From Sulfurospirillum arcachonense DSM 9755 (GTDB taxonomy: Bacteria; Campylobacterota; Campylobacteria; Campylobacterales; Sulfurospirillaceae): a DNA stretch of 64,000 nucleotides. The notes under the pieces are model-generated. The model was not told the DNA's origin. It saw nothing but the letters and a program-made list of their open reading frames with translations, and ran no database searches. The stretch spans positions 62,001 through 126,000 of the forward strand of contig NZ_JFBL01000002.1 in assembly GCF_000597725.1 (NCBI RefSeq), written 5' to 3'. Each line of letters opens with the position of its first letter. Positions within the stretch are counted from its first letter, which is position 1. Shown here piece by piece: positions 1 through 64,000 of the stretch. Position numbers and translations under genes: made by a program.

Positions 1-156
1 TTTATTTTCATAACTTAAAGCTTTTTTATAGTTGTCAACTTTTTTTTCTACTATTGCTGGTTTAAGTGTTTTTTTTGCTATAATACTCTGTTTTTCAGAA
101 CATGCACTAAAGATAATTCCAACTAGAATTATGAGAAATATATGTATAATTTTCAA
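1..156 (-). CDS. Lipoprotein, 3' end cut by window edge
   Basis: Partial minus-strand gene; the window holds the first 52 codons. It would start at a TTG (complement of 154-156) preceded by AAGG seven bases upstream. The product opens with KII, then a hydrophobic stretch ending in the lipobox FSAC, so it looks like a lipoprotein with Cys about residue 19. After the lipobox the chain is Lys-rich (for example VEKKVDNYKKAL). Nothing in the visible part identifies a family. It diverges from rplU, and the space between (157-322) must hold promoters for both. The TTG start is inferred from the Shine-Dalgarno match and the signal sequence. Confidence 0.55.
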   Translation of the reverse strand, partial: MKIIHIFLIILVGIIFSACSEKQSIIAKKTLKPAIVEKKVDNYKKALSYENK

Positions 157-271
157 TGAGAAACCTTAATTTTATTGATTGTGTATTGTACTAAAAAATC
201 ATAATTATGTAAATTATTTTTTAAAAGACAAGAGTATTTCATATAAAACTTTAATCTTACCTTAATGAAAC

Positions 272-283
272 TTTTGGTAAAAT
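272..283 (+). promoter_or_regulatory. Probable rplU promoter (-10 element)
   Basis: The string TTTTGGTAAAAT ends 39 bases before the rplU start codon. TAAAAT at 278-283 fits a -10 box with GG just upstream, as in other genes of this window (for example accD at 28790-28795). No clear -35 box is visible, which is usual for sigma-70 promoters in Campylobacterota. Confidence 0.5.
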
Positions 284-322
284 CCTCATCTTAATTAAAA
301 AACTCTTCAAAAGGACATACTA

Positions 323-631
323 ATGTATGCAATCATTAAAAATGGCGGGAAGCAGTATAAAGTTCAAGAGGGAGATTTTATAAATCTTGATCGTCTTGAC
401 GCTCAGCCAAAAGAGAAAATCGAGGTGACTGAAGTTTTAGCTGTAAATAACGGCGAACTTAAAGTGGGAGCTCCATTCGTGGATGGTGCAAAAGTGGAAT
501 TAGAAGTTATCACTGAAGGTAAAGATGCGAAAGTAATTATCTTTAAAAAGCGTAGAAGAAAAGATTCAAAACTTAAACGTGGTTTCAGAAGACAGTTCAC
601 AAAAGTTAAAGTTTTAAGCATAACTGCTTAA
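323..631 (+). CDS. rplU: 50S ribosomal protein L21
   Basis: Structural protein of the large ribosomal subunit that contacts 23S rRNA. The 102-residue length is that of the family. It opens with the L21 signature [17 protein letters not shown] and has the conserved basic stretch [17 protein letters not shown] near the C-terminus. The start is ATG at 323, nine bases after AAAAGGA. It is followed 32 bases later by rpmA, the usual L21-L27 pair, and the two are probably co-transcribed from the promoter just upstream. No unusual features. Confidence 0.97.
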
Positions 632-663
632 TCCCATTAAGACACTAAGAAAAGGAAAAACTA

Positions 664-921
664 ATGGCACATAAGAAAGGTCAAGGTAGTACCCAGAATA
701 ATAGAGATTCAGCTGGTCGTAGACTAGGTGTTAAAAAATATGGTGGTGAATTTGTAGTTGCTGGTAATATTATAATTCGTCAACGTGGAACAAAAACTCA
801 CCCTGGTGATAATGTTGGTATGGGAACAGACCATACAATTTTTGCTCTTGTTGATGGATATGTTCAGTTTGGACGTAAAGACAAACATAGAAACAAAGTT
901 TCTGTAATCCCCGCATCATAA
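664..921 (+). CDS. rpmA: 50S ribosomal protein L27
   Basis: Large-subunit ribosomal protein whose N-terminal arm reaches towards the peptidyl transferase centre. The 85 residues begin [20 protein letters not shown] and contain the family signature [19 protein letters not shown]. There is no cleavable N-terminal extension of the Firmicutes type. AAAAGGA lies just upstream of the ATG. A stem-loop directly after the stop closes the rplU-rpmA unit. Confidence 0.97.
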
Positions 922-925
922 TTTA

Positions 926-950
926 AAAGACGAGTTTTAGACTCGTCTTT
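926..950 (+). terminator. Stem-loop terminator after rpmA
   Basis: AAAGACGAGT (926-935) pairs with ACTCGTCTTT (941-950) around the five-base loop TTTAG, five bases after the rpmA stop. The 3' arm ends in only three T and is followed by CCCCC, so the U-tract is poor. It may work as a weak terminator or as a 3' end-stabilising hairpin. Confidence 0.65.
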
Positions 951-957
951 CCCCCTC

Positions 958-1001
958 AAATCTATCTACAATCCTTACATGTAAAGATTATAGATAGATT
1001 T
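958..1001. repeat. 44-bp near-perfect palindrome centred on TTACATGTAA
   Basis: The two halves 958-979 and 980-1001 are inverted copies of each other: 20 of 22 base pairs match (mismatches only 969/990 and 974/985) and there is no loop. The outer arms are AAATCTATCTA and TAGATAGATTT; the centre is TTACATGTAA at 975-984. It sits between the rpmA terminator and obg. It could be a large terminator hairpin, a protein-binding site or a cruciform-forming element. Confidence 0.75.
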
Positions 1002-1120
1002 AAAAATAAAAATAATTTTCCTATTAATAAAATAAAAAAGTTTTTTGTCAAACTATGCGTTTTGGTAATGTAAATTTTAAAGGAATTTATTTCTTTAAAG
1101 AGAGATAAAATAATAGGGAT

Positions 1121-1146
1121 TTTTAGAGTAAAAAGCTCTAAAAGGA
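1121..1146 (+). promoter_or_regulatory. Stem-loop abutting the obg ribosome binding site
   Basis: TTTTAGAG (1121-1128) pairs with CTCTAAAA (1136-1143) around a seven-base loop. The 3' arm runs into the Shine-Dalgarno AAAGGAG (1141-1146) of obg. The same arrangement occurs before proB, parB and atpC. It may affect mRNA processing or translation; the function is inference. Confidence 0.45.
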
Positions 1147-1154
1147 GAAATCAA

Positions 1155-2276
1155 ATGTTCGTAGATAATGTACAATTAACACTTAGTTCTGGAAATGGTG
1201 GTGCAGGTTGTGTATCTTTTAGACGTGAAAAACATGTTATTAAAGGTGGACCAGATGGTGGTGATGGCGGAAAAGGTGGAAATGTTTTTTTTAAAGTAGA
1301 CAAAAACACTCATACTCTTTCTCATTTTCGCGGATCACAGCATTTAAAAGCTAAAAATGGACAACCAGGAATGGCACGTAAATGTTATGGTAAGTATGGT
1401 GAATCACTAGAAGTTATAGTTCCTCCAGGAACTCAAGTAGTTGATACCCAAACAGGGGATATTTTACTTGATTTGATTACTGACGGTCAAAAAACAATGT
1501 TTATTGAAGGTGGAAAAGGTGGACTAGGAAATGTCCATTTTAAAGGGCCAACAAATCAAAGACCAAGTTACGCACAACCAGGTATCAATGGTGAAACTAA
1601 ATCTGTAAGGTTAGAATTAAAACTTATAGCAGATGTTGGACTAGTAGGTTTTCCAAATGTTGGTAAATCAACGCTTATTTCTGTTTTATCCAATGCGGAA
1701 CCTGAAATTGCAAACTATGAATTTACAACATTGACTCCTAAACTTGGTGTTGTTGAAACTGATAATTATCAATCATATGTTATGGCTGATATCCCTGGGA
1801 TTATTGAAGGTGCTAGTGATGGAAGAGGTCTTGGATTAGACTTCTTAAAACATATCGAAAGAACAAAATTTTTATTATTTATGGTTGATATTGCAAACTA
1901 TAGAGAACTTGAAGATCAGTTTAAAACATTAGCAGAAGAGTTAAAAAACTTTTCTCAAAATTTAGCTGATAGACATTATGCAATCGCTTTAACAAGAAGT
2001 GATGCGATAAGTGATGAAGAAGTAGTAGAGAAGAGCAAAGGTTTTATTGAAATGTTAGGTTTAGAACCAAACAAAAATGGAAAGCATTTTGGTTTTGAAG
2101 AGAGTATCCCAGCATTTTGTCAAGATGTGAATGGATTTGAAGGTTATGATAGTTCAAAACCATATTTTGTAATGCCAATTTCATCAATATCAAGAAAAAA
2201 TTTAGAAGCTATAAAATATGCACTTTTAGGTGCTGTAAATGAAACAAGAAAAGTAAAAGAAGAAATAATAGATTAA
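1155..2276 (+). CDS. obg: Obg family GTPase (ribosome biogenesis / stress)
   Basis: Essential GTPase that binds the 50S subunit and takes part in ribosome maturation and stress responses. Residues 1-158 form the Gly-rich Obg fold ([25 protein letters not shown]). The G domain follows with P-loop GFPNVGKST (165-173), a TTLTP switch region (191-195) and DIPG (212-215). The G4 motif normally written NKxD reads TRSD (280-283), an unusual form that keeps the guanine-contacting Asp. The length of 373 is a little above the E. coli protein but there is no separate long OCT domain. It starts at ATG 1155 behind AAAGGAG and lies upstream of proB. Confidence 0.95.
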
Positions 2277-2285
2277 TAAAGGAAA

Positions 2286-3085
<800 letters not shown>

Positions 3086-3086
<1 letters not shown>

Positions 3087-4003
3087 TGAATATTGTTTTT
3101 ATGGGAACACCTGATTATGCAACAAAGATTTTAAAAGAACTTCTTACATGTAAAGATATAAAAGTTCCTTTACTTGTTACTCAGCCAGACAAACCAGTAG
3201 GAAGAAAACAAGTTTTAACGCCACCTCATACAAAAAATTATGCATTAACTAATTCAGTTGATATAGAAATTTACCAACCAAAAACTTTAAAAAGTGAAGA
3301 AGCATATGAGTATATAAACTCTTTTAAACCAGATTTTATTGTAGTAGCTGCATATGGTCAAATACTACCTAAGAGTATACTAGACATCGCTCCTTGTATC
3401 AATCTACATGCTTCATTGCTTCCTTCTTATCGTGGGGCTAGTCCTATTCAATCTTCACTGTTAAATGAAGATAAATTTGCAGGGGTTACTTCTATGCTTA
3501 TGGAAGAAGGGCTTGATACTGGAGATATATTAGGATTTACTTATCTTGAATTAGATGAGCATATGAAAGTAGATAAACTTTTTGAAACTCTTTCAGATAT
3601 GGCAGCAAAATTAACAATAAAAACATTAAAAAACTTTTCAATGATTGAGCCAATCAAACAAAAAAATGCAGATACTTCATACGCTGCTAAAATTAAAAAA
3701 TCTGATGGTTTAGTATCTTTTGAAAGAAATAGTGCAAGTGAGATTTATACAAAGTTTAGAGCATATGATCCATGGCCAGGACTATTTTTAGATTCGGGAT
3801 TAAAATTAAAAGATATAAAAGTAGTTGATATAAAAAATGGTAAAAATGCAGGTGAGATAATAAGCATAGATGAAAATGTTACCGTTACATGTAAAGAGGG
3901 TAGTTTGGCATTAAAGATGGTTCAAGCACCTTCTAAGAAACCTATGAGTGCAGTGGAATATATAAGAGGGAAAAGGTTAGACGTTGGAAATCAAGTGGTT
4001 TAA
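3086..4003 (+). CDS. fmt: Methionyl-tRNA formyltransferase
   Basis: Transfers a formyl group from 10-formyl-tetrahydrofolate to Met-tRNAfMet. It starts MNIVFMGTPDYA, has the substrate segment VTQPDKPVGRKQ, and the conserved NLHASLLPSYRGASPIQ that carries the catalytic Asn/His region of the formyltransferase fold. The C-terminal part (from about residue 205) is the OB-like tRNA-binding domain, with FRAYDPWPGLFL. The 305-residue length is normal. Its ATG shares one base with the proB stop, and its end overlaps the birA start by 20 bases. Confidence 0.95.
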
Positions 4004-4619
4004 GCATTTACCTTCAACACATAAATATCTTATAGAAAGTATAAAAAACCAATCTATAGTGGCTCCTTTAGCTGTTGGAGTAGACTTTCAAAGTGATGGC
4101 GTAGGAAGTAGAGGAAATTCTTGGCAAGGGGAAGAAGGAAATCTCTATTTTTCTTTTTGTGTAAAAGAGGAACATTTACCAAAAGATTTAAAATTAGAGT
4201 CAATTTCTATCTATTTTTCGTTTCTCATGAAAGAGGTTTTAGCCGAGTTAGACTCGGATATATGGATAAAATGGCCAAATGATTTTTATATAAAAAATAC
4301 AAAAGCAGGTGGAGTAATTACTACGAAAGTAAAAGACACTATTATTGGTTCAATTGGTATCAATATCCTCCATGCACCAGCGCAATTTGCTACTTTAGAT
4401 GTACAAATTGTACCTAAAAAATTAGTAGAACTTTTTATAAAAAAATTGAAAGAAAAAATTTCATGGAAGAATGTTTTTAGTAAATATAAGATAGAATTTC
4501 AAAATAGTCTTGGCTTTACCTTCCACTTAGAAGGTAAAAAATTATCATTATCTGATGCAAAGTTGTTAGATGATGGTTCAATTGAAATAGAAAACAAAAG
4601 GGTGTACAGTTTAAGATGA
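3984..4619 (+). CDS. birA: Biotin--protein ligase, catalytic domain only
   Basis: Activates biotin to biotinyl-AMP and attaches it to biotin carboxyl carrier protein; accD, a subunit of the same carboxylase, is in this window. The 211 residues cover the ligase domain only and lack the N-terminal helix-turn-helix of E. coli BirA, so it is not expected to repress genes. Visible motifs are VGSRGNSW (40-47, the biotinyl-AMP loop; the usual form is GRGRxGRxW), KWPND (96-100) and K107 in NTKAGGV. The loop is unusual: the first Arg is a Val/Gly. The start overlaps fmt and the stop overlaps parA (ATGAG). Confidence 0.88.
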   Translation: MEIKWFKHLPSTHKYLIESIKNQSIVAPLAVGVDFQSDGVGSRGNSWQGEEGNLYFSFCVKEEHLPKDLKLESISIYFSFLMKEVLAELDSDIWIKWPNDFYIKNTKAGGVITTKVKDTIIGSIGINILHAPAQFATLDVQIVPKKLVELFIKKLKEKISWKNVFSKYKIEFQNSLGFTFHLEGKKLSLSDAKLLDDGSIEIENKRVYSLR

Positions 4620-5401
4620 GTGAAATTATTGCTATAGCTAATCAAAAAGGTGGTGTTGGTAAAACAACGACTGCTGTGAATCTTGCTGCATCACTTGCTG
4701 TGGCAGAAAAAAGAGTTTTGCTGATAGATATCGATCCTCAATCAAATGCAACTACAGGTTTAGGTATTCATAGAAATGATTATGAGTATAATATCTATCA
4801 TGTACTAATAGGAAGAAAAAAACTTTCACAAGTCATTTTAGAAACATCTTTACCTACTTTACATATAGCACCATCAAATATTGGTTTAGTTGGTGTAGAA
4901 AAAGAGTTTTATGATGCTAAAACTAAAGGAAGAGAACTTATCTTAAAAAATAAAATTGAAGAGATAAAAGATCAGTATGATTATATTATCATTGATTCAC
5001 CTCCTGCATTAGGAAGCATTACTATCAATGCGCTTAGTGCTGCAAACTCTGTAATTATACCTATTCAGTGTGAGTTTTTTGCATTAGAGGGATTAGCACA
5101 ACTTTTAAATACTGTAAAACTTATTAAAAAAACAATTAATCCAAAATTAGATATTCGAGGTTTCTTACCAACGATGTATAGTACGCAGAACAATCTTTCA
5201 AAACAGGTTTTTGCAGATTTAAAACAACATTTTAAAAATAAACTATTTGTAGATGAAGAAACATCAAATTATGTAGTGATTCCAAGAAATATAAAACTTG
5301 CAGAATCTCCAAGTTTTGGAAAACCAATTATACTATATGATGTACAATCACCTGGTTCAAAAGCATATCAAAATTTAGCAAATTCAATATTAGTGAGCTA
5401 A
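4616..5401 (+). CDS. parA: ParA/Soj chromosome partitioning ATPase
   Basis: ATPase that moves ParB-parS complexes during chromosome segregation. It has the deviant Walker A KGGVGKTT (11-18), DIDPQSNATTGLG (Walker A' region), and IIDSPPALG (Walker B) about residues 124-132. The 261 residues and lack of an N-terminal helix-turn-helix mark the chromosomal type. ATG at 4616 overlaps the birA stop by four bases. It is followed 83 bases later by parB. No parS-like palindrome was seen in this window. Confidence 0.95.
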   Translation: MSEIIAIANQKGGVGKTTTAVNLAASLAVAEKRVLLIDIDPQSNATTGLGIHRNDYEYNIYHVLIGRKKLSQVILETSLPTLHIAPSNIGLVGVEKEFYDAKTKGRELILKNKIEEIKDQYDYIIIDSPPALGSITINALSAANSVIIPIQCEFFALEGLAQLLNTVKLIKKTINPKLDIRGFLPTMYSTQNNLSKQVFADLKQHFKNKLFVDEETSNYVVIPRNIKLAESPSFGKPIILYDVQSPGSKAYQNLANSILVS

Positions 5402-5445
5402 TCCATGATAAATTCTATGCAGAGCATTAGCTTTAGTGAAAGGAA

Positions 5446-5472
5446 TTTTTATTGGACTTCGTTCAATAAAAA
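5446..5472 (+). promoter_or_regulatory. Strong stem-loop abutting the parB ribosome binding site
   Basis: An 11-base stem, TTTTTATTGGA (5446-5456) with TTCAATAAAAA (5462-5472), closes the loop CTTCG; one G-U pair. AAGGAG overlaps its end (5471-5476). It is the strongest of the hairpins that precede a Shine-Dalgarno here. It could set the ParA:ParB ratio or be an RNase processing point; this is inference. Confidence 0.5.
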
Positions 5473-5484
5473 GGAGATAATTAA

Positions 5485-6339
5485 GTGAGTGCAAAAAAAG
5501 CTTTAGGAAGAGGGTTAGGTGCAATTTTTGAAGATGTTGAAGATGCTTATAATCAAGATTTAAATAACGCTCAAGATTTAGTAAGAGATATAGATGTAAA
5601 TAGAATTTCTCCAAATCCATACCAACCAAGAAAATATTTTAATGAAAGTGCCATTAAAGAGCTTAGCGAATCTATTAAAAAACATGGATTATTACAACCT
5701 ATTATTGTTGTCGAAAAAGACAATGATTATATGTTGCTTGCTGGTGAGAGAAGATTTCGTGCTACTAAAAAAGCTGGATTAGAAACGATAAGAGCCATTG
5801 TCGCAGATATCGAATCTGAAAATTTAAGAGAATTAGCTCTTATAGAAAATATTCAAAGAGAAGATTTAAATCCAATAGAATTAGCAATTGCTTATAAAGA
5901 GTTAATCGAAGAGTATAATATTACTCAAGAAGGACTTTCAGAAGTTGTTAAAAAAAGTCGTACACAAATAACAAATACTTTAAGACTTCTGAGTTTAACT
6001 GAAAAAACACAAAAGTTAGTGGTAGAAGGTAAATTATCTCAAGGACATGCTAAAGTTGTTGTAGGATTGGATTCAAATGATGAGCAAACTGTTGTAAATA
6101 CTATCTTAGGACAAAAACTAAGTGTTAGAGAAACAGAACAACTTGTAAAAAAAATAAAAAATACAGAACAAAAAAGTGATATTTCAAAAAATAAACAGAT
6201 AAAAGAAACTTTAGAGTTCACATCTTTAGAAAAACGCTTAAATAGTTTTGGATTAAAAACTAAAACAAAAGCGCACTCAATCACAATCGAATTTGAAAAT
6301 AGCGAATCAATTGATCAATTTTTAGAAAAAATTAAATAA
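5485..6339 (+). CDS. parB: ParB/Spo0J chromosome partitioning protein
   Basis: CTPase and parS-binding protein that loads ParA cargo. It starts with GTG at 5485 (SAKKALGRGLGAIF, typical of ParB) behind AAGGAG; no ATG is in reach. The ParB/Srx domain has NPYQPRKYF, IVVEKDNDYMLLAGERRFRA (the GERRxRA CTP-binding box at about residues 89-95) and ENIQREDLNPIE. The central helix-turn-helix is around VVKKSRTQITNTLRLLSL. The 284-residue length is normal. It forms one unit with parA, although the space between them holds a strong hairpin. Confidence 0.95.
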   Translation: MSAKKALGRGLGAIFEDVEDAYNQDLNNAQDLVRDIDVNRISPNPYQPRKYFNESAIKELSESIKKHGLLQPIIVVEKDNDYMLLAGERRFRATKKAGLETIRAIVADIESENLRELALIENIQREDLNPIELAIAYKELIEEYNITQEGLSEVVKKSRTQITNTLRLLSLTEKTQKLVVEGKLSQGHAKVVVGLDSNDEQTVVNTILGQKLSVRETEQLVKKIKNTEQKSDISKNKQIKETLEFTSLEKRLNSFGLKTKTKAHSITIEFENSESIDQFLEKIK

Positions 6340-6370
6340 TTCTTCTTAGTTTAATAAAGATTTTTACTTA

Positions 6371-6384
6371 ATTATGTTAAAATC
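6371..6384 (+). promoter_or_regulatory. Probable promoter of the ATP synthase operon
   Basis: TTATGTTAAAATCC, with -10 box TAAAAT at 6378-6383, lies 87 bases before atpF'. The same TTATGNTAAAAT core occurs before slyD, the 51.3-kb operon and others in this window. Confidence 0.55.
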
Positions 6385-6470
6385 CGCACAATTTTAGTTA
6401 TGTCTGCTTAATAAGATATAACTAAATTGGTGGTTATTAATGAGTCATACCTAGTTAAAGGAGCAAAAAC

Positions 6471-6893
6471 ATGTTGGACATTAGCCCAATACTTTTGCTG
6501 GTAACGGGATTTGTGTTTTTCTTCTTATTAATTGTACTTAATAAGATACTTTATAAACCGCTTTTGCAATTCATTGACAATAGAAATGAATCTATCAAAC
6601 GCGATTTAGAAAATGCAGGTAAAAATACCAGTGATGTTGAGGCTTACTACAAAGAGGCGGATCAAATTATCCATGACGCGAAAGCAGAAGCGGGAAAAAT
6701 TAGAGAAGCAGCTTTAAGTGAAGCAAGAGAGATTGCCGCAAAAAAAGTTGAACAAAAGCATAGTGAACTTGAAGAAGAGTACACAGCGTTTTTAAAAGAC
6801 TTAGATGCGGAAAAAACAGAATTTCAAGAAAACTTGAGTGCTAAGATACCTCTTTTTAGAGATAGCATCAAGCAAAAACTTGGCAATATATAG
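6471..6893 (+). CDS. atpF': ATP synthase Fo subunit b'
   Basis: Peripheral-stalk subunit. An N-terminal membrane helix (about residues 5-27, ISPILLLVTGFVFFFLLIV) is followed by a long charged helix rich in A, E, K and Q that forms the coiled coil. 140 residues. The next gene encodes a second b-type subunit, so the stalk is probably a b/b' heterodimer as in cyanobacteria and other Campylobacterota. It is separated from parB by 131 bases with its own promoter and starts behind AAAGGAG. Confidence 0.9.
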   Translation: MLDISPILLLVTGFVFFFLLIVLNKILYKPLLQFIDNRNESIKRDLENAGKNTSDVEAYYKEADQIIHDAKAEAGKIREAALSEAREIAAKKVEQKHSELEEEYTAFLKDLDAEKTEFQENLSAKIPLFRDSIKQKLGNI

Positions 6894-6901
6894 GAGCTTG
6901 G

Positions 6902-7417
6902 ATGAAAATTAGATATATATTACTCTTATTAGCACCAGCACTATTGTTGGCAAATGGTGGCGGTGAAGGTGAAGGAACTGATATTCTTCCTAGAGCTGTT
7001 AACTTTGTTATATTCGCTTCTATCCTTTATTATCTTTTAGCAGATCATGTTAAAATAGCATATAAAGGTAGAATAGCAGGCATTGCAGATAGATTAGATT
7101 CAATACAGGTCAAAGTAAAAGAATCATTGAATGCAAAAGAAGCAGCGCAAGCAAAAGTCGAAGAGGCAAAAGCAAATGCTAAATCATTAATTGAAACTTC
7201 TAAGAGAGAAGCACAACTTCTTTCAGAAAAAGTAGCAAGTGATGTAAATAGTGAACTTTTAAGTCTAGAAAAAGGTTTTCAAGAAAAAATCGAAATTGAA
7301 AGACGTAAGATGGCTCGTGCTGTTGTTACTAGTGTTTTAGATGAGATGTTTGATGAAGATTCAGTTTCTTTAGATAAAGAAGAGCTTGTGAAGATTGTAA
7401 TGAAGAAGGTTGCATAA
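6902..7417 (+). CDS. atpF: ATP synthase Fo subunit b
   Basis: Second peripheral-stalk subunit, 171 residues. It has an N-terminal hydrophobic, signal-like stretch (KIRYILLLLAPALLLANG), a Gly/Glu-rich linker and a second membrane helix (NFVIFASILYYLLA, about 35-48), then a long helical domain with many A, E and K. The extra N-terminal hydrophobic segment, possibly cleaved after LLA, is a feature of epsilon-type b subunits. It starts eight bases after atpF' and its stop overlaps the atpH start by one base (TAATG). Confidence 0.9.
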   Translation: MKIRYILLLLAPALLLANGGGEGEGTDILPRAVNFVIFASILYYLLADHVKIAYKGRIAGIADRLDSIQVKVKESLNAKEAAQAKVEEAKANAKSLIETSKREAQLLSEKVASDVNSELLSLEKGFQEKIEIERRKMARAVVTSVLDEMFDEDSVSLDKEELVKIVMKKVA

Positions 7418-7947
7418 TGAAAGGGATTATCGCAAAAAAATATGTAAATGCTTTAATTAAAAGTTGTAGTGATGCTGAAATCATTTCAGTTGAAAATGCT
7501 ATTAACGAATTAGCGACAGCATTTAGTTCTACAAAATTTAACAATATAATACTCTCTCCTGACTTTAGTAGTGAGAAAAAAGAGGAATTTGTTTTATCTT
7601 TGTTAGAAAAAAGCGAAGGAAAAATTTTAAATCTTGTAAAGTTACTAGCGCTAAATGATCGTTTAGCTCTTATACCTGTAATTGCAAAAGAGTTAAAATA
7701 TCAAACTTCACTAAAAAGTAATTCTTTTGAAGGTGAAGTAGTCAGTAACTTTGAAATTGGCAAAGAGCAAATTACTAAATTAGAAGAGAATTTTAGTAAA
7801 AAATTCAGTGCAAATATCAAGTTAAATAATGTGGTAAGTGATTATCCTGGGGTAAAAATCCAGCTAGACGATTTGGGTGTTGAAGTTAGTTTTTCATTAG
7901 ACAGACTAAAAACTCAAATGGTAGAGCACATTTTAAAAGCAATCTAG
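7417..7947 (+). CDS. atpH: ATP synthase F1 subunit delta
   Basis: Joins the peripheral stalk to the top of F1. The 176 residues begin MKGIIAKKYVNALI, the classic delta opening (KRYAxAL). The middle has FVLSLLEKSEGKILNLVKLLALNDRLALIP, corresponding to the conserved NFLxLLxENxRLxxLP region, here in two halves of one helix-turn. It is coupled to atpF by a one-base overlap and is followed by a 106-base gap with stem-loops before atpA. Confidence 0.92.
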   Translation: MKGIIAKKYVNALIKSCSDAEIISVENAINELATAFSSTKFNNIILSPDFSSEKKEEFVLSLLEKSEGKILNLVKLLALNDRLALIPVIAKELKYQTSLKSNSFEGEVVSNFEIGKEQITKLEENFSKKFSANIKLNNVVSDYPGVKIQLDDLGVEVSFSLDRLKTQMVEHILKAI

Positions 7948-7960
7948 AAAGATTTTCTCT

Positions 7961-8014
7961 GTGAAGCATTAGCTTCGATGAGATGAAATTAACTTGGAAG
8001 AAATTCTGAGTTAA
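7961..8014 (+). promoter_or_regulatory. Stem-loops in the atpH-atpA gap
   Basis: GAAGC (7963-7967) pairs with GCTTC (7972-7976) around ATTA, and TTAACT (7989-7994) pairs with AGTTAA (8009-8014). This is the largest gap inside the ATP synthase cluster. The hairpins could allow mRNA processing so that the alpha and beta subunits, needed three per complex, are made in excess. The function is inference. Confidence 0.35.
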
Positions 8015-8053
8015 ATAAGAAATTTAATAAAAAAGTATGGTAAGGAGCAATTT

Positions 8054-9571
8054 GTGGGAGCAAAAATGAAAGCTGACGAGATCAGTTCAATCATTAAAGA
8101 ACGCATTGATAACTTCGAACTCAACGTTGATGTCGAAGAGACGGGTAAAGTTATTTCAGCTGCAGATGGTATTGCAAATGTTTATGGTTTAAACAACGTA
8201 ATGGCTGGTGAAATGGTTGAGTTTGAAAATGGTGAAAGAGGTATGGCACTTAACTTAGAAGAGTCAAGTGTTGGTGTTGTTGTACTTGGTAGTAGTAATG
8301 ATATCAAAGAAGGAACATCAGTTAAAAGATTAGGAAGACTACTTCGTGTTCCTGTTGGTGATGCACTAATAGGACGTGTTGTAAATTCTCTTGGTGATCC
8401 AATTGACTCAAAAGGTCCAATTGAAGCAACTGAGAGTAGATTTGTTGAAGAAAAAGCACATGGAATTATGGCAAGAAAGTCAGTTCATGAGCCACTTCAA
8501 ACAGGTCTTAAAGCGATTGATGCACTTGTACCAATTGGTAGAGGTCAAAGAGAGCTTATTATTGGTGATAGACAAACAGGTAAAACTACAGTTGCAATCG
8601 ATACAATTATTAACCAAAAAGGTCAAGATGTTGTATGTATTTATGTTGCGATTGGTCAAAAACAATCAACAGTAGCACAAGTTGTTAAAAAACTTGAAGA
8701 GCATGGAGCAATGGATTATACTATCATTGTAAATGCTGGTGCTTCTGATTCAGCTGCATTACAATACTTAGCACCATATGCTGGTGTTGCTATGGGTGAA
8801 TATTTTAGAGATAATTCACGTCATGGACTTATTGTATATGATGATTTATCTAAACATGCTGTTGCATATCGTGAAATGTCACTTATTCTTAGACGTCCTC
8901 CAGGTCGTGAAGCATATCCTGGTGATGTTTTCTATCTTCACTCAAGACTTCTTGAGAGAGCTGCAAAAGTAAATGATGAGTTAGGTGGAGGTTCACTTAC
9001 AGCTCTTCCTATTATTGAAACACAAGCTGGTGACGTTTCTGCGTATATTCCAACAAATGTTATTTCAATTACAGATGGTCAGATTTTCTTAGAATCAGAT
9101 TTATTTAACTCAGGTATTCGCCCGGCAATTAACGTTGGTCTTTCAGTATCTCGTGTTGGTGGTTCTGCTCAAATTAAAGCTACAAAACAAGTTGCTGGTA
9201 CACTTAGACTTGATCTTGCTCAATATCGTGAGCTTCAAGCGTTTGCACAATTTGCAAGTGATCTTGATGAATCAAGTAGAAAACAACTTGAGCGTGGTGA
9301 GAGAATGGTAGAAATACTTAAACAAGCTCAGTACTCTCCGCTTCCTGTTGAAAAACAAGTTACTATTATTTATGCTGGTGCAAGAGGTTTTCTTGATGAT
9401 ATTGAAGCAAATGAAGTAACACGTTTTGAAGCTGAGTTATATCCATTTATAGAAGCTAAGTACCCTGAAATTCTTGAACAAATTAGAAGCAAACAAAAAT
9501 TAGATAAAGAAGTTGAAGATCTATTAGCTAAAGCATTGAATGAGTTTAAAGCAACGTTTGCAGTAAAGTAA
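8054..9571 (+). CDS. atpA: ATP synthase F1 subunit alpha
   Basis: Non-catalytic nucleotide-binding subunit of F1, 505 residues, full length. The P-loop GDRQTGKTT is near residue 171, followed by the family segments [14 protein letters not shown] (here [12 protein letters not shown]), and [17 protein letters not shown] near 355. Two starts are possible: GTG 8054 ([10 protein letters not shown], with AAGGAG upstream) and ATG 8066 (with GGGAG inside the first codons). I chose the GTG because family members in related bacteria usually begin MxAKxxADEI, which is from memory. Confidence 0.97.
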
Positions 9572-9581
9572 GGATTAGACA

Positions 9582-10466
9582 ATGTCAAATCTTAAAGAGA
9601 TAAAAAGAAAAATCAAGAGTGTTGAGAACACTAAGAAAACAACAAGAGCAATGAAATTGGTTTCAACTGCGAAACTAAATCGTGCAAAATTGGCTGCACA
9701 ACAGTCAAGAGTGTACGCAGATAAAATTAATGAAGTTTTGTCTGAAATTGCTTATAAAATTAACCAATATAAAATTGGTGGAATTGAGAGTCGTTTTTTT
9801 GATGAGATTAGTGCTCCTGAAAAAGTAGATATTGTTTTTGTTACTGCAGATAAAGGTTTATGTGGTGGTTTTAATATTCAAACTATTAAAGCTGTTAGTA
9901 AACTTATGGAAGAGTATAAAGACAAGAAAGTTAAAGTGCGTTTGAGAGGTGTTGGAAAAAAAGGTATGGCCTTTTTTAAATTTCAAGACATTGAACTTCA
10001 TTCTGAATATGCAGGTGTAAGTTCAGCACCAACATATGAAAAAGCTCAAGAAATTATATCTGAAGCTATTGATGATTTTACAGCTGGAGTAACTGATAAA
10101 GTTATTTTAGTTCACAATGGTTATAAGAATATGATCGCACAAGAGTTAAAGATAAATAGTATTGTTCCGGTAAGTCCTCCAGTTGATTTTGAATCAAATT
10201 CAGAATCATTAATGGAACTAGAGCCTGAAGAAGATGAAACTATCTTAGAGTCTTTAATGAAAAAATATTTTGAATACAATATGTATTATTCACTTATTGA
10301 TTCATTAGCAGCTGAGCACAGTGCAAGAATGCAAGCTATGGAAAACGCAACTAACAATGCAACTGATAGAGTTAATTTGTTAACACTAGCATATAATAAA
10401 GCTAGACAAGAGAGTATCACTACTGAGTTAATTGAGATTATCAGTGGTGTGGAATCAATGAAATAA
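9582..10466 (+). CDS. atpG: ATP synthase F1 subunit gamma
   Basis: Central rotor shaft of F1. The N-terminal helix begins [28 protein letters not shown] in family style, the central part has [11 protein letters not shown] (about 87-97), and the C-terminal helix has [30 protein letters not shown], ending the shaft, in which MxxAxxNA is the family signature. The 294 residues are normal length. It lies ten bases after atpA and 33 before atpD. Confidence 0.96.
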
Positions 10467-11920
<1,454 letters not shown>

Positions 11921-11929
11921 GGGAATAAA

Positions 11930-12322
11930 ATGGATACATTAAAATTAGAAATTGTAACTCCAGAGGGCCAAATCTTTTCAAATGATGTAAAAGATGTAAC
12001 TCTTCCAGGTAGTGAAGGTGAGTTTGGAGTTTATCCAGGCCACGCTTCACTGGTTTCTTTGTTACAAGCTGGTGTAATTGATATCGAATTAGGCGATGGA
12101 AAACACGAAATTGTTGCGATTAATTGGGGTCATGCAAAAGTTGATGAAAACTCTGTTACAGTTCTAGCAGATGGAGCTGTTTCAGTAGGTGGTAATAGTG
12201 AAGGTGAAATTGCTCGATCTCTTGAAAATGCTCAAAAGCTAATCGAGAGTATGAGTGATTCAGATGTTGCTATTGCAACTGCAACTGCGAAGATTGAATC
12301 TATCGCAAAATCAGGGAGATAA
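11930..12322 (+). CDS. atpC: ATP synthase F1 subunit epsilon
   Basis: Rotor subunit and ATPase inhibitor of F1, 130 residues. It opens MDTLKLEIVTPEGQIFSNDV and has the beta-sandwich signature LPGSEGEFGVYPGHASLVSLLQAG, typical of the family (LPGxxGxFGVLPGHAPL). The C-terminal helical domain is present. It ends the ATP synthase cluster; genes for the membrane subunits a (atpB) and c (atpE) are not in this window, as expected for Campylobacterota, where they lie elsewhere. tolQ follows ten bases after the stop. Confidence 0.94.
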   Translation: MDTLKLEIVTPEGQIFSNDVKDVTLPGSEGEFGVYPGHASLVSLLQAGVIDIELGDGKHEIVAINWGHAKVDENSVTVLADGAVSVGGNSEGEIARSLENAQKLIESMSDSDVAIATATAKIESIAKSGR

Positions 12323-12331
12323 GTGTAATAG

Positions 12332-12934
12332 ATGGAAGGCATAGATATACTTTTAAACTACCTCAGTAGAAGTAGTTTTGTTACTTTTTTTGTATTAGGA
12401 TGGTTATCGATATATATTATTGTTACTTTTGGAGTCCTATTTAGTAGATATATGTACCTTTCAAATTGGCTTTCTCGTGAAAAACAATCATTAGAAGCTA
12501 TGCTTATGGGTGCTAAAAATGTTAGAAATGATTCAATATTGAAAAAATGTTCTAGCAAATTTGGCACAAATGAAAAACTTTTAAATGTTTGTAAAAGTGT
12601 AGCTGAAAAAAATGCAACACAAAATTTGTGGATGTTATCTATGATAGCATCTACATCTCCTTTTATTGGACTTTTTGGAACTGTTGTATCAATTCTTGAA
12701 ACATTTAGTGGATTAGGGCAAGGTGAAGGTGGAGCATCTCTTAGTATAATAGCTCCTGCAATTAGTGAAGCTTTAATAGCAACTGCAGCTGGAATATTTG
12801 TAGCAATTCCCGCTTATAGTGCAAATCTTTTTATTAAAAGAAAAGCTTATGAAGTTGTTACTTATATTCATAGAGAAGCAGAATTGTTACTCTCTATAAG
12901 TGATAATAAAGAAAAAGAAACTCAAGATGTATGA
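12332..12934 (+). CDS. tolQ: MotA/TolQ/ExbB family proton channel protein (TolQ)
   Basis: Inner-membrane proton-channel subunit that, with TolR, energises TolA. The 200 residues hold three membrane helices: about 14-38, then a cytoplasmic loop, then 107-128 (IASTSPFIGLFGTVVSILETF) and 143-165 (ISEALIATAAGIFVAIPAY), the family hallmark. The following tolR, tolA, tolB, pal and cpoB fix the identity as TolQ rather than ExbB. ATG at 12332; the stop overlaps tolR by eight bases. Confidence 0.9.
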   Translation: MEGIDILLNYLSRSSFVTFFVLGWLSIYIIVTFGVLFSRYMYLSNWLSREKQSLEAMLMGAKNVRNDSILKKCSSKFGTNEKLLNVCKSVAEKNATQNLWMLSMIASTSPFIGLFGTVVSILETFSGLGQGEGGASLSIIAPAISEALIATAAGIFVAIPAYSANLFIKRKAYEVVTYIHREAELLLSISDNKEKETQDV

Positions 12935-13319
12935 TTGGGAAGAAACTCCTGATTTAAATATAACACCATTAGTAGATATTATGCTAGTTTTGTTAGCAAT
13001 ACTAATGGTAACTACACCAGCATTGGTTTATGAAGAGAAAATTAATCTTCCAGATGGAACAAAATCACACGTAGTACAAAAAATCCCAGAAATTGAATTA
13101 CGTATTACTAAAAACAGAAAAGTTTATTATAAAAATAGTAGTTTTACTATGAGTGAATTTCCTGATAATTTTGTTTTGATAAGTCAAAAACACCCATTAG
13201 ATACAACTATAGTATACATTAAAGCAGATGAATCACTACAGTATAAGGATGTTATGTTTGTATTAAAAAGTGTAAAAGAAGTAGGTTTCACAAAAGTTTC
13301 ATTAGAAACCAACGGGTAA
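12927..13319 (+). CDS. tolR: ExbD/TolR family protein
   Basis: Partner of TolQ. It has one N-terminal membrane helix with the protonatable Asp in LNITPLVDIMLVLLAILMV (Asp about residue 17) and a periplasmic domain. I set the start at ATG 12927 (MYDWEETPD), which gives 131 residues; a longer reading from 12900 would add a basic stretch inside tolQ and is less likely. The eight-base overlap with tolQ suggests coupled translation. Confidence 0.9.
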   Translation: MYDWEETPDLNITPLVDIMLVLLAILMVTTPALVYEEKINLPDGTKSHVVQKIPEIELRITKNRKVYYKNSSFTMSEFPDNFVLISQKHPLDTTIVYIKADESLQYKDVMFVLKSVKEVGFTKVSLETNG

Positions 13320-13322
13320 TTA

Positions 13323-14084
13323 ATGCCTAGTACTTCAAACTCCAGTATAGTGGGATGGACACTATCTTTTATTCTCTATTTTATTTTTTTATCAATAGGT
13401 ATATATGTACTTCAAAGCCATAATATAAAAAATCAAAAATATACAGCAAGCAAAAAAAATCTTTTAAATGTAACGTTGGTAGATAGAAAAAACAAAAAAA
13501 CTATTAAAAAGAAAAAACAAAAAGTTGTAAAGAAAAAAAATACAGTTGATAAACCAAAACCAGTTGAAAAGAAAAAAACTATTAGATCTACAAAGAAAGC
13601 GTCAATACCAAAAACAGATTTGAGCAAACTTTTTGGAAAAATTGATGTAGATAAAATTCCTGAAGAGACTCAAAAAAGAAAAAAAGAGATAAGAAAAAAG
13701 ATTGTAAAAAAAGAAATAGAAGAAGTAGAAAAAGTAGATAAAGCAAAAAACATTACAAAACATTTAGAATTTGATCAGCAAGAAAACTTAGTGATAACTC
13801 AAAAAGATGGTATATATGATGAATTTAGAGGTAAAATATCTGACATATTAGATAGTAATTGGCAACAAACAATCAATACAGTTTCAGGTAATAAAGCAGA
13901 TGTTATTATAAGTATAGATAAATTAGGAAATTTTAGTTATAAAATAGAAACTTTGTCATATAATGATGCTTTTAATGCAAAACTTCGAAATTTTCTCGAA
14001 GAGATGCGTGATGTTAGATTTCCACCTTTTACAAAAGGTGAAATATTTAATATGAAAGTAGTTTTCAAAGACATATTGGAGTAA
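13323..14084 (+). CDS. tolA: TolA-like / TonB C-terminal domain protein
   Basis: Links the inner-membrane TolQR motor to TolB/Pal across the periplasm. One N-terminal membrane helix (about 11-29, WTLSFILYFIFLSIGIYVL) is followed by a very Lys-rich region (about 40-145, many KKK and EE runs) and a C-terminal domain (about 165-253) that resembles the TonB/TolA C-terminal fold (DSNWQQTINTV, VIISIDKLGNFSYKIE, FPPF). Sequence alone is weak; its position between tolR and tolB decides the name. It starts three bases after tolR. Confidence 0.82.
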   Translation: MPSTSNSSIVGWTLSFILYFIFLSIGIYVLQSHNIKNQKYTASKKNLLNVTLVDRKNKKTIKKKKQKVVKKKNTVDKPKPVEKKKTIRSTKKASIPKTDLSKLFGKIDVDKIPEETQKRKKEIRKKIVKKEIEEVEKVDKAKNITKHLEFDQQENLVITQKDGIYDEFRGKISDILDSNWQQTINTVSGNKADVIISIDKLGNFSYKIETLSYNDAFNAKLRNFLEEMRDVRFPPFTKGEIFNMKVVFKDILE

Positions 14085-14090
14085 GTAAAA

Positions 14091-15362
14091 ATGATTAAAA
14101 AAATATTAATGATAGTTCTAGTTAGCTGTTCTCTTTTTGCATATGATGCAACTGTTGAGATAGTAAAGAAAATGGATAAATTGCCAAAAATAGCATTACA
14201 AGATGCTAGCGAATCTAGTGTAGATCTTTCTTTTAGAAAAAAGTTTTTTAAAATATTGGTAGGTGATTTAAGAGTAAGTAGTCATTTTAATGTAGTAGAT
14301 GAATATTTACAAAGCTCTTATAAAGGAAATCTTGAAGAGAATTTTTTAAATGAATTAAATTTAGATTTGATATTGAGATACAGGATTTTATTTGAATATG
14401 ATGGTATTGTAATTGCTGAAGTTAAAGTAATTAATGCAAAAACAGGTCAAGTTGATAGTGAAAGAACATACAAAATATCAAAGCATAATAGATATCCACT
14501 TTTAGCTCATAATATAGCAGTAGAATTAAATGCAAAAATAGGAGCTCCTAGTATAAAATGGATGGATCAGTATGTGATCTTTGCAAAATATATAGGCAGT
14601 AAAAAAAGTGAAATTATCATATCTGACTATACATTAAGTTTTCAACAAACAGTTGTAAAGGGTGGGCTTAATATTTTTCCTAAGTGGGCAAATAAAGCAC
14701 AAAATGCATTTTACTATACATCATATAATGGAAACAAACCAACATTATATAAAGTAGATGTAAGAAGCGGAAAACGAAAAAGAATACTTTCAAGTCCAGG
14801 TATGTTAGTTTGTTCAGATGTATCAGCTGATGGAGACAAACTTTTATTAACAATGGCACCAAATGATCAAGCAGATATTTATGTATATGATATAAATAGA
14901 AAAAATTTAGAAAAAATAACATCATATAGTGGTATAGATGTAAATGGTAATTTTATTGATAATGATAAAAGGGTAGTGTTTGTTTCAGATAGGCTAGGTT
15001 ATCCTAATATATTTGCACAACAAATAGGAAGTAGAAGTGTTGAACAAATGGTTTATCATGGAAAAAATAATAATTCAGTTTCTGCAATTGATAATTATAT
15101 AGTTTATTCTAGTAGAGAAAAATCTAGTGAATTTGGTCCAAAAACTTTTAATCTTTATCTTATTTCAACAAAGACGGATTATATTCGTCAACTTACTGCA
15201 ACAGGTAAAAATCTTTATCCAAGGTTTGCAGATGATTCAGAAACAATTATGTTTATTAAATATTATAATAATCAAAGTGCTTTAGGTTTAATAAGGTTAA
15301 ATGCAAATAAAAGTTATCATTTTCCTTTAAAAGTGGGAAAAATACAGTCTATTGATTGGTAA
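14091..15362 (+). CDS. tolB: Tol-Pal system beta-propeller protein TolB
   Basis: Periplasmic protein that binds Pal and TolA. The signal peptide is MIKKILMIVLVSCSLFA, with cleavage probably before YDATVE. The N-terminal domain (to about 150) is followed by WD40-like propeller repeats: FPKWANKAQNAFYYTSYNG, SPGMLVCSDVSADGDKLLLTM, and LYPRFADDSETIMFIKY. 423 residues, near the family length. It is six bases after tolA. Confidence 0.93.
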   Translation: MIKKILMIVLVSCSLFAYDATVEIVKKMDKLPKIALQDASESSVDLSFRKKFFKILVGDLRVSSHFNVVDEYLQSSYKGNLEENFLNELNLDLILRYRILFEYDGIVIAEVKVINAKTGQVDSERTYKISKHNRYPLLAHNIAVELNAKIGAPSIKWMDQYVIFAKYIGSKKSEIIISDYTLSFQQTVVKGGLNIFPKWANKAQNAFYYTSYNGNKPTLYKVDVRSGKRKRILSSPGMLVCSDVSADGDKLLLTMAPNDQADIYVYDINRKNLEKITSYSGIDVNGNFIDNDKRVVFVSDRLGYPNIFAQQIGSRSVEQMVYHGKNNNSVSAIDNYIVYSSREKSSEFGPKTFNLYLISTKTDYIRQLTATGKNLYPRFADDSETIMFIKYYNNQSALGLIRLNANKSYHFPLKVGKIQSIDW

Positions 15363-15370
15363 TTTAAGAA

Positions 15371-15384
15371 AAAGATGATAAACT
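15371..15384 (+). promoter_or_regulatory. Possible promoter before pal
   Basis: AAAGATGATAAACT has a TGATAAACT core like the TTATGATAAAAT promoters elsewhere here; the -10 box would be TAAACT (15379-15384), 33 bases before the pal start. It would allow Pal to be made above the level of TolB. Confidence 0.35.
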
Positions 15385-15416
15385 AACGACAAATTAATAC
15401 AAATAAAGGGGTAGAG

Positions 15417-15974
15417 ATGAAAAAAATATTGCTTATTAGCTTAACGATTGCTATGTTTATTTTTAGTGGATGTAGTCAAAAAAATCCAGAGGTTGATGCA
15501 ACGAGTAATTCTTCAGGAGTAAGTACTGCTGATAAAAAAGCTGATGATATTTCAGGTATGGATACTGATAAAATGGCTTCTAATGGTATGTCAAAAAATG
15601 CAACTGCAGTAGAAAAAGCAATAGCAAAACTTGAGTCAAATGTAAATAAGATTTATTTTGATTTTGATAAATATGACATTCGTCCTGATATGAAAAGTAA
15701 AATAGAAGCAAACGCTGTTCTTTTAACTACAATGGATGCTAAAAACTTTTCAATCAAAGTAGAAGGAAATTGTGATGAATGGGGTACTGATGAGTATAAC
15801 TATGCATTAGGATTAAAAAGAGCTAAAAGCGTAAAAGAATCTTTAGCAGCTTATGGTGTTGATAAAGAGCGTATAATGGTAGTTAGTTTTGGTGAGAGTA
15901 ACCCAACATGTAAAGAGAGTAATAAAGCTTGTTGGAATCAAAATAGAAGAGCAGAATTTAAGCTTTTACCATAA
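15417..15974 (+). CDS. pal: Peptidoglycan-associated lipoprotein Pal
   Basis: Outer-membrane lipoprotein that binds peptidoglycan. Signal peptide with lipobox FSGC (acylated Cys about residue 19), a Ser/Ala/Lys-rich linker, and an OmpA-like domain (about 75-185) with VNKIYFDFDKYDIRPDM, VEGNCDEWGTDEYNYALG and LKRAKSVKESL, then NRRAEFK near the end. 185 residues. It starts behind AAAGGGG and is the fifth gene of the Tol-Pal block. Confidence 0.95.
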   Translation: MKKILLISLTIAMFIFSGCSQKNPEVDATSNSSGVSTADKKADDISGMDTDKMASNGMSKNATAVEKAIAKLESNVNKIYFDFDKYDIRPDMKSKIEANAVLLTTMDAKNFSIKVEGNCDEWGTDEYNYALGLKRAKSVKESLAAYGVDKERIMVVSFGESNPTCKESNKACWNQNRRAEFKLLP

Positions 15975-15986
15975 TAAAACCTTTCA

Positions 15987-16889
15987 ATGAAAAAAATTAG
16001 TATAATATGGCTAATAGCGATTAATTCGCTATTAGCTTCTGAACCTTCTGCATATGGTGCTGGTAATTTAGATAGTGCTAATCCTTATGGCTTGACTTCA
16101 AGTGAGAAGTATATTCTTAAAAACAAAGAAAAAGTAAAAAATTTAGCACAAGGTGTTGGTAGTGTAAAAATTCAATTATCTCAGATAAATGAAAATTATG
16201 AAGGACTACGCTCAGTCATCGAATCATTTGGTTCTAAAATATCTAAAATTGATCAAAGATTGAGAAATCTTGATGAAAATGATAAATCAATGGGTGATTC
16301 ATTTGCAACTTTACAACAAGAAGTTACTGATTTGAAAGAATATGTAAACGAAAGTAGACAACTTCAAGATACTAATCAAGAAAAAATCAAGTTAGTACTT
16401 GGAGAATTAAGTTCCCTCATAGACTCAATAAATAATAATTATGTTTCAAAAGAATCTTTTTTAGCACTTGAAAATAGAGTAAAGAACATAGAATCTAAAA
16501 TGGAACAAAAAGCAAGTATAAAAAAAGTTGCTGCAGTTTCTAAAAAAAGTGGTGCAGAGCTTCTTAAAGAAGGAATGAGTTTTTTTAAGAAAAAATCTTA
16601 TAATGAGTCAAAAATAAGATTTACTAAACTTCTTGAAAAAGGATATAAACCAGCAAGAAGTAACTATTTTTTAGGTGAAATTGCATATTTTCAAAATTCG
16701 TATAAAACTGCTATTAAACATTACAAAAAAAGTATATCTTTATACGATAAGGCTGATTATATTCCTACGCTTCTATATCATACGGGGATATCTTTTAGTA
16801 AGTTAAAAGAAAATAATCAAGCAAAACAATTTTTTGATGCCTTAAAACAAGGTTATCCAAATTCGAAAGAAGCTAAATCTTTGAACTAA
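15987..16889 (+). CDS. cpoB: Tol-Pal system protein CpoB (YbgF-like)
   Basis: Periplasmic coordinator of the Tol-Pal system and cell-wall synthesis. Signal peptide MKKISIIWLIAINSLLA, a coiled-coil region (about 45-180: many leucine heptads such as IKIDQRLRNLDEN) and a C-terminal TPR part from about 195 (GAELLKEGMSFFKKKSYNESKIRF, then ARSNYFLGEIAYFQNSYKTAIKHYKKS). 300 residues, of normal length. It follows pal by 12 bases without a good Shine-Dalgarno sequence. Confidence 0.88.
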   Translation: MKKISIIWLIAINSLLASEPSAYGAGNLDSANPYGLTSSEKYILKNKEKVKNLAQGVGSVKIQLSQINENYEGLRSVIESFGSKISKIDQRLRNLDENDKSMGDSFATLQQEVTDLKEYVNESRQLQDTNQEKIKLVLGELSSLIDSINNNYVSKESFLALENRVKNIESKMEQKASIKKVAAVSKKSGAELLKEGMSFFKKKSYNESKIRFTKLLEKGYKPARSNYFLGEIAYFQNSYKTAIKHYKKSISLYDKADYIPTLLYHTGISFSKLKENNQAKQFFDALKQGYPNSKEAKSLN

Positions 16890-16906
16890 GAGTTCATAAA
16901 TACTCA

Positions 16907-16920
16907 TTATGGTATAATCC
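16907..16920 (+). promoter_or_regulatory. Probable slyD promoter
   Basis: TTATGGTATAATCC, with TATAAT (16913-16918), lies 31 bases before the slyD start. It is among the best matches in the window to the local pattern TTATGNTAAAATCC. Confidence 0.65.
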
Positions 16921-16949
16921 TTCGTTTTAAATAAACAAGGAGAAACTTT

Positions 16950-17549
16950 ATGGCAATAATTGACAATCAAGTCGTTTCAATTAATTATGAATTGAAAGAT
17001 GTTGCTAGTGGAGAAGTTATAGATAGTAATCTAGAGGCTGCTCCATTATCATTTATCGTAGGTAAAGGCCAAATAATACCTGGTCTAGAAAACGAGATAA
17101 AAAATTTATCGCAAGGTGATACTGCTGACATTAATGTATCTGCAAAAGATGGATATGGTGAATATGATGATTCAGCAATACAATCTCTTCCTAAAGAACA
17201 ATTTGCAGGATTAGAATTAACTGAAGGTATGACTCTTTACGGACAAGGTGAAGATGGTGGTACGGTTCAAGTAGTAGTTAAAAGCTTTGATGAAGAACAA
17301 GTTCATGTAGATTTTAATCACCCATTAGCAGGAAAAGATTTACTTTTTTCAATTAGTATTACAGAAGTACGTGAAGCTACTGAAGAAGAGTTAGCTAACG
17401 GATTTGTTGGTGCTCCTGCAGGTGGAGGATGTGGATGTGGTTCTAGCGCTGGTGATAGTTGTTGTTCTACTGACAAAGCAGATGATCATGAGTGTTGTGG
17501 TGGTGAACATCACGAAAAAGATGGTAGTGGATGTTGTGGATCACACTAG
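16950..17549 (+). CDS. slyD: FKBP-type peptidyl-prolyl isomerase SlyD
   Basis: Prolyl isomerase, chaperone and metal-binding protein. The FKBP part starts INYELKDVASGEVIDSN, with SFIVGKGQIIPGLE (the LxFxxGxGxLIPGLE signature) and the inserted-in-flap domain around DGYGEYDD; VDFNHPLAGKDLLF is also typical. From about residue 158 the tail is rich in Cys, His, Gly and Asp (CGCG, CC, HECCGGEHHEKD), suited to Ni2+ or Zn2+ binding. 199 residues. ATG 16950 follows AAGGAG. The last codons overlap the next gene's start. Confidence 0.95.
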   Translation: MAIIDNQVVSINYELKDVASGEVIDSNLEAAPLSFIVGKGQIIPGLENEIKNLSQGDTADINVSAKDGYGEYDDSAIQSLPKEQFAGLELTEGMTLYGQGEDGGTVQVVVKSFDEEQVHVDFNHPLAGKDLLFSISITEVREATEEELANGFVGAPAGGGCGCGSSAGDSCCSTDKADDHECCGGEHHEKDGSGCCGSH

Positions 17550-18306
17550 TTATATAGCCAAATCAAGAGCCTCATTAGAGGCTCTTAAATCGGCTAATCT
17601 TTTAAAAAGTCTTAATCTTAGTGCTCTTATTTTAGGTGAGAGTGGAACTGGAAAACAGACTCTAGCAAAGTTTATACTTCCTGAGGCCAATATAGTTGAT
17701 GCTGATGGTGATATTCAAGAATTACTTGCATTTATAGATATTTCTGATACGCTTATTATAAAAAATTTTGATAAAATAAATAATTATCCAAAAGTAAAAT
17801 CAGCAATAGAATTAAATAATACAAGAGTTATTGCAACTTCAAAAGTTGAATTATCAGAAAAAGTTTCTGATGATTTTTTTAGTCTTAAAATAACTCTTTC
17901 TCCATTGTCTCAAAGAGAAGAAGATATTTTACCACTTGCACAAAAGTTTTTTGAAGAAGTATCGGGATTTTTTGGAAATGAGAATAGTAATGATATATCT
18001 TTAAAAGATTTAAATTTTGATTTATCAAATAATTGTTACTCACTGAGAAAATCTGTTTATCTTAAATATCTTGTGAATTCACTAAGTGAAGAAGGTGTGA
18101 TGGATGTTATGGAAGAGTTTTTATTAAAAAAACTTGGTGGAAGAAATGATTATAGAGAACAGCTTTATCTTTTTGATGTTCCTATGTTAAGAAGTGGTTT
18201 TAAAAAGTTTCATTCACAACTTAATATGAGTGAAAAATTTGGCCTCAATAGAAATACTCTTAGAAAAAAAATCAATGACTACAAAGATAAATATAAATTA
18301 AATTAG
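17536..18306 (+). CDS. NtrC-like AAA protein without GAFTGA loop, Fis-type HTH
   Basis: Reduced relative of sigma-54 activators. With GTG 17536 as start it has 256 residues (MDHTSYIAKSRASLEA). It shows a Walker A of the NtrC type (ALILGESGTGKQTLAKFIL, about 30-48), a remnant of the sensor region (TRVIATSKVEL, then LSPLSQREEDILPLAQKFFEE), and a C-terminal Fis-like helix-turn-helix (LNMSEKFGLNRNTLRKKINDY). The GAFTGA segment that contacts sigma-54 and a clear Walker B DE are absent, so it probably does not activate sigma-54. A longer reading from 17404 lies inside slyD and is not believed. The start overlaps slyD by 14 bases. Confidence 0.72.
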   Translation: MDHTSYIAKSRASLEALKSANLLKSLNLSALILGESGTGKQTLAKFILPEANIVDADGDIQELLAFIDISDTLIIKNFDKINNYPKVKSAIELNNTRVIATSKVELSEKVSDDFFSLKITLSPLSQREEDILPLAQKFFEEVSGFFGNENSNDISLKDLNFDLSNNCYSLRKSVYLKYLVNSLSEEGVMDVMEEFLLKKLGGRNDYREQLYLFDVPMLRSGFKKFHSQLNMSEKFGLNRNTLRKKINDYKDKYKLN

Positions 18307-18316
18307 GACCATATAT

Positions 18317-19243
18317 ATGAAAAAAAATATTTTTATTTTTCCAGGACAAGGAAGTCAAAACTTTGGTATGGGAAAAGATTTTTATGATAACGATGCACTT
18401 GCACGTGAAATGATAGATAAAGCAAGCCAAAGATTAGATTTAGATTTTACTAAACTTTTATTTGAAGAAAATGATAGGCTTGAACTTACCGAGTTTACTC
18501 AACCTGCAATTTTGCTAGTAAGTACAGTTGCTCACGCACTTTTTATAAAAAGTTATAAAGAAGCACCATTAATGGCATTGGGACATTCTCTTGGAGAGTT
18601 TTCTGCACTTAGTGCTGTTGGTGCAATTGATTATTTAGATGCCGTAGAGTTAGTTCATAAACGTGGACTTTTTATGAAAGAAGCTTGTGAAAATATCAAT
18701 GCTGGTATGATGGCACTTATTGGGTTAAGTGATGATAAAGTAGAAGATATTACAACTGCACAAAGAGAATTAGGTAAAAAAGTATGGGCTGCAAATTATA
18801 ACTGTGATGGACAAATCGTAGTTGCTGGTGATAAAGATGATTTAGCTTCTTTAGAAAATACTTTTAAAGAAGAGGGTGCAAAAAGAGCATTACTTTTAAA
18901 TATGTCTGTTGCAAGTCATTGCCCTCTTTTACAAAGTGCTATTGCTCCTTTAGGAGAGTATCTTAATAACTTTATAAAAGATGATTTTTTAGCTCCAGTA
19001 GTATCCAATGTAACAGCTAATTTATATAGTTCTAAAAAAGAAGCATTAGAGCTTTTATCTAACCAGCTAATAAAACCGGTGAAATATAAACAATCAATAG
19101 AAAACGTAGAAGCTAATGCTGATAGATTTATTGAATTTGGTGCAACAGTTTTAAAAGGTTTAAATAGACGTTCAACAAAAAAACCAACACTATGTATAAC
19201 TGATATGGAAAGTTTAGAAAAGGTATTAAGCGAATTATCATGA
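18317..19243 (+). CDS. fabD: Malonyl CoA-acyl carrier protein transacylase
   Basis: Moves malonyl from CoA to ACP in fatty-acid synthesis. It begins FIFPGQGSQNFGMGKDF, has the nucleophile elbow GHSLGEFSA (Ser91), the Gln in TQPAILLVS and the catalytic His in SVASHCPLL. 308 residues, normal length. It starts 11 bases after the NtrC-like gene and its stop overlaps the next start (ATGA). Confidence 0.96.
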   Translation: MKKNIFIFPGQGSQNFGMGKDFYDNDALAREMIDKASQRLDLDFTKLLFEENDRLELTEFTQPAILLVSTVAHALFIKSYKEAPLMALGHSLGEFSALSAVGAIDYLDAVELVHKRGLFMKEACENINAGMMALIGLSDDKVEDITTAQRELGKKVWAANYNCDGQIVVAGDKDDLASLENTFKEEGAKRALLLNMSVASHCPLLQSAIAPLGEYLNNFIKDDFLAPVVSNVTANLYSSKKEALELLSNQLIKPVKYKQSIENVEANADRFIEFGATVLKGLNRRSTKKPTLCITDMESLEKVLSELS

Positions 19244-19995
19244 ATATAACACTTGTTCAAAATACTCCAAAACTAAAAAAAATGAGCTTTGATAAGTTTC
19301 AAGAAGAACTTCAAAAAATTGATGGTGATTTAATTGTTTTTCCTGAATTAGCTTTAAATGGATATTTGTTAAAAGATGCTGTTTTTGAAGATGCTTATAG
19401 TTTAGAAGAAATCGAAAAATTTGCAACATTGAGTACAAAACAAGACATTGTTTTTGGTTGTGTTTTAAAGTGTGATCATAAAATATATAATAGTGCAGTA
19501 TATTGTAGTGGTGGAAAAGTATTACATGTACATCACAAAAATATTTTGCCAAATTATGGACTTTTTCAAGAAGCTCGTTTCTTTTTTGAAGGAGAAGAGT
19601 TAAAAAGTTTTGAAACAAATTATGGTGAAGTGATGGTTGTAATTTGTGAAGAGATGTTTTCAGCAAAAGTAATAGAACAAATTGCTGCAACAAAACCACA
19701 GCTTGTTATTGTTCTTTCTAATTCACCTGCTCGTGGTTTTGAAGATGATAAACTTTTAATTGAGCATCAATGGAATTCTCTTTTAAGTACAAGTGCAATT
19801 CTCTCAGGAGCAAATGTAGTATTTGTTAATCGAGTAGGATTTGAAGATGGACTTGGTTTTTGGGGTGGCAGTCGTCATATAAATCCAAAAGGCGAAATTA
19901 TAAAAAAAGCAAAACTTTTTGAAAATGAACTTTTACATGTAGAGATAGATAAACATATCTCTAAAACACAAAAATATTTATTGAGGATAAAATAA
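19240..19995 (+). CDS. Carbon-nitrogen hydrolase (nitrilase superfamily)
   Basis: Amidase of the nitrilase fold with the catalytic triad visible: E36 in FPELALNGY, K100 in HHKNILPNYG and C136 in VVICEEMF. The 251 residues are a single domain; there is no NAD-synthetase domain, so it is not the long NadE. The substrate cannot be told from sequence; nitrilase-related proteins without partner domain act on small amides or as omega-amidases. It overlaps fabD by four bases and mtnN by one base, so the three are one translational unit. Confidence 0.85.
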   Translation: MNITLVQNTPKLKKMSFDKFQEELQKIDGDLIVFPELALNGYLLKDAVFEDAYSLEEIEKFATLSTKQDIVFGCVLKCDHKIYNSAVYCSGGKVLHVHHKNILPNYGLFQEARFFFEGEELKSFETNYGEVMVVICEEMFSAKVIEQIAATKPQLVIVLSNSPARGFEDDKLLIEHQWNSLLSTSAILSGANVVFVNRVGFEDGLGFWGGSRHINPKGEIIKKAKLFENELLHVEIDKHISKTQKYLLRIK

Positions 19996-20690
19996 TGAAA
20001 ATAGCTATAATGGGTGCAATGCCTGAAGAAGTTGAACCACTTTTAAAATTTTTTGGTGAGTATGAAACTATAAAATATGCAAATAATAACTACTATAAAG
20101 TAAATTATAAAAACAGCGAAATTGTTATTGCTTATAGTAAAATTGGTAAGGTAAATTCAACTATAACAGCATCAACTATGATACAAAAATTTGGCTGTGA
20201 AAAATTACTTTTTAGTGGAGTTGCCGGTGCAGTAAGTCCTGATTTGAAAGTTGGTGATTTAGTAGTTGCTACGAAATTAGGACAGCATGATTTAGATATT
20301 AGTGCTTTTGGGCATCCTTATGGATTTGTTCCTGAAGGAGCAGTATATGAAGAAACTGATAAAGATTTAATACAAATTGCTAAAAGTGTTGCAAAAGAAA
20401 AAAGTTTAGATTTAAAAGAAGGCATTATCGTAACAGGAGATCAATTTGTATGTGATAACGAGAGAAAAGAGTGGATAGCTAAAACTTTTCAAGCTGATGC
20501 ATTAGAAATGGAAGGAGCTTCAGTTGCCCTTACATGTAACGCTTTAAATGTTCCCGTTTTTATTCTTCGTGCTATTAGTGATGCAGCTGATATGGATGCT
20601 AGTTTTAGTTTTGATGAGTTTATGATTAGTTCTGCTAAAATAAGTGCGGATTTTGTTATAACGATGATAGATAAGATAATTGATGCTTGA
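19995..20690 (+). CDS. mtnN: 5'-methylthioadenosine/S-adenosylhomocysteine nucleosidase
   Basis: Cleaves adenine from methylthioadenosine and S-adenosylhomocysteine; in many Campylobacterota the same enzyme also serves the futalosine route to menaquinone. It begins KIAIMGAMPEEVEPL, has LLFSGVAGAVSP, DALEMEGASVA (Glu for ribose binding) and FILRAISDAADM (catalytic Asp). 231 residues. Its stop overlaps the next start. Confidence 0.95.
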   Translation: MKIAIMGAMPEEVEPLLKFFGEYETIKYANNNYYKVNYKNSEIVIAYSKIGKVNSTITASTMIQKFGCEKLLFSGVAGAVSPDLKVGDLVVATKLGQHDLDISAFGHPYGFVPEGAVYEETDKDLIQIAKSVAKEKSLDLKEGIIVTGDQFVCDNERKEWIAKTFQADALEMEGASVALTCNALNVPVFILRAISDAADMDASFSFDEFMISSAKISADFVITMIDKIIDA

Positions 20691-21438
20691 TATTAGTAAA
20701 AAACTTTTAAGAACAACAGGTCGTACAGTCATGAAATATGACCTCATAAAAGAAGGTGATAAAATACTTCTTGGGCTTAGTGGAGGAAAAGACTCTTTAA
20801 CACTTGCCCATACACTTAAACATTTACAACGTGTTTCTCCAATAAAATTTGAATTTAAAGCAGTTACTATTGCGTATGGTATGGGTGAAGATTTAGAAGC
20901 ATTAAAAGAACATTGTAAAAAGTATGAGATTGACCATGCGGTTCATGATACTAAAATTTTTGAACTTTCAAAAGAAAAAATAAGAAAAAATTCTTCATTT
21001 TGTAGTTTCTTTTCTCGTATGAGAAGAGGCGCATTATATACATATGCAAAAGATAATGGATATGAAAAGCTGGCCTTAGCTCATCATTTAGATGATGCCG
21101 TAGAGAGTTTTTTTATGAACTTTAGTTATAACGGAGCACTTCGCTCAATGCCACCTGTTTATAAAGCAGAAAATGGGTTAGAAGTTATTAGACCTTTTAT
21201 ACATGTAAGAGAAAGACAACTTCGTGATCAAGCGACTGAGCATGATATGCCTATTATTGGTGATGAAGCTTGTCCTGCTATGAGGTTTGATATAAAAATG
21301 CCTGTAGCCCGTGCTAAAACAAAAGAGATGTTAGCAAAAATGGAAGAAGAAAATAATGAACTTTTTGTATCTCTTAAAACTGCATTTGAAAATATCAATG
21401 TGTCAAGTTTTTCCCAAGAAGAGTATTTGGAGAGGTAA
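20683..21438 (+). CDS. TtcA-like PP-loop protein with one CxxC cysteine lost
   Basis: Resembles TtcA, the enzyme that thiolates C32 of tRNA. It has the ATP-binding SGGKDS (33-38) and the fold segments LAHHLDDAVESFFMNF and SMPPVY. TtcA needs three Cys to hold a 4Fe-4S cluster: two in CxxC before SRLRRG and one further on. Here the first is C107, but the second is F110 (codon TTT 21010-21012: CSFFSRMRRG); a later Cys is in DEACPAM. So either the cluster is held differently or this is a related thiolase. ATG 20683 is preferred to TTG 20680. It converges with recO. Confidence 0.8.
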   Translation: MLDISKKLLRTTGRTVMKYDLIKEGDKILLGLSGGKDSLTLAHTLKHLQRVSPIKFEFKAVTIAYGMGEDLEALKEHCKKYEIDHAVHDTKIFELSKEKIRKNSSFCSFFSRMRRGALYTYAKDNGYEKLALAHHLDDAVESFFMNFSYNGALRSMPPVYKAENGLEVIRPFIHVRERQLRDQATEHDMPIIGDEACPAMRFDIKMPVARAKTKEMLAKMEEENNELFVSLKTAFENINVSSFSQEEYLER

Positions 21439-22056
21439 TTATAACCCCTCCATCATTATTTTCCACAATCTAGCTATATCTTTATCATTTATAAATAAAC
21501 TATTTTTTGTTTGAAACAGTTCTTCAATTTGTAAACGTTCAAATGTTTCTGACCATACACATTTTTCATGAGCAGGTAGAAAACCTCTTATAAGTGCTGG
21601 ATTCTCTTCTATAGACATTTCACAGTTAAAGCATATAAATTCATCATGTAACCTTCCTTCGTACTCTAGAAGCTTTATATATGCTTCTATAGCTACTCTT
21701 TTAGGATTTTGGGTGTGCCATTTTTCACTACAATTATCTAAAAGATTAAAATAAAAATCATGAATATCATCTACATCTTTGAGATGCAAAAATATCAATT
21801 TTATAAAAGCTTGCCAAATAAACATACGATCATGTTCAGTATTCCATTTATTGGCTAAGTGTAGAACATCTCTTAATTGGGGGATATTAGATTTTATAGA
21901 AGACTTTGATTCAAAGTCAATTTTATACCCAAGATTGATATGGGAGTGTCTTGCTCCATAAAATCTATATAGTGTCAAAATATTGTTTTTTGTTAAAACA
22001 GTAACAATAAGATCTTCATCTTTTGCTCTGTTAAAGTTAATAATATATCCTTGCAT
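21439..22056 (-). CDS. recO: DNA repair protein RecO, epsilon type
   Basis: Helps load RecA at gaps via the RecFOR route. The 205 residues start MQGYIINFNRAKDEDLIVTVLT, matching the OB-fold of RecO (usual opening: xxYILxxRxxxExDxIxxxxT), followed by a helical domain. A Cys-bearing stretch (CFNCEMSIEE through HEKC) fits the zinc site of some RecO. It is tail to tail with the TtcA-like gene with no gap and diverges from gltB. The family assignment rests on fold pattern and length, since RecO is poorly conserved. Confidence 0.75.
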   Translation of the reverse strand: MQGYIINFNRAKDEDLIVTVLTKNNILTLYRFYGARHSHINLGYKIDFESKSSIKSNIPQLRDVLHLANKWNTEHDRMFIWQAFIKLIFLHLKDVDDIHDFYFNLLDNCSEKWHTQNPKRVAIEAYIKLLEYEGRLHDEFICFNCEMSIEENPALIRGFLPAHEKCVWSETFERLQIEELFQTKNSLFINDKDIARLWKIMMEGL

Positions 22057-22275
22057 AAGGTATTTTATCGGGTAAATATAAAAATAATATTAATTATAAA
22101 TAGTAGTTAAATAAAAAAGATTTATAATTAATTTGTTTTTAACATTATTTATGATATATGGAATCATTTAAACCCTATTATTCAGCCTTTAATCAAAATA
22201 AAAGAAAATTTTTAGTATGCTAGTGAACTTTTAACTGACAAAAATGAAAATTATAGATACAAAGGGGAGAGTTGC
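22057..22275. other. AT-rich divergent region between recO and gltB
   Basis: 219 bases with no coding potential. It must carry promoters for both genes. TTTATGATATATGGAATC (from 22148) resembles the local -10 pattern for gltB but is a loose match. No repeat or RNA gene seen. Confidence 0.4.
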
Positions 22276-25200
22276 ATGAGAGATCTTATAACTAATTATA
22301 AAGATAATTGCGGTTTTGGATTATTAGCAAATATAAATAATATACCAACTCATGATAATGTAGAGGATGCAATACAAGCATTAGAAAGAATGATGCATAG
22401 AGGGGCAGTTGCAGCAGATGGGAAAACGGGTGATGGTAGTGGACTGTTATTTTCTCTTCCTACGGAATTTATGAAAAAAGAAGCAAAAGTATTAGGAGTA
22501 GATTTACCTAAACAGTTTGCTGTTTCTATGGTTTTTTTACAAAATGATAAACAAAAAAGAGTTTTTGAAGAGATTTGTGAGAAAAATGATTTAAAAGTGG
22601 TTCTTTATAGAGATGTTCCTATCAATATAAAAGCCCTTGGAAAACAAGCGTTGGATTCTCTCCCTGAAATTGTTCAGATTTTTGTAACGCCTTCATCATT
22701 AATTGCAACAAAAAGATTTGAAGCACTTTTATATTTGACACGAAGGGAGATTGATGCTGCTCTTAAAGAAGATAAAGATTTTTATATTTCATCTTTTTCA
22801 AATAAGGTTGTTTCATATAAAGGCTTAATAATGCCAACACATATTAAGACTTTTTATTTAGATCTTAGTGATAAAGATTTTAAAACAACATTTGCTCTTT
22901 TTCATCAAAGATTTTCAACAAATACTTTACCTCAATGGAAACTAGCACAACCATTTCGCTCAATTGCTCATAATGGTGAGATAAACTCTATAGAATCAAA
23001 TAGATTCCATACAAAGATGAAAAGTGAATGCTTAAAAAGTGGTGTTTATTCTGATAAAGAGTTAGCAAAACTTCTTCCTATAACAGATAATGATAGAAGT
23101 GATAGTGCTAGTTTGGATAATGTATTTGAATTTATGATTACTAATGGATATGACTTTTTTAAAGCAGCACGTACATTGATTCAAGCTCCTTGGCAGAACT
23201 CTCCTCATATGGATTCTGATTTAAGAGCATTTTATGAGTATGCAAGTATCAGTTTTGAGCCATGGGATGGACCAGCTGCAGTTTCAATGACAGATGGAAG
23301 ATACATAGGCTGTATATTAGATAGAAATGGTTTGCGTCCAGCAAAGTATGTTATCACTAAGGATGAACGTATTATTATTTCTAGTGAATATGGGGTTATA
23401 GATATTGAAGAAGAAAATATACTAGAGCGTGGCAGATTACAAAGTGGACAGATGATAGGGATAGATCTTAAGTTTGGTAAGGTTATGAAAAGTAATGAGA
23501 TTGATGATTATTTAAAAAGCTCAAATAGATATGCTGATTGGTTAAATAATAACTTAGTTTATCTTCAAGAGTTTGTTGAAATTCCTTTTTCAGAAACAAG
23601 TGACTATAAAAGAGATAAATTAGTGTATGAGCAGAGATTTTTTAACGTAACTCAAGAAGTTAAAGATATGGTTCTTACTCCAATGTTAAAAGATGGGAAA
23701 GAGGGTGTTGGTTCTATGGGCGATGATACACCTATGGCAGCATTTAGTAGTAAGCAGAGAAATTTTAGTGATTATTTTAAACAAAAATTTGCACAAGTAA
23801 CCAATCCTCCAATTGATCCAATTCGTGAAAAAGTTGTCATGAGTTTAACTGCAGGTTTTGGAGAAATGCGAAATATTCTTGATGAATCCAGTGAACATGC
23901 AAAACGAATAAAATCAATATCACCAATTTTAATGCAAGAAAAATTAGAAGTTCTTATGTCGTTTGGAGACCCTAGTAAACCAAGATACAGTGATGATTAT
24001 AAACAAAAAGTTTTTTCAACTCTTTTTGAAGATAATTTAAAAGGTTCACTTGAAGATTTAGTTTATGATGTAATTGACTCAGTTAAAAATCAAAAGATTA
24101 AAAATATATTTTTAGATGATAGAGGTATGAATAATCGATTAAAACCAATACCAATGTTAATGGTTATGGGAAGACTAAATCAGGCCCTATTACAAGAGGG
24201 TATAAGGCACAAAGCATCAATTATTGCAATTAGTGGTGAGATTTTTGATTCTCACTCTTGTGCAACTCTTATTGGATTTGGTGCAAGTGCTGTTTATCCT
24301 TATATCCTTTATGCTAGTGCTTTAGAAGAGTGTAAAAATATGGAGATGACATCATATGAGACAAAAACGGCTCTTAAAAATGTAAATTCTGCACTCAATC
24401 AAGGTTTATTGAAGATTATGTCAAAAATGGGTATTGCTACGCTAGCATCTTATAGAAGCTCATCTTTATTTGATTGTCTTGGTCTTTCAAATGAAATAAT
24501 AGAAGATTGTTTTTGCGATTCGTATGGAATGATTCCTGGTCTTGGATATGATGATATTGAAGAGAGATTAAAAATAAATCATCAAAAAGCTTATGAACTA
24601 GATTTAACAAAAAAACTGTTTCCTCTAGAAATAGGTGGTTTTTATAAACATATAGATGGAAGTGAATTTCATGATTTTGAACCAGCAGTTGTTCATGCTA
24701 TACATAAACTTTCTTCGACCGGTGAAAAAGAGGACTATGATTGTTATAAAAATTTAGTTAATGGTAGAGGATTAAAGTTTATCCGTGACTTTTTTGATCT
24801 TAAGAGTGATAGAAAACCAATAGATATTTCTTTAGTAGAATCTAAAGAAGAAATTTTTAAAAGATTTGCAAGTGCAGCTATGAGTTTAGGTTCTATTTCT
24901 CCTGAAGCACATGAAGCATTAGCAGAAGCAATGAATAAAATAGGCGGTATGAGTAACTCTGGGGAAGGAGGAGAGTCTCCTGAGCGATTAAAAACAAATA
25001 AAATTTCTAAAATTAAGCAAGTAGCATCAGGACGTTTTGGTGTTACTCCAGAGTATTTAAGAAGTGCTACAGAAATTCAAATAAAAGTAGCGCAAGGGGC
25101 AAAACCTGGTGAAGGTGGACAGCTTCCAGGATACAAAGTTACTCCACTTATTGCAAGTCTTCGTTATACTATACCAGGAGTTACACTTATTTCTCCTCCT

Positions 25201-26703
25201 CCTCATCATGATATATATTCAATTGAGGATTTAGCACAATTAATTTATGATTTAAAACAAGTAAATCCTGAAGCTATTATAACAGTTAAATTAGTTTCAA
25301 CTGCTGGTGTTGGAACAATCGCAGCGGGTGTTGCTAAAGCGTATGCAGATAAGATTATTATCTCAGGTGGTGATGGTGGAACGGGAGCTGCTCCACTTAC
25401 TTCTATTAAGTTTGCAGGAAATCCATGGGAGTTAGGTTTAAGTGAAGCGCATAATGCTTTAAAAGCAAATCATTTAAGAGATTCTGTTCATGTGCAAACT
25501 GATGGTGGTTTAAAAACAGGACTAGATGTTGTAAAAGCAGCACTTCTTGGTGCTGAGAGTTATGCTTTTGGTACGGTAGCTCTTACGGTCATTGGCTGTA
25601 AGATACTAAGAATTTGTCATCAAAACAGATGTAGTGTTGGGGTGGCAACTCAAGATAAAAAATTAAGAGAACATTTTGTTGGTACTGTTGATAAAATCGT
25701 TAATTTTTTTACATTGGTAGCGGAAGATGTTCGCGAAATCTTAGCTGAACTTGGATATGAAAGTTTAGAAGAAATTATTGGTAGAAGTGACTTTTTAAAT
25801 GTAAAAGATGATGAGTTTGCAAAGAAGTTTGACTTTTCTTCTGTTTTAATGAATATTGATGGTATTAACACTTGTAGAAAAAGCTCAAATGACCCATTTG
25901 ATCCAAATGATTATGAACATGGAATTTTGAAAGAGATTTATAAAGTCATTGAAAATCCAGAGGAAAAAATAGTAATACGCAAAAAAATTCAAAACACAAA
26001 TAGAAGTTTTGGAGCACTTGTAAGTGGTGAAATTGCAAAATATTATGGGAACAAAGGTTTAGCAGAGGATAGTATTAAATTTGAACTTAGCGGGGTTGCT
26101 GGACAATCATTTGGAGCATTTTTAGCGAATGGTATTAAAATAAGATTATACGGAACTGCGAATGATTATATAGGTAAAGGAATGAATGGCGGAAAGATAG
26201 TTATTATTCCAAAATATCAAAAAAATGGTTATACAAGTGGTGGTAACACATGTTTATATGGGGCAACTGGAGGAAAACTTTTTATAGCTGGTGAAGTAGG
26301 TGAAAGGTTTTGTGTAAGAAATTCAGGAGCGACTACAGTGGTAGAAGGAACAGGTGATCATGCTTGTGAATACATGACAGGTGGTGTTGTTACTATTTTA
26401 GGAAATACTGGTGTAAATTTTGGTGCTGGTATGACAGGTGGTATTGCTTTTGTATATGATATGAGTCATGATTTTATTGATAAACTTAATCAAGAGTTAG
26501 TTGTTGCTGAAAGAATTGATACTGATGATATGGATGAAGCAAGACACTTCTTAAAAAGATTATTAAGAGCACATGTGAATGAAACTGAAAGTAAAAAAGC
26601 TATTTACATACTAGAAAACTTTCGTCATGCCGTAAGAAATTTTTGGATTGTTCGTCCAAAAGATATGACTAAAACACCGTTGAATCCAGATGAGGGAGAT
26701 TAA
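22276..26703 (+). CDS. gltB: Glutamate synthase (NADPH) large subunit
   Basis: Makes glutamate from glutamine and 2-oxoglutarate. The 1475 residues contain all parts: an N-terminal class II glutaminase domain whose nucleophile would be C12 (NCGFGLLANI) after removal of a short propeptide, a central domain, the FMN-binding synthase domain (GGMSNSGEGGESPERL, GAKPGEGGQLPG, SPPPHHDIYSIEDL, then GGDGGTGAAPL), the 3Fe-4S cysteines (CKILRICHQNRCSVGVATQ), and the C-terminal beta-helix with GG repeats. Start behind AAAGGGGAG. gltD follows at once. Confidence 0.97.
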   Translation: MRDLITNYKDNCGFGLLANINNIPTHDNVEDAIQALERMMHRGAVAADGKTGDGSGLLFSLPTEFMKKEAKVLGVDLPKQFAVSMVFLQNDKQKRVFEEICEKNDLKVVLYRDVPINIKALGKQALDSLPEIVQIFVTPSSLIATKRFEALLYLTRREIDAALKEDKDFYISSFSNKVVSYKGLIMPTHIKTFYLDLSDKDFKTTFALFHQRFSTNTLPQWKLAQPFRSIAHNGEINSIESNRFHTKMKSECLKSGVYSDKELAKLLPITDNDRSDSASLDNVFEFMITNGYDFFKAARTLIQAPWQNSPHMDSDLRAFYEYASISFEPWDGPAAVSMTDGRYIGCILDRNGLRPAKYVITKDERIIISSEYGVIDIEEENILERGRLQSGQMIGIDLKFGKVMKSNEIDDYLKSSNRYADWLNNNLVYLQEFVEIPFSETSDYKRDKLVYEQRFFNVTQEVKDMVLTPMLKDGKEGVGSMGDDTPMAAFSSKQRNFSDYFKQKFAQVTNPPIDPIREKVVMSLTAGFGEMRNILDESSEHAKRIKSISPILMQEKLEVLMSFGDPSKPRYSDDYKQKVFSTLFEDNLKGSLEDLVYDVIDSVKNQKIKNIFLDDRGMNNRLKPIPMLMVMGRLNQALLQEGIRHKASIIAISGEIFDSHSCATLIGFGASAVYPYILYASALEECKNMEMTSYETKTALKNVNSALNQGLLKIMSKMGIATLASYRSSSLFDCLGLSNEIIEDCFCDSYGMIPGLGYDDIEERLKINHQKAYELDLTKKLFPLEIGGFYKHIDGSEFHDFEPAVVHAIHKLSSTGEKEDYDCYKNLVNGRGLKFIRDFFDLKSDRKPIDISLVESKEEIFKRFASAAMSLGSISPEAHEALAEAMNKIGGMSNSGEGGESPERLKTNKISKIKQVASGRFGVTPEYLRSATEIQIKVAQGAKPGEGGQLPGYKVTPLIASLRYTIPGVTLISPPPHHDIYSIEDLAQLIYDLKQVNPEAIITVKLVSTAGVGTIAAGVAKAYADKIIISGGDGGTGAAPLTSIKFAGNPWELGLSEAHNALKANHLRDSVHVQTDGGLKTGLDVVKAALLGAESYAFGTVALTVIGCKILRICHQNRCSVGVATQDKKLREHFVGTVDKIVNFFTLVAEDVREILAELGYESLEEIIGRSDFLNVKDDEFAKKFDFSSVLMNIDGINTCRKSSNDPFDPNDYEHGILKEIYKVIENPEEKIVIRKKIQNTNRSFGALVSGEIAKYYGNKGLAEDSIKFELSGVAGQSFGAFLANGIKIRLYGTANDYIGKGMNGGKIVIIPKYQKNGYTSGGNTCLYGATGGKLFIAGEVGERFCVRNSGATTVVEGTGDHACEYMTGGVVTILGNTGVNFGAGMTGGIAFVYDMSHDFIDKLNQELVVAERIDTDDMDEARHFLKRLLRAHVNETESKKAIYILENFRHAVRNFWIVRPKDMTKTPLNPDEGD

Positions 26704-26707
26704 GATT

Positions 26708-28096
26708 ATGGAAATGCAAAATTTTATTAATTTAGAGAGAATTGAACCACAAAAAAGAGAAAGTAGTGAAAGAGTAGAAGATTTTAAAGAAATTTATGAA
26801 GTTTTTAGTGTAGAAGAAGCTTCAAATCAAGCTAGTCGTTGTGTTCAGTGTGGAGATCCTTTTTGCCATAGTAAGTGTCCTTTACATAATTATATTCCAT
26901 ATTGGTTAAAATCAATAAGTGGTATGAAAAATGAGTTAGCTTTTAAATTATCAAACGAAAGTAATCCTTTTCCTGAAATTACAGGAAGAATATGTCCTCA
27001 AGATAGATTATGTGAGGGAGATTGTACTTTAAATGATGGACATGGTGCTATTACTATTGGTTCTATTGAGACTTTTATATCTGAACATGGATTTAAAAAA
27101 GGACTTAAACCAGAGTTTCCAGGAATCACTACAAATAAAAAAGTTGCTATTGTTGGAGCTGGTCCTGCTGGGCTTGCTTGTGCTACGTATCTTTTACGAG
27201 CAGGGATTAAAGTAGATATGTATGACCGCCAAAATAAAGCTGGTGGACTTATGACTTATGGAATTCCTGGATTTAAATTAGATAAAGAAGTAGTAGCACG
27301 CCGAGTTAGATGGCTAGAAGATGCTGGCATGAGTTTACATGTAAACTGTGAAATAGGAAAAGATATAACTTTTGATGATATTGCTAGTGATCATGACGCT
27401 ATTTTTATTAGTATTGGAGCTGAGAGTTCAAGAAAAGCAAAACTTGTTAATGAAAATGCACAAAATGTTTTTATGGCAATGGATTTTTTAAGAAACATTC
27501 AGAAAAAACTTTTTAGTGAAAATTATGATCATCAATATGATGTAAAAGGGAAAAATGTTGTCGTTATTGGCGGTGGTGATACAGCTATGGATTGTTTAAG
27601 AACATCTATTAGAGAAGAGGCAAAAAGTGTAAAATGTCTTTATAGACGTGATAAATATAATATGCCAGGAAGTAAAAAAGAGTTTAAAAATGCTAGAGAA
27701 GAGGGGGCTATGTTTGTCTATAATGCTAGTCCTAAAGAAATTGTTGTTAATAGTAAAAATGAAGTGATAGCAATAGAGATGCAAAAAACGATGTTAAGTA
27801 ATAAAGATGCTAGTGGAAGAGCTGGTGTTGAAATTGTAAAGGGTAGTGAGTTTAGAGTTGAAGCAGATATTATTATTTTTGCATTAGGTTTTTCTCCATC
27901 TAGCCCAACTTTTTTAGCTGAAAATGGTATCGAAGTCAATAAATGGGGTGGTATAGAAGTCAATACTGATTTTGAAACAACTAAATCAGGGGTATATGCT
28001 GGAGGTGATTGTAAAAGAGGAAGTGATCTTGTTGTTACTGCTGCAAATGAAGGAAAATTGGCAGCTGGTAAAATCATTAAAAGCTTATTGAGTTAA
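26708..28096 (+). CDS. gltD: Glutamate synthase small subunit
   Basis: FAD-containing subunit that passes electrons from NADPH to GltB. It has 4Fe-4S cysteines (CVQCGDPFCHSKCP near residue 40 and CPQDRLCEGDC near 95), a first dinucleotide fold VAIVGAGPAGLACA (about 145-158), NADPH fold VVVIGGGDTAMDC, and a C-terminal FAD segment GVYAGGDCKRG. ATG 26708 is preferred because GAGGGAG lies nine bases upstream; a reading from 26690 would overlap gltB. 462 residues. Confidence 0.95.
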   Translation: MEMQNFINLERIEPQKRESSERVEDFKEIYEVFSVEEASNQASRCVQCGDPFCHSKCPLHNYIPYWLKSISGMKNELAFKLSNESNPFPEITGRICPQDRLCEGDCTLNDGHGAITIGSIETFISEHGFKKGLKPEFPGITTNKKVAIVGAGPAGLACATYLLRAGIKVDMYDRQNKAGGLMTYGIPGFKLDKEVVARRVRWLEDAGMSLHVNCEIGKDITFDDIASDHDAIFISIGAESSRKAKLVNENAQNVFMAMDFLRNIQKKLFSENYDHQYDVKGKNVVVIGGGDTAMDCLRTSIREEAKSVKCLYRRDKYNMPGSKKEFKNAREEGAMFVYNASPKEIVVNSKNEVIAIEMQKTMLSNKDASGRAGVEIVKGSEFRVEADIIIFALGFSPSSPTFLAENGIEVNKWGGIEVNTDFETTKSGVYAGGDCKRGSDLVVTAANEGKLAAGKIIKSLLS

Positions 28097-28097
28097 A

Positions 28098-28811
28098 ATG
28101 CAAGATTTCTTTGATGCTGTAATCCTTGCAAATAAAGATATTTTAGAACTTTTAAATAGTGACTCTGATGAAAATTTTTATCAGAGTTGCTCTCTTGGAG
28201 CTGGTGGAGATATAAGTAGTAAAATAGATTTATTAGCGGAAGAAATTTTTATAAAATATTTGAGTAAATTTGGAAATATTTATTCTGAAGAGTGTGGATT
28301 TGTTGATAATTCAAAAGAAGATGAAATAATCATTGACCCTATTGATGGAAGTGATAATTTTGCTTCAAATTTACCTTACTACGGTACATCAGTTGCTTTA
28401 AAAAGAGATAATAAATGTATAGCAGGTATTATTGTAAATTTAGCAAATGGTGAAATTTTTATTAAAGATAATTGTCGTTTTGAAAAAGCAAATTTAAAAA
28501 ATTTACAATTTAAAAAAGTAGTGAAAAATCAATATTCGAAGTTAGGACTTTTTGAGAGAACGTATTGTTCAAAAAGTACTCCAGAGTTGATGAGAAAACA
28601 TCACATAAAATATCGTAGTCCAGGTGCTTTTGCACTTTCTTTAGCGTATGCTCATGAAGTAGATTTTGTACTTTATGAAGGAAAAATGAGAGCTTATGAT
28701 ATAGAAGCAGGATTATTTATGTGTGAAGATTTATATGTTGAAAAAAGAGAGGATTTACTTCTTGTAAGCAAAGATAAGGAAATTTTTGGTAAAATATCCC
28801 AATTTATTTAA
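28098..28811 (+). CDS. Inositol monophosphatase family phosphatase (CysQ/SuhB-like)
   Basis: Mg2+/Li+-sensitive phosphatase fold. The metal-site motif is DPIDGSDNFASNLPYYG (first Asp about 81), with the upstream Glu in SEECG and the second motif, usually WDxAAG, as AYDIEAGLFM. The substrate may be 3'-phosphoadenosine 5'-phosphate (CysQ) or inositol phosphate (SuhB); the sequence does not decide. 237 residues. Its final codons contain a probable accD promoter. It starts one base after the gltD stop. Confidence 0.8.
   Translation: MQDFFDAVILANKDILELLNSDSDENFYQSCSLGAGGDISSKIDLLAEEIFIKYLSKFGNIYSEECGFVDNSKEDEIIIDPIDGSDNFASNLPYYGTSVALKRDNKCIAGIIVNLANGEIFIKDNCRFEKANLKNLQFKKVVKNQYSKLGLFERTYCSKSTPELMRKHHIKYRSPGAFALSLAYAHEVDFVLYEGKMRAYDIEAGLFMCEDLYVEKREDLLLVSKDKEIFGKISQFI
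28784..28795 (+). promoter_or_regulatory. Possible accD promoter
   Basis: TTTTTGGTAAAAT (28783-28795) closely repeats the rplU promoter string TTTTGGTAAAAT. The -10 box is TAAAAT at 28790-28795, inside the end of the phosphatase gene and 34 bases before the accD start. Confidence 0.45.
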
Positions 28812-28829
28812 AAACAGGGAGAAAATATT

Positions 28830-29708
28830 ATGAAATTCGGTGAGATTTTCGGTAACTTTCGCAAAAAACAGTCCTCCCCCAAAGAAGCTCCAAGCCACTG
28901 GGTAAAGTGTTCAAAATGTCAATCACTAATGTATTTTAAAGAGATTGAACACTTATTTAATGTATGCCCTAAATGTGGATTTCACATGAGAATTACAGCA
29001 CAACAAAGAATAGATCTTATTTGTGATGAAGGAAGCTTTACTGAATTTGATTCATCTTTAGCCCCTGTAGATCCATTGAAATTTGTAGATAAAAAATCAT
29101 ATAAAAAGCGTATTACAGAAGCGACTGCTAAAACAGGACGTACTTCATCTGTTATAAGTGGGGCATGTGCAATAAACGGTGTAAGTGCCCAAATCGTTGT
29201 ATTTGATTTTGGTTTTATGGGTGGAAGTTTGGGTTCAGTTGAAGGTGAAAAAATAGTTAGAGCGATTAACCGTGCAATAGAAAATAAAGAAGGTTTAATC
29301 ATAGTGAGTGCGAGTGGTGGGGCAAGAATGCAAGAGAGTACATTCTCCTTACTTCAAATGTCTAAAACTTCAGCAGCTCTTACTAAACTTAGTGATGCAG
29401 GACTTCCATTTATTTCTGTTTTAACAGATCCTACTATGGGAGGAGTAAGTGCTTCATTTGCTTGGCTTGGAGATGTTATTATAACTGAACCAGGTTCTCT
29501 TATAGGGTTTGCTGGACAAAGAGTTATAAAGCAGACAATTGGTGCAGATTTACCCGAAGGTTTTCAAAGAGCAGAATTTTTACTTGAACACGGACTTATT
29601 GACATGATTGTTCAAAGATCAAATATGAAAAAAACTATTTCCGATATGTTGAAATTTTTTGGTAAAAATTATAAAAAAGATGGTTATGAATTAAAGATTA
29701 AAGCATAA
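28830..29708 (+). CDS. accD: Acetyl-CoA carboxylase carboxyltransferase subunit beta
   Basis: Transfers carboxyl from biotin to acetyl-CoA to make malonyl-CoA, the substrate for FabD. The N-terminal zinc ribbon is complete (CSKCQ near 27 and CPKCG near 46), followed by the crotonase-fold carboxyltransferase with FDFGFMGGSLGSVEGEKI, SASGGARMQES and TDPTMGGVSASFA. 292 residues. accA is not in the window. Start behind GGGAG. Confidence 0.97.
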   Translation: MKFGEIFGNFRKKQSSPKEAPSHWVKCSKCQSLMYFKEIEHLFNVCPKCGFHMRITAQQRIDLICDEGSFTEFDSSLAPVDPLKFVDKKSYKKRITEATAKTGRTSSVISGACAINGVSAQIVVFDFGFMGGSLGSVEGEKIVRAINRAIENKEGLIIVSASGGARMQESTFSLLQMSKTSAALTKLSDAGLPFISVLTDPTMGGVSASFAWLGDVIITEPGSLIGFAGQRVIKQTIGADLPEGFQRAEFLLEHGLIDMIVQRSNMKKTISDMLKFFGKNYKKDGYELKIKA

Positions 29709-29711
29709 CCT

Positions 29712-30272
29712 ATGAAATTGTATGCGCTTTTAGATTATGAGAGTTTAGTCAAAAAAAAGTGGACAATAGAAAAATTTGTTTCTACATGTAACACATTACA
29801 TGTAGAAATGATTCAATATCGTGATAAAAAAGGAAATATACAAAGAAAAATAGATAACCTCATAAAATTAAAATTTCTTTGTGATATGAAAGTGATAATA
29901 AACGATGAAATTGATTTAGTGAATTTTTGTGATGGATTACATGTTGGACAGAGTGATTTGAGAAAAATAGACTCAGATGTAAAAGAAGCTATTAAAGTGA
30001 TAAGGCAGAAAATAGGAAAAAAAGTTTTAGGAATTTCAACTCATAATAAGGAAGAAATTTTAGAAGCAAATGAACTTGATATTGATTATATAGGATTGGG
30101 AGCTTATAGAACTACAAGTACAAAAAGTGATGCAAACGTTTTAAAAGAGAGCCTCAGTGATTTGGCAAGACTTTCTTTTAAACCGGTTGGTGCAATCGGT
30201 GGAGTTAAAGTGGATGATGAGATTGTTGGTGTTACATATGCTGTTGTAGGAAGTGATGTATATGAATATTAA
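29712..30272 (+). CDS. ThiE/TenI family protein
   Basis: TIM-barrel protein of the thiamine phosphate synthase family. MIQYRDKKGN (about 33-42) matches the LRxK/RxK pyrophosphate region, IINDEIDL the substrate Asp region, GLHVGQSDL the Mg2+ loop, IDYIGLGAYRTTSTK the phosphate site, and PVGAIGGV the last barrel strand. At 186 residues it is shorter than ThiE (about 210) and may be TenI or a shortened ThiE. Start three bases after accD; end overlaps rlmH by 11 bases. Confidence 0.75.
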   Translation: MKLYALLDYESLVKKKWTIEKFVSTCNTLHVEMIQYRDKKGNIQRKIDNLIKLKFLCDMKVIINDEIDLVNFCDGLHVGQSDLRKIDSDVKEAIKVIRQKIGKKVLGISTHNKEEILEANELDIDYIGLGAYRTTSTKSDANVLKESLSDLARLSFKPVGAIGGVKVDDEIVGVTYAVVGSDVYEY

Positions 30273-30717
30273 AGTCTTTAGTATTGAAAAAAGTAGTAAT
30301 AAAACTATAGATGTTTTAAATAAAGAGTACATTAAAATGATCTCTAAAAATGCATCTATTGAAGATATTGTTGTTTTTAACAAACAAATTGCCTTAGCGC
30401 AAACTAAAGGTGAAAAAGAGGCTAGAGATTCATATACCAAAGCATACGAAACTCATTTGAAGGGATATAATATCGCTTTAGATGTAGAGGGAAAGCAATG
30501 TGATAGTTTTGAGTTTAGTGAAATTTTTGATAATGCAATGAATATCAATTTTTTTATTGGCGGTGCTTATGGCTTTGATAAAGAGTTTCTTTCCAAAACT
30601 CAAAAAGTTATAAGTTTAAGTAAACTAACATATGCCCATAAAATAGCGAAAGTTGTTCTTTATGAACAAATTTACAGGGGGCTTTGTATTAAGAATAACC
30701 ATCCTTACCATAAGTAA
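30262..30717 (+). CDS. rlmH: 23S rRNA pseudouridine-1915 N3-methyltransferase
   Basis: SPOUT methyltransferase that modifies pseudouridine 1915 of helix 69. It has FFIGGAYGF (about 101-109), the SAM-binding loop, and the C-terminal signature YEQIYRGLCIKNNHPYHK. With ATG 30262 (MNIKVFSIEK) it has 151 residues, near the 155 of E. coli; a reading from 30253 would add MMY and is not needed. It overlaps the ThiE-like gene, so the two are likely coupled. Confidence 0.92.
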   Translation: MNIKVFSIEKSSNKTIDVLNKEYIKMISKNASIEDIVVFNKQIALAQTKGEKEARDSYTKAYETHLKGYNIALDVEGKQCDSFEFSEIFDNAMNINFFIGGAYGFDKEFLSKTQKVISLSKLTYAHKIAKVVLYEQIYRGLCIKNNHPYHK

Positions 30718-30744
30718 GGAAAGATTAAACCAAGGAAATGAGCA

Positions 30745-31098
30745 ATGAGAGATAGTGATTTAAAATATTTTGAAGATCTACTTGTAGAAAGAAAAACACA
30801 AATCAAGAAAAATATTGATGATGCAGCAAAAGAGATAGAATCTTTAAAAGATGATGATGTTGGTGATGAAGCAGATCACGCTTCAATAAGTACAGACCGC
30901 ATGATTGAACAAGCTATAAGTGCTCAACAAAGAAGAGAACTCGGAGAAATTGATTTTTCATTGAGTAAAATTAAGAGTGGTGGATACGGAATATGTGAAA
31001 TGTGTGAGGAAGATATTAGTTTTCAAAGACTAAAAGTAAAGCCTTATGCAAAATATTGTATAGTTTGTAGAGAGATAATAGAAAAGCAAAATAAATAA
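30745..31098 (+). CDS. dksA: DksA/TraR family zinc-finger protein
   Basis: RNA-polymerase secondary-channel protein that works with ppGpp. The 117 residues have an N-terminal coiled coil with acidic tip (DDDVGDEADHAS, 37-47) and a four-Cys zinc finger (C84, C87, C105, C108: CEMC and CIVC). E. coli DksA is longer (151) at the N-terminus; the short form is common in this phylum. It follows rlmH by 27 bases behind AAGGAA. Confidence 0.92.
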   Translation: MRDSDLKYFEDLLVERKTQIKKNIDDAAKEIESLKDDDVGDEADHASISTDRMIEQAISAQQRRELGEIDFSLSKIKSGGYGICEMCEEDISFQRLKVKPYAKYCIVCREIIEKQNK

Positions 31099-31111
31099 TT
31101 GGAGATTTGAT

Positions 31112-32128
31112 ATGGGGATTAAACGTTATATAGTGTTAACACTAGTATATCTATTGGCTATTGGTTTATATGTATATAGTTTTAGTGGCGATACATACAC
31201 ACTAGAAGTATATAAGTTTTCATTAAACCTTCCAATTGCGATATGGATAATTCTCCCTGCAGTATTACTTTTTGTAGCTTCTATTTTTCACATGATGTAT
31301 TATAGTATGAAAGAATTTTGGAGAAATAGATCTCTTGTAAGAGATTTTGAAAATTTTAAAGTAGCTTTTGGTGAAAAAGTTTTAGGTGAAGATAGTTCAT
31401 TCAAGTTTAAAACGGATTATTTTAAGTTTATAAGCAATAGTATTAAAATGGTCGATTATAAAGAAGTTGATAATATTAATATAGAAGATGAAAAAATAGA
31501 AACCTTACGTCAAGTTGTAAAAGATATTAATGAGGGTAAAGTTGTTGAGCTAAAAAAATATAAACTTTCAGCTGATAATAAACTTATTGAGAAAAACAAG
31601 TTTAACAAACTTGCAGATGACCCTAAATACGCTACAACAATTTTAAAAGAGTGTAAAGATGAAAAGAGTGAATTATGTCAAAAAGCATATTTTGAATTTT
31701 TAAAATATGCAAGTTTTGATGAAATTAAAAAAGTAGGCTTTTCTCCATCAAAAGAGATGTTTAGAGTTCTAATGGAAAGATATCTTGATGAAGAAGATAA
31801 GTTTGAGATGGATTTAGCATCAATAGAAGAGCTTCTAATGAATTTTAAAGCAAGTCGTGAAGATTACCTAGAATTAGCTTATGAAATTAAGATAAAGCTT
31901 GCTCCTGATTCACTAATAGCACTTTTTGAAAAACTTTATAATTCACCTGATCATGTAGCAGCAGCTGATGCTTATCTTTATGTTCTTTATGAATTACAAA
32001 TGATAGACAAAATAAGAGATATTTTGGATAATTCTGATGAAGATGAGTTTAAAAAGTTTAAAACTCTTCTGTTTTTAAGAGACCATGGTAAAAATGTAGA
32101 TAGTGGAATCTTTTTAAGATTTTCATAG
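31112..32128 (+). CDS. Conserved-looking membrane protein of unknown function
   Basis: I do not recognise a family. 338 residues: two N-terminal membrane helices (about 5-24, RYIVLTLVYLLAIGLYVY, and 39-63, PIAIWIILPAVLLFVASIF), the second followed by an acidic, helical cytoplasmic part of about 260 residues. That part has repeated short helices with Lys, Glu and Leu and no cysteine cluster. It lies 13 bases after dksA and three before the Dus gene, so it is probably co-transcribed with them. The LEVYKFSLNLP stretch between the helices would be periplasmic. Confidence 0.75.
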   Translation: MGIKRYIVLTLVYLLAIGLYVYSFSGDTYTLEVYKFSLNLPIAIWIILPAVLLFVASIFHMMYYSMKEFWRNRSLVRDFENFKVAFGEKVLGEDSSFKFKTDYFKFISNSIKMVDYKEVDNINIEDEKIETLRQVVKDINEGKVVELKKYKLSADNKLIEKNKFNKLADDPKYATTILKECKDEKSELCQKAYFEFLKYASFDEIKKVGFSPSKEMFRVLMERYLDEEDKFEMDLASIEELLMNFKASREDYLELAYEIKIKLAPDSLIALFEKLYNSPDHVAAADAYLYVLYELQMIDKIRDILDNSDEDEFKKFKTLLFLRDHGKNVDSGIFLRFS

Positions 32129-32131
32129 TAA

Positions 32132-33073
32132 ATGAAGTTGATTGATTTTGACCAAGGCATTGTTGCCTTGGCCCCACTTGCTGGATATACAGACCTCCCT
32201 TTTCGTAATGTTGTTAAAAAATTTGGAGCAGACTTAACATTTTCAGAAATGATAAGTGCAAATGCATTACAACATAACTCAAAAAAAACATTTAAAATGT
32301 TAGAAAAATCTCCACTAGAAACTCCTTATATAGTACAACTTGCGGGAAGTGATTTAAGTGTTATTCGTGAAGCTGTAGAAATGCTCAACGATATCGAAGG
32401 TATTGATGGAATTGATTTGAATTGTGGTTGCCCTGTTCCTAAAGTGGTATCCCAAAGCTCTGGTTCATCTTTACTTTTAGACTTACCTCATTTAGTAAAT
32501 ATCTTGGAAACCATTAAAAAATATTCTAATAAACAATATACTAGTGCAAAAGTGCGATTAGGTTTTGTGGAAAAAATTCCAGAACAAATAGGAAAAGCAG
32601 TAGAGTCTTCTGGGGTTGATTTTATGAGTGTACATGGACGAACACGAGCTGGTGCTTATAAAGCTCCTGTTGATTATGATGCGATTGCTAGAGTAAAACA
32701 AAGCGTAAAAATACCTGTACTTGCCAATGGAGATATAACAAGCTTTGAAAAGGCTATGGAAGTAAAAGAGATAACAGGATGTAACTCTTTAATGATAGGG
32801 AGAGGGGCTATTGGAAACCCTTGGATATTTTATCAATTAAAGCATGCTAAAGAGTCTGTAGATAGTGAAATTAAAGCTACAATTATATTAGAACATTATG
32901 ATAGTATGGTAGAGTTTTATGGCTCTCAAGGAGTAAGTATGTTTAGAAAACACCTTCATGTTTATTCAAAGGGTGTTGCTGAAGCTTCTTCTTTTAGAAA
33001 TAAAATCAATACTATAGTAGATAGTAATCAAATGAGAGATGAAATAGAGAATTTTTTTAATATCCGTCATTAA
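32132..33073 (+). CDS. dus: tRNA-dihydrouridine synthase
   Basis: FMN enzyme that reduces uridine in tRNA D-loops. It has LAPLAGYTDLPFR (about 12-24, FMN phosphate region), IDLNCGCPVPKVV (catalytic Cys, usually NxGCPxxKV), SVHGRTRAGAYK and IPVLANGDI, then IGRGAIGNPWIF. It fits DusB most closely, which is the single Dus in many bacteria of this kind. 313 residues. Its last 17 bases overlap the small minus-strand gene that ends at 33057. Confidence 0.92.
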   Translation: MKLIDFDQGIVALAPLAGYTDLPFRNVVKKFGADLTFSEMISANALQHNSKKTFKMLEKSPLETPYIVQLAGSDLSVIREAVEMLNDIEGIDGIDLNCGCPVPKVVSQSSGSSLLLDLPHLVNILETIKKYSNKQYTSAKVRLGFVEKIPEQIGKAVESSGVDFMSVHGRTRAGAYKAPVDYDAIARVKQSVKIPVLANGDITSFEKAMEVKEITGCNSLMIGRGAIGNPWIFYQLKHAKESVDSEIKATIILEHYDSMVEFYGSQGVSMFRKHLHVYSKGVAEASSFRNKINTIVDSNQMRDEIENFFNIRH

Positions 33074-33458
33074 AACTTTTTGATTTATGTTTATCTTTTT
33101 TGTATCGAGTGCTATTTTTTTCTTTATGAAGAAGATTTGCTTCTTTAAGTAAAGTCTCTTGGATTTCAAACTTTTCTTCATCCCCTAATTCATCATCTAC
33201 ATGTAAAACACCTAAAATCATGTTTACATAGTTTTCTAATGCTATTGGATAGGTTGCATTGAGTCTAATTGCTTCTACTTTTTTTAAAATTTCAAAAGTT
33301 TTTTTTACTCTTTTTTGAAATATTTCAAATTCAAATTCTTTGTCTTTTAAATAAGAGATATTGCTTCTAACAAATTTTTCAAGAGCTCTTACATATTTTA
33401 ATCTTATAGTTTTTTCGTTAACAGTTTTAACTTCTATATGTTCATTTATTTCTTTAAT
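33057..33458 (-). CDS. Small charged protein, probable AUU start codon
   Basis: An open frame of 133 codons that no ATG, GTG or TTG opens near its 5' end. A stop (complement of 462-464 in the 33 kb block) is followed two codons later by ATT (33456-33458), and AAAGGA sits six bases before it, an ideal Shine-Dalgarno. The first in-frame ATG is at 33221, deep inside. The product is helical and charged (KEINEHIEVKTVNEKTI, RLKYVRALEKFVRSN, FQKRVKKTFEILKKVEA) and ends in a Lys-rich tail. AUU starts are known in infC and pcnB. It follows the AEC permease gene by 33 bases. Function unknown; a frameshift is the main alternative. Confidence 0.6.
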   Translation of the reverse strand: MKEINEHIEVKTVNEKTIRLKYVRALEKFVRSNISYLKDKEFEFEIFQKRVKKTFEILKKVEAIRLNATYPIALENYVNMILGVLHVDDELGDEEKFEIQETLLKEANLLHKEKNSTRYKKDKHKSKSFNDGY

Positions 33459-33491
33459 TTTCTATCCTTTAAGAGTAGATTATAGCATATT

Positions 33492-34397
33492 TTAGAGTTT
33501 ATCAAATAATTTCATAACGAACATAATATAAGGAATAAATAGTAATGAAGTAAAAAATACTAAAGCAGTAACATCTACTGGTTTACAGTTATATATTGAT
33601 GATAAGTTTACATTATTGACTGCTAGAGGAACTAAAAGTTCTAGTAGAACAATACCAATAATATATTTGTCCAAACCTAAATTTGTTAAAACTATTAGAG
33701 CTATAATAGGAATGAGAATAAACTTTACAGTACTTACATGTAAAAGAAGTTTTATGTTGATAGTTTTAAGTTTTATGCTATAAAGATACATTCCAAATAT
33801 CATGAGTTGGATAACCATAGCAGCATATGCACCCATTTTTAATGAATGAAATAACGTTGGATGAATCTCTACTTGAAAAAAGTTTAATAAAAGTGCAAGA
33901 ATAGCAAACCATATAAGGGGCAATCGTAAAATGTTCAATAAAGAATCTTTAATACTAAAAGTCCCACGTGAGTAAAAATATACACCTATAGTATATACTA
34001 TAAAAACATTGGCTACATTTATAAGTGAGGTATAAATTATTGAATCTTCACCAAATAGAGCAATACCTAAAGGAATTCCAATATTGCCTGTGTTTCCTAT
34101 AACGCTTGAAATTGTTGCAATAGAGCGTTCTTTTGCATCAGTAAAAAATATTTTTGCTAGGCTAAAACTCACAATAATACCCAAAAGGCTAATAGCGGCA
34201 TATATCAAAGGAGCTTGCATAAGAGTAATGTTAATAGGTTTGGTACTAAGTCCCCAAAGTGCAAGCATAGGTTGCAAAAAGTAGATAGATAAAATTACAA
34301 GAGATTTTTCTTGTAATTCATCTTTTAATTTTAATTTAGCAATATATCCTAAGAGTATAAAGATATATACACAAATAACAGATAAAACTATATCCAA
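33492..34397 (-). CDS. AEC family transporter (auxin efflux carrier type)
   Basis: Integral membrane protein of 301 residues with about ten helices. It starts VLSVICVYIFILLGYIAKL, which is the AEC opening, and has IGNTGNIGIPLGIALFGED, the conserved motif in helix 4 (GNxGxxGxP). Substrates in bacteria are usually small dicarboxylates such as malonate or malate; nothing here decides it. It starts directly at the fliO stop, so it seems to be in the same transcript as the flagellar genes, which is unusual. Confidence 0.85.
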   Translation of the reverse strand: MDIVLSVICVYIFILLGYIAKLKLKDELQEKSLVILSIYFLQPMLALWGLSTKPINITLMQAPLIYAAISLLGIIVSFSLAKIFFTDAKERSIATISSVIGNTGNIGIPLGIALFGEDSIIYTSLINVANVFIVYTIGVYFYSRGTFSIKDSLLNILRLPLIWFAILALLLNFFQVEIHPTLFHSLKMGAYAAMVIQLMIFGMYLYSIKLKTINIKLLLHVSTVKFILIPIIALIVLTNLGLDKYIIGIVLLELLVPLAVNNVNLSSIYNCKPVDVTALVFFTSLLFIPYIMFVMKLFDKL

Positions 34398-35276
34398 TTA
34401 GCTATGCTCTAATTTTGAGATATATTCTCCTGCTGCTTTTGATTTATAATTATCAAAAGAGTCATCTTTTTGAATTTTTAGATATTCATCTAGTTTTTTT
34501 CTGTTATCTTCAAATGCTTTTTCAAAATCTGAATCATTTTTTATATCTGATTTAGAAAACTTTTCTAATAAAACATTAGAATTACCTGTCATTACAAGGT
34601 ATTTTTTATCATCAAATTCTAATAAGACTACGCTATTTGAATTGTCAATTTGTTTTTTATGTAGAACATTTATTTCACCATTGGAATTATTCTGCGTATC
34701 TTGTTTAAATAACCATGAGTTTTTATTTTTAGCTTTGACTTGTGTTTGTTTGTTTGCAACTCTTTTTTTAACCCAAAACATAAAGAGTATCATAATTGAT
34801 AAAAGTAAAATAACACTTAAATATCTACTGTCTATTAAATCTTCACTAAGTTTTGTGGTTATAGGAGTTTTAGTATTTGTAGTTACAGAAGAGACTTTTG
34901 TTGATTGAATTTTGTTAATAAATATTGGTTTCGTACGGATTCTTAATCCAAAACCATCAACAGTTTTTGAAGCAATTACTGCTATGTTTTTTTCACTTTT
35001 TAAAATAACCTTTATATTATCTTTATCTGGTTCTATCGTAAATGCTTGGAGTATAGGAGAGTTGATATTTTTTTCTATGAGTTTGTCATATGTCAAGTCA
35101 CTTAATGTTAAAGTAGTGATATTTTCACCTCTTTTTTGAGTGATTTTCCCTTCATATGGTGAATCAAAAGAGAGCATTACATCTACCCTATCACTTCTTT
35201 CATAAATATTATGTGTTAAAAGATTTGACGCATTTACAAAGGATATTGTAAGTAAAAATATAAGTATAGTTCTCAT
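34398..35276 (-). CDS. fliO: FliO-like protein with AMIN-like periplasmic domain
   Basis: 292 residues. Signal peptide MRTILIFLLTISFVNA, a beta-rich periplasmic part (about 17-118: VDVMLSFDSPYEG, TTLTLSDLTYDKL, IKVILKSEKNIAVI) like an AMIN domain, a Thr/Lys linker, a membrane helix (about 152-170, YLSVILLLSIMILFMFWV) and a cytoplasmic part with SVVLLEFDDKKYLVMTG, similar to the FliO core (VVxVExxxxxLLxG). FliO helps assemble the flagellar export gate. The name is supported by its place after fliN; it overlaps fliN by four bases. Confidence 0.65.
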   Translation of the reverse strand: MRTILIFLLTISFVNASNLLTHNIYERSDRVDVMLSFDSPYEGKITQKRGENITTLTLSDLTYDKLIEKNINSPILQAFTIEPDKDNIKVILKSEKNIAVIASKTVDGFGLRIRTKPIFINKIQSTKVSSVTTNTKTPITTKLSEDLIDSRYLSVILLLSIMILFMFWVKKRVANKQTQVKAKNKNSWLFKQDTQNNSNGEINVLHKKQIDNSNSVVLLEFDDKKYLVMTGNSNVLLEKFSKSDIKNDSDFEKAFEDNRKKLDEYLKIQKDDSFDNYKSKAAGEYISKLEHS

Positions 35277-35584
35277 CCAACCTCTTTCTTAAAATATTGG
35301 ATAACAGTTTTTGAATCTAAGATTTCATTTATACGAATTGCTAAGTTTTTTTCATAAACCATTACTTCGCCTTTACCAAAGATTTTGTTGTTTACAAATA
35401 ACTCAACACTTTCACCTGCAGGTTTTTCTAAATCTATCACAGAGCCTTTATCTAGTTTGAGTAAATCTCTTATACTTAAGGAAGTGGTCCCAAGTTCAGC
35501 AATAAAATCTACATTAATATCTACAAGACTTTCATATCCTGCAAGTAATGTTTCTTTTATATATTCTTTGTCTTTTTTATCCAA
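35273..35584 (-). CDS. fliN: Flagellar motor switch protein FliN (SpoA domain)
   Basis: C-ring protein. The 103 residues cover a single SpoA domain: INVDFIAELGTTSLSIRDLLKLDKGSVIDL and AGESVELFVNNKIFGKGEVMVYEKNLAIRI are in the family pattern (VxAELGxTxxxxxxxLxLxxGxVIxLxxxxxxxVxxxVNxxxxxxGEVVxxxxxxxxRI). It overlaps the CheX-like gene by eight bases at its 5' end and fliO by four at its 3' end. Confidence 0.9.
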   Translation of the reverse strand: MDKKDKEYIKETLLAGYESLVDINVDFIAELGTTSLSIRDLLKLDKGSVIDLEKPAGESVELFVNNKIFGKGEVMVYEKNLAIRINEILDSKTVIQYFKKEVG

Positions 35585-36008
35585 GTTCTACTCTTTTCCC
35601 AATTATAAAGGTACGATTTTTTATTTTATAAAGCAAAAACTCTTCCAACTCTAAAATTTTAGAGTTTTCTATATGACCTAAAAAATCAGGGGTGGAAATT
35701 TTATATGTGTTATTGATATTTTTTTCTTCTAAAATAACTTTAGCACTTCCTATTATCATATTAGCAACTTCTTTAACTAAGTCATCTAAATCATCTTCAT
35801 TTAAGTTATCTTCAAATAAAAGAACTTTTGCAAACTCATTTAAAGTAGATTTTTTAAAAAGCAGATACCATTGATATTCAGTATTGTTTTCATACATAGC
35901 AATAGCGGCACCATAAAAATTTTTCCCAACAGTTTTTGCAGGATCGATTTTTAAACCTATTATCTCAGAACAGAATTTGGTTGTAGCTTTGTCTATAGCA
36001 TCTATCAT
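35577..36008 (-). CDS. CheX/CheC-type phosphatase domain protein
   Basis: 143 residues of the CheC/CheX/FliY phosphatase family, which dephosphorylates CheY. The active-site pattern D-x3-E-x2-N-x3-G is seen at D76, E80, N83 and G87 (DLVKEVANMIIG). Only one copy is present. In related bacteria FliY joins such a domain to a C-terminal FliN domain; here the two are separate, overlapping genes in the same order. Promoter at 36039-36044. The name cheX would be premature. Confidence 0.75.
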   Translation of the reverse strand: MIDAIDKATTKFCSEIIGLKIDPAKTVGKNFYGAAIAMYENNTEYQWYLLFKKSTLNEFAKVLLFEDNLNEDDLDDLVKEVANMIIGSAKVILEEKNINNTYKISTPDFLGHIENSKILELEEFLLYKIKNRTFIIGKRVELG

Positions 36009-36038
36009 AGTTATCCTAATAAAAATAAAATATGAGTA

Positions 36039-36044
36039 ATTATA
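36039..36044 (-). promoter_or_regulatory. -10 box for the cheX-like/fliN/fliO operon
   Basis: TATAAT on the minus strand (complement of ATTATA 36039-36044), 31 bases before the start codon at 36008. It lies in the 104-base divergent region shared with the response regulator. Confidence 0.5.
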
Positions 36045-36073
36045 GTTTAAGTTGTTTAAATAACTAATTAATG

Positions 36074-36079
36074 TAAAAT
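36074..36079 (+). promoter_or_regulatory. -10 box for the response-regulator gene
   Basis: AATGTAAAATA, with TAAAAT at 36074-36079 and TG one base upstream, 34 bases before ATG 36113. Confidence 0.45.
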
Positions 36080-36112
36080 ATATTCTATTATTTTTTTAAA
36101 AGGAACGTTATT

Positions 36113-37222
36113 ATGGCTATGATGAAGTTTGTTCAAAAGAAAAAAGAAGAGAATTTATCTAAAGCTACATGTAAAGTATTAATAGTTGACGATGAAGAAG
36201 AAGTACATTTAGTTACAAGAACGGTACTAGGAGAATTTACTTTTGAAGGCAAAAAACTTGAAATTCTGAGTGCTTATAGTGGTGAAGAAGCACTAGAACT
36301 TTTATCAAAACAGCAAGATATTCAACTTATTCTTTTAGATGTTGTTATGGAAAGTGATGATGCAGGACTTATAGTAGCTAAAAAAATACGTGAAGAGTTA
36401 GGTTTAAAAAAAATAAGAATAGTACTGAGAACTGGACAACCAGGAAGTGCTCCAGAAAAAGAAGTAATAGATAATTATGATATTAATGATTATAAAGAAA
36501 AAACAGAATTAACCTCAAAAAAATTATATACTACAGTAATTGCTTCATTAAGAGCTTATAGAGATATGGATATTATAGATCACAATAGAAGAGCTTTAGA
36601 AAAAATTATAGAAGCGTCTAAAACAATTTTTAAATTAAGTTCATTTTACATGTTTGTTGAAGCTGCATTGTCTCAAGTTACAGCTATATTAAATATTGAT
36701 GGACACATATTTGAAACAGAGGCAGATAATGGTTTTTTTGCCACACTCCATGGTGAAGAGTTTAAACTTATAGCAAGTATTGGTTCTTTTAAAGGACAAA
36801 ATGAGACAAAAATACTTACAAAAGAGATATTAAGTAATCTAAATCGTGCATATACTGAAAAAAAGAGTTTTTTTGAAAAAGATTTTTATGTTACTTATTT
36901 TGAAGCAAGTAGTGGAAAAATACTCTTTTTATATGTAGAAGGCTGTTCGCGTCTTGAAGAAGTAGATAAAAGATATTTACAAGTTTTTGCAAGTAACCTT
37001 GAGATAGCTTTTAATAATATATGTATAAATAATGGTGTAAAAAAACAGAGACAAGATTTTGTTGAAGAGTTAGGAGAAGTTTTGATTGGTAAAAAAGTAT
37101 TTGTAGAATCAACAGCTAAAAGTGAAATAGTAAAACTATGTGAAGAAAAAAAAGTTAATTCTAAACTAACAGAACTGTTTTTAGAGTATTTTGATATTAT
37201 TAATAGAGATTTAGAAGATTGA
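36113..37222 (+). CDS. Response regulator with DUF3369 domain, no output domain
   Basis: 369 residues. The receiver domain (about 20-150) has VLIVDDEEE (acidic D26, D27), the phosphorylation Asp D76 in LILLDVVMES, and the Lys in NDYKEKTEL. The rest (about 165-345) is the DUF3369 region (HNRRALEKIIEASKTIFK, FVEAALSQVTAIL). In many bacteria DUF3369 is followed by a GGDEF or HD-GYP domain; here the protein ends. Signal output may be through protein contact. Start behind AAAAGGAA; stop overlaps the next start. Confidence 0.85.
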   Translation: MAMMKFVQKKKEENLSKATCKVLIVDDEEEVHLVTRTVLGEFTFEGKKLEILSAYSGEEALELLSKQQDIQLILLDVVMESDDAGLIVAKKIREELGLKKIRIVLRTGQPGSAPEKEVIDNYDINDYKEKTELTSKKLYTTVIASLRAYRDMDIIDHNRRALEKIIEASKTIFKLSSFYMFVEAALSQVTAILNIDGHIFETEADNGFFATLHGEEFKLIASIGSFKGQNETKILTKEILSNLNRAYTEKKSFFEKDFYVTYFEASSGKILFLYVEGCSRLEEVDKRYLQVFASNLEIAFNNICINNGVKKQRQDFVEELGEVLIGKKVFVESTAKSEIVKLCEEKKVNSKLTELFLEYFDIINRDLED

Positions 37223-37968
37223 TAGAATTAAATTTGTTATTTGAATTGTCCATATTTGGATTAATTATAGGTTTTGTATCTGCTTTTTTTGGAATAGGAG
37301 GAGGAACACTTCTCGTACCTTCATTGATGTATTTAGGTTTTGAAATTAAATATGCAATTGGGATTTCTGTAGTACAGATGGTATTTAGCTCAACTTTTGC
37401 CTCCTATCTTAATGTAAAAAAAGGTATGTCAATTGCAAAAGAAGGACTTATCTTAGGTCTTGGTGGTTTTATTGGTGCTCAAGGTAGTGGTTTTGTAGTT
37501 CATTTTTTTCCTTCAATGGTATTAAATCTAATTTTTCTTTTTTCAGTTTCTTTAGCGATTATGAAATTTTTTAAATCCCCTGAAATAAGTGATAAAGAAG
37601 AGATAAATTCTAAAATAGTTCTTTTTTTAGTAGGAATGTTTGTAGGTTTGATCGCCATAAGTATTGGTGTTGGAGGGGGACTTTTTTTAACTCCCATATT
37701 AGTTGGATTTTTACATTATGATGTTAAAAAAGCAGTTTCTATGTCTCTGTTTTACATTATATTTTCTTCAACTTCAGGATTTATTAGTTTAGCTAGATTT
37801 GGATACATTCATTATGATAAGGGACTTATAGTAGGAATTACTTCTCTGATAGGAGTATATTTTGGTATAAAAATGTCTCATAAAACTAATAAAAAATTAC
37901 ATAAAAAATTAATTTTAACGTTATACATTATTATATTTTGTATGACATTTAACAAACTATTCTTTTAA
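37219..37968 (+). CDS. TauE/SafE family sulfite exporter-like permease
   Basis: 249 residues with about eight membrane helices. Two family motifs are seen: FFGIGGGTLLVPSLMYLGF (about 23-41) and, in the second half, ISIGVGGGLFLTPILVGFL. Members export organosulfonates or sulfite, or take up sulfur compounds. The start is TTG 37219, which overlaps the response-regulator stop (TTGA); no closer ATG fits the first helix. Nine bases separate it from uvrA. Confidence 0.85.
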   Translation: MIELNLLFELSIFGLIIGFVSAFFGIGGGTLLVPSLMYLGFEIKYAIGISVVQMVFSSTFASYLNVKKGMSIAKEGLILGLGGFIGAQGSGFVVHFFPSMVLNLIFLFSVSLAIMKFFKSPEISDKEEINSKIVLFLVGMFVGLIAISIGVGGGLFLTPILVGFLHYDVKKAVSMSLFYIIFSSTSGFISLARFGYIHYDKGLIVGITSLIGVYFGIKMSHKTNKKLHKKLILTLYIIIFCMTFNKLFF

Positions 37969-37977
37969 AGGTAACAG

Positions 37978-40803
37978 ATGATAAAGATTTTTGGTGCAAA
38001 CGAAAATAACTTAAAAAATATAAATTTAGAAATACCAAAAAATAAATTAGTTGTATTTACAGGTCTTAGTGGAAGTGGTAAATCAACATTGGCATTTGAT
38101 ACACTCTATGCTGAAGGACAAAGAAGATACATTGAATCACTCTCTTCTTATGCAAGACAATTTTTAGATAGAGTTGGAAAACCAGATGTGGAGAGAATAG
38201 AGGGATTGACTCCTGCTATTGCAATTGATCAAAAAACAACAAGTAAAAATCCACGCTCAACTGTAGGAACAATTACAGAGATATATGATTACATGAGACT
38301 TTTGTTTGCAAGAGTTGGGAAGCAGCATTGTCATAAGTGTGGTGAGCCAATTTCTCAGATGAGTGGAGCAGATATTATAGGGGAAGTTTTAAAACTTCCT
38401 ATTGGGACAAAATTAGTTATTTTAGCTCCATTAGTACGTGAGAAAAAAGGTAGTTTTGCTGATATGATAGAGTCTCTTCGTCATAAAGGTTATGTAAGAG
38501 CCATGATTGATGGTGTTATGGTGAGACTTGATGAAGAGGTAGAACTGAGTAAAACAAAAAAACATACTATAAAAGTTGTGATAGATAGAGTTGTTATTAA
38601 AGAAGATAATACAGAAAGAATAGCAAGTGACATTGAAAAATCATTATTAGAAAGTTATGGTGAAGTTGAACTTGATATACTCAATCATGAAGAGGTAGGC
38701 TTAGAAACACCTCATATTCATTATAGTGAGCATTTAGCTTGTTTTGATTGTAAGATAAGTTTTGAACCACTTGAACCTCTCTCTTTTTCTTTTAATTCAC
38801 CTAAAGGTGCTTGTCCTGTTTGTGATGGATTAGGTATAAGATATACACTTGACCTTTCAAAAATTATAGATGAACATAAAACTGTAGCCGATGGTGCGAT
38901 AAAACTTTTTTATGGTTTTAATAAAGGCTATTATGCAAAGTTTTTAAATGGATATTGTAAAGCAGCAGGTATTGATGTTAATACAAATTTTGAAGATTTA
39001 AAAGAGCATGAAAAAAAAGCAATACTTCATGGTGGCGTAGAAGAAGCAAAGTTTACATGGAAAAGACACTCTTTAACTAGGAAATGGGAAGGTGTTGTAA
39101 AAATAGCTTATGATATGCTCAAAGATGAAAAAGAGCTTGGTGATTATATGAGTGAAAAGTCTTGTGATAGATGTACAGGACATAGATTAAAACAAGAGAG
39201 TTTAGCTGTACACGTTGCATCAAGAAATATAGGTGATATCTTAGATATGCCAATAGATAAAACTTTAGACTTTTTTAAAGATGAACAAAATTTTGAATAT
39301 ATGAGTGAACAACAACATCTTATAGCTGCTTCAGTCCTAAAAGAGATACGAGAGAGACTCTTTTTCTTATTTGATGTTGGACTTGGTTATATTACGCTTG
39401 GACGTGATGCTAGGACTATAAGTGGTGGGGAAGCACAAAGAATTAGAATAGCATCACAAATAGGAAGTGGACTTACTGGTGTTATGTATGTTCTTGATGA
39501 GCCTAGTATTGGTTTACATGAAAGAGATACTTTAAGACTCATAAGAACGCTTAGAAATTTGCAGAAAAAAGGTAATAGTGTTATTGTAGTTGAGCATGAC
39601 AAAGAGACTATTGAAGCGAGTGATTTTATAGTTGATATTGGACCAAATGCAGGTAAATTTGGTGGTGAGATTGTTTTTGCAGGAACTCTTGAAGAGCTAA
39701 AAAAGAGTGAAACTTTGACAGCTGATTATCTCAATGGTGTAAAAAAAATAGAATATAAAGAAGATAGAGAACAAAAAGATTGGATAGAACTAAAAAATGT
39801 ACATGTAAACAATATAGAAAATATAAAAGTTAAAATTCCTCTTCGAAATTTAGTTGGTATCACTGGAGTTAGTGGGAGTGGTAAAAGCTCACTCATCCTT
39901 CAAACACTTTTACCAGTAGCTAAAGAGTTACTCAATCGTGCTAGAAAAGTAAAAAAAGTAGCAGGAGTAGAGTGTCATGGGCTTGAACATCTTGATAAAG
40001 TAATATATCTTGATCAAAGTCCAATAGGAAGAACTCCTAGAAGTAATCCTGCAACATATACTGGTGTTATGGATGAAATAAGAACACTTTTTTCAAAAAC
40101 AAAAGAGGCACAACTTCGTGGTTATAAAATAGGACGTTTCTCTTTTAATGTTAAAGGTGGACGTTGTGAGAAATGTCAAGGTGAGGGTGAAATAAAAATA
40201 GAAATGCATTTTCTTCCAGATATTATGGTTAAGTGTGATATCTGTAAAGGGCATAGATATAATGCGCAAACTTTAGAAATAAAATATAAGAGTAAGTCTA
40301 TATCTGATGTGCTTAATATGAGTGTAGACGAAGCCTTAGAATTTTTTAAAGCCATTCCTAAGATAAATCAAAAACTGCAAACTTTGAGTGATGTTGGGCT
40401 AGGGTATATTACTCTTGGTCAAAATGCTGTAACTTTAAGTGGTGGTGAGGCACAAAGAATAAAATTAGGGAAAGAACTCAGTAAACGTGACACTGGAAAC
40501 ACTCTATATATTTTAGATGAGCCTACAACAGGACTTCATTTTGCAGATGTAGATAGGCTTACAAAAGTATTACATCATCTTACAGATTTAGGAAATTCTG
40601 TTTTAGTGATTGAACATAATATGGACATTATTAAAAACTGTGATTATCTTATTGATATGGGACCAGATGGAGGAAGCTATGGTGGGCAAATAGTTGATGT
40701 AGGAACACCTCTAAGTGTTGCTCTAAATTATAAGAAAAGTGGAAGTTATACAGGTGAGTTTTTAGCAAAAGAACTTAGTTTAAATAATAATTTGATAAAA
40801 TAG
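37978..40803 (+). CDS. uvrA: Excinuclease ABC subunit A
   Basis: Damage-sensing ATPase of nucleotide-excision repair. 941 residues with two ABC modules: Walker A GLSGSGKST (about 30-38) and GVSGSGKSS (about 628-636), signature motifs TISGGEAQRIRIAS and TLSGGEAQRIKLG, and two zinc modules (CHKCGEP near 117 with CFDCK-CPVCDG; CEKCQGEG-CDICKG near 730). Complete. The uvrB and uvrC genes are not here. Confidence 0.98.
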   Translation: MIKIFGANENNLKNINLEIPKNKLVVFTGLSGSGKSTLAFDTLYAEGQRRYIESLSSYARQFLDRVGKPDVERIEGLTPAIAIDQKTTSKNPRSTVGTITEIYDYMRLLFARVGKQHCHKCGEPISQMSGADIIGEVLKLPIGTKLVILAPLVREKKGSFADMIESLRHKGYVRAMIDGVMVRLDEEVELSKTKKHTIKVVIDRVVIKEDNTERIASDIEKSLLESYGEVELDILNHEEVGLETPHIHYSEHLACFDCKISFEPLEPLSFSFNSPKGACPVCDGLGIRYTLDLSKIIDEHKTVADGAIKLFYGFNKGYYAKFLNGYCKAAGIDVNTNFEDLKEHEKKAILHGGVEEAKFTWKRHSLTRKWEGVVKIAYDMLKDEKELGDYMSEKSCDRCTGHRLKQESLAVHVASRNIGDILDMPIDKTLDFFKDEQNFEYMSEQQHLIAASVLKEIRERLFFLFDVGLGYITLGRDARTISGGEAQRIRIASQIGSGLTGVMYVLDEPSIGLHERDTLRLIRTLRNLQKKGNSVIVVEHDKETIEASDFIVDIGPNAGKFGGEIVFAGTLEELKKSETLTADYLNGVKKIEYKEDREQKDWIELKNVHVNNIENIKVKIPLRNLVGITGVSGSGKSSLILQTLLPVAKELLNRARKVKKVAGVECHGLEHLDKVIYLDQSPIGRTPRSNPATYTGVMDEIRTLFSKTKEAQLRGYKIGRFSFNVKGGRCEKCQGEGEIKIEMHFLPDIMVKCDICKGHRYNAQTLEIKYKSKSISDVLNMSVDEALEFFKAIPKINQKLQTLSDVGLGYITLGQNAVTLSGGEAQRIKLGKELSKRDTGNTLYILDEPTTGLHFADVDRLTKVLHHLTDLGNSVLVIEHNMDIIKNCDYLIDMGPDGGSYGGQIVDVGTPLSVALNYKKSGSYTGEFLAKELSLNNNLIK
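40791..40801 (+). promoter_or_regulatory. Possible promoter for the HDOD gene
   Basis: TTTGATAAAAT, -10 box TAAAAT at 40796-40801, covers the uvrA stop region and lies 25 bases before ATG 40827. It fits the local TGATAAAAT pattern. Confidence 0.35.
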
Positions 40804-40826
40804 ATAAAAAAATATTTGAGGTTGAT

Positions 40827-41636
40827 ATGTTAGAAGATATGACAGACCGTATAAGGACTTTACCCCCATTACCAAAAAGTTTTCATGAGATAACTTCTAT
40901 TTGTTCAAATGAGAATGGTACTATAGAGCAGTTAGCGAAGGTTATAGAAACTGACCCTATGTTAGTTGCAAATCTTTTAAAAGTTGCAAATTCTCCTTTA
41001 TACAGTTTTAGACGTGAGATTAAAAGTGTGCTTCAAGCAGTATCTCTTTTTGGAATGTCAACTACAAGAGCATTAACGACAGATATAACAGTTAAAAAAT
41101 TACTGAATGTCGATATTGAACCTTATGGACTTGTTCCTGAGGATTTTGTGCATATATCTGCTGTACAAAGTAGTTTAATGAGAGAATGGTATGGTAAAGT
41201 CGATAGAGAAAAACTTGGAACTTTATTTCTTTCTGCACTTCTTCAAGAAACAGGAAAAATTTTAATTGCTGATGAAATCGTAAAAAACGATGAGGTCATG
41301 CAATTTAAATCTGAAATTGAAAGTACGGTTAATATAGCACAAGTAGAGCAAATGTACGTAGGTACAACAACGGCCGCAGTAACTTCAAAAATATTTGAGC
41401 ATTGGGGATTTGATGAAACTATGGTTGAGGCAATACATTATGCAGACAATTATGAAGACGCACCAGATGAGATAAAAGATTATTCTTTTGCATTAAAAAT
41501 CGTAAAAACAGCAGCACCAATGAATTCACCTTTGAGTGATAGAAGTGTAACAATAGCGATAAACTTAATTGAAAAAGAGGGATATGATTCAGCTGTCTTT
41601 GCGAATGCCGTAGAAAAAATTATAGAAAATGCTTAA
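40827..41636 (+). CDS. HDOD domain protein
   Basis: 269 residues, of which about 10-215 form an HDOD domain: LPPLPKSFHEI, DPMLVANLLKVANSPLYSFRREIKSVLQAVSLFGMSTTRAL, in family style, and EHWGFDETMVEAIHYAD. The metal-binding HD pair is missing, as in HDOD generally. Such proteins act in signalling, often with two-component or c-di-GMP systems; partner unknown. One base overlap with polA (TAATG). Confidence 0.85.
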   Translation: MLEDMTDRIRTLPPLPKSFHEITSICSNENGTIEQLAKVIETDPMLVANLLKVANSPLYSFRREIKSVLQAVSLFGMSTTRALTTDITVKKLLNVDIEPYGLVPEDFVHISAVQSSLMREWYGKVDREKLGTLFLSALLQETGKILIADEIVKNDEVMQFKSEIESTVNIAQVEQMYVGTTTAAVTSKIFEHWGFDETMVEAIHYADNYEDAPDEIKDYSFALKIVKTAAPMNSPLSDRSVTIAINLIEKEGYDSAVFANAVEKIIENA

Positions 41637-44287
41637 TGAAGACTCTTACTATTATTGATACCTTTGGGTTTTTCTTTCGCAATTTTTATGCACTACCAAA
41701 CCTTAGAAACAAAGATGGTTTCCCAACAGGACTAATAACAGGTTTTGCTAATTTTATTTATACTTTAAGAGAAGAGCACGAAACCGACTATATACTTTTT
41801 GCACTTGATGCTAAGGGAAAAAATTTTAGACATGAAATTGACCCAAATTATAAAGCAAATCGTTCACCTGCCCCTGAGGATTTAAAAACACAACTTCCAG
41901 TAGCAATTAGTTGGATTGATAAAATGGGTTTTAAAGCATTTTCTCAAGAAGGGTATGAGGCTGACGATGTAATTGCAGCTGCAGTAAGATTTGCAAAAAA
42001 ACATGATATAAAAGTAAGAATAGTAAGTCATGATAAAGATTTATACCAACTTATAGAGGATGGTAGTGTTGTTATTTATGATCCTATGAAAAAGCAAGAG
42101 ATTGATAGAGAAAAATGTTTTGAAAAATTTGGAGTGTATCCTGAGCATGTAGGAGATTACCTCTCTATTGTAGGAGATAGTGCAGATAATGTTCCTGGTG
42201 TTAAAGGTATTGGTGCTAAGGGAGCTAAAAAACTTATAGATGATTTTGGAGATGTTGCAAATATTTATAAAAATTTGGATAATGTTTTAAATCCTAGGAC
42301 AAAAAAGTTACTTGAAGAGAGTCATGATAATGCATTTTTAAGTAAAGAACTTGTAAAACTTGATGATAGTTTAGATATTTCTGATAAGTTTGAAAGTTTT
42401 CATTTTCCTTTAAATCAACCACTTGAAAATATAGTTGATGAGCTAGAAAAATATGATTTAAAGGGAATTTTATCTAGGTTAAAATATGCACCAAAAGTAG
42501 AAGAAAAAAAAGAAACTCATACTTTTGAGCCAATTTTATTGGATAACAATGAAAAACTTTTTTCTGTGGTAGAGAGACTTTCAAAAGAAGATATAGTTGC
42601 TTTTGATACTGAAACAACGGGACTTGATGTAAGAAGTGCAAGTATAGTAGGGTTTTCATTTGCAACAGATACTTCAAAAGCGTATTATGTTCCAATTGCA
42701 CATAATTATTTGGGAGTTGGGGATCAAGTAAGTTTTGAAGATGCAAAAAAAGCTATTGAGAAAATCTTTACATGTAAAGTTGTTGGACAAAATTTGAAAT
42801 ATGATTTTGCCATAGTAAAACAGAACTTTCAATCTTTACATGTAGAATATTTTGTTGATACTATGGTTTTAGCGTGGCTTTTAAATCCTGAGCTTAGTGC
42901 AGGGTTAGATTCACTTGCTAAACGTTTCTTTTCTTATGAAATGGTAAAGTTTAAAGACGTAGTTCCTAAAGGACAAAATTTCTCAGTAGTGGACTTAGAA
43001 GATGCTTGTAAGTATGCAAGTGAAGATGCTTGGATGACATTGAAATTGTATGAAAAATTGATTGAAAAATTAGACCCAAATCTTTTAACACTTGCAAAAA
43101 ATATTGAATTTCCTTTTATAATGACTCTTTTAGATATGGAAGAAGAGGGTATAAAAGTAGACATAGAGTATTTTTGTCATTTGGAGTTAAAAACAAATAG
43201 TGCAATTGAAGAGTTAAAAATTGATATTTTTAAAATGTGTGAAATGGAGTTTAACTTAAATTCTCCAAAACAGTTAGGTGCAGTGTTGTTTGAGCATATG
43301 CAATTACCTGTGGTAAAAAAGACAAAAACGGGATATAGCACAGATGAAAGTGTTTTAACTAAACTCTTAGATGAACACGAAGTCATTTCTAAGATTTTAG
43401 AATATAGAGAGCTTCATAAACTCCAATCAACATATATAAAACCTCTTTTAAAACTTGGAGAGGATTCTGTAAATAATCGTATTCATACCTCTTTTCTACA
43501 AACAGGAACAGCAACAGGGCGACTTAGTTCAAAAGACCCTAATCTTCAAAATATTCCAACAAGAACAAAGCTTGGACGTGAAGTTCGAAATGGTTTTATT
43601 GCTGATGAAGGGTATAGTTTTGTGGGTATTGATTACTCTCAAATAGAGTTGAGACTCCTAGCACATTATAGTGAAGATGCAGATTTATTAAATGCTTTTA
43701 ATAATGACTTAGATATCCATAGACAAACAGCATTAAAACTCTTTGGAGAGGAAGAAGCCGATAAAAAACGTGGCGTTGCTAAGAGCATAAACTTTGGATT
43801 ATTATATGGTATGGGTGCTAGAAAACTTGCTCAAACTTTAGGGATAAGCCAAGCAGAAGCAAAAGGATATATAGAAAACTATTTTAAATCTTTTGCAACA
43901 GTGAAGAGTTACTTAGAGAGTATTAGTGATAAAGCTAAAGAAGATGGTTATGTAGAGACTCTCTTAGGAAGAAAGCGTTATTTTGATTTTGAAAATGCAA
44001 ATGGTATGCAAGTTCCTATGTATGAAAGAGAAGCTGTAAATACTCGTTTTCAAGGAAGTGCAGCGGACTTGATAAAACTTTCTATGAATAAAATTCAAAA
44101 TGAATTATGTGATGAAAATTCTAAAATGTTACTTCAAATTCATGATGAACTTATCTTTGAAGTAAAAGATGAATTAGTTGAATATTTTGCCCAAAAAGCA
44201 AAAAAGATAATGAAAGATATTTATGATTTAAAAGTTAAATTAGATGTAAGTGTTTGTATTGGTAAAAATTGGGGAGAGTTGAAGTAG
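41636..44287 (+). CDS. polA: DNA polymerase I
   Basis: 883 residues with all three domains. 5'-3' exonuclease at the N-terminus (LTIIDTFGFFFRNFYA, EADDVIAA, GDSADNVPGVKGIGAKGA), 3'-5' exonuclease with intact DTETTGLD (about 323-330), and the polymerase with SKDPNLQNIPTRT, SQIELRLLAHYS, AKSINFGLLYGMGARKLA and IHDELIFEV. The proofreading domain is intact, unlike some polA. Starts at the HDOD stop. Confidence 0.97.
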   Translation: MKTLTIIDTFGFFFRNFYALPNLRNKDGFPTGLITGFANFIYTLREEHETDYILFALDAKGKNFRHEIDPNYKANRSPAPEDLKTQLPVAISWIDKMGFKAFSQEGYEADDVIAAAVRFAKKHDIKVRIVSHDKDLYQLIEDGSVVIYDPMKKQEIDREKCFEKFGVYPEHVGDYLSIVGDSADNVPGVKGIGAKGAKKLIDDFGDVANIYKNLDNVLNPRTKKLLEESHDNAFLSKELVKLDDSLDISDKFESFHFPLNQPLENIVDELEKYDLKGILSRLKYAPKVEEKKETHTFEPILLDNNEKLFSVVERLSKEDIVAFDTETTGLDVRSASIVGFSFATDTSKAYYVPIAHNYLGVGDQVSFEDAKKAIEKIFTCKVVGQNLKYDFAIVKQNFQSLHVEYFVDTMVLAWLLNPELSAGLDSLAKRFFSYEMVKFKDVVPKGQNFSVVDLEDACKYASEDAWMTLKLYEKLIEKLDPNLLTLAKNIEFPFIMTLLDMEEEGIKVDIEYFCHLELKTNSAIEELKIDIFKMCEMEFNLNSPKQLGAVLFEHMQLPVVKKTKTGYSTDESVLTKLLDEHEVISKILEYRELHKLQSTYIKPLLKLGEDSVNNRIHTSFLQTGTATGRLSSKDPNLQNIPTRTKLGREVRNGFIADEGYSFVGIDYSQIELRLLAHYSEDADLLNAFNNDLDIHRQTALKLFGEEEADKKRGVAKSINFGLLYGMGARKLAQTLGISQAEAKGYIENYFKSFATVKSYLESISDKAKEDGYVETLLGRKRYFDFENANGMQVPMYEREAVNTRFQGSAADLIKLSMNKIQNELCDENSKMLLQIHDELIFEVKDELVEYFAQKAKKIMKDIYDLKVKLDVSVCIGKNWGELK

Positions 44288-44306
44288 AGTTTAACTCTCT
44301 TCAACT
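44277..44306. terminator. Stem-loop between convergent polA and a minus-strand gene
   Basis: AGTTGAAG (44277-44284) pairs with CTTCAACT (44299-44306); inside, AGAGT (44286-44290) pairs with ACTCT (44294-44298) around TTA, with one bulged T. It covers both stop codons. Tails are not strongly T-rich on either side, so terminator activity is only probable. Confidence 0.5.
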
Positions 44307-44791
44307 AACTTATCCATTACGTATTGTTGTAAATCTCTTTTAGCTACTTCTTCTTTGAGAGATTCATTATAAATCTTTTCAACTTTGCTACTATATTTTT
44401 CATAAGCAAAATATGGGAAATGAACTAACCAAGCTTTTTTGATAAGTTTGAGAGTGATTGCATCTCGTATCCATGCTCTAAAAAAATCAAACCCTATAAA
44501 TACTACAGCTGTTACTAACACTGAACCTACAATAGAGATATGAAAGTCCATATGTTTAAGAAAATAATGAGTTATACCAATAAGAGGCATAATGACTATA
44601 GCACAAAGAATAAAATAAGATATATATGCTTTTATAATATTCATACGAAATCCAAGTTTTCCTGGGTCTACATACATTTTTTCATTGTAGTGGCTGTTTG
44701 CAGATAATAAGTCTTTAAATATAACAGGTTGGTTTGATAATATATATACATAATCTATAATTTTTTCTTTGATTGACAATTTCTTTCTCAC
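44291..44791 (-). CDS. Small membrane protein of unknown function
   Basis: 166 residues; no family recognised. Two membrane helices (about 56-79, AYISYFILCAIVIMPLIGITHYFL, and 84-104, ISIVGSVLVTAVVFIGFDFFR) lie between charged ends; the C-terminal part is helical (KYSSKVEKIYNESLKEEVAKRD). Its promoter is clear (44819-44824). It converges with polA and diverges from the antiporter-like gene. Confidence 0.7.
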   Translation of the reverse strand: MRKKLSIKEKIIDYVYILSNQPVIFKDLLSANSHYNEKMYVDPGKLGFRMNIIKAYISYFILCAIVIMPLIGITHYFLKHMDFHISIVGSVLVTAVVFIGFDFFRAWIRDAITLKLIKKAWLVHFPYFAYEKYSSKVEKIYNESLKEEVAKRDLQQYVMDKLVEES

Positions 44792-44818
44792 GCGTAACCT
44801 TCCATCTTTAATGCACTT

Positions 44819-44830
44819 ATTTTATCATAA
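44819..44830 (-). promoter_or_regulatory. Promoter of the small membrane protein gene
   Basis: On the minus strand the sequence is TTATGATAAAAT, with -10 box TAAAAT (complement of 44819-44824), 28 bases before the start at 44791. Exact match to the local promoter core. Confidence 0.55.
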
Positions 44831-44960
44831 AAAATATTAAAGCATATAAGAGTGAAAACAAAAAATAGCTTAAGAAGAGCAAAGAGTCAAATATTTTTAA
44901 TAATAATCCAGGATATTTATTTTTACTGGTTATTTTCTTCTCATATGTCTTTTATAATAT

Positions 44961-44972
44961 TTATGATATAAC
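44961..44972 (+). promoter_or_regulatory. Promoter of the antiporter-like gene
   Basis: TTATGATATAAC, with -10 box TATAAC (44967-44972), 31 bases before ATG 45004. It belongs to the same TTATGNTAAAAT group. Confidence 0.5.
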
Positions 44973-45003
44973 TTTCCTTTTTGAAATTTGAAAAAGGATA
45001 TAA

Positions 45004-46329
45004 ATGAATCCAATTGCTGTGGCAGTTATAATCATGTTGGCATTGAGCCTTATGAGAATAAATGTTGTAATAGCTCTTACAATAAGTGCTATTATAGGAG
45101 GCCTAATAGGGGGAATGTCTTTAATAGAGACTATTAATACATTTAATAATGGTCTTGGTGGCGGAGCATCAATTGCTCTTAGTTATGCAATGCTTGGGGC
45201 ATTTGCAGTGGCAATTTCTAAATCGGGAATTACTGATTTGTTAGCAAATAGAGTTATTAAAAAAGTAAAAGGTAAAGAAGCAACAGTAAGTGAAAAATTA
45301 TGGGTGAAAGTTTCTTTAATCTCAATAATTTTATTAGCGGCTATTTCATCTCAAAATATAGTTCCAATTCATATCGCTTTTATTCCGATTTTAATTCCAC
45401 CTTTGTTACATGTAATGGCAACTTTAAAACTAGATAGAAGATTAATCGCTTGTGTTATTACTTTTGGTTTGACTGCAACATATATGCTTTTACCAATCGG
45501 TTTTGGTGGTATCTTTTTACAAAATATTTTATTGAAATATTTAGTGGATAACGGTGTTGCTGCAACTGCAAATCAACTTCCTTTAGGAATGGCAATACCG
45601 GTTTTTGGTATGGTTCTAGGACTTTTTACGGCAATATTTTTTACGTATAGAAAACCAAGAGAGTATAAAGAATCGATGATTTTAGAGATAGAGCCAGAAT
45701 CTAAAACAATTAATATGAACCATGTTTATGTTGCTGTTGTAGGTATTATGGTTGCTTTGGGTTTACAACTTTATGCAGATTCTATTATCTTAGGCTCACT
45801 TGCTGGATTTATTATCTTCACTCTTGGTGGAGTGATTAAGTTTGGTGAGACTCAAGATGTATTTACAAAAGGTGTTCATATGATGGCTATGATAGGTTTC
45901 ATCATGATAGCCGCTTCAGGTTTTGCTGAAGTTTTAAAAGCAACAAATGGTATTGATGCTTTGGTAAATTCTGTAGTAGGACTTATTGGAGATAGCAAAG
46001 CACTTGCTGCATTGTTGATGCTTGTAGTGGGGCTTTTAGTGACTATGGGTATAGGTTCATCTTTTTCAACTATACCAATTATAGCAACTATCTATGTTCC
46101 TTTAGCTCTTCAGTTTGGTTTTTCTCCTTTAGCAATTATTGCGTTAATAGGAACAGCTGGAGCTTTAGGAGATGCTGGTTCTCCTGCATCTGATTCAACA
46201 CTTGGACCGACTTCAGGTCTAAATGCAGATGGACAACATGACCATATCTGGGATACTGTAGTTCCAACTTTTATACATTTTAATATTCCACTTATTATAT
46301 TTGGCTGGATTGCTGCAATGGTACTCTAA
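45004..46329 (+). CDS. Na+/H+ antiporter family permease (NhaC-like, COG2056 type)
   Basis: 441 residues with about eleven membrane helices. It begins [32 protein letters not shown], has [35 protein letters not shown] and the late motif [32 protein letters not shown], typical of the predicted Na+/H+ antiporter or organic acid permease group. The ion is not proven. It has its own promoter and a strong terminator, so it is monocistronic. Starts behind AAAAAGGA. Confidence 0.82.
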
Positions 46330-46330
46330 T

Positions 46331-46366
46331 TTATAAGAGGGATTTTCCCTCTTATAAGTTTTTTAA
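46331..46366 (+). terminator. Rho-independent terminator after the antiporter-like gene
   Basis: TTATAAGAGGG (46331-46341) pairs perfectly with CCCTCTTATAA (46347-46357) around ATTTT, then G and TTTTTT. It starts one base after the stop codon. The TRAP permease gene converges on it and ends at 46363, so the U-tract encodes the last bases of that gene on the other strand. Confidence 0.88.
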
Positions 46367-48159
46367 AAAGGGAACATTATAACTGCAATCGAAACTATAA
46401 TCATCCCTGCTCTTAATATCTTTGATAATCTATCGTTCACTAAAGCATTTGATAATATAGCTAAACCTAAGGCGATTTTTACAAAAGATACTAAAGCTAA
46501 AAATAGGTGAGTATCTGGGTGAATTAGGTTTGGATTGACTATAAAAGACAGAGGTACTATATAAAGACCAATACCTAATTTCATAGCTTTTGAAACAACA
46601 GGTAGCCAGTTAGTATCTGCCATACCGGAAGCTATAAAAACGGTTCCGCAAACTGGAGGTGTTATAGTTGAGAGTAGTGCAAACCAAAAGATAAATAGAT
46701 GAGATTGGAGTGCTGAGAGACCATACTCTTGAAGGATTGGACCTGCAACTGAAACACAGATAATATACGCAGCAGTCGTAGGAACTTCCATTCCTAAAAT
46801 CAAACACGCAAGAGCTGTCAAGATAAGAGCAATCCAAAGCTCGCCTCCTGATAAAAAAAGAATTGCCGAAGTAATCTTCACTCCAACTCCAGTTATGTTT
46901 AAAACACCGATAATAATACCAGCACAGATAATAACCGAAGCAATAGTAGAAATTTGCTTAGAGGCTGTGATACTACCCTCTAAAAACTTTATAACAAACT
47001 CTTTTAAAGATATTTTCCAATTTTTATCAATGATAAGTAAAGAAATACTAGCAAATATAGCAAGCGCTGCTGAGAATTGGGGAGTCTTCCCATAAATTAA
47101 GAGTGCAGATAACAAAAATCCAAAAGGGATAAGAAAAAATGGACTGAGTTTAACTACATAGTTTAGACTAGGAATAAGACTTTTGTCCATTGGCACTAAA
47201 TTATATTTTTTTGCAAACACATCAATACCAATCCACACGGTAAAGAAAAAGAGTATAGCAGGGAATATCGCTGCACTCATAATAATCGTATAATTTACCC
47301 CTAAAAGTTCAGCCATAATAAAAGCACCAGCACCCATAAGTGGAGGCATAATCTGACCACCAGTAGAAGCAACAGCTTCAACAGCAGCCGCAAGACTAGA
47401 AGGATAATGCAATCTTTTCATAGTAGGAATTGTAAAAGCTCCCGTTGAAGCTACATTAGCAGAAGCTGAACCTGAGATTGAGCCAAAAAATGCAGATGCT
47501 AAAACAGAAACTTTTGCTGCTCCACCTCTAAGTCTTCCTGCAAGTTTTGTTGACATTGACATAAAGGCATTACCACCTTCTCCAACACCAACAAATGCTC
47601 CTAATATGACAAATACTGCTACGACATTAACTGAAATTCCTGTTAATGAGCCAAAAACACCACCTTCTGCAATAACAAGAGTTCCTAAAAAACTATCCAT
47701 TGGAATTTCTTGATGTCCAAAATTTCCAGGGATATAATGCCCCCATAAACCATATGCTAAAGCAATGACAGCAGTTAATGGAAGAGCTAGTTTTATAGCA
47801 CGTCTTGCCATTTCAAGTACAGCTACAAGAAGAGATATAGCTACAAAATATTGTAAATTTCCTTCAAGTGAGCCGTACTGGTCTTCTAAATCAACATGAT
47901 TTGAAATGATAAAATAGACAGAAAAAAGAGCTAAAACAAGCAATACATAACCAAAATATTTTGTAAATTTTGATACTTTGTTATTATCAGTAAGTAAAAA
48001 CACCCAAGGTAGAACCAAACCTAAATGCACAGGTCTACTTACTAAGTTTGGCATAAGACCTGTAAAAATTAAATACACATGAAAACCAATAGTAATAATC
48101 GCAAGAGCAGCTACTAACAAATATTTTGTTGTTAGTAGCTCATTTTTTATATTGTCCAT
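46363..48159 (-). CDS. TRAP transporter, fused 4TM/12TM permease (TAXI type)
   Basis: Membrane part of a secondary uptake system that uses a binding protein. 598 residues: an N-terminal DctQ-like part (about five helices) joined to a DctM-like part with SGSASANVASTGAFTIPTMKRL and EAVASTGGQIMPPLMGAGAFIMAE, the family motif (GGQxxPPxMGAAAF), and MEVPTTAAYIICVSVAGP. Paired with the TAXI binding protein eight bases upstream. Related systems take up glutamate or other organic acids; substrate unknown here. Confidence 0.93.
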   Translation of the reverse strand: MDNIKNELLTTKYLLVAALAIITIGFHVYLIFTGLMPNLVSRPVHLGLVLPWVFLLTDNNKVSKFTKYFGYVLLVLALFSVYFIISNHVDLEDQYGSLEGNLQYFVAISLLVAVLEMARRAIKLALPLTAVIALAYGLWGHYIPGNFGHQEIPMDSFLGTLVIAEGGVFGSLTGISVNVVAVFVILGAFVGVGEGGNAFMSMSTKLAGRLRGGAAKVSVLASAFFGSISGSASANVASTGAFTIPTMKRLHYPSSLAAAVEAVASTGGQIMPPLMGAGAFIMAELLGVNYTIIMSAAIFPAILFFFTVWIGIDVFAKKYNLVPMDKSLIPSLNYVVKLSPFFLIPFGFLLSALLIYGKTPQFSAALAIFASISLLIIDKNWKISLKEFVIKFLEGSITASKQISTIASVIICAGIIIGVLNITGVGVKITSAILFLSGGELWIALILTALACLILGMEVPTTAAYIICVSVAGPILQEYGLSALQSHLFIFWFALLSTITPPVCGTVFIASGMADTNWLPVVSKAMKLGIGLYIVPLSFIVNPNLIHPDTHLFLALVSFVKIALGLAILSNALVNDRLSKILRAGMIIVSIAVIMFPF

Positions 48160-48167
48160 ATTTACGG

Positions 48168-49121
48168 TTATTTTAATTTAGCAGGAACATTGGCATTTAT
48201 TTCAGTATAGTACTTTAATGCGCCTTTATGAAGTTTTGTATTGAACATTGCTAAATTTGAAGGAGTTATTGCTTTCCACCAAATATTTTGTTTCTCTAAG
48301 TTTGTTTTAGATTCCCAAAATGCTTTTGTAAATTTGTAAGCTGTCTCTTCATCCATATCTGTTGTTGTATAAACTCCAACAGGTAAAGTTGTCGTTGCTA
48401 TATCTTTATCTATGCCAGAATATGTTCCAGCAGGAATGATAAGCTTATCTCTTTTTGTTAATTTAATTTGCTCATCACTCATACTTAAAATATTGATTTT
48501 AGTACTTGCTACGGCTTCTATTACGTTTGGTGCAGGATATGAACCTGAGGTTGCAAAACCATCTATTTGACCATTTTTAAGAGCAGCTACAGCACCTGAG
48601 AGTTCTGCACCTATAAGTTTTACATCATCTAAACCAAATAGTTTCATATACTTTTTAGCCTCTTTTGAACCAAAACTTCCTTTACCTATCAGGAGTGATT
48701 TCCCGTGTAAATCTTCAAAAGTTTTTACTCCAGATTTTTCACTTACAACAATATGCATTGTTAGAAATGGGATTGGAAAAAGTGATCTGATTTTTGCATA
48801 ACTTTCTGGATTGTCTTTTTTAAACATCGCTTTTTTATTTTGAGCAAGTTTTACTAAAACAGGAGGAGTTGTAAAAATGTAGTTACCTTTTCTTTTTTTC
48901 ACTTCTTTTACATTTTGAACAGAACCTTGACTCTCTTCAATAGTTATATGCAACTTTTTATCGCTTTTCCTTCCAATATTCTCACCAATTTGTACTGCCA
49001 TTTGGTAGTATGATGAAGAAGATTTTGCTGACTTGTAAGTAATCCTCGCTTCATCACTCGCGTGTAATGAAAGTCCAAGTGAACAAAGTGCCACCACTGT
49101 TAAACATTTTGATAATCTCAT
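48168..49121 (-). CDS. TAXI family TRAP transporter solute-binding protein
   Basis: Periplasmic binding protein of the TRAP system. I set the start at 49121: AGGAG lies seven bases before it and a TATAAT box is 28 bases before, while a longer reading from 49178 would begin upstream of that promoter. The 317 residues start MRLSKCLTVVALCSLGLSLHA, a signal peptide, then ITYKSAKSSSSYYQMAVQIGENI, GKSLLIGKGSFGSKEAKKYM, and a hydrophobic IDGFATSGSYPAPNVIE. All are in the pattern of TAXI proteins. Confidence 0.92.
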   Translation of the reverse strand: MRLSKCLTVVALCSLGLSLHASDEARITYKSAKSSSSYYQMAVQIGENIGRKSDKKLHITIEESQGSVQNVKEVKKRKGNYIFTTPPVLVKLAQNKKAMFKKDNPESYAKIRSLFPIPFLTMHIVVSEKSGVKTFEDLHGKSLLIGKGSFGSKEAKKYMKLFGLDDVKLIGAELSGAVAALKNGQIDGFATSGSYPAPNVIEAVASTKINILSMSDEQIKLTKRDKLIIPAGTYSGIDKDIATTTLPVGVYTTTDMDEETAYKFTKAFWESKTNLEKQNIWWKAITPSNLAMFNTKLHKGALKYYTEINANVPAKLK

Positions 49122-49149
49122 AATCCATCTCCTAATTTTAAGTTTTAAG

Positions 49150-49155
49150 ATTATA
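49150..49155 (-). promoter_or_regulatory. -10 box of the TAXI-TRAP operon
   Basis: TGCTATAATC on the minus strand, with TATAAT the complement of 49150-49155 and an extended TGC. It decides the start of the binding-protein gene at 49121. Confidence 0.6.
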
Positions 49156-49252
49156 GCAGTAAAAAAACTCACTTTCAATATAAAAATAGAGTTTTTAAAT
49201 GAATATGGAGTTATTAATTTTGATAGATAATTATTATTGATTGAGATAAATT

Positions 49253-50035
49253 TTACTTAAGTTCTCCAAGAATTCCATTTTCATCAAATTCACATTTTTC
49301 TTTTGATGGTTTTGGTGCACTAAAGACTTCACCGCTAAACTCTGCGTTATACTTTTGATATGCAATGTGTCTTTGTATTGTATTAAATTGAATTTTTTTT
49401 AATTCTTTATCTGTATCGATATATTCATATTTTTTCTCTAATTTTGAATTTATAGAGAATATATATCTTTCACAACTATAGGAATTATCTATATATTTAG
49501 TAGTCTCATGAGCTTTACTAGGGTATTCAATCACTAATTGATATGCCCTGGCATTTTGCATAAATAAGCCAATCTCAATAGGATTATCATAAGTTTTATA
49601 TATCCATCTCTCCACATCATCCCTAACCCTATTGTTGTTGCTATCTATCCCAAGAAGTGTAGAGTTGTTTATAGTTGGGTCTGGCTCAGGTGGAAGTCTG
49701 TATCCATTTATCTTTTTATACACTGTTATAGTTATGGTATTTGATGTTATATTGTTTACTTTTACTTGTAAAGTTGTAGTTCCTTTTTTTAAAGCTTTTA
49801 GTGTATTGTTCTCTATACTTACTATTGAGTTATCTTGTATAGTCCAGTTTATATTGTCTGTTATATCTTTTGTAGTATTATTTGAGTAAATTGCTTTTAA
49901 ATTTAGAGTTGTTTGTGTATTTTCTTTTAGTTCTGTTTTTGTTGTTTTTAGTACTAGGTTTTTTATAGGTACATTTGCATAGGTACTTAATGAAAGAATA
50001 CACAGTAGTATAAATTTTATTACTAAATTAGACAT
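49253..50035 (-). CDS. Exported protein with BIG2-like Ig domain
   Basis: I set the start at 50035 (MSNLVIKF, AAAGG eight bases before) rather than 50122, because a signal peptide follows at once (FILLCILSLSTYA). 260 residues. About 22-112 form one bacterial Ig-like (BIG2) domain: VLKTTKTELKENTQTTLNLKA, INWTIQDNSIVSIENNTLKALKKGTTTL. The rest begins GIDSNNNRVRDDVERWIYKTYD, which has a Ca2+-loop-like DxNxN, and is otherwise unknown. It may be part of the accessory block at 51-61 kb; the gene upstream is transcribed the same way. Confidence 0.7.
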   Translation of the reverse strand: MSNLVIKFILLCILSLSTYANVPIKNLVLKTTKTELKENTQTTLNLKAIYSNNTTKDITDNINWTIQDNSIVSIENNTLKALKKGTTTLQVKVNNITSNTITITVYKKINGYRLPPEPDPTINNSTLLGIDSNNNRVRDDVERWIYKTYDNPIEIGLFMQNARAYQLVIEYPSKAHETTKYIDNSYSCERYIFSINSKLEKKYEYIDTDKELKKIQFNTIQRHIAYQKYNAEFSGEVFSAPKPSKEKCEFDENGILGELK

Positions 50036-50130
50036 TTTATAACCTTTAATTTTACTTATTTTAGATTTAAGTATGTTATTGTAATTCAATATAAGTAAGT
50101 GTATATCTACCAACAATAACATTTAATTAG

Positions 50131-51195
50131 CTATCTTAATTTAATAACTTTCATACCACCTATACCATTTGCTACAAAAAGTATATTTTCATTTATAGAC
50201 AAACCAAGATTCAATGCTTTATGTTTTTTTGTAAAATTGATATTTATTGTTTGAAGTGATTTTGCATTATCTGGATTTTGGATATCTACCATTTCAACAG
50301 TATCATTGAGATTAGATATATATAGAGTTTTCCCACCTTTTGAAACTATAGCACTTTTTGTTATTTTAGATGATTTATATATGCCTAAAGGTTTTGGATT
50401 TAGTTTATTGGCTATATCTAATATTTCTACACCATTGTAGCCACTAGATAAAAAAGCACGTGTTTTGTTAAAGGAAAGTGTGATTTTTTCTGCATCACCC
50501 AATGTTATATAATTTCCTATTAGTTTAGGTTCCTGATCAAAATTAATATCCAGTATATCTATATCAAAAGATGAAAGGAGATATATTATATTTTCTTTTA
50601 CTTCAATTATATCAAAATATTTTTTCTTGGTATTATATTTAGTAATTATTTTTATCTCATCAGGATTTTTAATATCTAACACTTTGATACCACTTTTATC
50701 AGTAAGATATAAGTAGTTTCCATTTTTTGATATACAAAATTTATATATTTGCTCTTGATGGTTATATGTAGTTAGTAATTTTGGTTCAGAAAGGTTTTCA
50801 ATATTGATACTATATATTCCCGCTAGTGTGTCTCTTACAAATAATATATTTTTATCCTCTACTAACTCCAGGCTTCTAGATTTATCATAAGAGTTTTTAA
50901 AGTATTTGAATTGTGAGATTAGTTTTGGATCTAAAGGGTTTTGAATATCTATTATATATATGCCCCTACTATCAGCTACAACATAAGCTGTTTTTGTATC
51001 TTTTGATAGTTTTATATCTCTTATAGTTCCTCTTAGATTAAGAGTTTTACTATTTTCGATAGATATTATCGGGATTTGTTGAACATCTATATCAGACTTT
51101 TGTGCGAAATAAAAAATAATAATTAATGGTAATATAAGTATAATTAAAAGTAAAAAAATAAGTTTTTGTTTAAATTTCAACTGATGATCTATCAC
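50131..51195 (-). CDS. Membrane-anchored LVIVD-type beta-propeller protein
   Basis: 354 residues starting at GTG 51195 behind GAGG. One N-terminal membrane helix (about 11-31, LIFLLLIILILPLIIIFYFA) holds a periplasmic beta-propeller of about seven LVIVD repeats, for example RGIYIIDIQNPLDPKLI, AGIYSINIENLSEPKLL, SGIKVLDIKNPDEIKII, NGVEILDIANKLNPKPLG, and GGMKVIKLR at the end. Such repeats bind proteins or sugars at the cell surface. It is divergent from the MoxR/TelA operon with a shared promoter region of about 100 bases. Confidence 0.85.
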   Translation of the reverse strand: MIDHQLKFKQKLIFLLLIILILPLIIIFYFAQKSDIDVQQIPIISIENSKTLNLRGTIRDIKLSKDTKTAYVVADSRGIYIIDIQNPLDPKLISQFKYFKNSYDKSRSLELVEDKNILFVRDTLAGIYSINIENLSEPKLLTTYNHQEQIYKFCISKNGNYLYLTDKSGIKVLDIKNPDEIKIITKYNTKKKYFDIIEVKENIIYLLSSFDIDILDINFDQEPKLIGNYITLGDAEKITLSFNKTRAFLSSGYNGVEILDIANKLNPKPLGIYKSSKITKSAIVSKGGKTLYISNLNDTVEMVDIQNPDNAKSLQTININFTKKHKALNLGLSINENILFVANGIGGMKVIKLR

Positions 51196-51222
51196 ATTTA
51201 CCTCTTAAAATATTTATATAGG

Positions 51223-51228
51223 ATAGTA
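51223..51228 (-). promoter_or_regulatory. Possible -10 box for the LVIVD gene
   Basis: TACTAT on the minus strand (complement of 51223-51228), 28 bases before GTG 51195. Weaker than its divergent partner. Confidence 0.3.
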
Positions 51229-51260
51229 TCTAAAAATATATAATATTAACTTAAAACTAC

Positions 51261-51274
51261 TTATGATAAAATCA
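51261..51274 (+). promoter_or_regulatory. Promoter of the MoxR/TelA operon
   Basis: TTATGATAAAATCA, -10 box TAAAAT at 51267-51272, the exact local promoter core. The ATG within it (51263) opens a longer frame of the next gene, but the promoter overlap argues that translation starts at 51299. Confidence 0.55.
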
Positions 51275-51298
51275 GCTAATTTTAATTTTGGATATTCA

Positions 51299-51949
51299 AT
51301 GATTGATATGGTTTTTTACTTTTTTAGACAACAAAAGATATTTTTTTATTTTGGTTTATTATCTATAACTACATTATATAGCTACATGTTAGCCTTATAT
51401 TTTTTAGATTTATCATCATTTGCAATCAATGTATTTAATTTGTTGACAGCTTTTAGTTTTTTATGGTTCATCCTAACTTGTATAAGCTTTTCTAAGAACA
51501 AAGAAAATTATACATATAATAGAGAGAAAGAAAAATACAATTTGTTAAGATACAAGATAACATTAAAATATAAATTAGACATTAAAGACAATATATTTTC
51601 AAAAGTTGATTTGATTACATCATTTATGAAAGACAAGTTTTCGAGTAAAGGACTTTTAAGTATCAGAGTGTTAAAAGTGGCAAACTCTTCACTAAATTTA
51701 TATATAGAAAATCTAAAAATAAAATATGAACTAAACAAAGCGCTATCAATCAGTTCAGATTCAAATAAAGAGATATTTTATCAAAATGAAATAAAAAAAA
51801 ATACTGCGCAAAACTTTAGTATAGAAAAAAACTTAGATGACTTTATAAAAGAGCTTATGGGTAAGAACAACAATGACCATAAAATAGAAAATATACTAAA
51901 TGAGTTTGAGCATTCAACACAGATATTGACAAAGATAAAACAACGATAG
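51299..51949 (+). CDS. XpaC-like membrane/coiled-coil protein
   Basis: First gene of the accessory operon, 216 residues from ATG 51299 (MIDMVFYFF, GGA eight bases upstream). Two N-terminal membrane helices (about 12-34, IFFYFGLLSITTLYSYMLALYF, and 39-57) are followed by a Lys/Glu-rich helical cytoplasmic part (about 62-216). In other bacteria TelA proteins are often next to an XpaC protein with the same plan; XpaC homology here is inferred from plan and place, as sequence match is weak. Seven bases before telA. Confidence 0.55.
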   Translation: MIDMVFYFFRQQKIFFYFGLLSITTLYSYMLALYFLDLSSFAINVFNLLTAFSFLWFILTCISFSKNKENYTYNREKEKYNLLRYKITLKYKLDIKDNIFSKVDLITSFMKDKFSSKGLLSIRVLKVANSSLNLYIENLKIKYELNKALSISSDSNKEIFYQNEIKKNTAQNFSIEKNLDDFIKELMGKNNNDHKIENILNEFEHSTQILTKIKQR

Positions 51950-51955
51950 AGGAAA

Positions 51956-53110
51956 ATGATGCAAGAAATAAAAAAGTCTATAGATAAACAAGAGATGTTA
52001 ATTACCCAAGAGACTAGTGTTTTTGAAGACAATTTGACAGAAAATAACACTGACAATATCAAGGTGAAAGCTAAAGAGTTTTTAGAATTTTTTGTTGGTA
52101 AAGATAAAAGTGAGATTAGAGGTATATTAGAGAGTATAACACTTGATGATATAGAAGCACTTGAAAACTCATCAGCACTTTTAGGAAGTAAAATATCTAA
52201 TATAGAATCTATAGATGACACTAAATCCAATGATATAGCTAAAACGCTTGTAAGTCTTAGTAATGAAGTATCTAAAATAAATCCGAATAAACATAATTTA
52301 TCTGCAAAAAGTTTTTTATCTATGCTACCTTTTGTAGGTAAGCCTATTAATAAATATCTCACAAAATTCAAATCAGCATCAGAGCTTATTGATGAAATAC
52401 TAAATTCACTTAATGATGGAGAGAAGCTGCTTCGTGATGATAATATAGTACTACAACATGATAAAGATAGATATAAAAAAGCAGCTATTGATTTGCAAAG
52501 AAAAGCACTTGTTATGCAACAAGTTATAAATGCAATTGAAAACAACATAGAAAATCTGAATGATAAAGAAAAAGAGTTTTATGTAAATAATCTAATGCTA
52601 AATCTTCAGAAAAAGATTAGAAGTATTTATGAAATACTCATAGTTACTCAAGAGGGCTTTTTATCAAATGACTTTATTATAAACACTAACTGGGAATTAA
52701 TAGATAATATCTCTAATGTAAAAGTGGTAACAAAAAGAGCATTAGAAGTTGGTGTAAGTATGCTAGTAGCACTTGAAAATCAAAAAAATGTTATTGAAGC
52801 GGTTGAAAAAACTAAAGAAGCTACTAATGAACTTATAGTAGGTAATGCAAAACGTATGAATGAACAAGGTACAAAAATTTATGAAAAAGCAGGAAAAGCA
52901 ACATTAAGTATAGAATCATTAAAAGAAGCATTTGCAAATATAGATGAGGCCATGACTAAAATAAGTACTTTAAAAACAGAAGCTCTTAAACAAGCAAAAG
53001 AGGAAGTATCTACAATGAAAGAGATAAGCCATAAGCTAGAAGCTAAAATTAATGAAGTACAAGTTATAGAAAAAATCACAGCTATAAAAACACCTAATAT
53101 AACAATCTAA
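51956..53110 (+). CDS. telA: TelA family protein (toxic-anion resistance type)
   Basis: 384 residues, mostly helical, cytoplasmic. The TelA region begins about 85: LVSLSNEVSKINPNKHNLSA, then FLSMLPFVGKPINKYLTKFKSASELIDEILNSLNDGEKLLRDD, where G-x-I-x-K-Y and G-x-x-x-L-x-x-D are family features, and ends with VSMLVALENQKNVIEAVEKTKEATNEL. TelA proteins are tied to tellurite, cell-wall antibiotic and phage-stress resistance, but their biochemistry is unclear. Start behind AGAGGA. Its place before MoxR/DUF58 suggests a common envelope role. Confidence 0.82.
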   Translation: MMQEIKKSIDKQEMLITQETSVFEDNLTENNTDNIKVKAKEFLEFFVGKDKSEIRGILESITLDDIEALENSSALLGSKISNIESIDDTKSNDIAKTLVSLSNEVSKINPNKHNLSAKSFLSMLPFVGKPINKYLTKFKSASELIDEILNSLNDGEKLLRDDNIVLQHDKDRYKKAAIDLQRKALVMQQVINAIENNIENLNDKEKEFYVNNLMLNLQKKIRSIYEILIVTQEGFLSNDFIINTNWELIDNISNVKVVTKRALEVGVSMLVALENQKNVIEAVEKTKEATNELIVGNAKRMNEQGTKIYEKAGKATLSIESLKEAFANIDEAMTKISTLKTEALKQAKEEVSTMKEISHKLEAKINEVQVIEKITAIKTPNITI

Positions 53111-53142
53111 AAATACAATAATGGGTAATTAGTAGATCATAT

Positions 53143-54792
53143 ATGGCATTTATAAATGAATATGCATCACAAGAAGATATAAATAAATTTAAATTGGATG
53201 AACTATTAAATAAGTATTTAAATGCTGCTGCTTCATATAAATATCATTGGACTATAGATAAAGATACAAACAGTTGGCTTATGCCCTTAAAACAGTTAAA
53301 TAGTTCTGAGACTATCTGGATAGTTCATTATAAAAATACAAATATAGAGATTAAACTATGGATGGTGGAAAATAGATGGGATTTAATATCCATTGCTTCA
53401 AATTCATTCAATAATGTAGAAATAATAGAAATCTTACAAAAAGCTTTAATGGGTTTTAATGGTAAGAAAATAATCTGGGCGATACCCAAAAAAATAGAAA
53501 AAATAGAAACAATTCAACCCAAACGACCTAAAAGAATTATTCACAATAAAGATATATATATTAGTTTTTTATTAGTATCTATAATTGCTTCTATTGTATT
53601 TTTTATACTACAAAAAAGCACAAATGATAGAAAATCTATAGAAGTAAAGAAAATAAATAAAAATACTAATAGAGTCAAAAAGAAAGGATATGAGCAGGAA
53701 ATAAATAACATTATTGTTATAGATAAAAATAAAGATGGATCTATTTTAACTACTATGTTGAAAAAATCCTCAATATATTTTGATTTAACAGGTGATGGCA
53801 TAAAGACGAAAGTCGGATGGTTAAAACATAGTGATGCTATTTTAGTATATGATAAAAATAATAATGGCAAGATTGATAATATAAATGAACTCATCAGAAA
53901 TAAAAATATAATTGATGATAATTTATATTTAAAATTAAAAATTTGGCAAGATAAAAATGAAGATGCTATATCACAAGCTGATGAATTAGTAAAATTTGAT
54001 ATGAAATACCTTTCTTATTTAAAGGTTATAAAATTAAAATATGATCCTCGTATTTCATATAAAGATGTATCAACTATCAAAGATTATAAAGAAAATCCAA
54101 TATCTAAAACTCTACCATTTCTTAGAGGATATGGAGTAGTTATTGATAGTAATATAGCTTATAATTTAGATAACAATTTGCAAAAATTAGCTATTGAATA
54201 TGCATCAGATATACAAAAAACTGCAAATGAATTTGAAATTTTTATGGATGTTTGGTCAGGCTACAATAAAATGCAAAAAGATTTACAAAAAAAATATAAT
54301 TTAGAAAAAGTACCAAAACTATCAGATGTAGAAAGAAAAATATGGACAATGGAACGTTTTACATGGAAAGTAAATAGTGATAAAATCGAGGCTAAATTAG
54401 AAACAATTGCTAAGGGTATGCAACATGGTGGTAGCGATATAGCATTGCCTAAAAAATATAATTATAAGTATGTAAATACCATGTATAATAAATATACAAA
54501 TCGATGTAAAGCATTTTTTTCTCTAGATGCTTTTTATTCAGATTTATTGAAAGGTAACGTTGAACATAAAAGAGGTATAGATAGATATGTTATCAAAAAT
54601 AAAAGTTTATTTTACAAAAAAGTAGCCAAATATCTGAATGATGAAAAAAATACGATTTTTAATAAGCTATATTTAGCTCAACAAATGAAAGTATTAAAAG
54701 GCACTTTTTTAGATTTTGATAGAAACAAAATAATCTCTAAAATTAATGATAATGAAATTAGAGGATTAATTAGTGACATATTTACAAAATAA
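53143..54792 (+). CDS. Membrane-anchored protein: new N-domain plus hemolysin-type calcium motifs
   Basis: 549 residues. About 1-110 is a cytoplasmic domain shared with the next gene (MAFINEY, SQxDINxFKLD, DTNSWL, TNIEIKL, WDLISIA). One membrane helix follows at 137-156. The outer part has the hemolysin-type pattern: FDLTGDGIKTKVGWL (213-227), DAILVYDKNNNGKIDNINEL (231-250) and WQDKNEDAISQADEL (268-282), each with Asp/Asn spaced as in EF-hand loops, so it should bind Ca2+. The C-terminal 250 residues, with DVWSGYNKMQ, are of unknown fold. No strong Shine-Dalgarno. Confidence 0.75.
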   Translation: MAFINEYASQEDINKFKLDELLNKYLNAAASYKYHWTIDKDTNSWLMPLKQLNSSETIWIVHYKNTNIEIKLWMVENRWDLISIASNSFNNVEIIEILQKALMGFNGKKIIWAIPKKIEKIETIQPKRPKRIIHNKDIYISFLLVSIIASIVFFILQKSTNDRKSIEVKKINKNTNRVKKKGYEQEINNIIVIDKNKDGSILTTMLKKSSIYFDLTGDGIKTKVGWLKHSDAILVYDKNNNGKIDNINELIRNKNIIDDNLYLKLKIWQDKNEDAISQADELVKFDMKYLSYLKVIKLKYDPRISYKDVSTIKDYKENPISKTLPFLRGYGVVIDSNIAYNLDNNLQKLAIEYASDIQKTANEFEIFMDVWSGYNKMQKDLQKKYNLEKVPKLSDVERKIWTMERFTWKVNSDKIEAKLETIAKGMQHGGSDIALPKKYNYKYVNTMYNKYTNRCKAFFSLDAFYSDLLKGNVEHKRGIDRYVIKNKSLFYKKVAKYLNDEKNTIFNKLYLAQQMKVLKGTFLDFDRNKIISKINDNEIRGLISDIFTK

Positions 54793-54828
54793 AATATTAA
54801 GTTTATTAAAACTATGGCAGATAAAATA

Positions 54829-57099
54829 ATGGCATTTATTAATGAATATGTATCCCAAGATGATATAAATAGATTTAAATTAGATAAATTGTTAAATAAG
54901 TACTTAAATAAAGTCGCTTTATATAAGCATCATTGGATTGTAGATAGAGATACAAACAGTTGGCTATTACCTATCAAAAGGCTTAATAATTTAGAATCCT
55001 TATTGATATTTCATTATAAAGAAACAAATATAGAGATAAAACTCTATAAGACTGAAGATGGATGGGATTTAATATCTATCGCCCCAAACTCACTTAATAA
55101 TCAAGAGATAATTCACTCTTTAGGAAAAGCTTTAGAAGTCTTAGGTATTGATGATGTAATATATTCAAAAGTAAAAGAGCTAAATTCTAAGGAAAATAAA
55201 AAAGAGATTCAAATAGATGTCAAGAAAAAATCAAAAAGAAAGATTAATTATTTAGATATTTTAGTATTTATTATTGTATTAGTCATCCTTTCTTTTATTG
55301 CATATGATAGTGATGTAATTACTACAAATGTAAAAACAGAAAATAATCAAACAATGGAGAACAATGTTAGTACAGATTCTACAAAAGCTCAAATAACAAA
55401 ATCTAAATATGATATATATGCTGTTGTATTAACATCTAAGAATGATAGTGCAATATATGGACTTAATAATAGTAAATTAAGCAGTAGAACTAGAATTATA
55501 AAAAATGCTAATAATTTAAGTAGTTCTACAGTAGATAAATATGGAAATATTTACTGGGGAAATAGAACTAAAAATGGTATATATAAATCTAATCCTGACG
55601 GTACAAATATAAGAAAAATTATTACTTTACCAAAAAATAGTAGACATGATGGCATAGCAATTGATAATAAAAGAGGAATAATATTTTGGACACATTGGTT
55701 ATATGATAAAAAATACGGTGAATTATGGTCTTCAGATCTATTGGGAAATAATAAGAAGATAATATTATCTGATAAAAGTATAATGGAATCAGGTGGAAAA
55801 ATTTTTTATGATTATATATACGATAAACTCTATATAAGTGATTATCTAGGTAAAAAAATTATAGTTTATGATTTTAAAACGAAAGATAGTGAAAAATTGA
55901 CAAATTCTTCTCAGCCAGAAGATCTTGTAGTAGATTATAAAAATAAAAAAATACTTTGGAGTGATTCAGCCAATTATAATATATCTAGTATTGCTTTTGA
56001 TGGTTCAAATAAAAAAGTTTTAATCCAATTTAAACATAAATCCACAGATCTAAGAGCATTAACAATAGATTCAGTAAATGAGCGATTGATATATTCATAT
56101 AGGGGTGCATTAAACGATGTTATAGGAAATTTAACAACAAAACTTGAAAGTTCAAATCTTGATGGAACAAATAGAAAAATTGAGAGTTTAACTCATGACA
56201 ATGAGATAAAATCACTATTCTTTACTACTAAAATTGATAATTATAAAGATTTAAAAAAAGTATCTAAAGAGAAAAAAATTAATCAAACAGTAAAGCATAA
56301 GTATGATATTTATTCTGTTGTGCAAACATCTAATGATAAAAATGGAATATTTGGTATTAATATAGAAGACTTAAATACGCGAACTGAGATTTTAAGTTTT
56401 AGTGCTAATTTAAGTACTTGTAAAGTAGATAAAAATGGAAATATTTATTGGGGAGATAGGACCAATAAGGCTATATATAAAGCTAATGCAAATGGAACAA
56501 ATATAAGAAAAATCATTACAGTTCCAAGTGGACCTAGTGGTTTAGCAATTGATAATGAGGGTGAAAGAATATTTTGGTCACAGTGGATACCGAAGAAAAA
56601 ATATGGTGAAATAGGTTATGCAGATTTGTCTGGAAATAATAAAAGAATACTTGTATCAGATAAGAACATTATGAAGTCTGGAGGAGGGATGTTTTATGAT
56701 TATCTTTATAATAAACTTTATGTTAGTGATTCTTCAGGTCATAAAATTGTTATGATTGATATAAAAACTAAAAATGCAACGAGATTGTCATATGCTGCTC
56801 AGCCAGCCAAGATTGTAGTTGATTATAAAAATAGAAAAGTAATTTGGAGTGATGCAGCTAGTGATAATATATCTAGTATTGATTTTAATGGTTCAAATAA
56901 AAGAACTTTAATTCAGTTTGAAAGTAGATTTTCAAATCCTGATTCGTTAACAATAGATACAATTAATGATCGTTTGGTATATGATTATGATGATATTATT
57001 GAAACATCAAACCTAGATGGGACTAATAGACGAGAAGAGGGATTTACTCATTTTAAATTTATCAAATCACTATTTTTTGCTAATCATGGTTCAAATTAA
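54829..57099 (+). CDS. Membrane-anchored protein: same N-domain plus two YWTD-like beta-propellers
   Basis: 756 residues from ATG 54829, chosen because the paralogue at 53143 begins with the same MAFINEY; ATG 54814 would add five residues. The shared N-domain (about 1-105) is followed by a membrane helix (about 142-159, NYLDILVFIIVLVILSFIA), an Asn/Thr linker and two tandem propellers, about 194-467 and 493-750. Repeats have the LDL-receptor style: GNIYWGNRTKNGIYKSNPDGTN and KKILWSDSANYNISSIAFDGSN, then again GNIYWGDRTNKAIYKANANGTN. The two halves come from an internal duplication. Confidence 0.8.
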   Translation: MAFINEYVSQDDINRFKLDKLLNKYLNKVALYKHHWIVDRDTNSWLLPIKRLNNLESLLIFHYKETNIEIKLYKTEDGWDLISIAPNSLNNQEIIHSLGKALEVLGIDDVIYSKVKELNSKENKKEIQIDVKKKSKRKINYLDILVFIIVLVILSFIAYDSDVITTNVKTENNQTMENNVSTDSTKAQITKSKYDIYAVVLTSKNDSAIYGLNNSKLSSRTRIIKNANNLSSSTVDKYGNIYWGNRTKNGIYKSNPDGTNIRKIITLPKNSRHDGIAIDNKRGIIFWTHWLYDKKYGELWSSDLLGNNKKIILSDKSIMESGGKIFYDYIYDKLYISDYLGKKIIVYDFKTKDSEKLTNSSQPEDLVVDYKNKKILWSDSANYNISSIAFDGSNKKVLIQFKHKSTDLRALTIDSVNERLIYSYRGALNDVIGNLTTKLESSNLDGTNRKIESLTHDNEIKSLFFTTKIDNYKDLKKVSKEKKINQTVKHKYDIYSVVQTSNDKNGIFGINIEDLNTRTEILSFSANLSTCKVDKNGNIYWGDRTNKAIYKANANGTNIRKIITVPSGPSGLAIDNEGERIFWSQWIPKKKYGEIGYADLSGNNKRILVSDKNIMKSGGGMFYDYLYNKLYVSDSSGHKIVMIDIKTKNATRLSYAAQPAKIVVDYKNRKVIWSDAASDNISSIDFNGSNKRTLIQFESRFSNPDSLTIDTINDRLVYDYDDIIETSNLDGTNRREEGFTHFKFIKSLFFANHGSN

Positions 57100-57121
57100 A
57101 TTTAAAAATTGAAGGAAAATA

Positions 57122-58045
57122 ATGTCAAATGATATTGATAAATTAATTAAAAATATACAAAGTGTTATCATAGGGAAAGATGAATCTATAAAACTTCTTG
57201 TGGTTTCTTTGTTAGCAAAAGGTCATCTTCTTATAGAAGATACTCCTGGCTTAGGAAAAACTATTTTAGCTCGAGCTTTATCTAAATCAGTAAATGGTAG
57301 ATTGCGTCGTATACAATGTACACCTGATCTTTTACCTTCTGATGTTACAGGTGTCTCAATTTATAATGAACAAGAGAGAATTTTTGAATTTAAACCTGGA
57401 CCTATTTTTGCAAATATACTTTTAGTTGATGAAATCAATAGAACTACTCCTCGTACACAATCGAGTATGTTAGAAGCTATGGAAGAGCATCAGGTAACAG
57501 CAGATGGAAAAACTTATAGACTTCCATCACCTTTTATGGTTATTGCTACACAAAACCCAATAGAGTTTCATGGAACATATCCACTTCCAGAAGCTCAACT
57601 TGATCGTTTTTTTATGAAAATAAGTATGGGTTACCCAACGATAGAAGCTGAGATAGAAATAATGCAGATGCAAGAAAAAGTACATCCTATAAAAAATTTA
57701 AAACCTGTTATATCTATAGATAAACTCATTGATCTTCAAAAACAAGTAACTGATATAAAAATAGATAAACTTGTATTAGAGTATATTGCTTCTATTATGC
57801 ATGCTCTTAGAAAACACAACTCTTTAGCTTATGGAGCAAGTCCAAGGGGATCACTTGCACTTATGCATGCATCTAAAGCTTTTGCTATGATTGAAAAAAA
57901 AGATTTTGTAGATCCAGATATTATTAAAAAAATTGCTATATCTGTATTATCTCATCGTATTGTTATAAAACCTCAGTATATTTCAAGTTTAACAAATGAA
58001 GATATTATTGCTGATGTATTAGCAAAAACAAAAGTACCAAAGTAG
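57122..58045 (+). CDS. moxR: MoxR family AAA+ ATPase
   Basis: Chaperone-like AAA+ protein of 307 residues. Walker A TPGLGKTI (41-48), DLLPSDVTGVSIYN (MoxR motif), Walker B ILLVDEINR (99-107), TPRTQSSMLEAMEEHQVTADG and sensor-1 VIATQNPIEFHGTYPLPEAQLDRF, then SPRGSLALMHASKAFA (sensor-2 region). MoxR proteins act with DUF58 and, mostly, von Willebrand A proteins; here no von Willebrand A gene is present. Start behind GAAGGA; stop shares a base with the DUF58 start. Confidence 0.95.
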   Translation: MSNDIDKLIKNIQSVIIGKDESIKLLVVSLLAKGHLLIEDTPGLGKTILARALSKSVNGRLRRIQCTPDLLPSDVTGVSIYNEQERIFEFKPGPIFANILLVDEINRTTPRTQSSMLEAMEEHQVTADGKTYRLPSPFMVIATQNPIEFHGTYPLPEAQLDRFFMKISMGYPTIEAEIEIMQMQEKVHPIKNLKPVISIDKLIDLQKQVTDIKIDKLVLEYIASIMHALRKHNSLAYGASPRGSLALMHASKAFAMIEKKDFVDPDIIKKIAISVLSHRIVIKPQYISSLTNEDIIADVLAKTKVPK

Positions 58046-59244
58046 TGTTAAAGTTTTTTATAGAAAACAAAATAATCATACTACTGTTCATAATTGCCAT
58101 AGTTATTTACATCATTGCAATTAATAGAGGACTTGAGCTTCTTTATGTGATAGCAGAACTTTCTTTAGCCACCCTTGTACTCTCTTTAATTGCTCCATAT
58201 TTTAATATACTTGGTATAAGGGCATCTGTAAAACACCCAAAATATTCTAAGCAAACTCAAAATATACCTATACTCATAGAGATATCTGCATCTAATTTTT
58301 TTGGTAAATATTTTTTAGAGGTATGGTTAAAAACTCCATTTTCTACAAATATGAATCATATGTTTTTTATCAAAAGCCTCTATAAAAAACTCACAATAGA
58401 GAGTGAAGTATCATCTGATATTAGGGGTGTACATCAGATAGGTCCACTTCATATACAGACAGGTTTCCCATTAGGTCTTAAAGTTTTTAACAAAATATTA
58501 GAAAATACAAAGAGTGAAATTGTAGTTTTACCAAATCCTCTTCAAGTAGAAAAATTTCCTTTAAGTCAAGATGAGTCCTTTGCTCTTTATGGAGATAATA
58601 AAAGTAAAAAAAAGGGGGGACATGATGAGTTTGTATCTGTAAGAGAATACAAACGAGGTGATTCCCCTCGATATATTCATTGGCCTAGCAGTGCAAAAAA
58701 AGGTAAACTTATAGTACGAGAGTATCAAGATATATTAGCGTCAAGTTTAATTATAATATTGGATTTAAATAGAGATTTTAATGTAGGCTTATCTAAAGAA
58801 AGTACACTTGAATACGCTATAACTATAGCATCATCTTTAGCTATTTACGGACTTGATAAGGGATACAGTGTAAGTATATATGGCCGTAGTAAAGATGAGA
58901 TAAAACTCATAGATATAAAAGGTTCCTACAATAATACAGAGATACTTAAAAATTTGGCTTATGTTGAGAGTGATGGGGATAAAAATTATGTTGACTCAAT
59001 AAAGCATTTTCTTTGTTTAGACAAAAGAGGTGGTACACTTATTCTTTTTGATAATGGGAGTGGTGAAGTAGAGAGAAATATGAACTCTTATATCTCAAGT
59101 GTTTCTAATCTTGTTTTATTTGATATAGATGCACAGAGTTTTAAAAATGATGTTTTTAATGAAGAATTTGAGATTCATAATTATACAAAATATAACAAAT
59201 ATATATTAAAAAAGGGTTGTGATTTGAAAAGGATGCTAAGTTGA
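58045..59244 (+). CDS. DUF58 domain protein
   Basis: 399 residues with two N-terminal membrane helices (about 7-26 and 30-50) and a periplasmic or membrane-near beta-rich part, then the DUF58 motif at 199-226: VREYKRGDSPRYIHWPSSAK, with K, LIVREYQ following. GTG 58045 start overlaps the moxR stop. DUF58 has a von Willebrand A-like fold downstream of the motif (ASSLIIILDLNRDFN has the DxN of a degenerate MIDAS). It likely is the MoxR partner. Confidence 0.92.
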   Translation: MLKFFIENKIIILLFIIAIVIYIIAINRGLELLYVIAELSLATLVLSLIAPYFNILGIRASVKHPKYSKQTQNIPILIEISASNFFGKYFLEVWLKTPFSTNMNHMFFIKSLYKKLTIESEVSSDIRGVHQIGPLHIQTGFPLGLKVFNKILENTKSEIVVLPNPLQVEKFPLSQDESFALYGDNKSKKKGGHDEFVSVREYKRGDSPRYIHWPSSAKKGKLIVREYQDILASSLIIILDLNRDFNVGLSKESTLEYAITIASSLAIYGLDKGYSVSIYGRSKDEIKLIDIKGSYNNTEILKNLAYVESDGDKNYVDSIKHFLCLDKRGGTLILFDNGSGEVERNMNSYISSVSNLVLFDIDAQSFKNDVFNEEFEIHNYTKYNKYILKKGCDLKRMLS

Positions 59245-61472
59245 AAAATTTAACACTTTTTATAGCCCTTTTCTTTTGTGAAGCTATACCTACTTTCATA
59301 GTAACACAGTATATTTATCCAGATTATATTATTAGTTCTTTAGTTATTTCATTACTAGCTATATCTCTTATATTTTCTTGGTTTTTTGCTGATTACAACA
59401 ATAAACTTCTCAAGTACATAGGCTATATAGGTATGTTTATAGGGATAGCATCATCTATAACATACTTTACTAATTATGCTTCATCTACCGGAATACTCAT
59501 AGTAGCTCTTTCTATGATAATAGGGCTAAATATTTTTCTAAATGAGAGAAGGATGTTGGCATATCTTCTTATATTTTCATTTATGCTATTTCTATTTGCT
59601 AGTTCTATAGTCTTTAATCAGTACTCAATATTAAGTATTATACTTTTTACATTCTCATTTTTTACTGTAGTTGTAGCTGATTATTATAATTCAAGGATAT
59701 ATCTTCAAAGCCATTACAACTATAAAAAGAGACATAGTTTTTTTGGAACCATACTTATACTTGTAGTTGTTGTTTCAATTTTTACTGTTGTTTTATATTA
59801 CTTTTTGCCACAACCACAATCTATACACTACGGTGTGCTTCCTTTTGGTGGTACAAAACAATACAAAGGTGTAATAGGTGAAGATAATGAAAAAAGTAAA
59901 TATTATAAAGAGCATACAACAGAACTACCTAAGTATACTATAGATGGTAAAGAAACAAAAAGTGCCACAAATCATTTGGTATTTAACAAACCAATTAAAA
60001 AAGTAAATCAAGAAAAAAAAATATATAGTGGTAAAGAAAAAAATTTTTTAAAAGAAAAAAAGTTAAAATCTAAAAATAAGAAGGCTTATTACTCTAATAT
60101 TTATACAGATGAAAATAACGATCTAAGCAAAATATTATTTGAAGTAAAAGGTAAAGAAGCACGATTTTTAAGAGGAAATACTTACGCAGCATTTAATGGA
60201 AAAAGCTGGAAAAAAATTTTAACGAAGATGTATACTATTAAAAATGGAAACAAAGGTTATTATCGCTACTGGAATGGCAAAGAGTGGACAAGAAGAACTA
60301 ATTCGATTATGCCTAACGATTTATACTATAATGAATACTTTACACAAAAGACAGATAACTATACTATAACAGTTAAGGGTAAATTAGTAGGGAAACCAAT
60401 TATATACATACCAGTAGGGTTATTAAGATTACAGTTTCCTACAGATACATTTTATGAAGATGCAGCAAGAACTATCTATGCACCATCACAGCTAGAGATT
60501 GGCACATACTATACTGCAAGTGTTGAGAGTGAAGGATATTATGGTTATGATGCTATGAGCTATGCAGATGTTTGGTATAAAAAAGTATACTCAAGAGCTG
60601 GATATAAACTTGATCCTAAAGTAAATAAACTTGCAAAAAAACTTACTAATGGCTGGAATAACTCTTTTGAAAAAGCACAAGTAATAGTTAAATACTTTAA
60701 AATTAACTACAAATATAAGCATTCATCTATAAAGAGCACAATACATAATCAAACACTTTCCAAAATGCTTTTTGAAACAAAAATTGGTAATGCATTGCAG
60801 TTTAATACCGCACTAATTATGATGCTTCGTTCAACAGGAGAATATGCAAGACTAGCTACTGGATATGCTCCAAATGAGTATAATTTATCCACAAGTTCAT
60901 ATATAATTGAAAGAAAAAATAAAGCTGTATGGACTGAGATCTTTGTTAAAGATAGAGGTTGGGTAGCCATTCATGCCGCTGATGACATACCGTTTGAGGG
61001 TGAAGCAATAAACGGACTAAATGAAACTTTATTAACCAATGCTCAATTAATATATTTAAGTGTATTTTCAATATGCTTAATTCTTACGATTTTGTATTAT
61101 TCAAGAAAGTATGCATGGTCATATTTATCAAAATTTCGCATGAAAAAATATATGCAAAAAAGTGATATACATTTTGTGATTGATACATATAAAGAGGTAG
61201 AAAAATACTATAGACACTTTCAAAAAGGACAAAAACCAAGTTATACTCTTCAAGAGTATGAAAGCTATATAAAAGAATTAAAACCACAAAATAGTCCTAT
61301 AATAGAGTACTTAATCTTTTACTCAAATCAAGCTATATATAGAGGAGAGTTAGACTTAGGATTTGATAAAGACAGATATTTTGAAGTTGCTTTATATTTA
61401 ATAGATAACTCTTTTGAAATAAAAATTGTTGATAGTTATGTAGTTAGAAAACTCTTAAGAATTTGGAGTTAA
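59241..61472 (+). CDS. TgpA-like membrane protein with a transglutaminase domain lacking all catalytic residues
   Basis: 743 residues starting at TTG 59241 (AGGA upstream; overlaps DUF58 by four bases). About six membrane helices in 1-190, a Lys-rich linker, a transglutaminase-like domain (about 440-590), and a last helix (602-620) before a cytoplasmic tail. In the fold, TgpA has Cys in GxCexxA, His in AHAW and Asp in DPT. Here the places hold A518 (KIGNALQFNTA), A562 (NKAVWTE) and H578 (WVAIHAAD). The fold-determining W564, GY541 and GW574 are kept, so it is a pseudoenzyme and not just decay. Confidence 0.85.
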   Translation: MKNLTLFIALFFCEAIPTFIVTQYIYPDYIISSLVISLLAISLIFSWFFADYNNKLLKYIGYIGMFIGIASSITYFTNYASSTGILIVALSMIIGLNIFLNERRMLAYLLIFSFMLFLFASSIVFNQYSILSIILFTFSFFTVVVADYYNSRIYLQSHYNYKKRHSFFGTILILVVVVSIFTVVLYYFLPQPQSIHYGVLPFGGTKQYKGVIGEDNEKSKYYKEHTTELPKYTIDGKETKSATNHLVFNKPIKKVNQEKKIYSGKEKNFLKEKKLKSKNKKAYYSNIYTDENNDLSKILFEVKGKEARFLRGNTYAAFNGKSWKKILTKMYTIKNGNKGYYRYWNGKEWTRRTNSIMPNDLYYNEYFTQKTDNYTITVKGKLVGKPIIYIPVGLLRLQFPTDTFYEDAARTIYAPSQLEIGTYYTASVESEGYYGYDAMSYADVWYKKVYSRAGYKLDPKVNKLAKKLTNGWNNSFEKAQVIVKYFKINYKYKHSSIKSTIHNQTLSKMLFETKIGNALQFNTALIMMLRSTGEYARLATGYAPNEYNLSTSSYIIERKNKAVWTEIFVKDRGWVAIHAADDIPFEGEAINGLNETLLTNAQLIYLSVFSICLILTILYYSRKYAWSYLSKFRMKKYMQKSDIHFVIDTYKEVEKYYRHFQKGQKPSYTLQEYESYIKELKPQNSPIIEYLIFYSNQAIYRGELDLGFDKDRYFEVALYLIDNSFEIKIVDSYVVRKLLRIWS

Positions 61473-61599
61473 TATTACTATGATTTTAGAATATTTTATA
61501 TTAGAAATTATGTAATGTCTTTACATATAAAAGTTAATCTGTAAATAGCCTATTTTTAATCTACTTGAAAATTATCAGTTTTTTAAAATGTATATAGGA
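61473..61599. other. AT-rich gap after the accessory operon
   Basis: No open frame, RNA gene or clear terminator seen. It separates the 51-61 kb operon from the PLP-enzyme genes. Confidence 0.4.
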
Positions 61600-61605
61600 T
61601 ATAAT
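61600..61605 (+). promoter_or_regulatory. -10 box for the PLP-enzyme genes
   Basis: TATAAT at 61600-61605 within TAGGATATAATTTC, 21 bases before ATG 61627. Confidence 0.5.
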
Positions 61606-61626
61606 TTCTAAAAAACTAGGATAACT

Positions 61627-62778
61627 ATGCCTTTACATGTAGAAACAAATTTAGCGCATATACAAGATTTTGCAAGCGAAGCAGATAAGTATGGAGCTTC
61701 ACACTTTCCTATCTATAACACAGGAACTTTTGATTTAAAAAAACAAGATGGCGATAGAGTATATGATTATACAAGAAGTGACAATCCAACTCGTGAAGTT
61801 TTAGAAAACCTTTTTACTAAAGTAGAAAACGGAGCAGGGTGTGTTTGTACGCATACGGGTATCGCAGCAGTTGCTCTTTTGTTTGAAACTGTTTTAAAAG
61901 CGAACTCACATGTACTTGTTGAGGCTGATTGTTATGGGGGTACTTTTAGACTTTTGAAGATTTTTAAAGACAAGTACAACGTCACAGTTCACTTTGCAAA
62001 CTTCTTACATGTAAAGGAATTAGAAGAGATTTTGAAGAACAATCCTATTGATTTGGTTCTTTGTGAATCTCCAACAAATCCTGGTTTAAAAATCATAGAT
62101 TTACAAGAAGTTGCAAGGGTTTGTAAAAAACATAAGGCACTTTTTGCAGTAGATAATTCACTTGCAACATTTATAAGCCAACGTCCACTTGATTTGGGTG
62201 CTGATTTTTCTTTGTTTTCAACGACAAAGTATATCTCTGGTCATGGAAGTGTGGTTGCTGGAGCTATTGTAGCTAAGAGTAAAGAGCTTGCAAAAGAGGT
62301 TCATTTTTATGCAAATGCTCATGGACGAAGCCAAAATCCTATGGATGTGTTTTTGATAAGTCTAGGAATCCCTACTTTAAAAATTAGAATGAAAGAACAT
62401 GAAAAAAATGCTCTTAAAATTGCAGAGTTTTTGGAAAATCAAGAGTACATAAGTAAAGTTACTTTTCCTGCTTTAAAATCTCATGCCCAATATGAGTTAG
62501 CAAAAAAACAGATGGATTTTATACCAGGTCTTTTTACCGCGGATTTTACGAGTGTAGAGTTGGCGGAACAGTTTATAGAAAATACAAAGATATTTGGAGA
62601 AAAATGTTCATTTGGAAGTCCTGACTCTCGTGTAGAGATACCTGCGAAAATCTCACATGCAACTTTTTCAAAAGAAGAACTTGAAGCTATTGGTATTAAA
62701 GATAGTTCGGTGAGATTTTCAATTGGTTTGGAAAATGTTGAAGATTTGATAGAAGATATAAAACAGGCTGTGTTATAA
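61627..62778 (+). CDS. Cys/Met metabolism PLP-dependent enzyme
   Basis: Trans-sulfuration family enzyme of 383 residues (cystathionine gamma-synthase, beta-lyase, gamma-lyase or O-acylhomoserine sulfhydrylase). YDYTRSDNPTREVLE, CVCTHTGIAAVALLFE (GxGMAA in the norm), ESPTNPGL, AVDNSLATF and the PLP lysine in LFSTTKYISGHGSVVAGAIV are clear. The pairing with a cystathionine gamma-synthase-like gene one base after its stop suggests a lyase role, but this is inference. Start behind AGGA. Two TACATGTA elements lie in the coding sequence. Confidence 0.9.
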   Translation: MPLHVETNLAHIQDFASEADKYGASHFPIYNTGTFDLKKQDGDRVYDYTRSDNPTREVLENLFTKVENGAGCVCTHTGIAAVALLFETVLKANSHVLVEADCYGGTFRLLKIFKDKYNVTVHFANFLHVKELEEILKNNPIDLVLCESPTNPGLKIIDLQEVARVCKKHKALFAVDNSLATFISQRPLDLGADFSLFSTTKYISGHGSVVAGAIVAKSKELAKEVHFYANAHGRSQNPMDVFLISLGIPTLKIRMKEHEKNALKIAEFLENQEYISKVTFPALKSHAQYELAKKQMDFIPGLFTADFTSVELAEQFIENTKIFGEKCSFGSPDSRVEIPAKISHATFSKEELEAIGIKDSSVRFSIGLENVEDLIEDIKQAVL

Positions 62779-64000
62779 ATGCAAAAGTTTTTTCCTATCT
62801 CTTGTGGTGAGACACTTCCACCAAACAACGTTCATGCAGTCTCTGTTTCTATTCCTACTATGAAAGATGTGTTGGACTATGAAGAGGGGACAAATAGTTG
62901 CATAAAAACAGGTTATCCTCGGTTTGTCTTGCATCCTTATTTAAAAAAACTTGCACTCTTTTTACAACAAAAATATAGTATAGAAGAGGCTCAAGAGATA
63001 GTTTTGGTGAGTTCAAAAAGATTTGCTAAACTTATATGTGAGAGATATGGTTTAAAATTACTCGATTGTGATGAAGATTTTGGTGTAATTTTAGTAGAAA
63101 AAAAATCAAATGGTTTACAAAATGTACTCAGTTTTATCCAACACGTAGGATGCAATCTCTCTTCGAGGTTGGCTGAAAAGTATCTCTTTGAAAATGAACT
63201 TATTTCAAGTTTACATGTAGAAGAGTTAGAAGATGAAAAAAGTGCAAAAGAGAAAGTTCTCTCAACTCTAGGAGATGCCTACAATCAGCCAAAAGAAAAC
63301 ATCTGTTTAACTACTTCAGGCATGAATGCAATCTACTCTGTTGTTAAAGGAATTCAAGCCTTACATGTAAACAAAGATACTATCATTCAGCTTGGATGGC
63401 TTTATCTTGATACGATGAATATAGTAGAAAATCACTTTTTAAATTCAAAAGTATTTTATGATGTAAATAGACTCGATTTGCTTGAAGAGTATTTAAAAAG
63501 TGAAGCAAAGAGAGTAAGTGCTATCATCACTGAAGTTCCAACCAATCCACTTTTGCATTGTGTTGATTTAGATGAACTTAAAAAACTTTGCAACAAGTAT
63601 GAGATAGTTTTGATTATAGATGCAACATTTGCTGTGCCTTATAATCTAGATTTGAAACCCTATGCAGATGTTTTAGTTGAGAGTTTAACAAAGTTTGCTT
63701 GTGGCAATGCAGATGTTCTTATGGGAAGTTTTATTATCAACGAGAACTCCTATTTGAGCCAACATAAAAAACTCTTTTTCTCTCAAGCAGATGAGCCTTA
63801 TATACAAGATATACAACGTTTAGCATACGAGATACAAGGATATGAAAAAAGGGTAGAGAAGATAAATAAAAATACTCAAGAGCTTGTAGAGTACTTAAAA
63901 ACAAAAGAGTATATTAAAACTATTTATTACGCCTCATCTTCACAAAACTATAAAAAATTAATGAGGCATGAAAATGCAGTAGGTGGAGTAATTTCACTTG
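62779..64000 (+). CDS. Cystathionine gamma-synthase-like PLP enzyme, cut by window end
   Basis: Open from ATG 62779 to the window end (407 codons, no stop). It is of the longer type known from fungi (Str2): the N-terminal extension has SCGETLPPNNVHAVSVSIPTM, YEEGTNS and TGYPRFVLHP, before the PLP fold with TTSGMNAIYSVVKG, ITEVPTNPLLHCVDL, IIDATFAVP and the lysine in SLTKFACGNADVLMGS. It would make cystathionine from an O-acylhomoserine and cysteine. It starts directly at the stop of the upstream PLP enzyme (TAAATG). Confidence 0.85.
   Translation, partial: MQKFFPISCGETLPPNNVHAVSVSIPTMKDVLDYEEGTNSCIKTGYPRFVLHPYLKKLALFLQQKYSIEEAQEIVLVSSKRFAKLICERYGLKLLDCDEDFGVILVEKKSNGLQNVLSFIQHVGCNLSSRLAEKYLFENELISSLHVEELEDEKSAKEKVLSTLGDAYNQPKENICLTTSGMNAIYSVVKGIQALHVNKDTIIQLGWLYLDTMNIVENHFLNSKVFYDVNRLDLLEEYLKSEAKRVSAIITEVPTNPLLHCVDLDELKKLCNKYEIVLIIDATFAVPYNLDLKPYADVLVESLTKFACGNADVLMGSFIINENSYLSQHKKLFFSQADEPYIQDIQRLAYEIQGYEKRVEKINKNTQELVEYLKTKEYIKTIYYASSSQNYKKLMRHENAVGGVISL

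Follow-up and report, generated by a model that had tools for sequence, protein, structure and literature searches.

A hairpin of conserved pairing between rpmA and obg of Sulfurospirillum arcachonense carries a genome-wide palindromic word at its centre

Intercistronic hairpins in messenger RNA, which serve as RNase III sites or as stabilizers, consist of a long stem located between genes of one operon. The cyanobacterial HIP1 (GCGATCGC) and its alternates are, as outlined in Elhai 2015 (PMC4390886), short palindromes present in hundreds to more than 1000 copies per genome, located both within genes and outside them; their flank preferences are symmetric, and related genomes have alternate spellings. 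The DNA uptake sequences, DUS in Neisseriaceae and USS in Pasteurellaceae, are presented in PMC3630211 as dialects built around a constant core, with inverted pairs near gene ends. A 44-bp palindrome between rpmA and obg of S. arcachonense DSM 9755 combines two superimposed features that can be compared with these systems, the arms of a conserved hairpin and a genome-wide word at their centre. The predicted hairpin is like the intercistronic ones in that a long stem lies between genes; unlike known intercistronic RNAs, it matches no known RNA family (no Rfam match at the gathering score in 8 loci). The word, TTACATGTAA with the core TACATGTA, appears to resemble both HIP1 and the uptake sequences. 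It is like HIP1, as characterized in PMC4390886, in copy number, placement inside and outside genes, symmetry and alternate spellings, and unlike it in being AT-rich, in belonging to Campylobacterota and in forming close pairs at gene ends. With DUS and USS, in the account of PMC3630211, it shares dialects, a core that stays constant and inverted pairs close to gene ends, but its motif is symmetric and its flanks vary independently.

The palindrome (AAATCTATCTACAATCCTTACATGTAAAGATTATAGATAGATTT) occupies positions 958–1001, with no strand assigned, of the window, which is the whole 64,000-nucleotide stretch of DNA that was analysed. It has 44 bases, no loop and 20 of 22 possible pairs. When 150 sequences of 64 kb were simulated with the dinucleotide make-up of the window, their zero-loop palindromes reached at most 18 of 22 pairs, so that the structure singled out in a preliminary description is real. 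As that description had stated, it lies right after the rpmA hairpin, starting 7 bases past a stem-loop at 926–950 (+ strand; AAAGACGAG-TTTTAGA-CTCGTCTTT, with no T run after it). The start of obg (1155–2276, + strand; named from its sequence and the gene order) is 153 bases past the end of the palindrome, which is thus located in the untranslated stretch preceding this gene. The shape had been judged unusual for a terminator, and this held: no intrinsic terminator-like site was called at 880–1200 and no T run flanks the palindrome on either side, which speaks against a terminator made of a G+C-rich stem and a T run. The genome has a single occurrence of the extended sequence (a 40-mer, allowing up to 3 mismatches), and the rpmA–obg spacer had no match in the plasmid collection. 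The remaining 400 kb sampled of the same genome contain one zero-loop palindrome reaching 20 of 22 pairs (L153:12022), a perfect 42-bp palindrome at L153:12022–12063 (contig C2) composed of CTTCGTTCTATTTTTAGATTA and its mirror; it is located between two reading frames and lacks the TACATGTA word. Similar hairpin-like words (AGGAATTTAnTTC...) are present at 1081–1115 and 2291–2330 of the window, in the spacers that precede obg and the gene after it. The pattern matches only these two places in 464 kb, and kin of these words were recognized by eye in the spacers of G039 and G041. There are parA/parB-like genes nearby, and a chromosome dimer-resolution or parS site was considered; it was not retained, since the arms differ in sequence from species to species.

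The rpmA–obg spacers of the Sulfurospirillum-like family were surveyed with 20 shuffles per spacer; one of the 44 genomes yielded no rpmA, and 43 spacers were compared. Of the 33 spacers from the genera g1, g3, g4 and g5, 26 have a best palindrome past the rpmA stem-loop that was superior to every one of the 20 shuffles (5/6, 1/1, 17/23 and 3/3, respectively). Four of the other seven stood at 1 of 20 shuffles and three were no better (G037, G022 and G026). In 21 of the 23 g4 genomes the hairpin ends 20–30 bases away from where obg starts, and no comparable palindrome was called in the remaining two (G022 and G026). All shuffles were beaten in 3 of 10 spacers of g2, two of them by a different hairpin further downstream. 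The usual hairpin is missing from the spacers of G004 and G009 (L136 and L135), which have a different palindrome of 25 pairs (CACCTCTAATAATAGG...) further downstream. Palindromes above all 20 shuffles were found in Sulfurimonas-type spacers too (L025, L027, L028, L030, L032 and L037).

Nine genomes of g1, g3 and g5 with a common geometry were aligned, omitting G037, in which no hairpin was found. In this alignment 91.9% of the cells are paired, a value favoured by the selection of the arms as best palindromes ahead of the alignment, and changes on both sides are seen at 10 of 20 pairs. Covariation amounted to 0.444, against 0.212 ± 0.031 in shuffled alignments and 0.075–0.141 in a sliding control, and the RNAalifold energy was −15.26 kcal/mol, of which −3.08 corresponded to covariation. 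Arms fitted their own partners (0.834) better than the partners from other species (0.637), and arm-partner permutations as good were obtained in 1 of 20000 trials, or 5 of 20000 without two near-duplicates, figures that are inflated, as in all the shuffle tests, by kinship among the sequences. The pairing is therefore kept through compensatory changes, as in structured RNAs, and the palindrome represents, in this species, a hairpin preceding obg that evolves fast but is conserved in structure. Conservation of the outer arms and the existence of other extended copies had been proposed as checks; as judged from the alignment, the arms are conserved across species as complementarity but not as sequence, and there was no second extended copy. 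A hairpin model, R1, matched this place alone in its own genome. Under strict filters it matched 4 of 199 order genomes and missed the g4 hairpins, and it therefore traces the element no further than close kin. Two more R1 matches (G155 and G221) are located elsewhere, one of them upstream of a fabD-like gene (named by eye).

The centre of the palindrome at 975–984 (no strand assigned) is one of 567 exact genome copies of TTACATGTAA, and the sequence around it, CTTACATGTAAAG, fits the wider motif consensus. The same pattern read backwards, used as a control, is present 3 times in the genome. The window contains 11 copies (0.22 expected), and the 464 kb sampled, 17% of the genome, contain 103 (1.66 expected). 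This is an over-representation of a palindromic word of the HIP type, and the earlier view of the centre as something read by a protein stood to the extent that TTACATGTAA is a real genome-wide word. Copies per genome range from 6 to 1496 across the 44 family genomes, this one included, and two members of the same genus have 1496 (G017) and 49 (G021). Of the 298 genomes drawn in a survey of the order, 29 belong to the Sulfurospirillum-like family and 269 lie outside it. Ten copies or fewer were counted in 264 of the latter, and the other five, all from one other family, have 367 (G139), 340 (G160), 96 (G210), 48 (G190) and 31 (G229). The hundreds of copies in G160 and G139 (family f17), most relatives of which have 10 or fewer, look like a sporadic gain. 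Two stretches of the window of about 16 kb each, 3886–19523 and 45407–61634, are devoid of TACATGTA, while the sample average is about one per 2.3 kb. The 8-mers AAAAAGAG/CTCTTTTT rank in the top six by over-representation in 11 of the 12 family genomes sampled, also where the palindrome is absent, and were counted 271 times in S. arcachonense against 76 expected.

The 8-base core TACATGTA was found 205 times in the 464-kb sample and its mirror, ATGTACAT, 14 times; with AAG behind, the core was counted 133 times and the commonest one-off core 6 times. AAG flanks both sides at 20 of the 205 sites, one side at 93 and neither at 92, where 21.6, 89.9 and 93.6 were expected. The flank on one side does not depend on that on the other, and the site is therefore symmetric. 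Simple ORF calls, which make up 90% of the sequence, wholly contain 156 of the 205 sites (76%). Neighbour pairs of the motif spaced 14–24 bases apart number 12 in 464 kb against about 1.0 expected; they are mostly near ORF ends, and AAG points inward at 19 of their 24 sides and outward at 5. One of the 12 is the inverted pair at 29779–29808 of the window (no strand assigned), with a spacing of 14 bases. Smaller samples of other genomes have few close pairs, 0 to 6 within 60 bases. With its lineage-specific spellings the word extends through most of the family; they include CTACATGTAGAG in G002, G003 and G008, and CTTACATGTAAG followed by C or G in G043 and G022. In G010 it is TATCATGATA that abounds, with 166 copies, where the other 43 genomes have at most 39, and the sample of G021 had no excess of the word.

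Inverted pairs at gene ends, as in uptake sequences, are thus found with the TACATGTA motif; a directional (non-palindromic) motif is not, the core being palindromic and its flanks independent. ComEC is encoded in 41 of 44 family genomes, with and without the motif and including G021 and G010, and the loss of competence genes was rejected as the cause of motif-poor genomes. HIP words are linked with a methyltransferase that recognizes an inner sequence; the S. arcachonense genome has two C5 methylase (PF00145) genes and gave no match to MethyltransfD12 (PF02086) or N6_N4_Mtase (PF01555). A tentative possibility is that TACATGTA and its spellings (TTACATGTAAAG, CTACATGTAGAG, CTTACATGTAAG and perhaps TATCATGATA) serve one Campylobacterota family as a word of self-recognition, in a dialect-bearing system of the DNA-uptake or HIP-like kind. 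Copies of it might have been recruited as gene-end hairpins and, in the present case, to form the tip of the hairpin in the obg leader. Searches of the open-licence literature on uptake sequences, iterated palindromes and Sulfurospirillum found no description of such a word in Campylobacterota; titles and abstract openings yielded no mention of TTACATGTAA or TACATGTA as genome words, and no report of a hairpin in the rpmA/obg/rplU operon was found in that literature.

The preliminary description had suggested that the palindrome, with its outer arms, might be bound strongly by the protein reading TTACATGTAA. A strong site of this kind, for a protein or an enzyme, would agree with the centre, which does fit the genome-wide motif. 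However, long arms are confined to this one of the 103 sampled TTACATGTAA sites, with 15 of 17 flanking positions paired where the next best has 10, the relatives re-spell the arms, and the reading is therefore unsupported. In addition, TACATGTA is present in 21 of 43 spacers (g1 4/6, g4 16/23, g5 1/3, g2 0/10 and g3 0/1), and G040, G042, G043 and G011 keep the hairpin with a centre other than TTACATGTAA; the hairpin centre is free to vary, and a strong site for a reader of the word is very improbable. A plain back-up terminator or a mere relic, that is, an additional stem-loop downstream of rpmA that has no separate role, would agree with the location directly after the rpmA stem-loop and with the close motif pairs at gene ends elsewhere. 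The lack of a T run and of any called terminator-like site speaks against the former, and pairing conserved across genera is unexpected for a relic, which makes this alternative unlikely, if less so than the strong site.

The main rival is a DNA operator, at which a dimeric regulator of obg would bind the double strand; pairing would be kept because both half-sites have to match the protein. The nine genomes pair in 149 of 163 cells as RNA of the + strand and in 135 of 163 as RNA of the minus strand; their mismatch cells comprise 16 G-U and 2 C-A, or 9 G-U and 2 C-A when distinct columns are counted (one-sided binomial of about 0.03 by our own arithmetic), and both C-A belong to the window's own species. 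Since most of the residual mismatches of the relatives are G-U when read on the sense strand, the likeliest form is an RNA hairpin within the rpmA–obg messenger. The two mismatches of the window palindrome speak against the sense strand. Both are C-A on the + strand and hence G-U on the minus strand, which for this reason folds better as RNA (−25.8 against −13.9 kcal/mol). g4 has a weak strand bias (distinct column events: 8 G-U, 6 C-A), and G-T and C-A mismatches are about equal over all family hairpins (55 against 52 cells, summed). These two C-A mismatches and the even balance are as expected of a DNA site, and the loopless form of the window copy and the recurrence across genera of a symmetric right-arm core (TATARRTA-like) are likewise in favour of an operator. 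Nonetheless, the arm sequence drifts, with the both-sided changes already described, and the genome has no further copy at up to 3 mismatches. The distance from the centre to the shared core varies from 9 to 9.5 in g1, g3 and g5 to about 13 in g4, which counts against an operator because a rigid dimer site should not allow it. We consider an operator rather improbable, although the least so of these alternatives, and with moderate confidence favour a sense-strand RNA hairpin on this comparison of sequences.

The explanation that we prefer, with a probability of roughly 55%, is that the arms form an RNA hairpin for processing or stabilization at the rpmA–obg junction and that the centre is a copy of the iterated word settled at its tip. 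The arms would be the local form of the stem-loop conserved at this junction in the Sulfurospirillum-like family, probably acting as RNA in the sense transcript, with the abundant rplU–rpmA message on one side and the obg part on the other. From what is generally known of such stems, one of about 20 pairs placed after a ribosomal-protein message and before a GTPase gene suggests a processing (RNase III-type) or stabilizing element, by which the expression of obg may be set apart from that of the ribosomal-protein genes. The centre would be a member of the iterated palindrome with core TACATGTA, which may have settled at the tip because a palindrome there keeps the pairing intact.

Few bacterial groups are known to have iterated palindromes or uptake sequences, and how these arose is debated. 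In this family, genomes with about 1500 copies of the word, with 49 or with other spellings can be compared directly, a natural experiment in which presence, respelling and near loss are found inside a single genus. The hairpin that carries the word here offers a small, testable example of a leader structure preceding obg, a GTPase gene.
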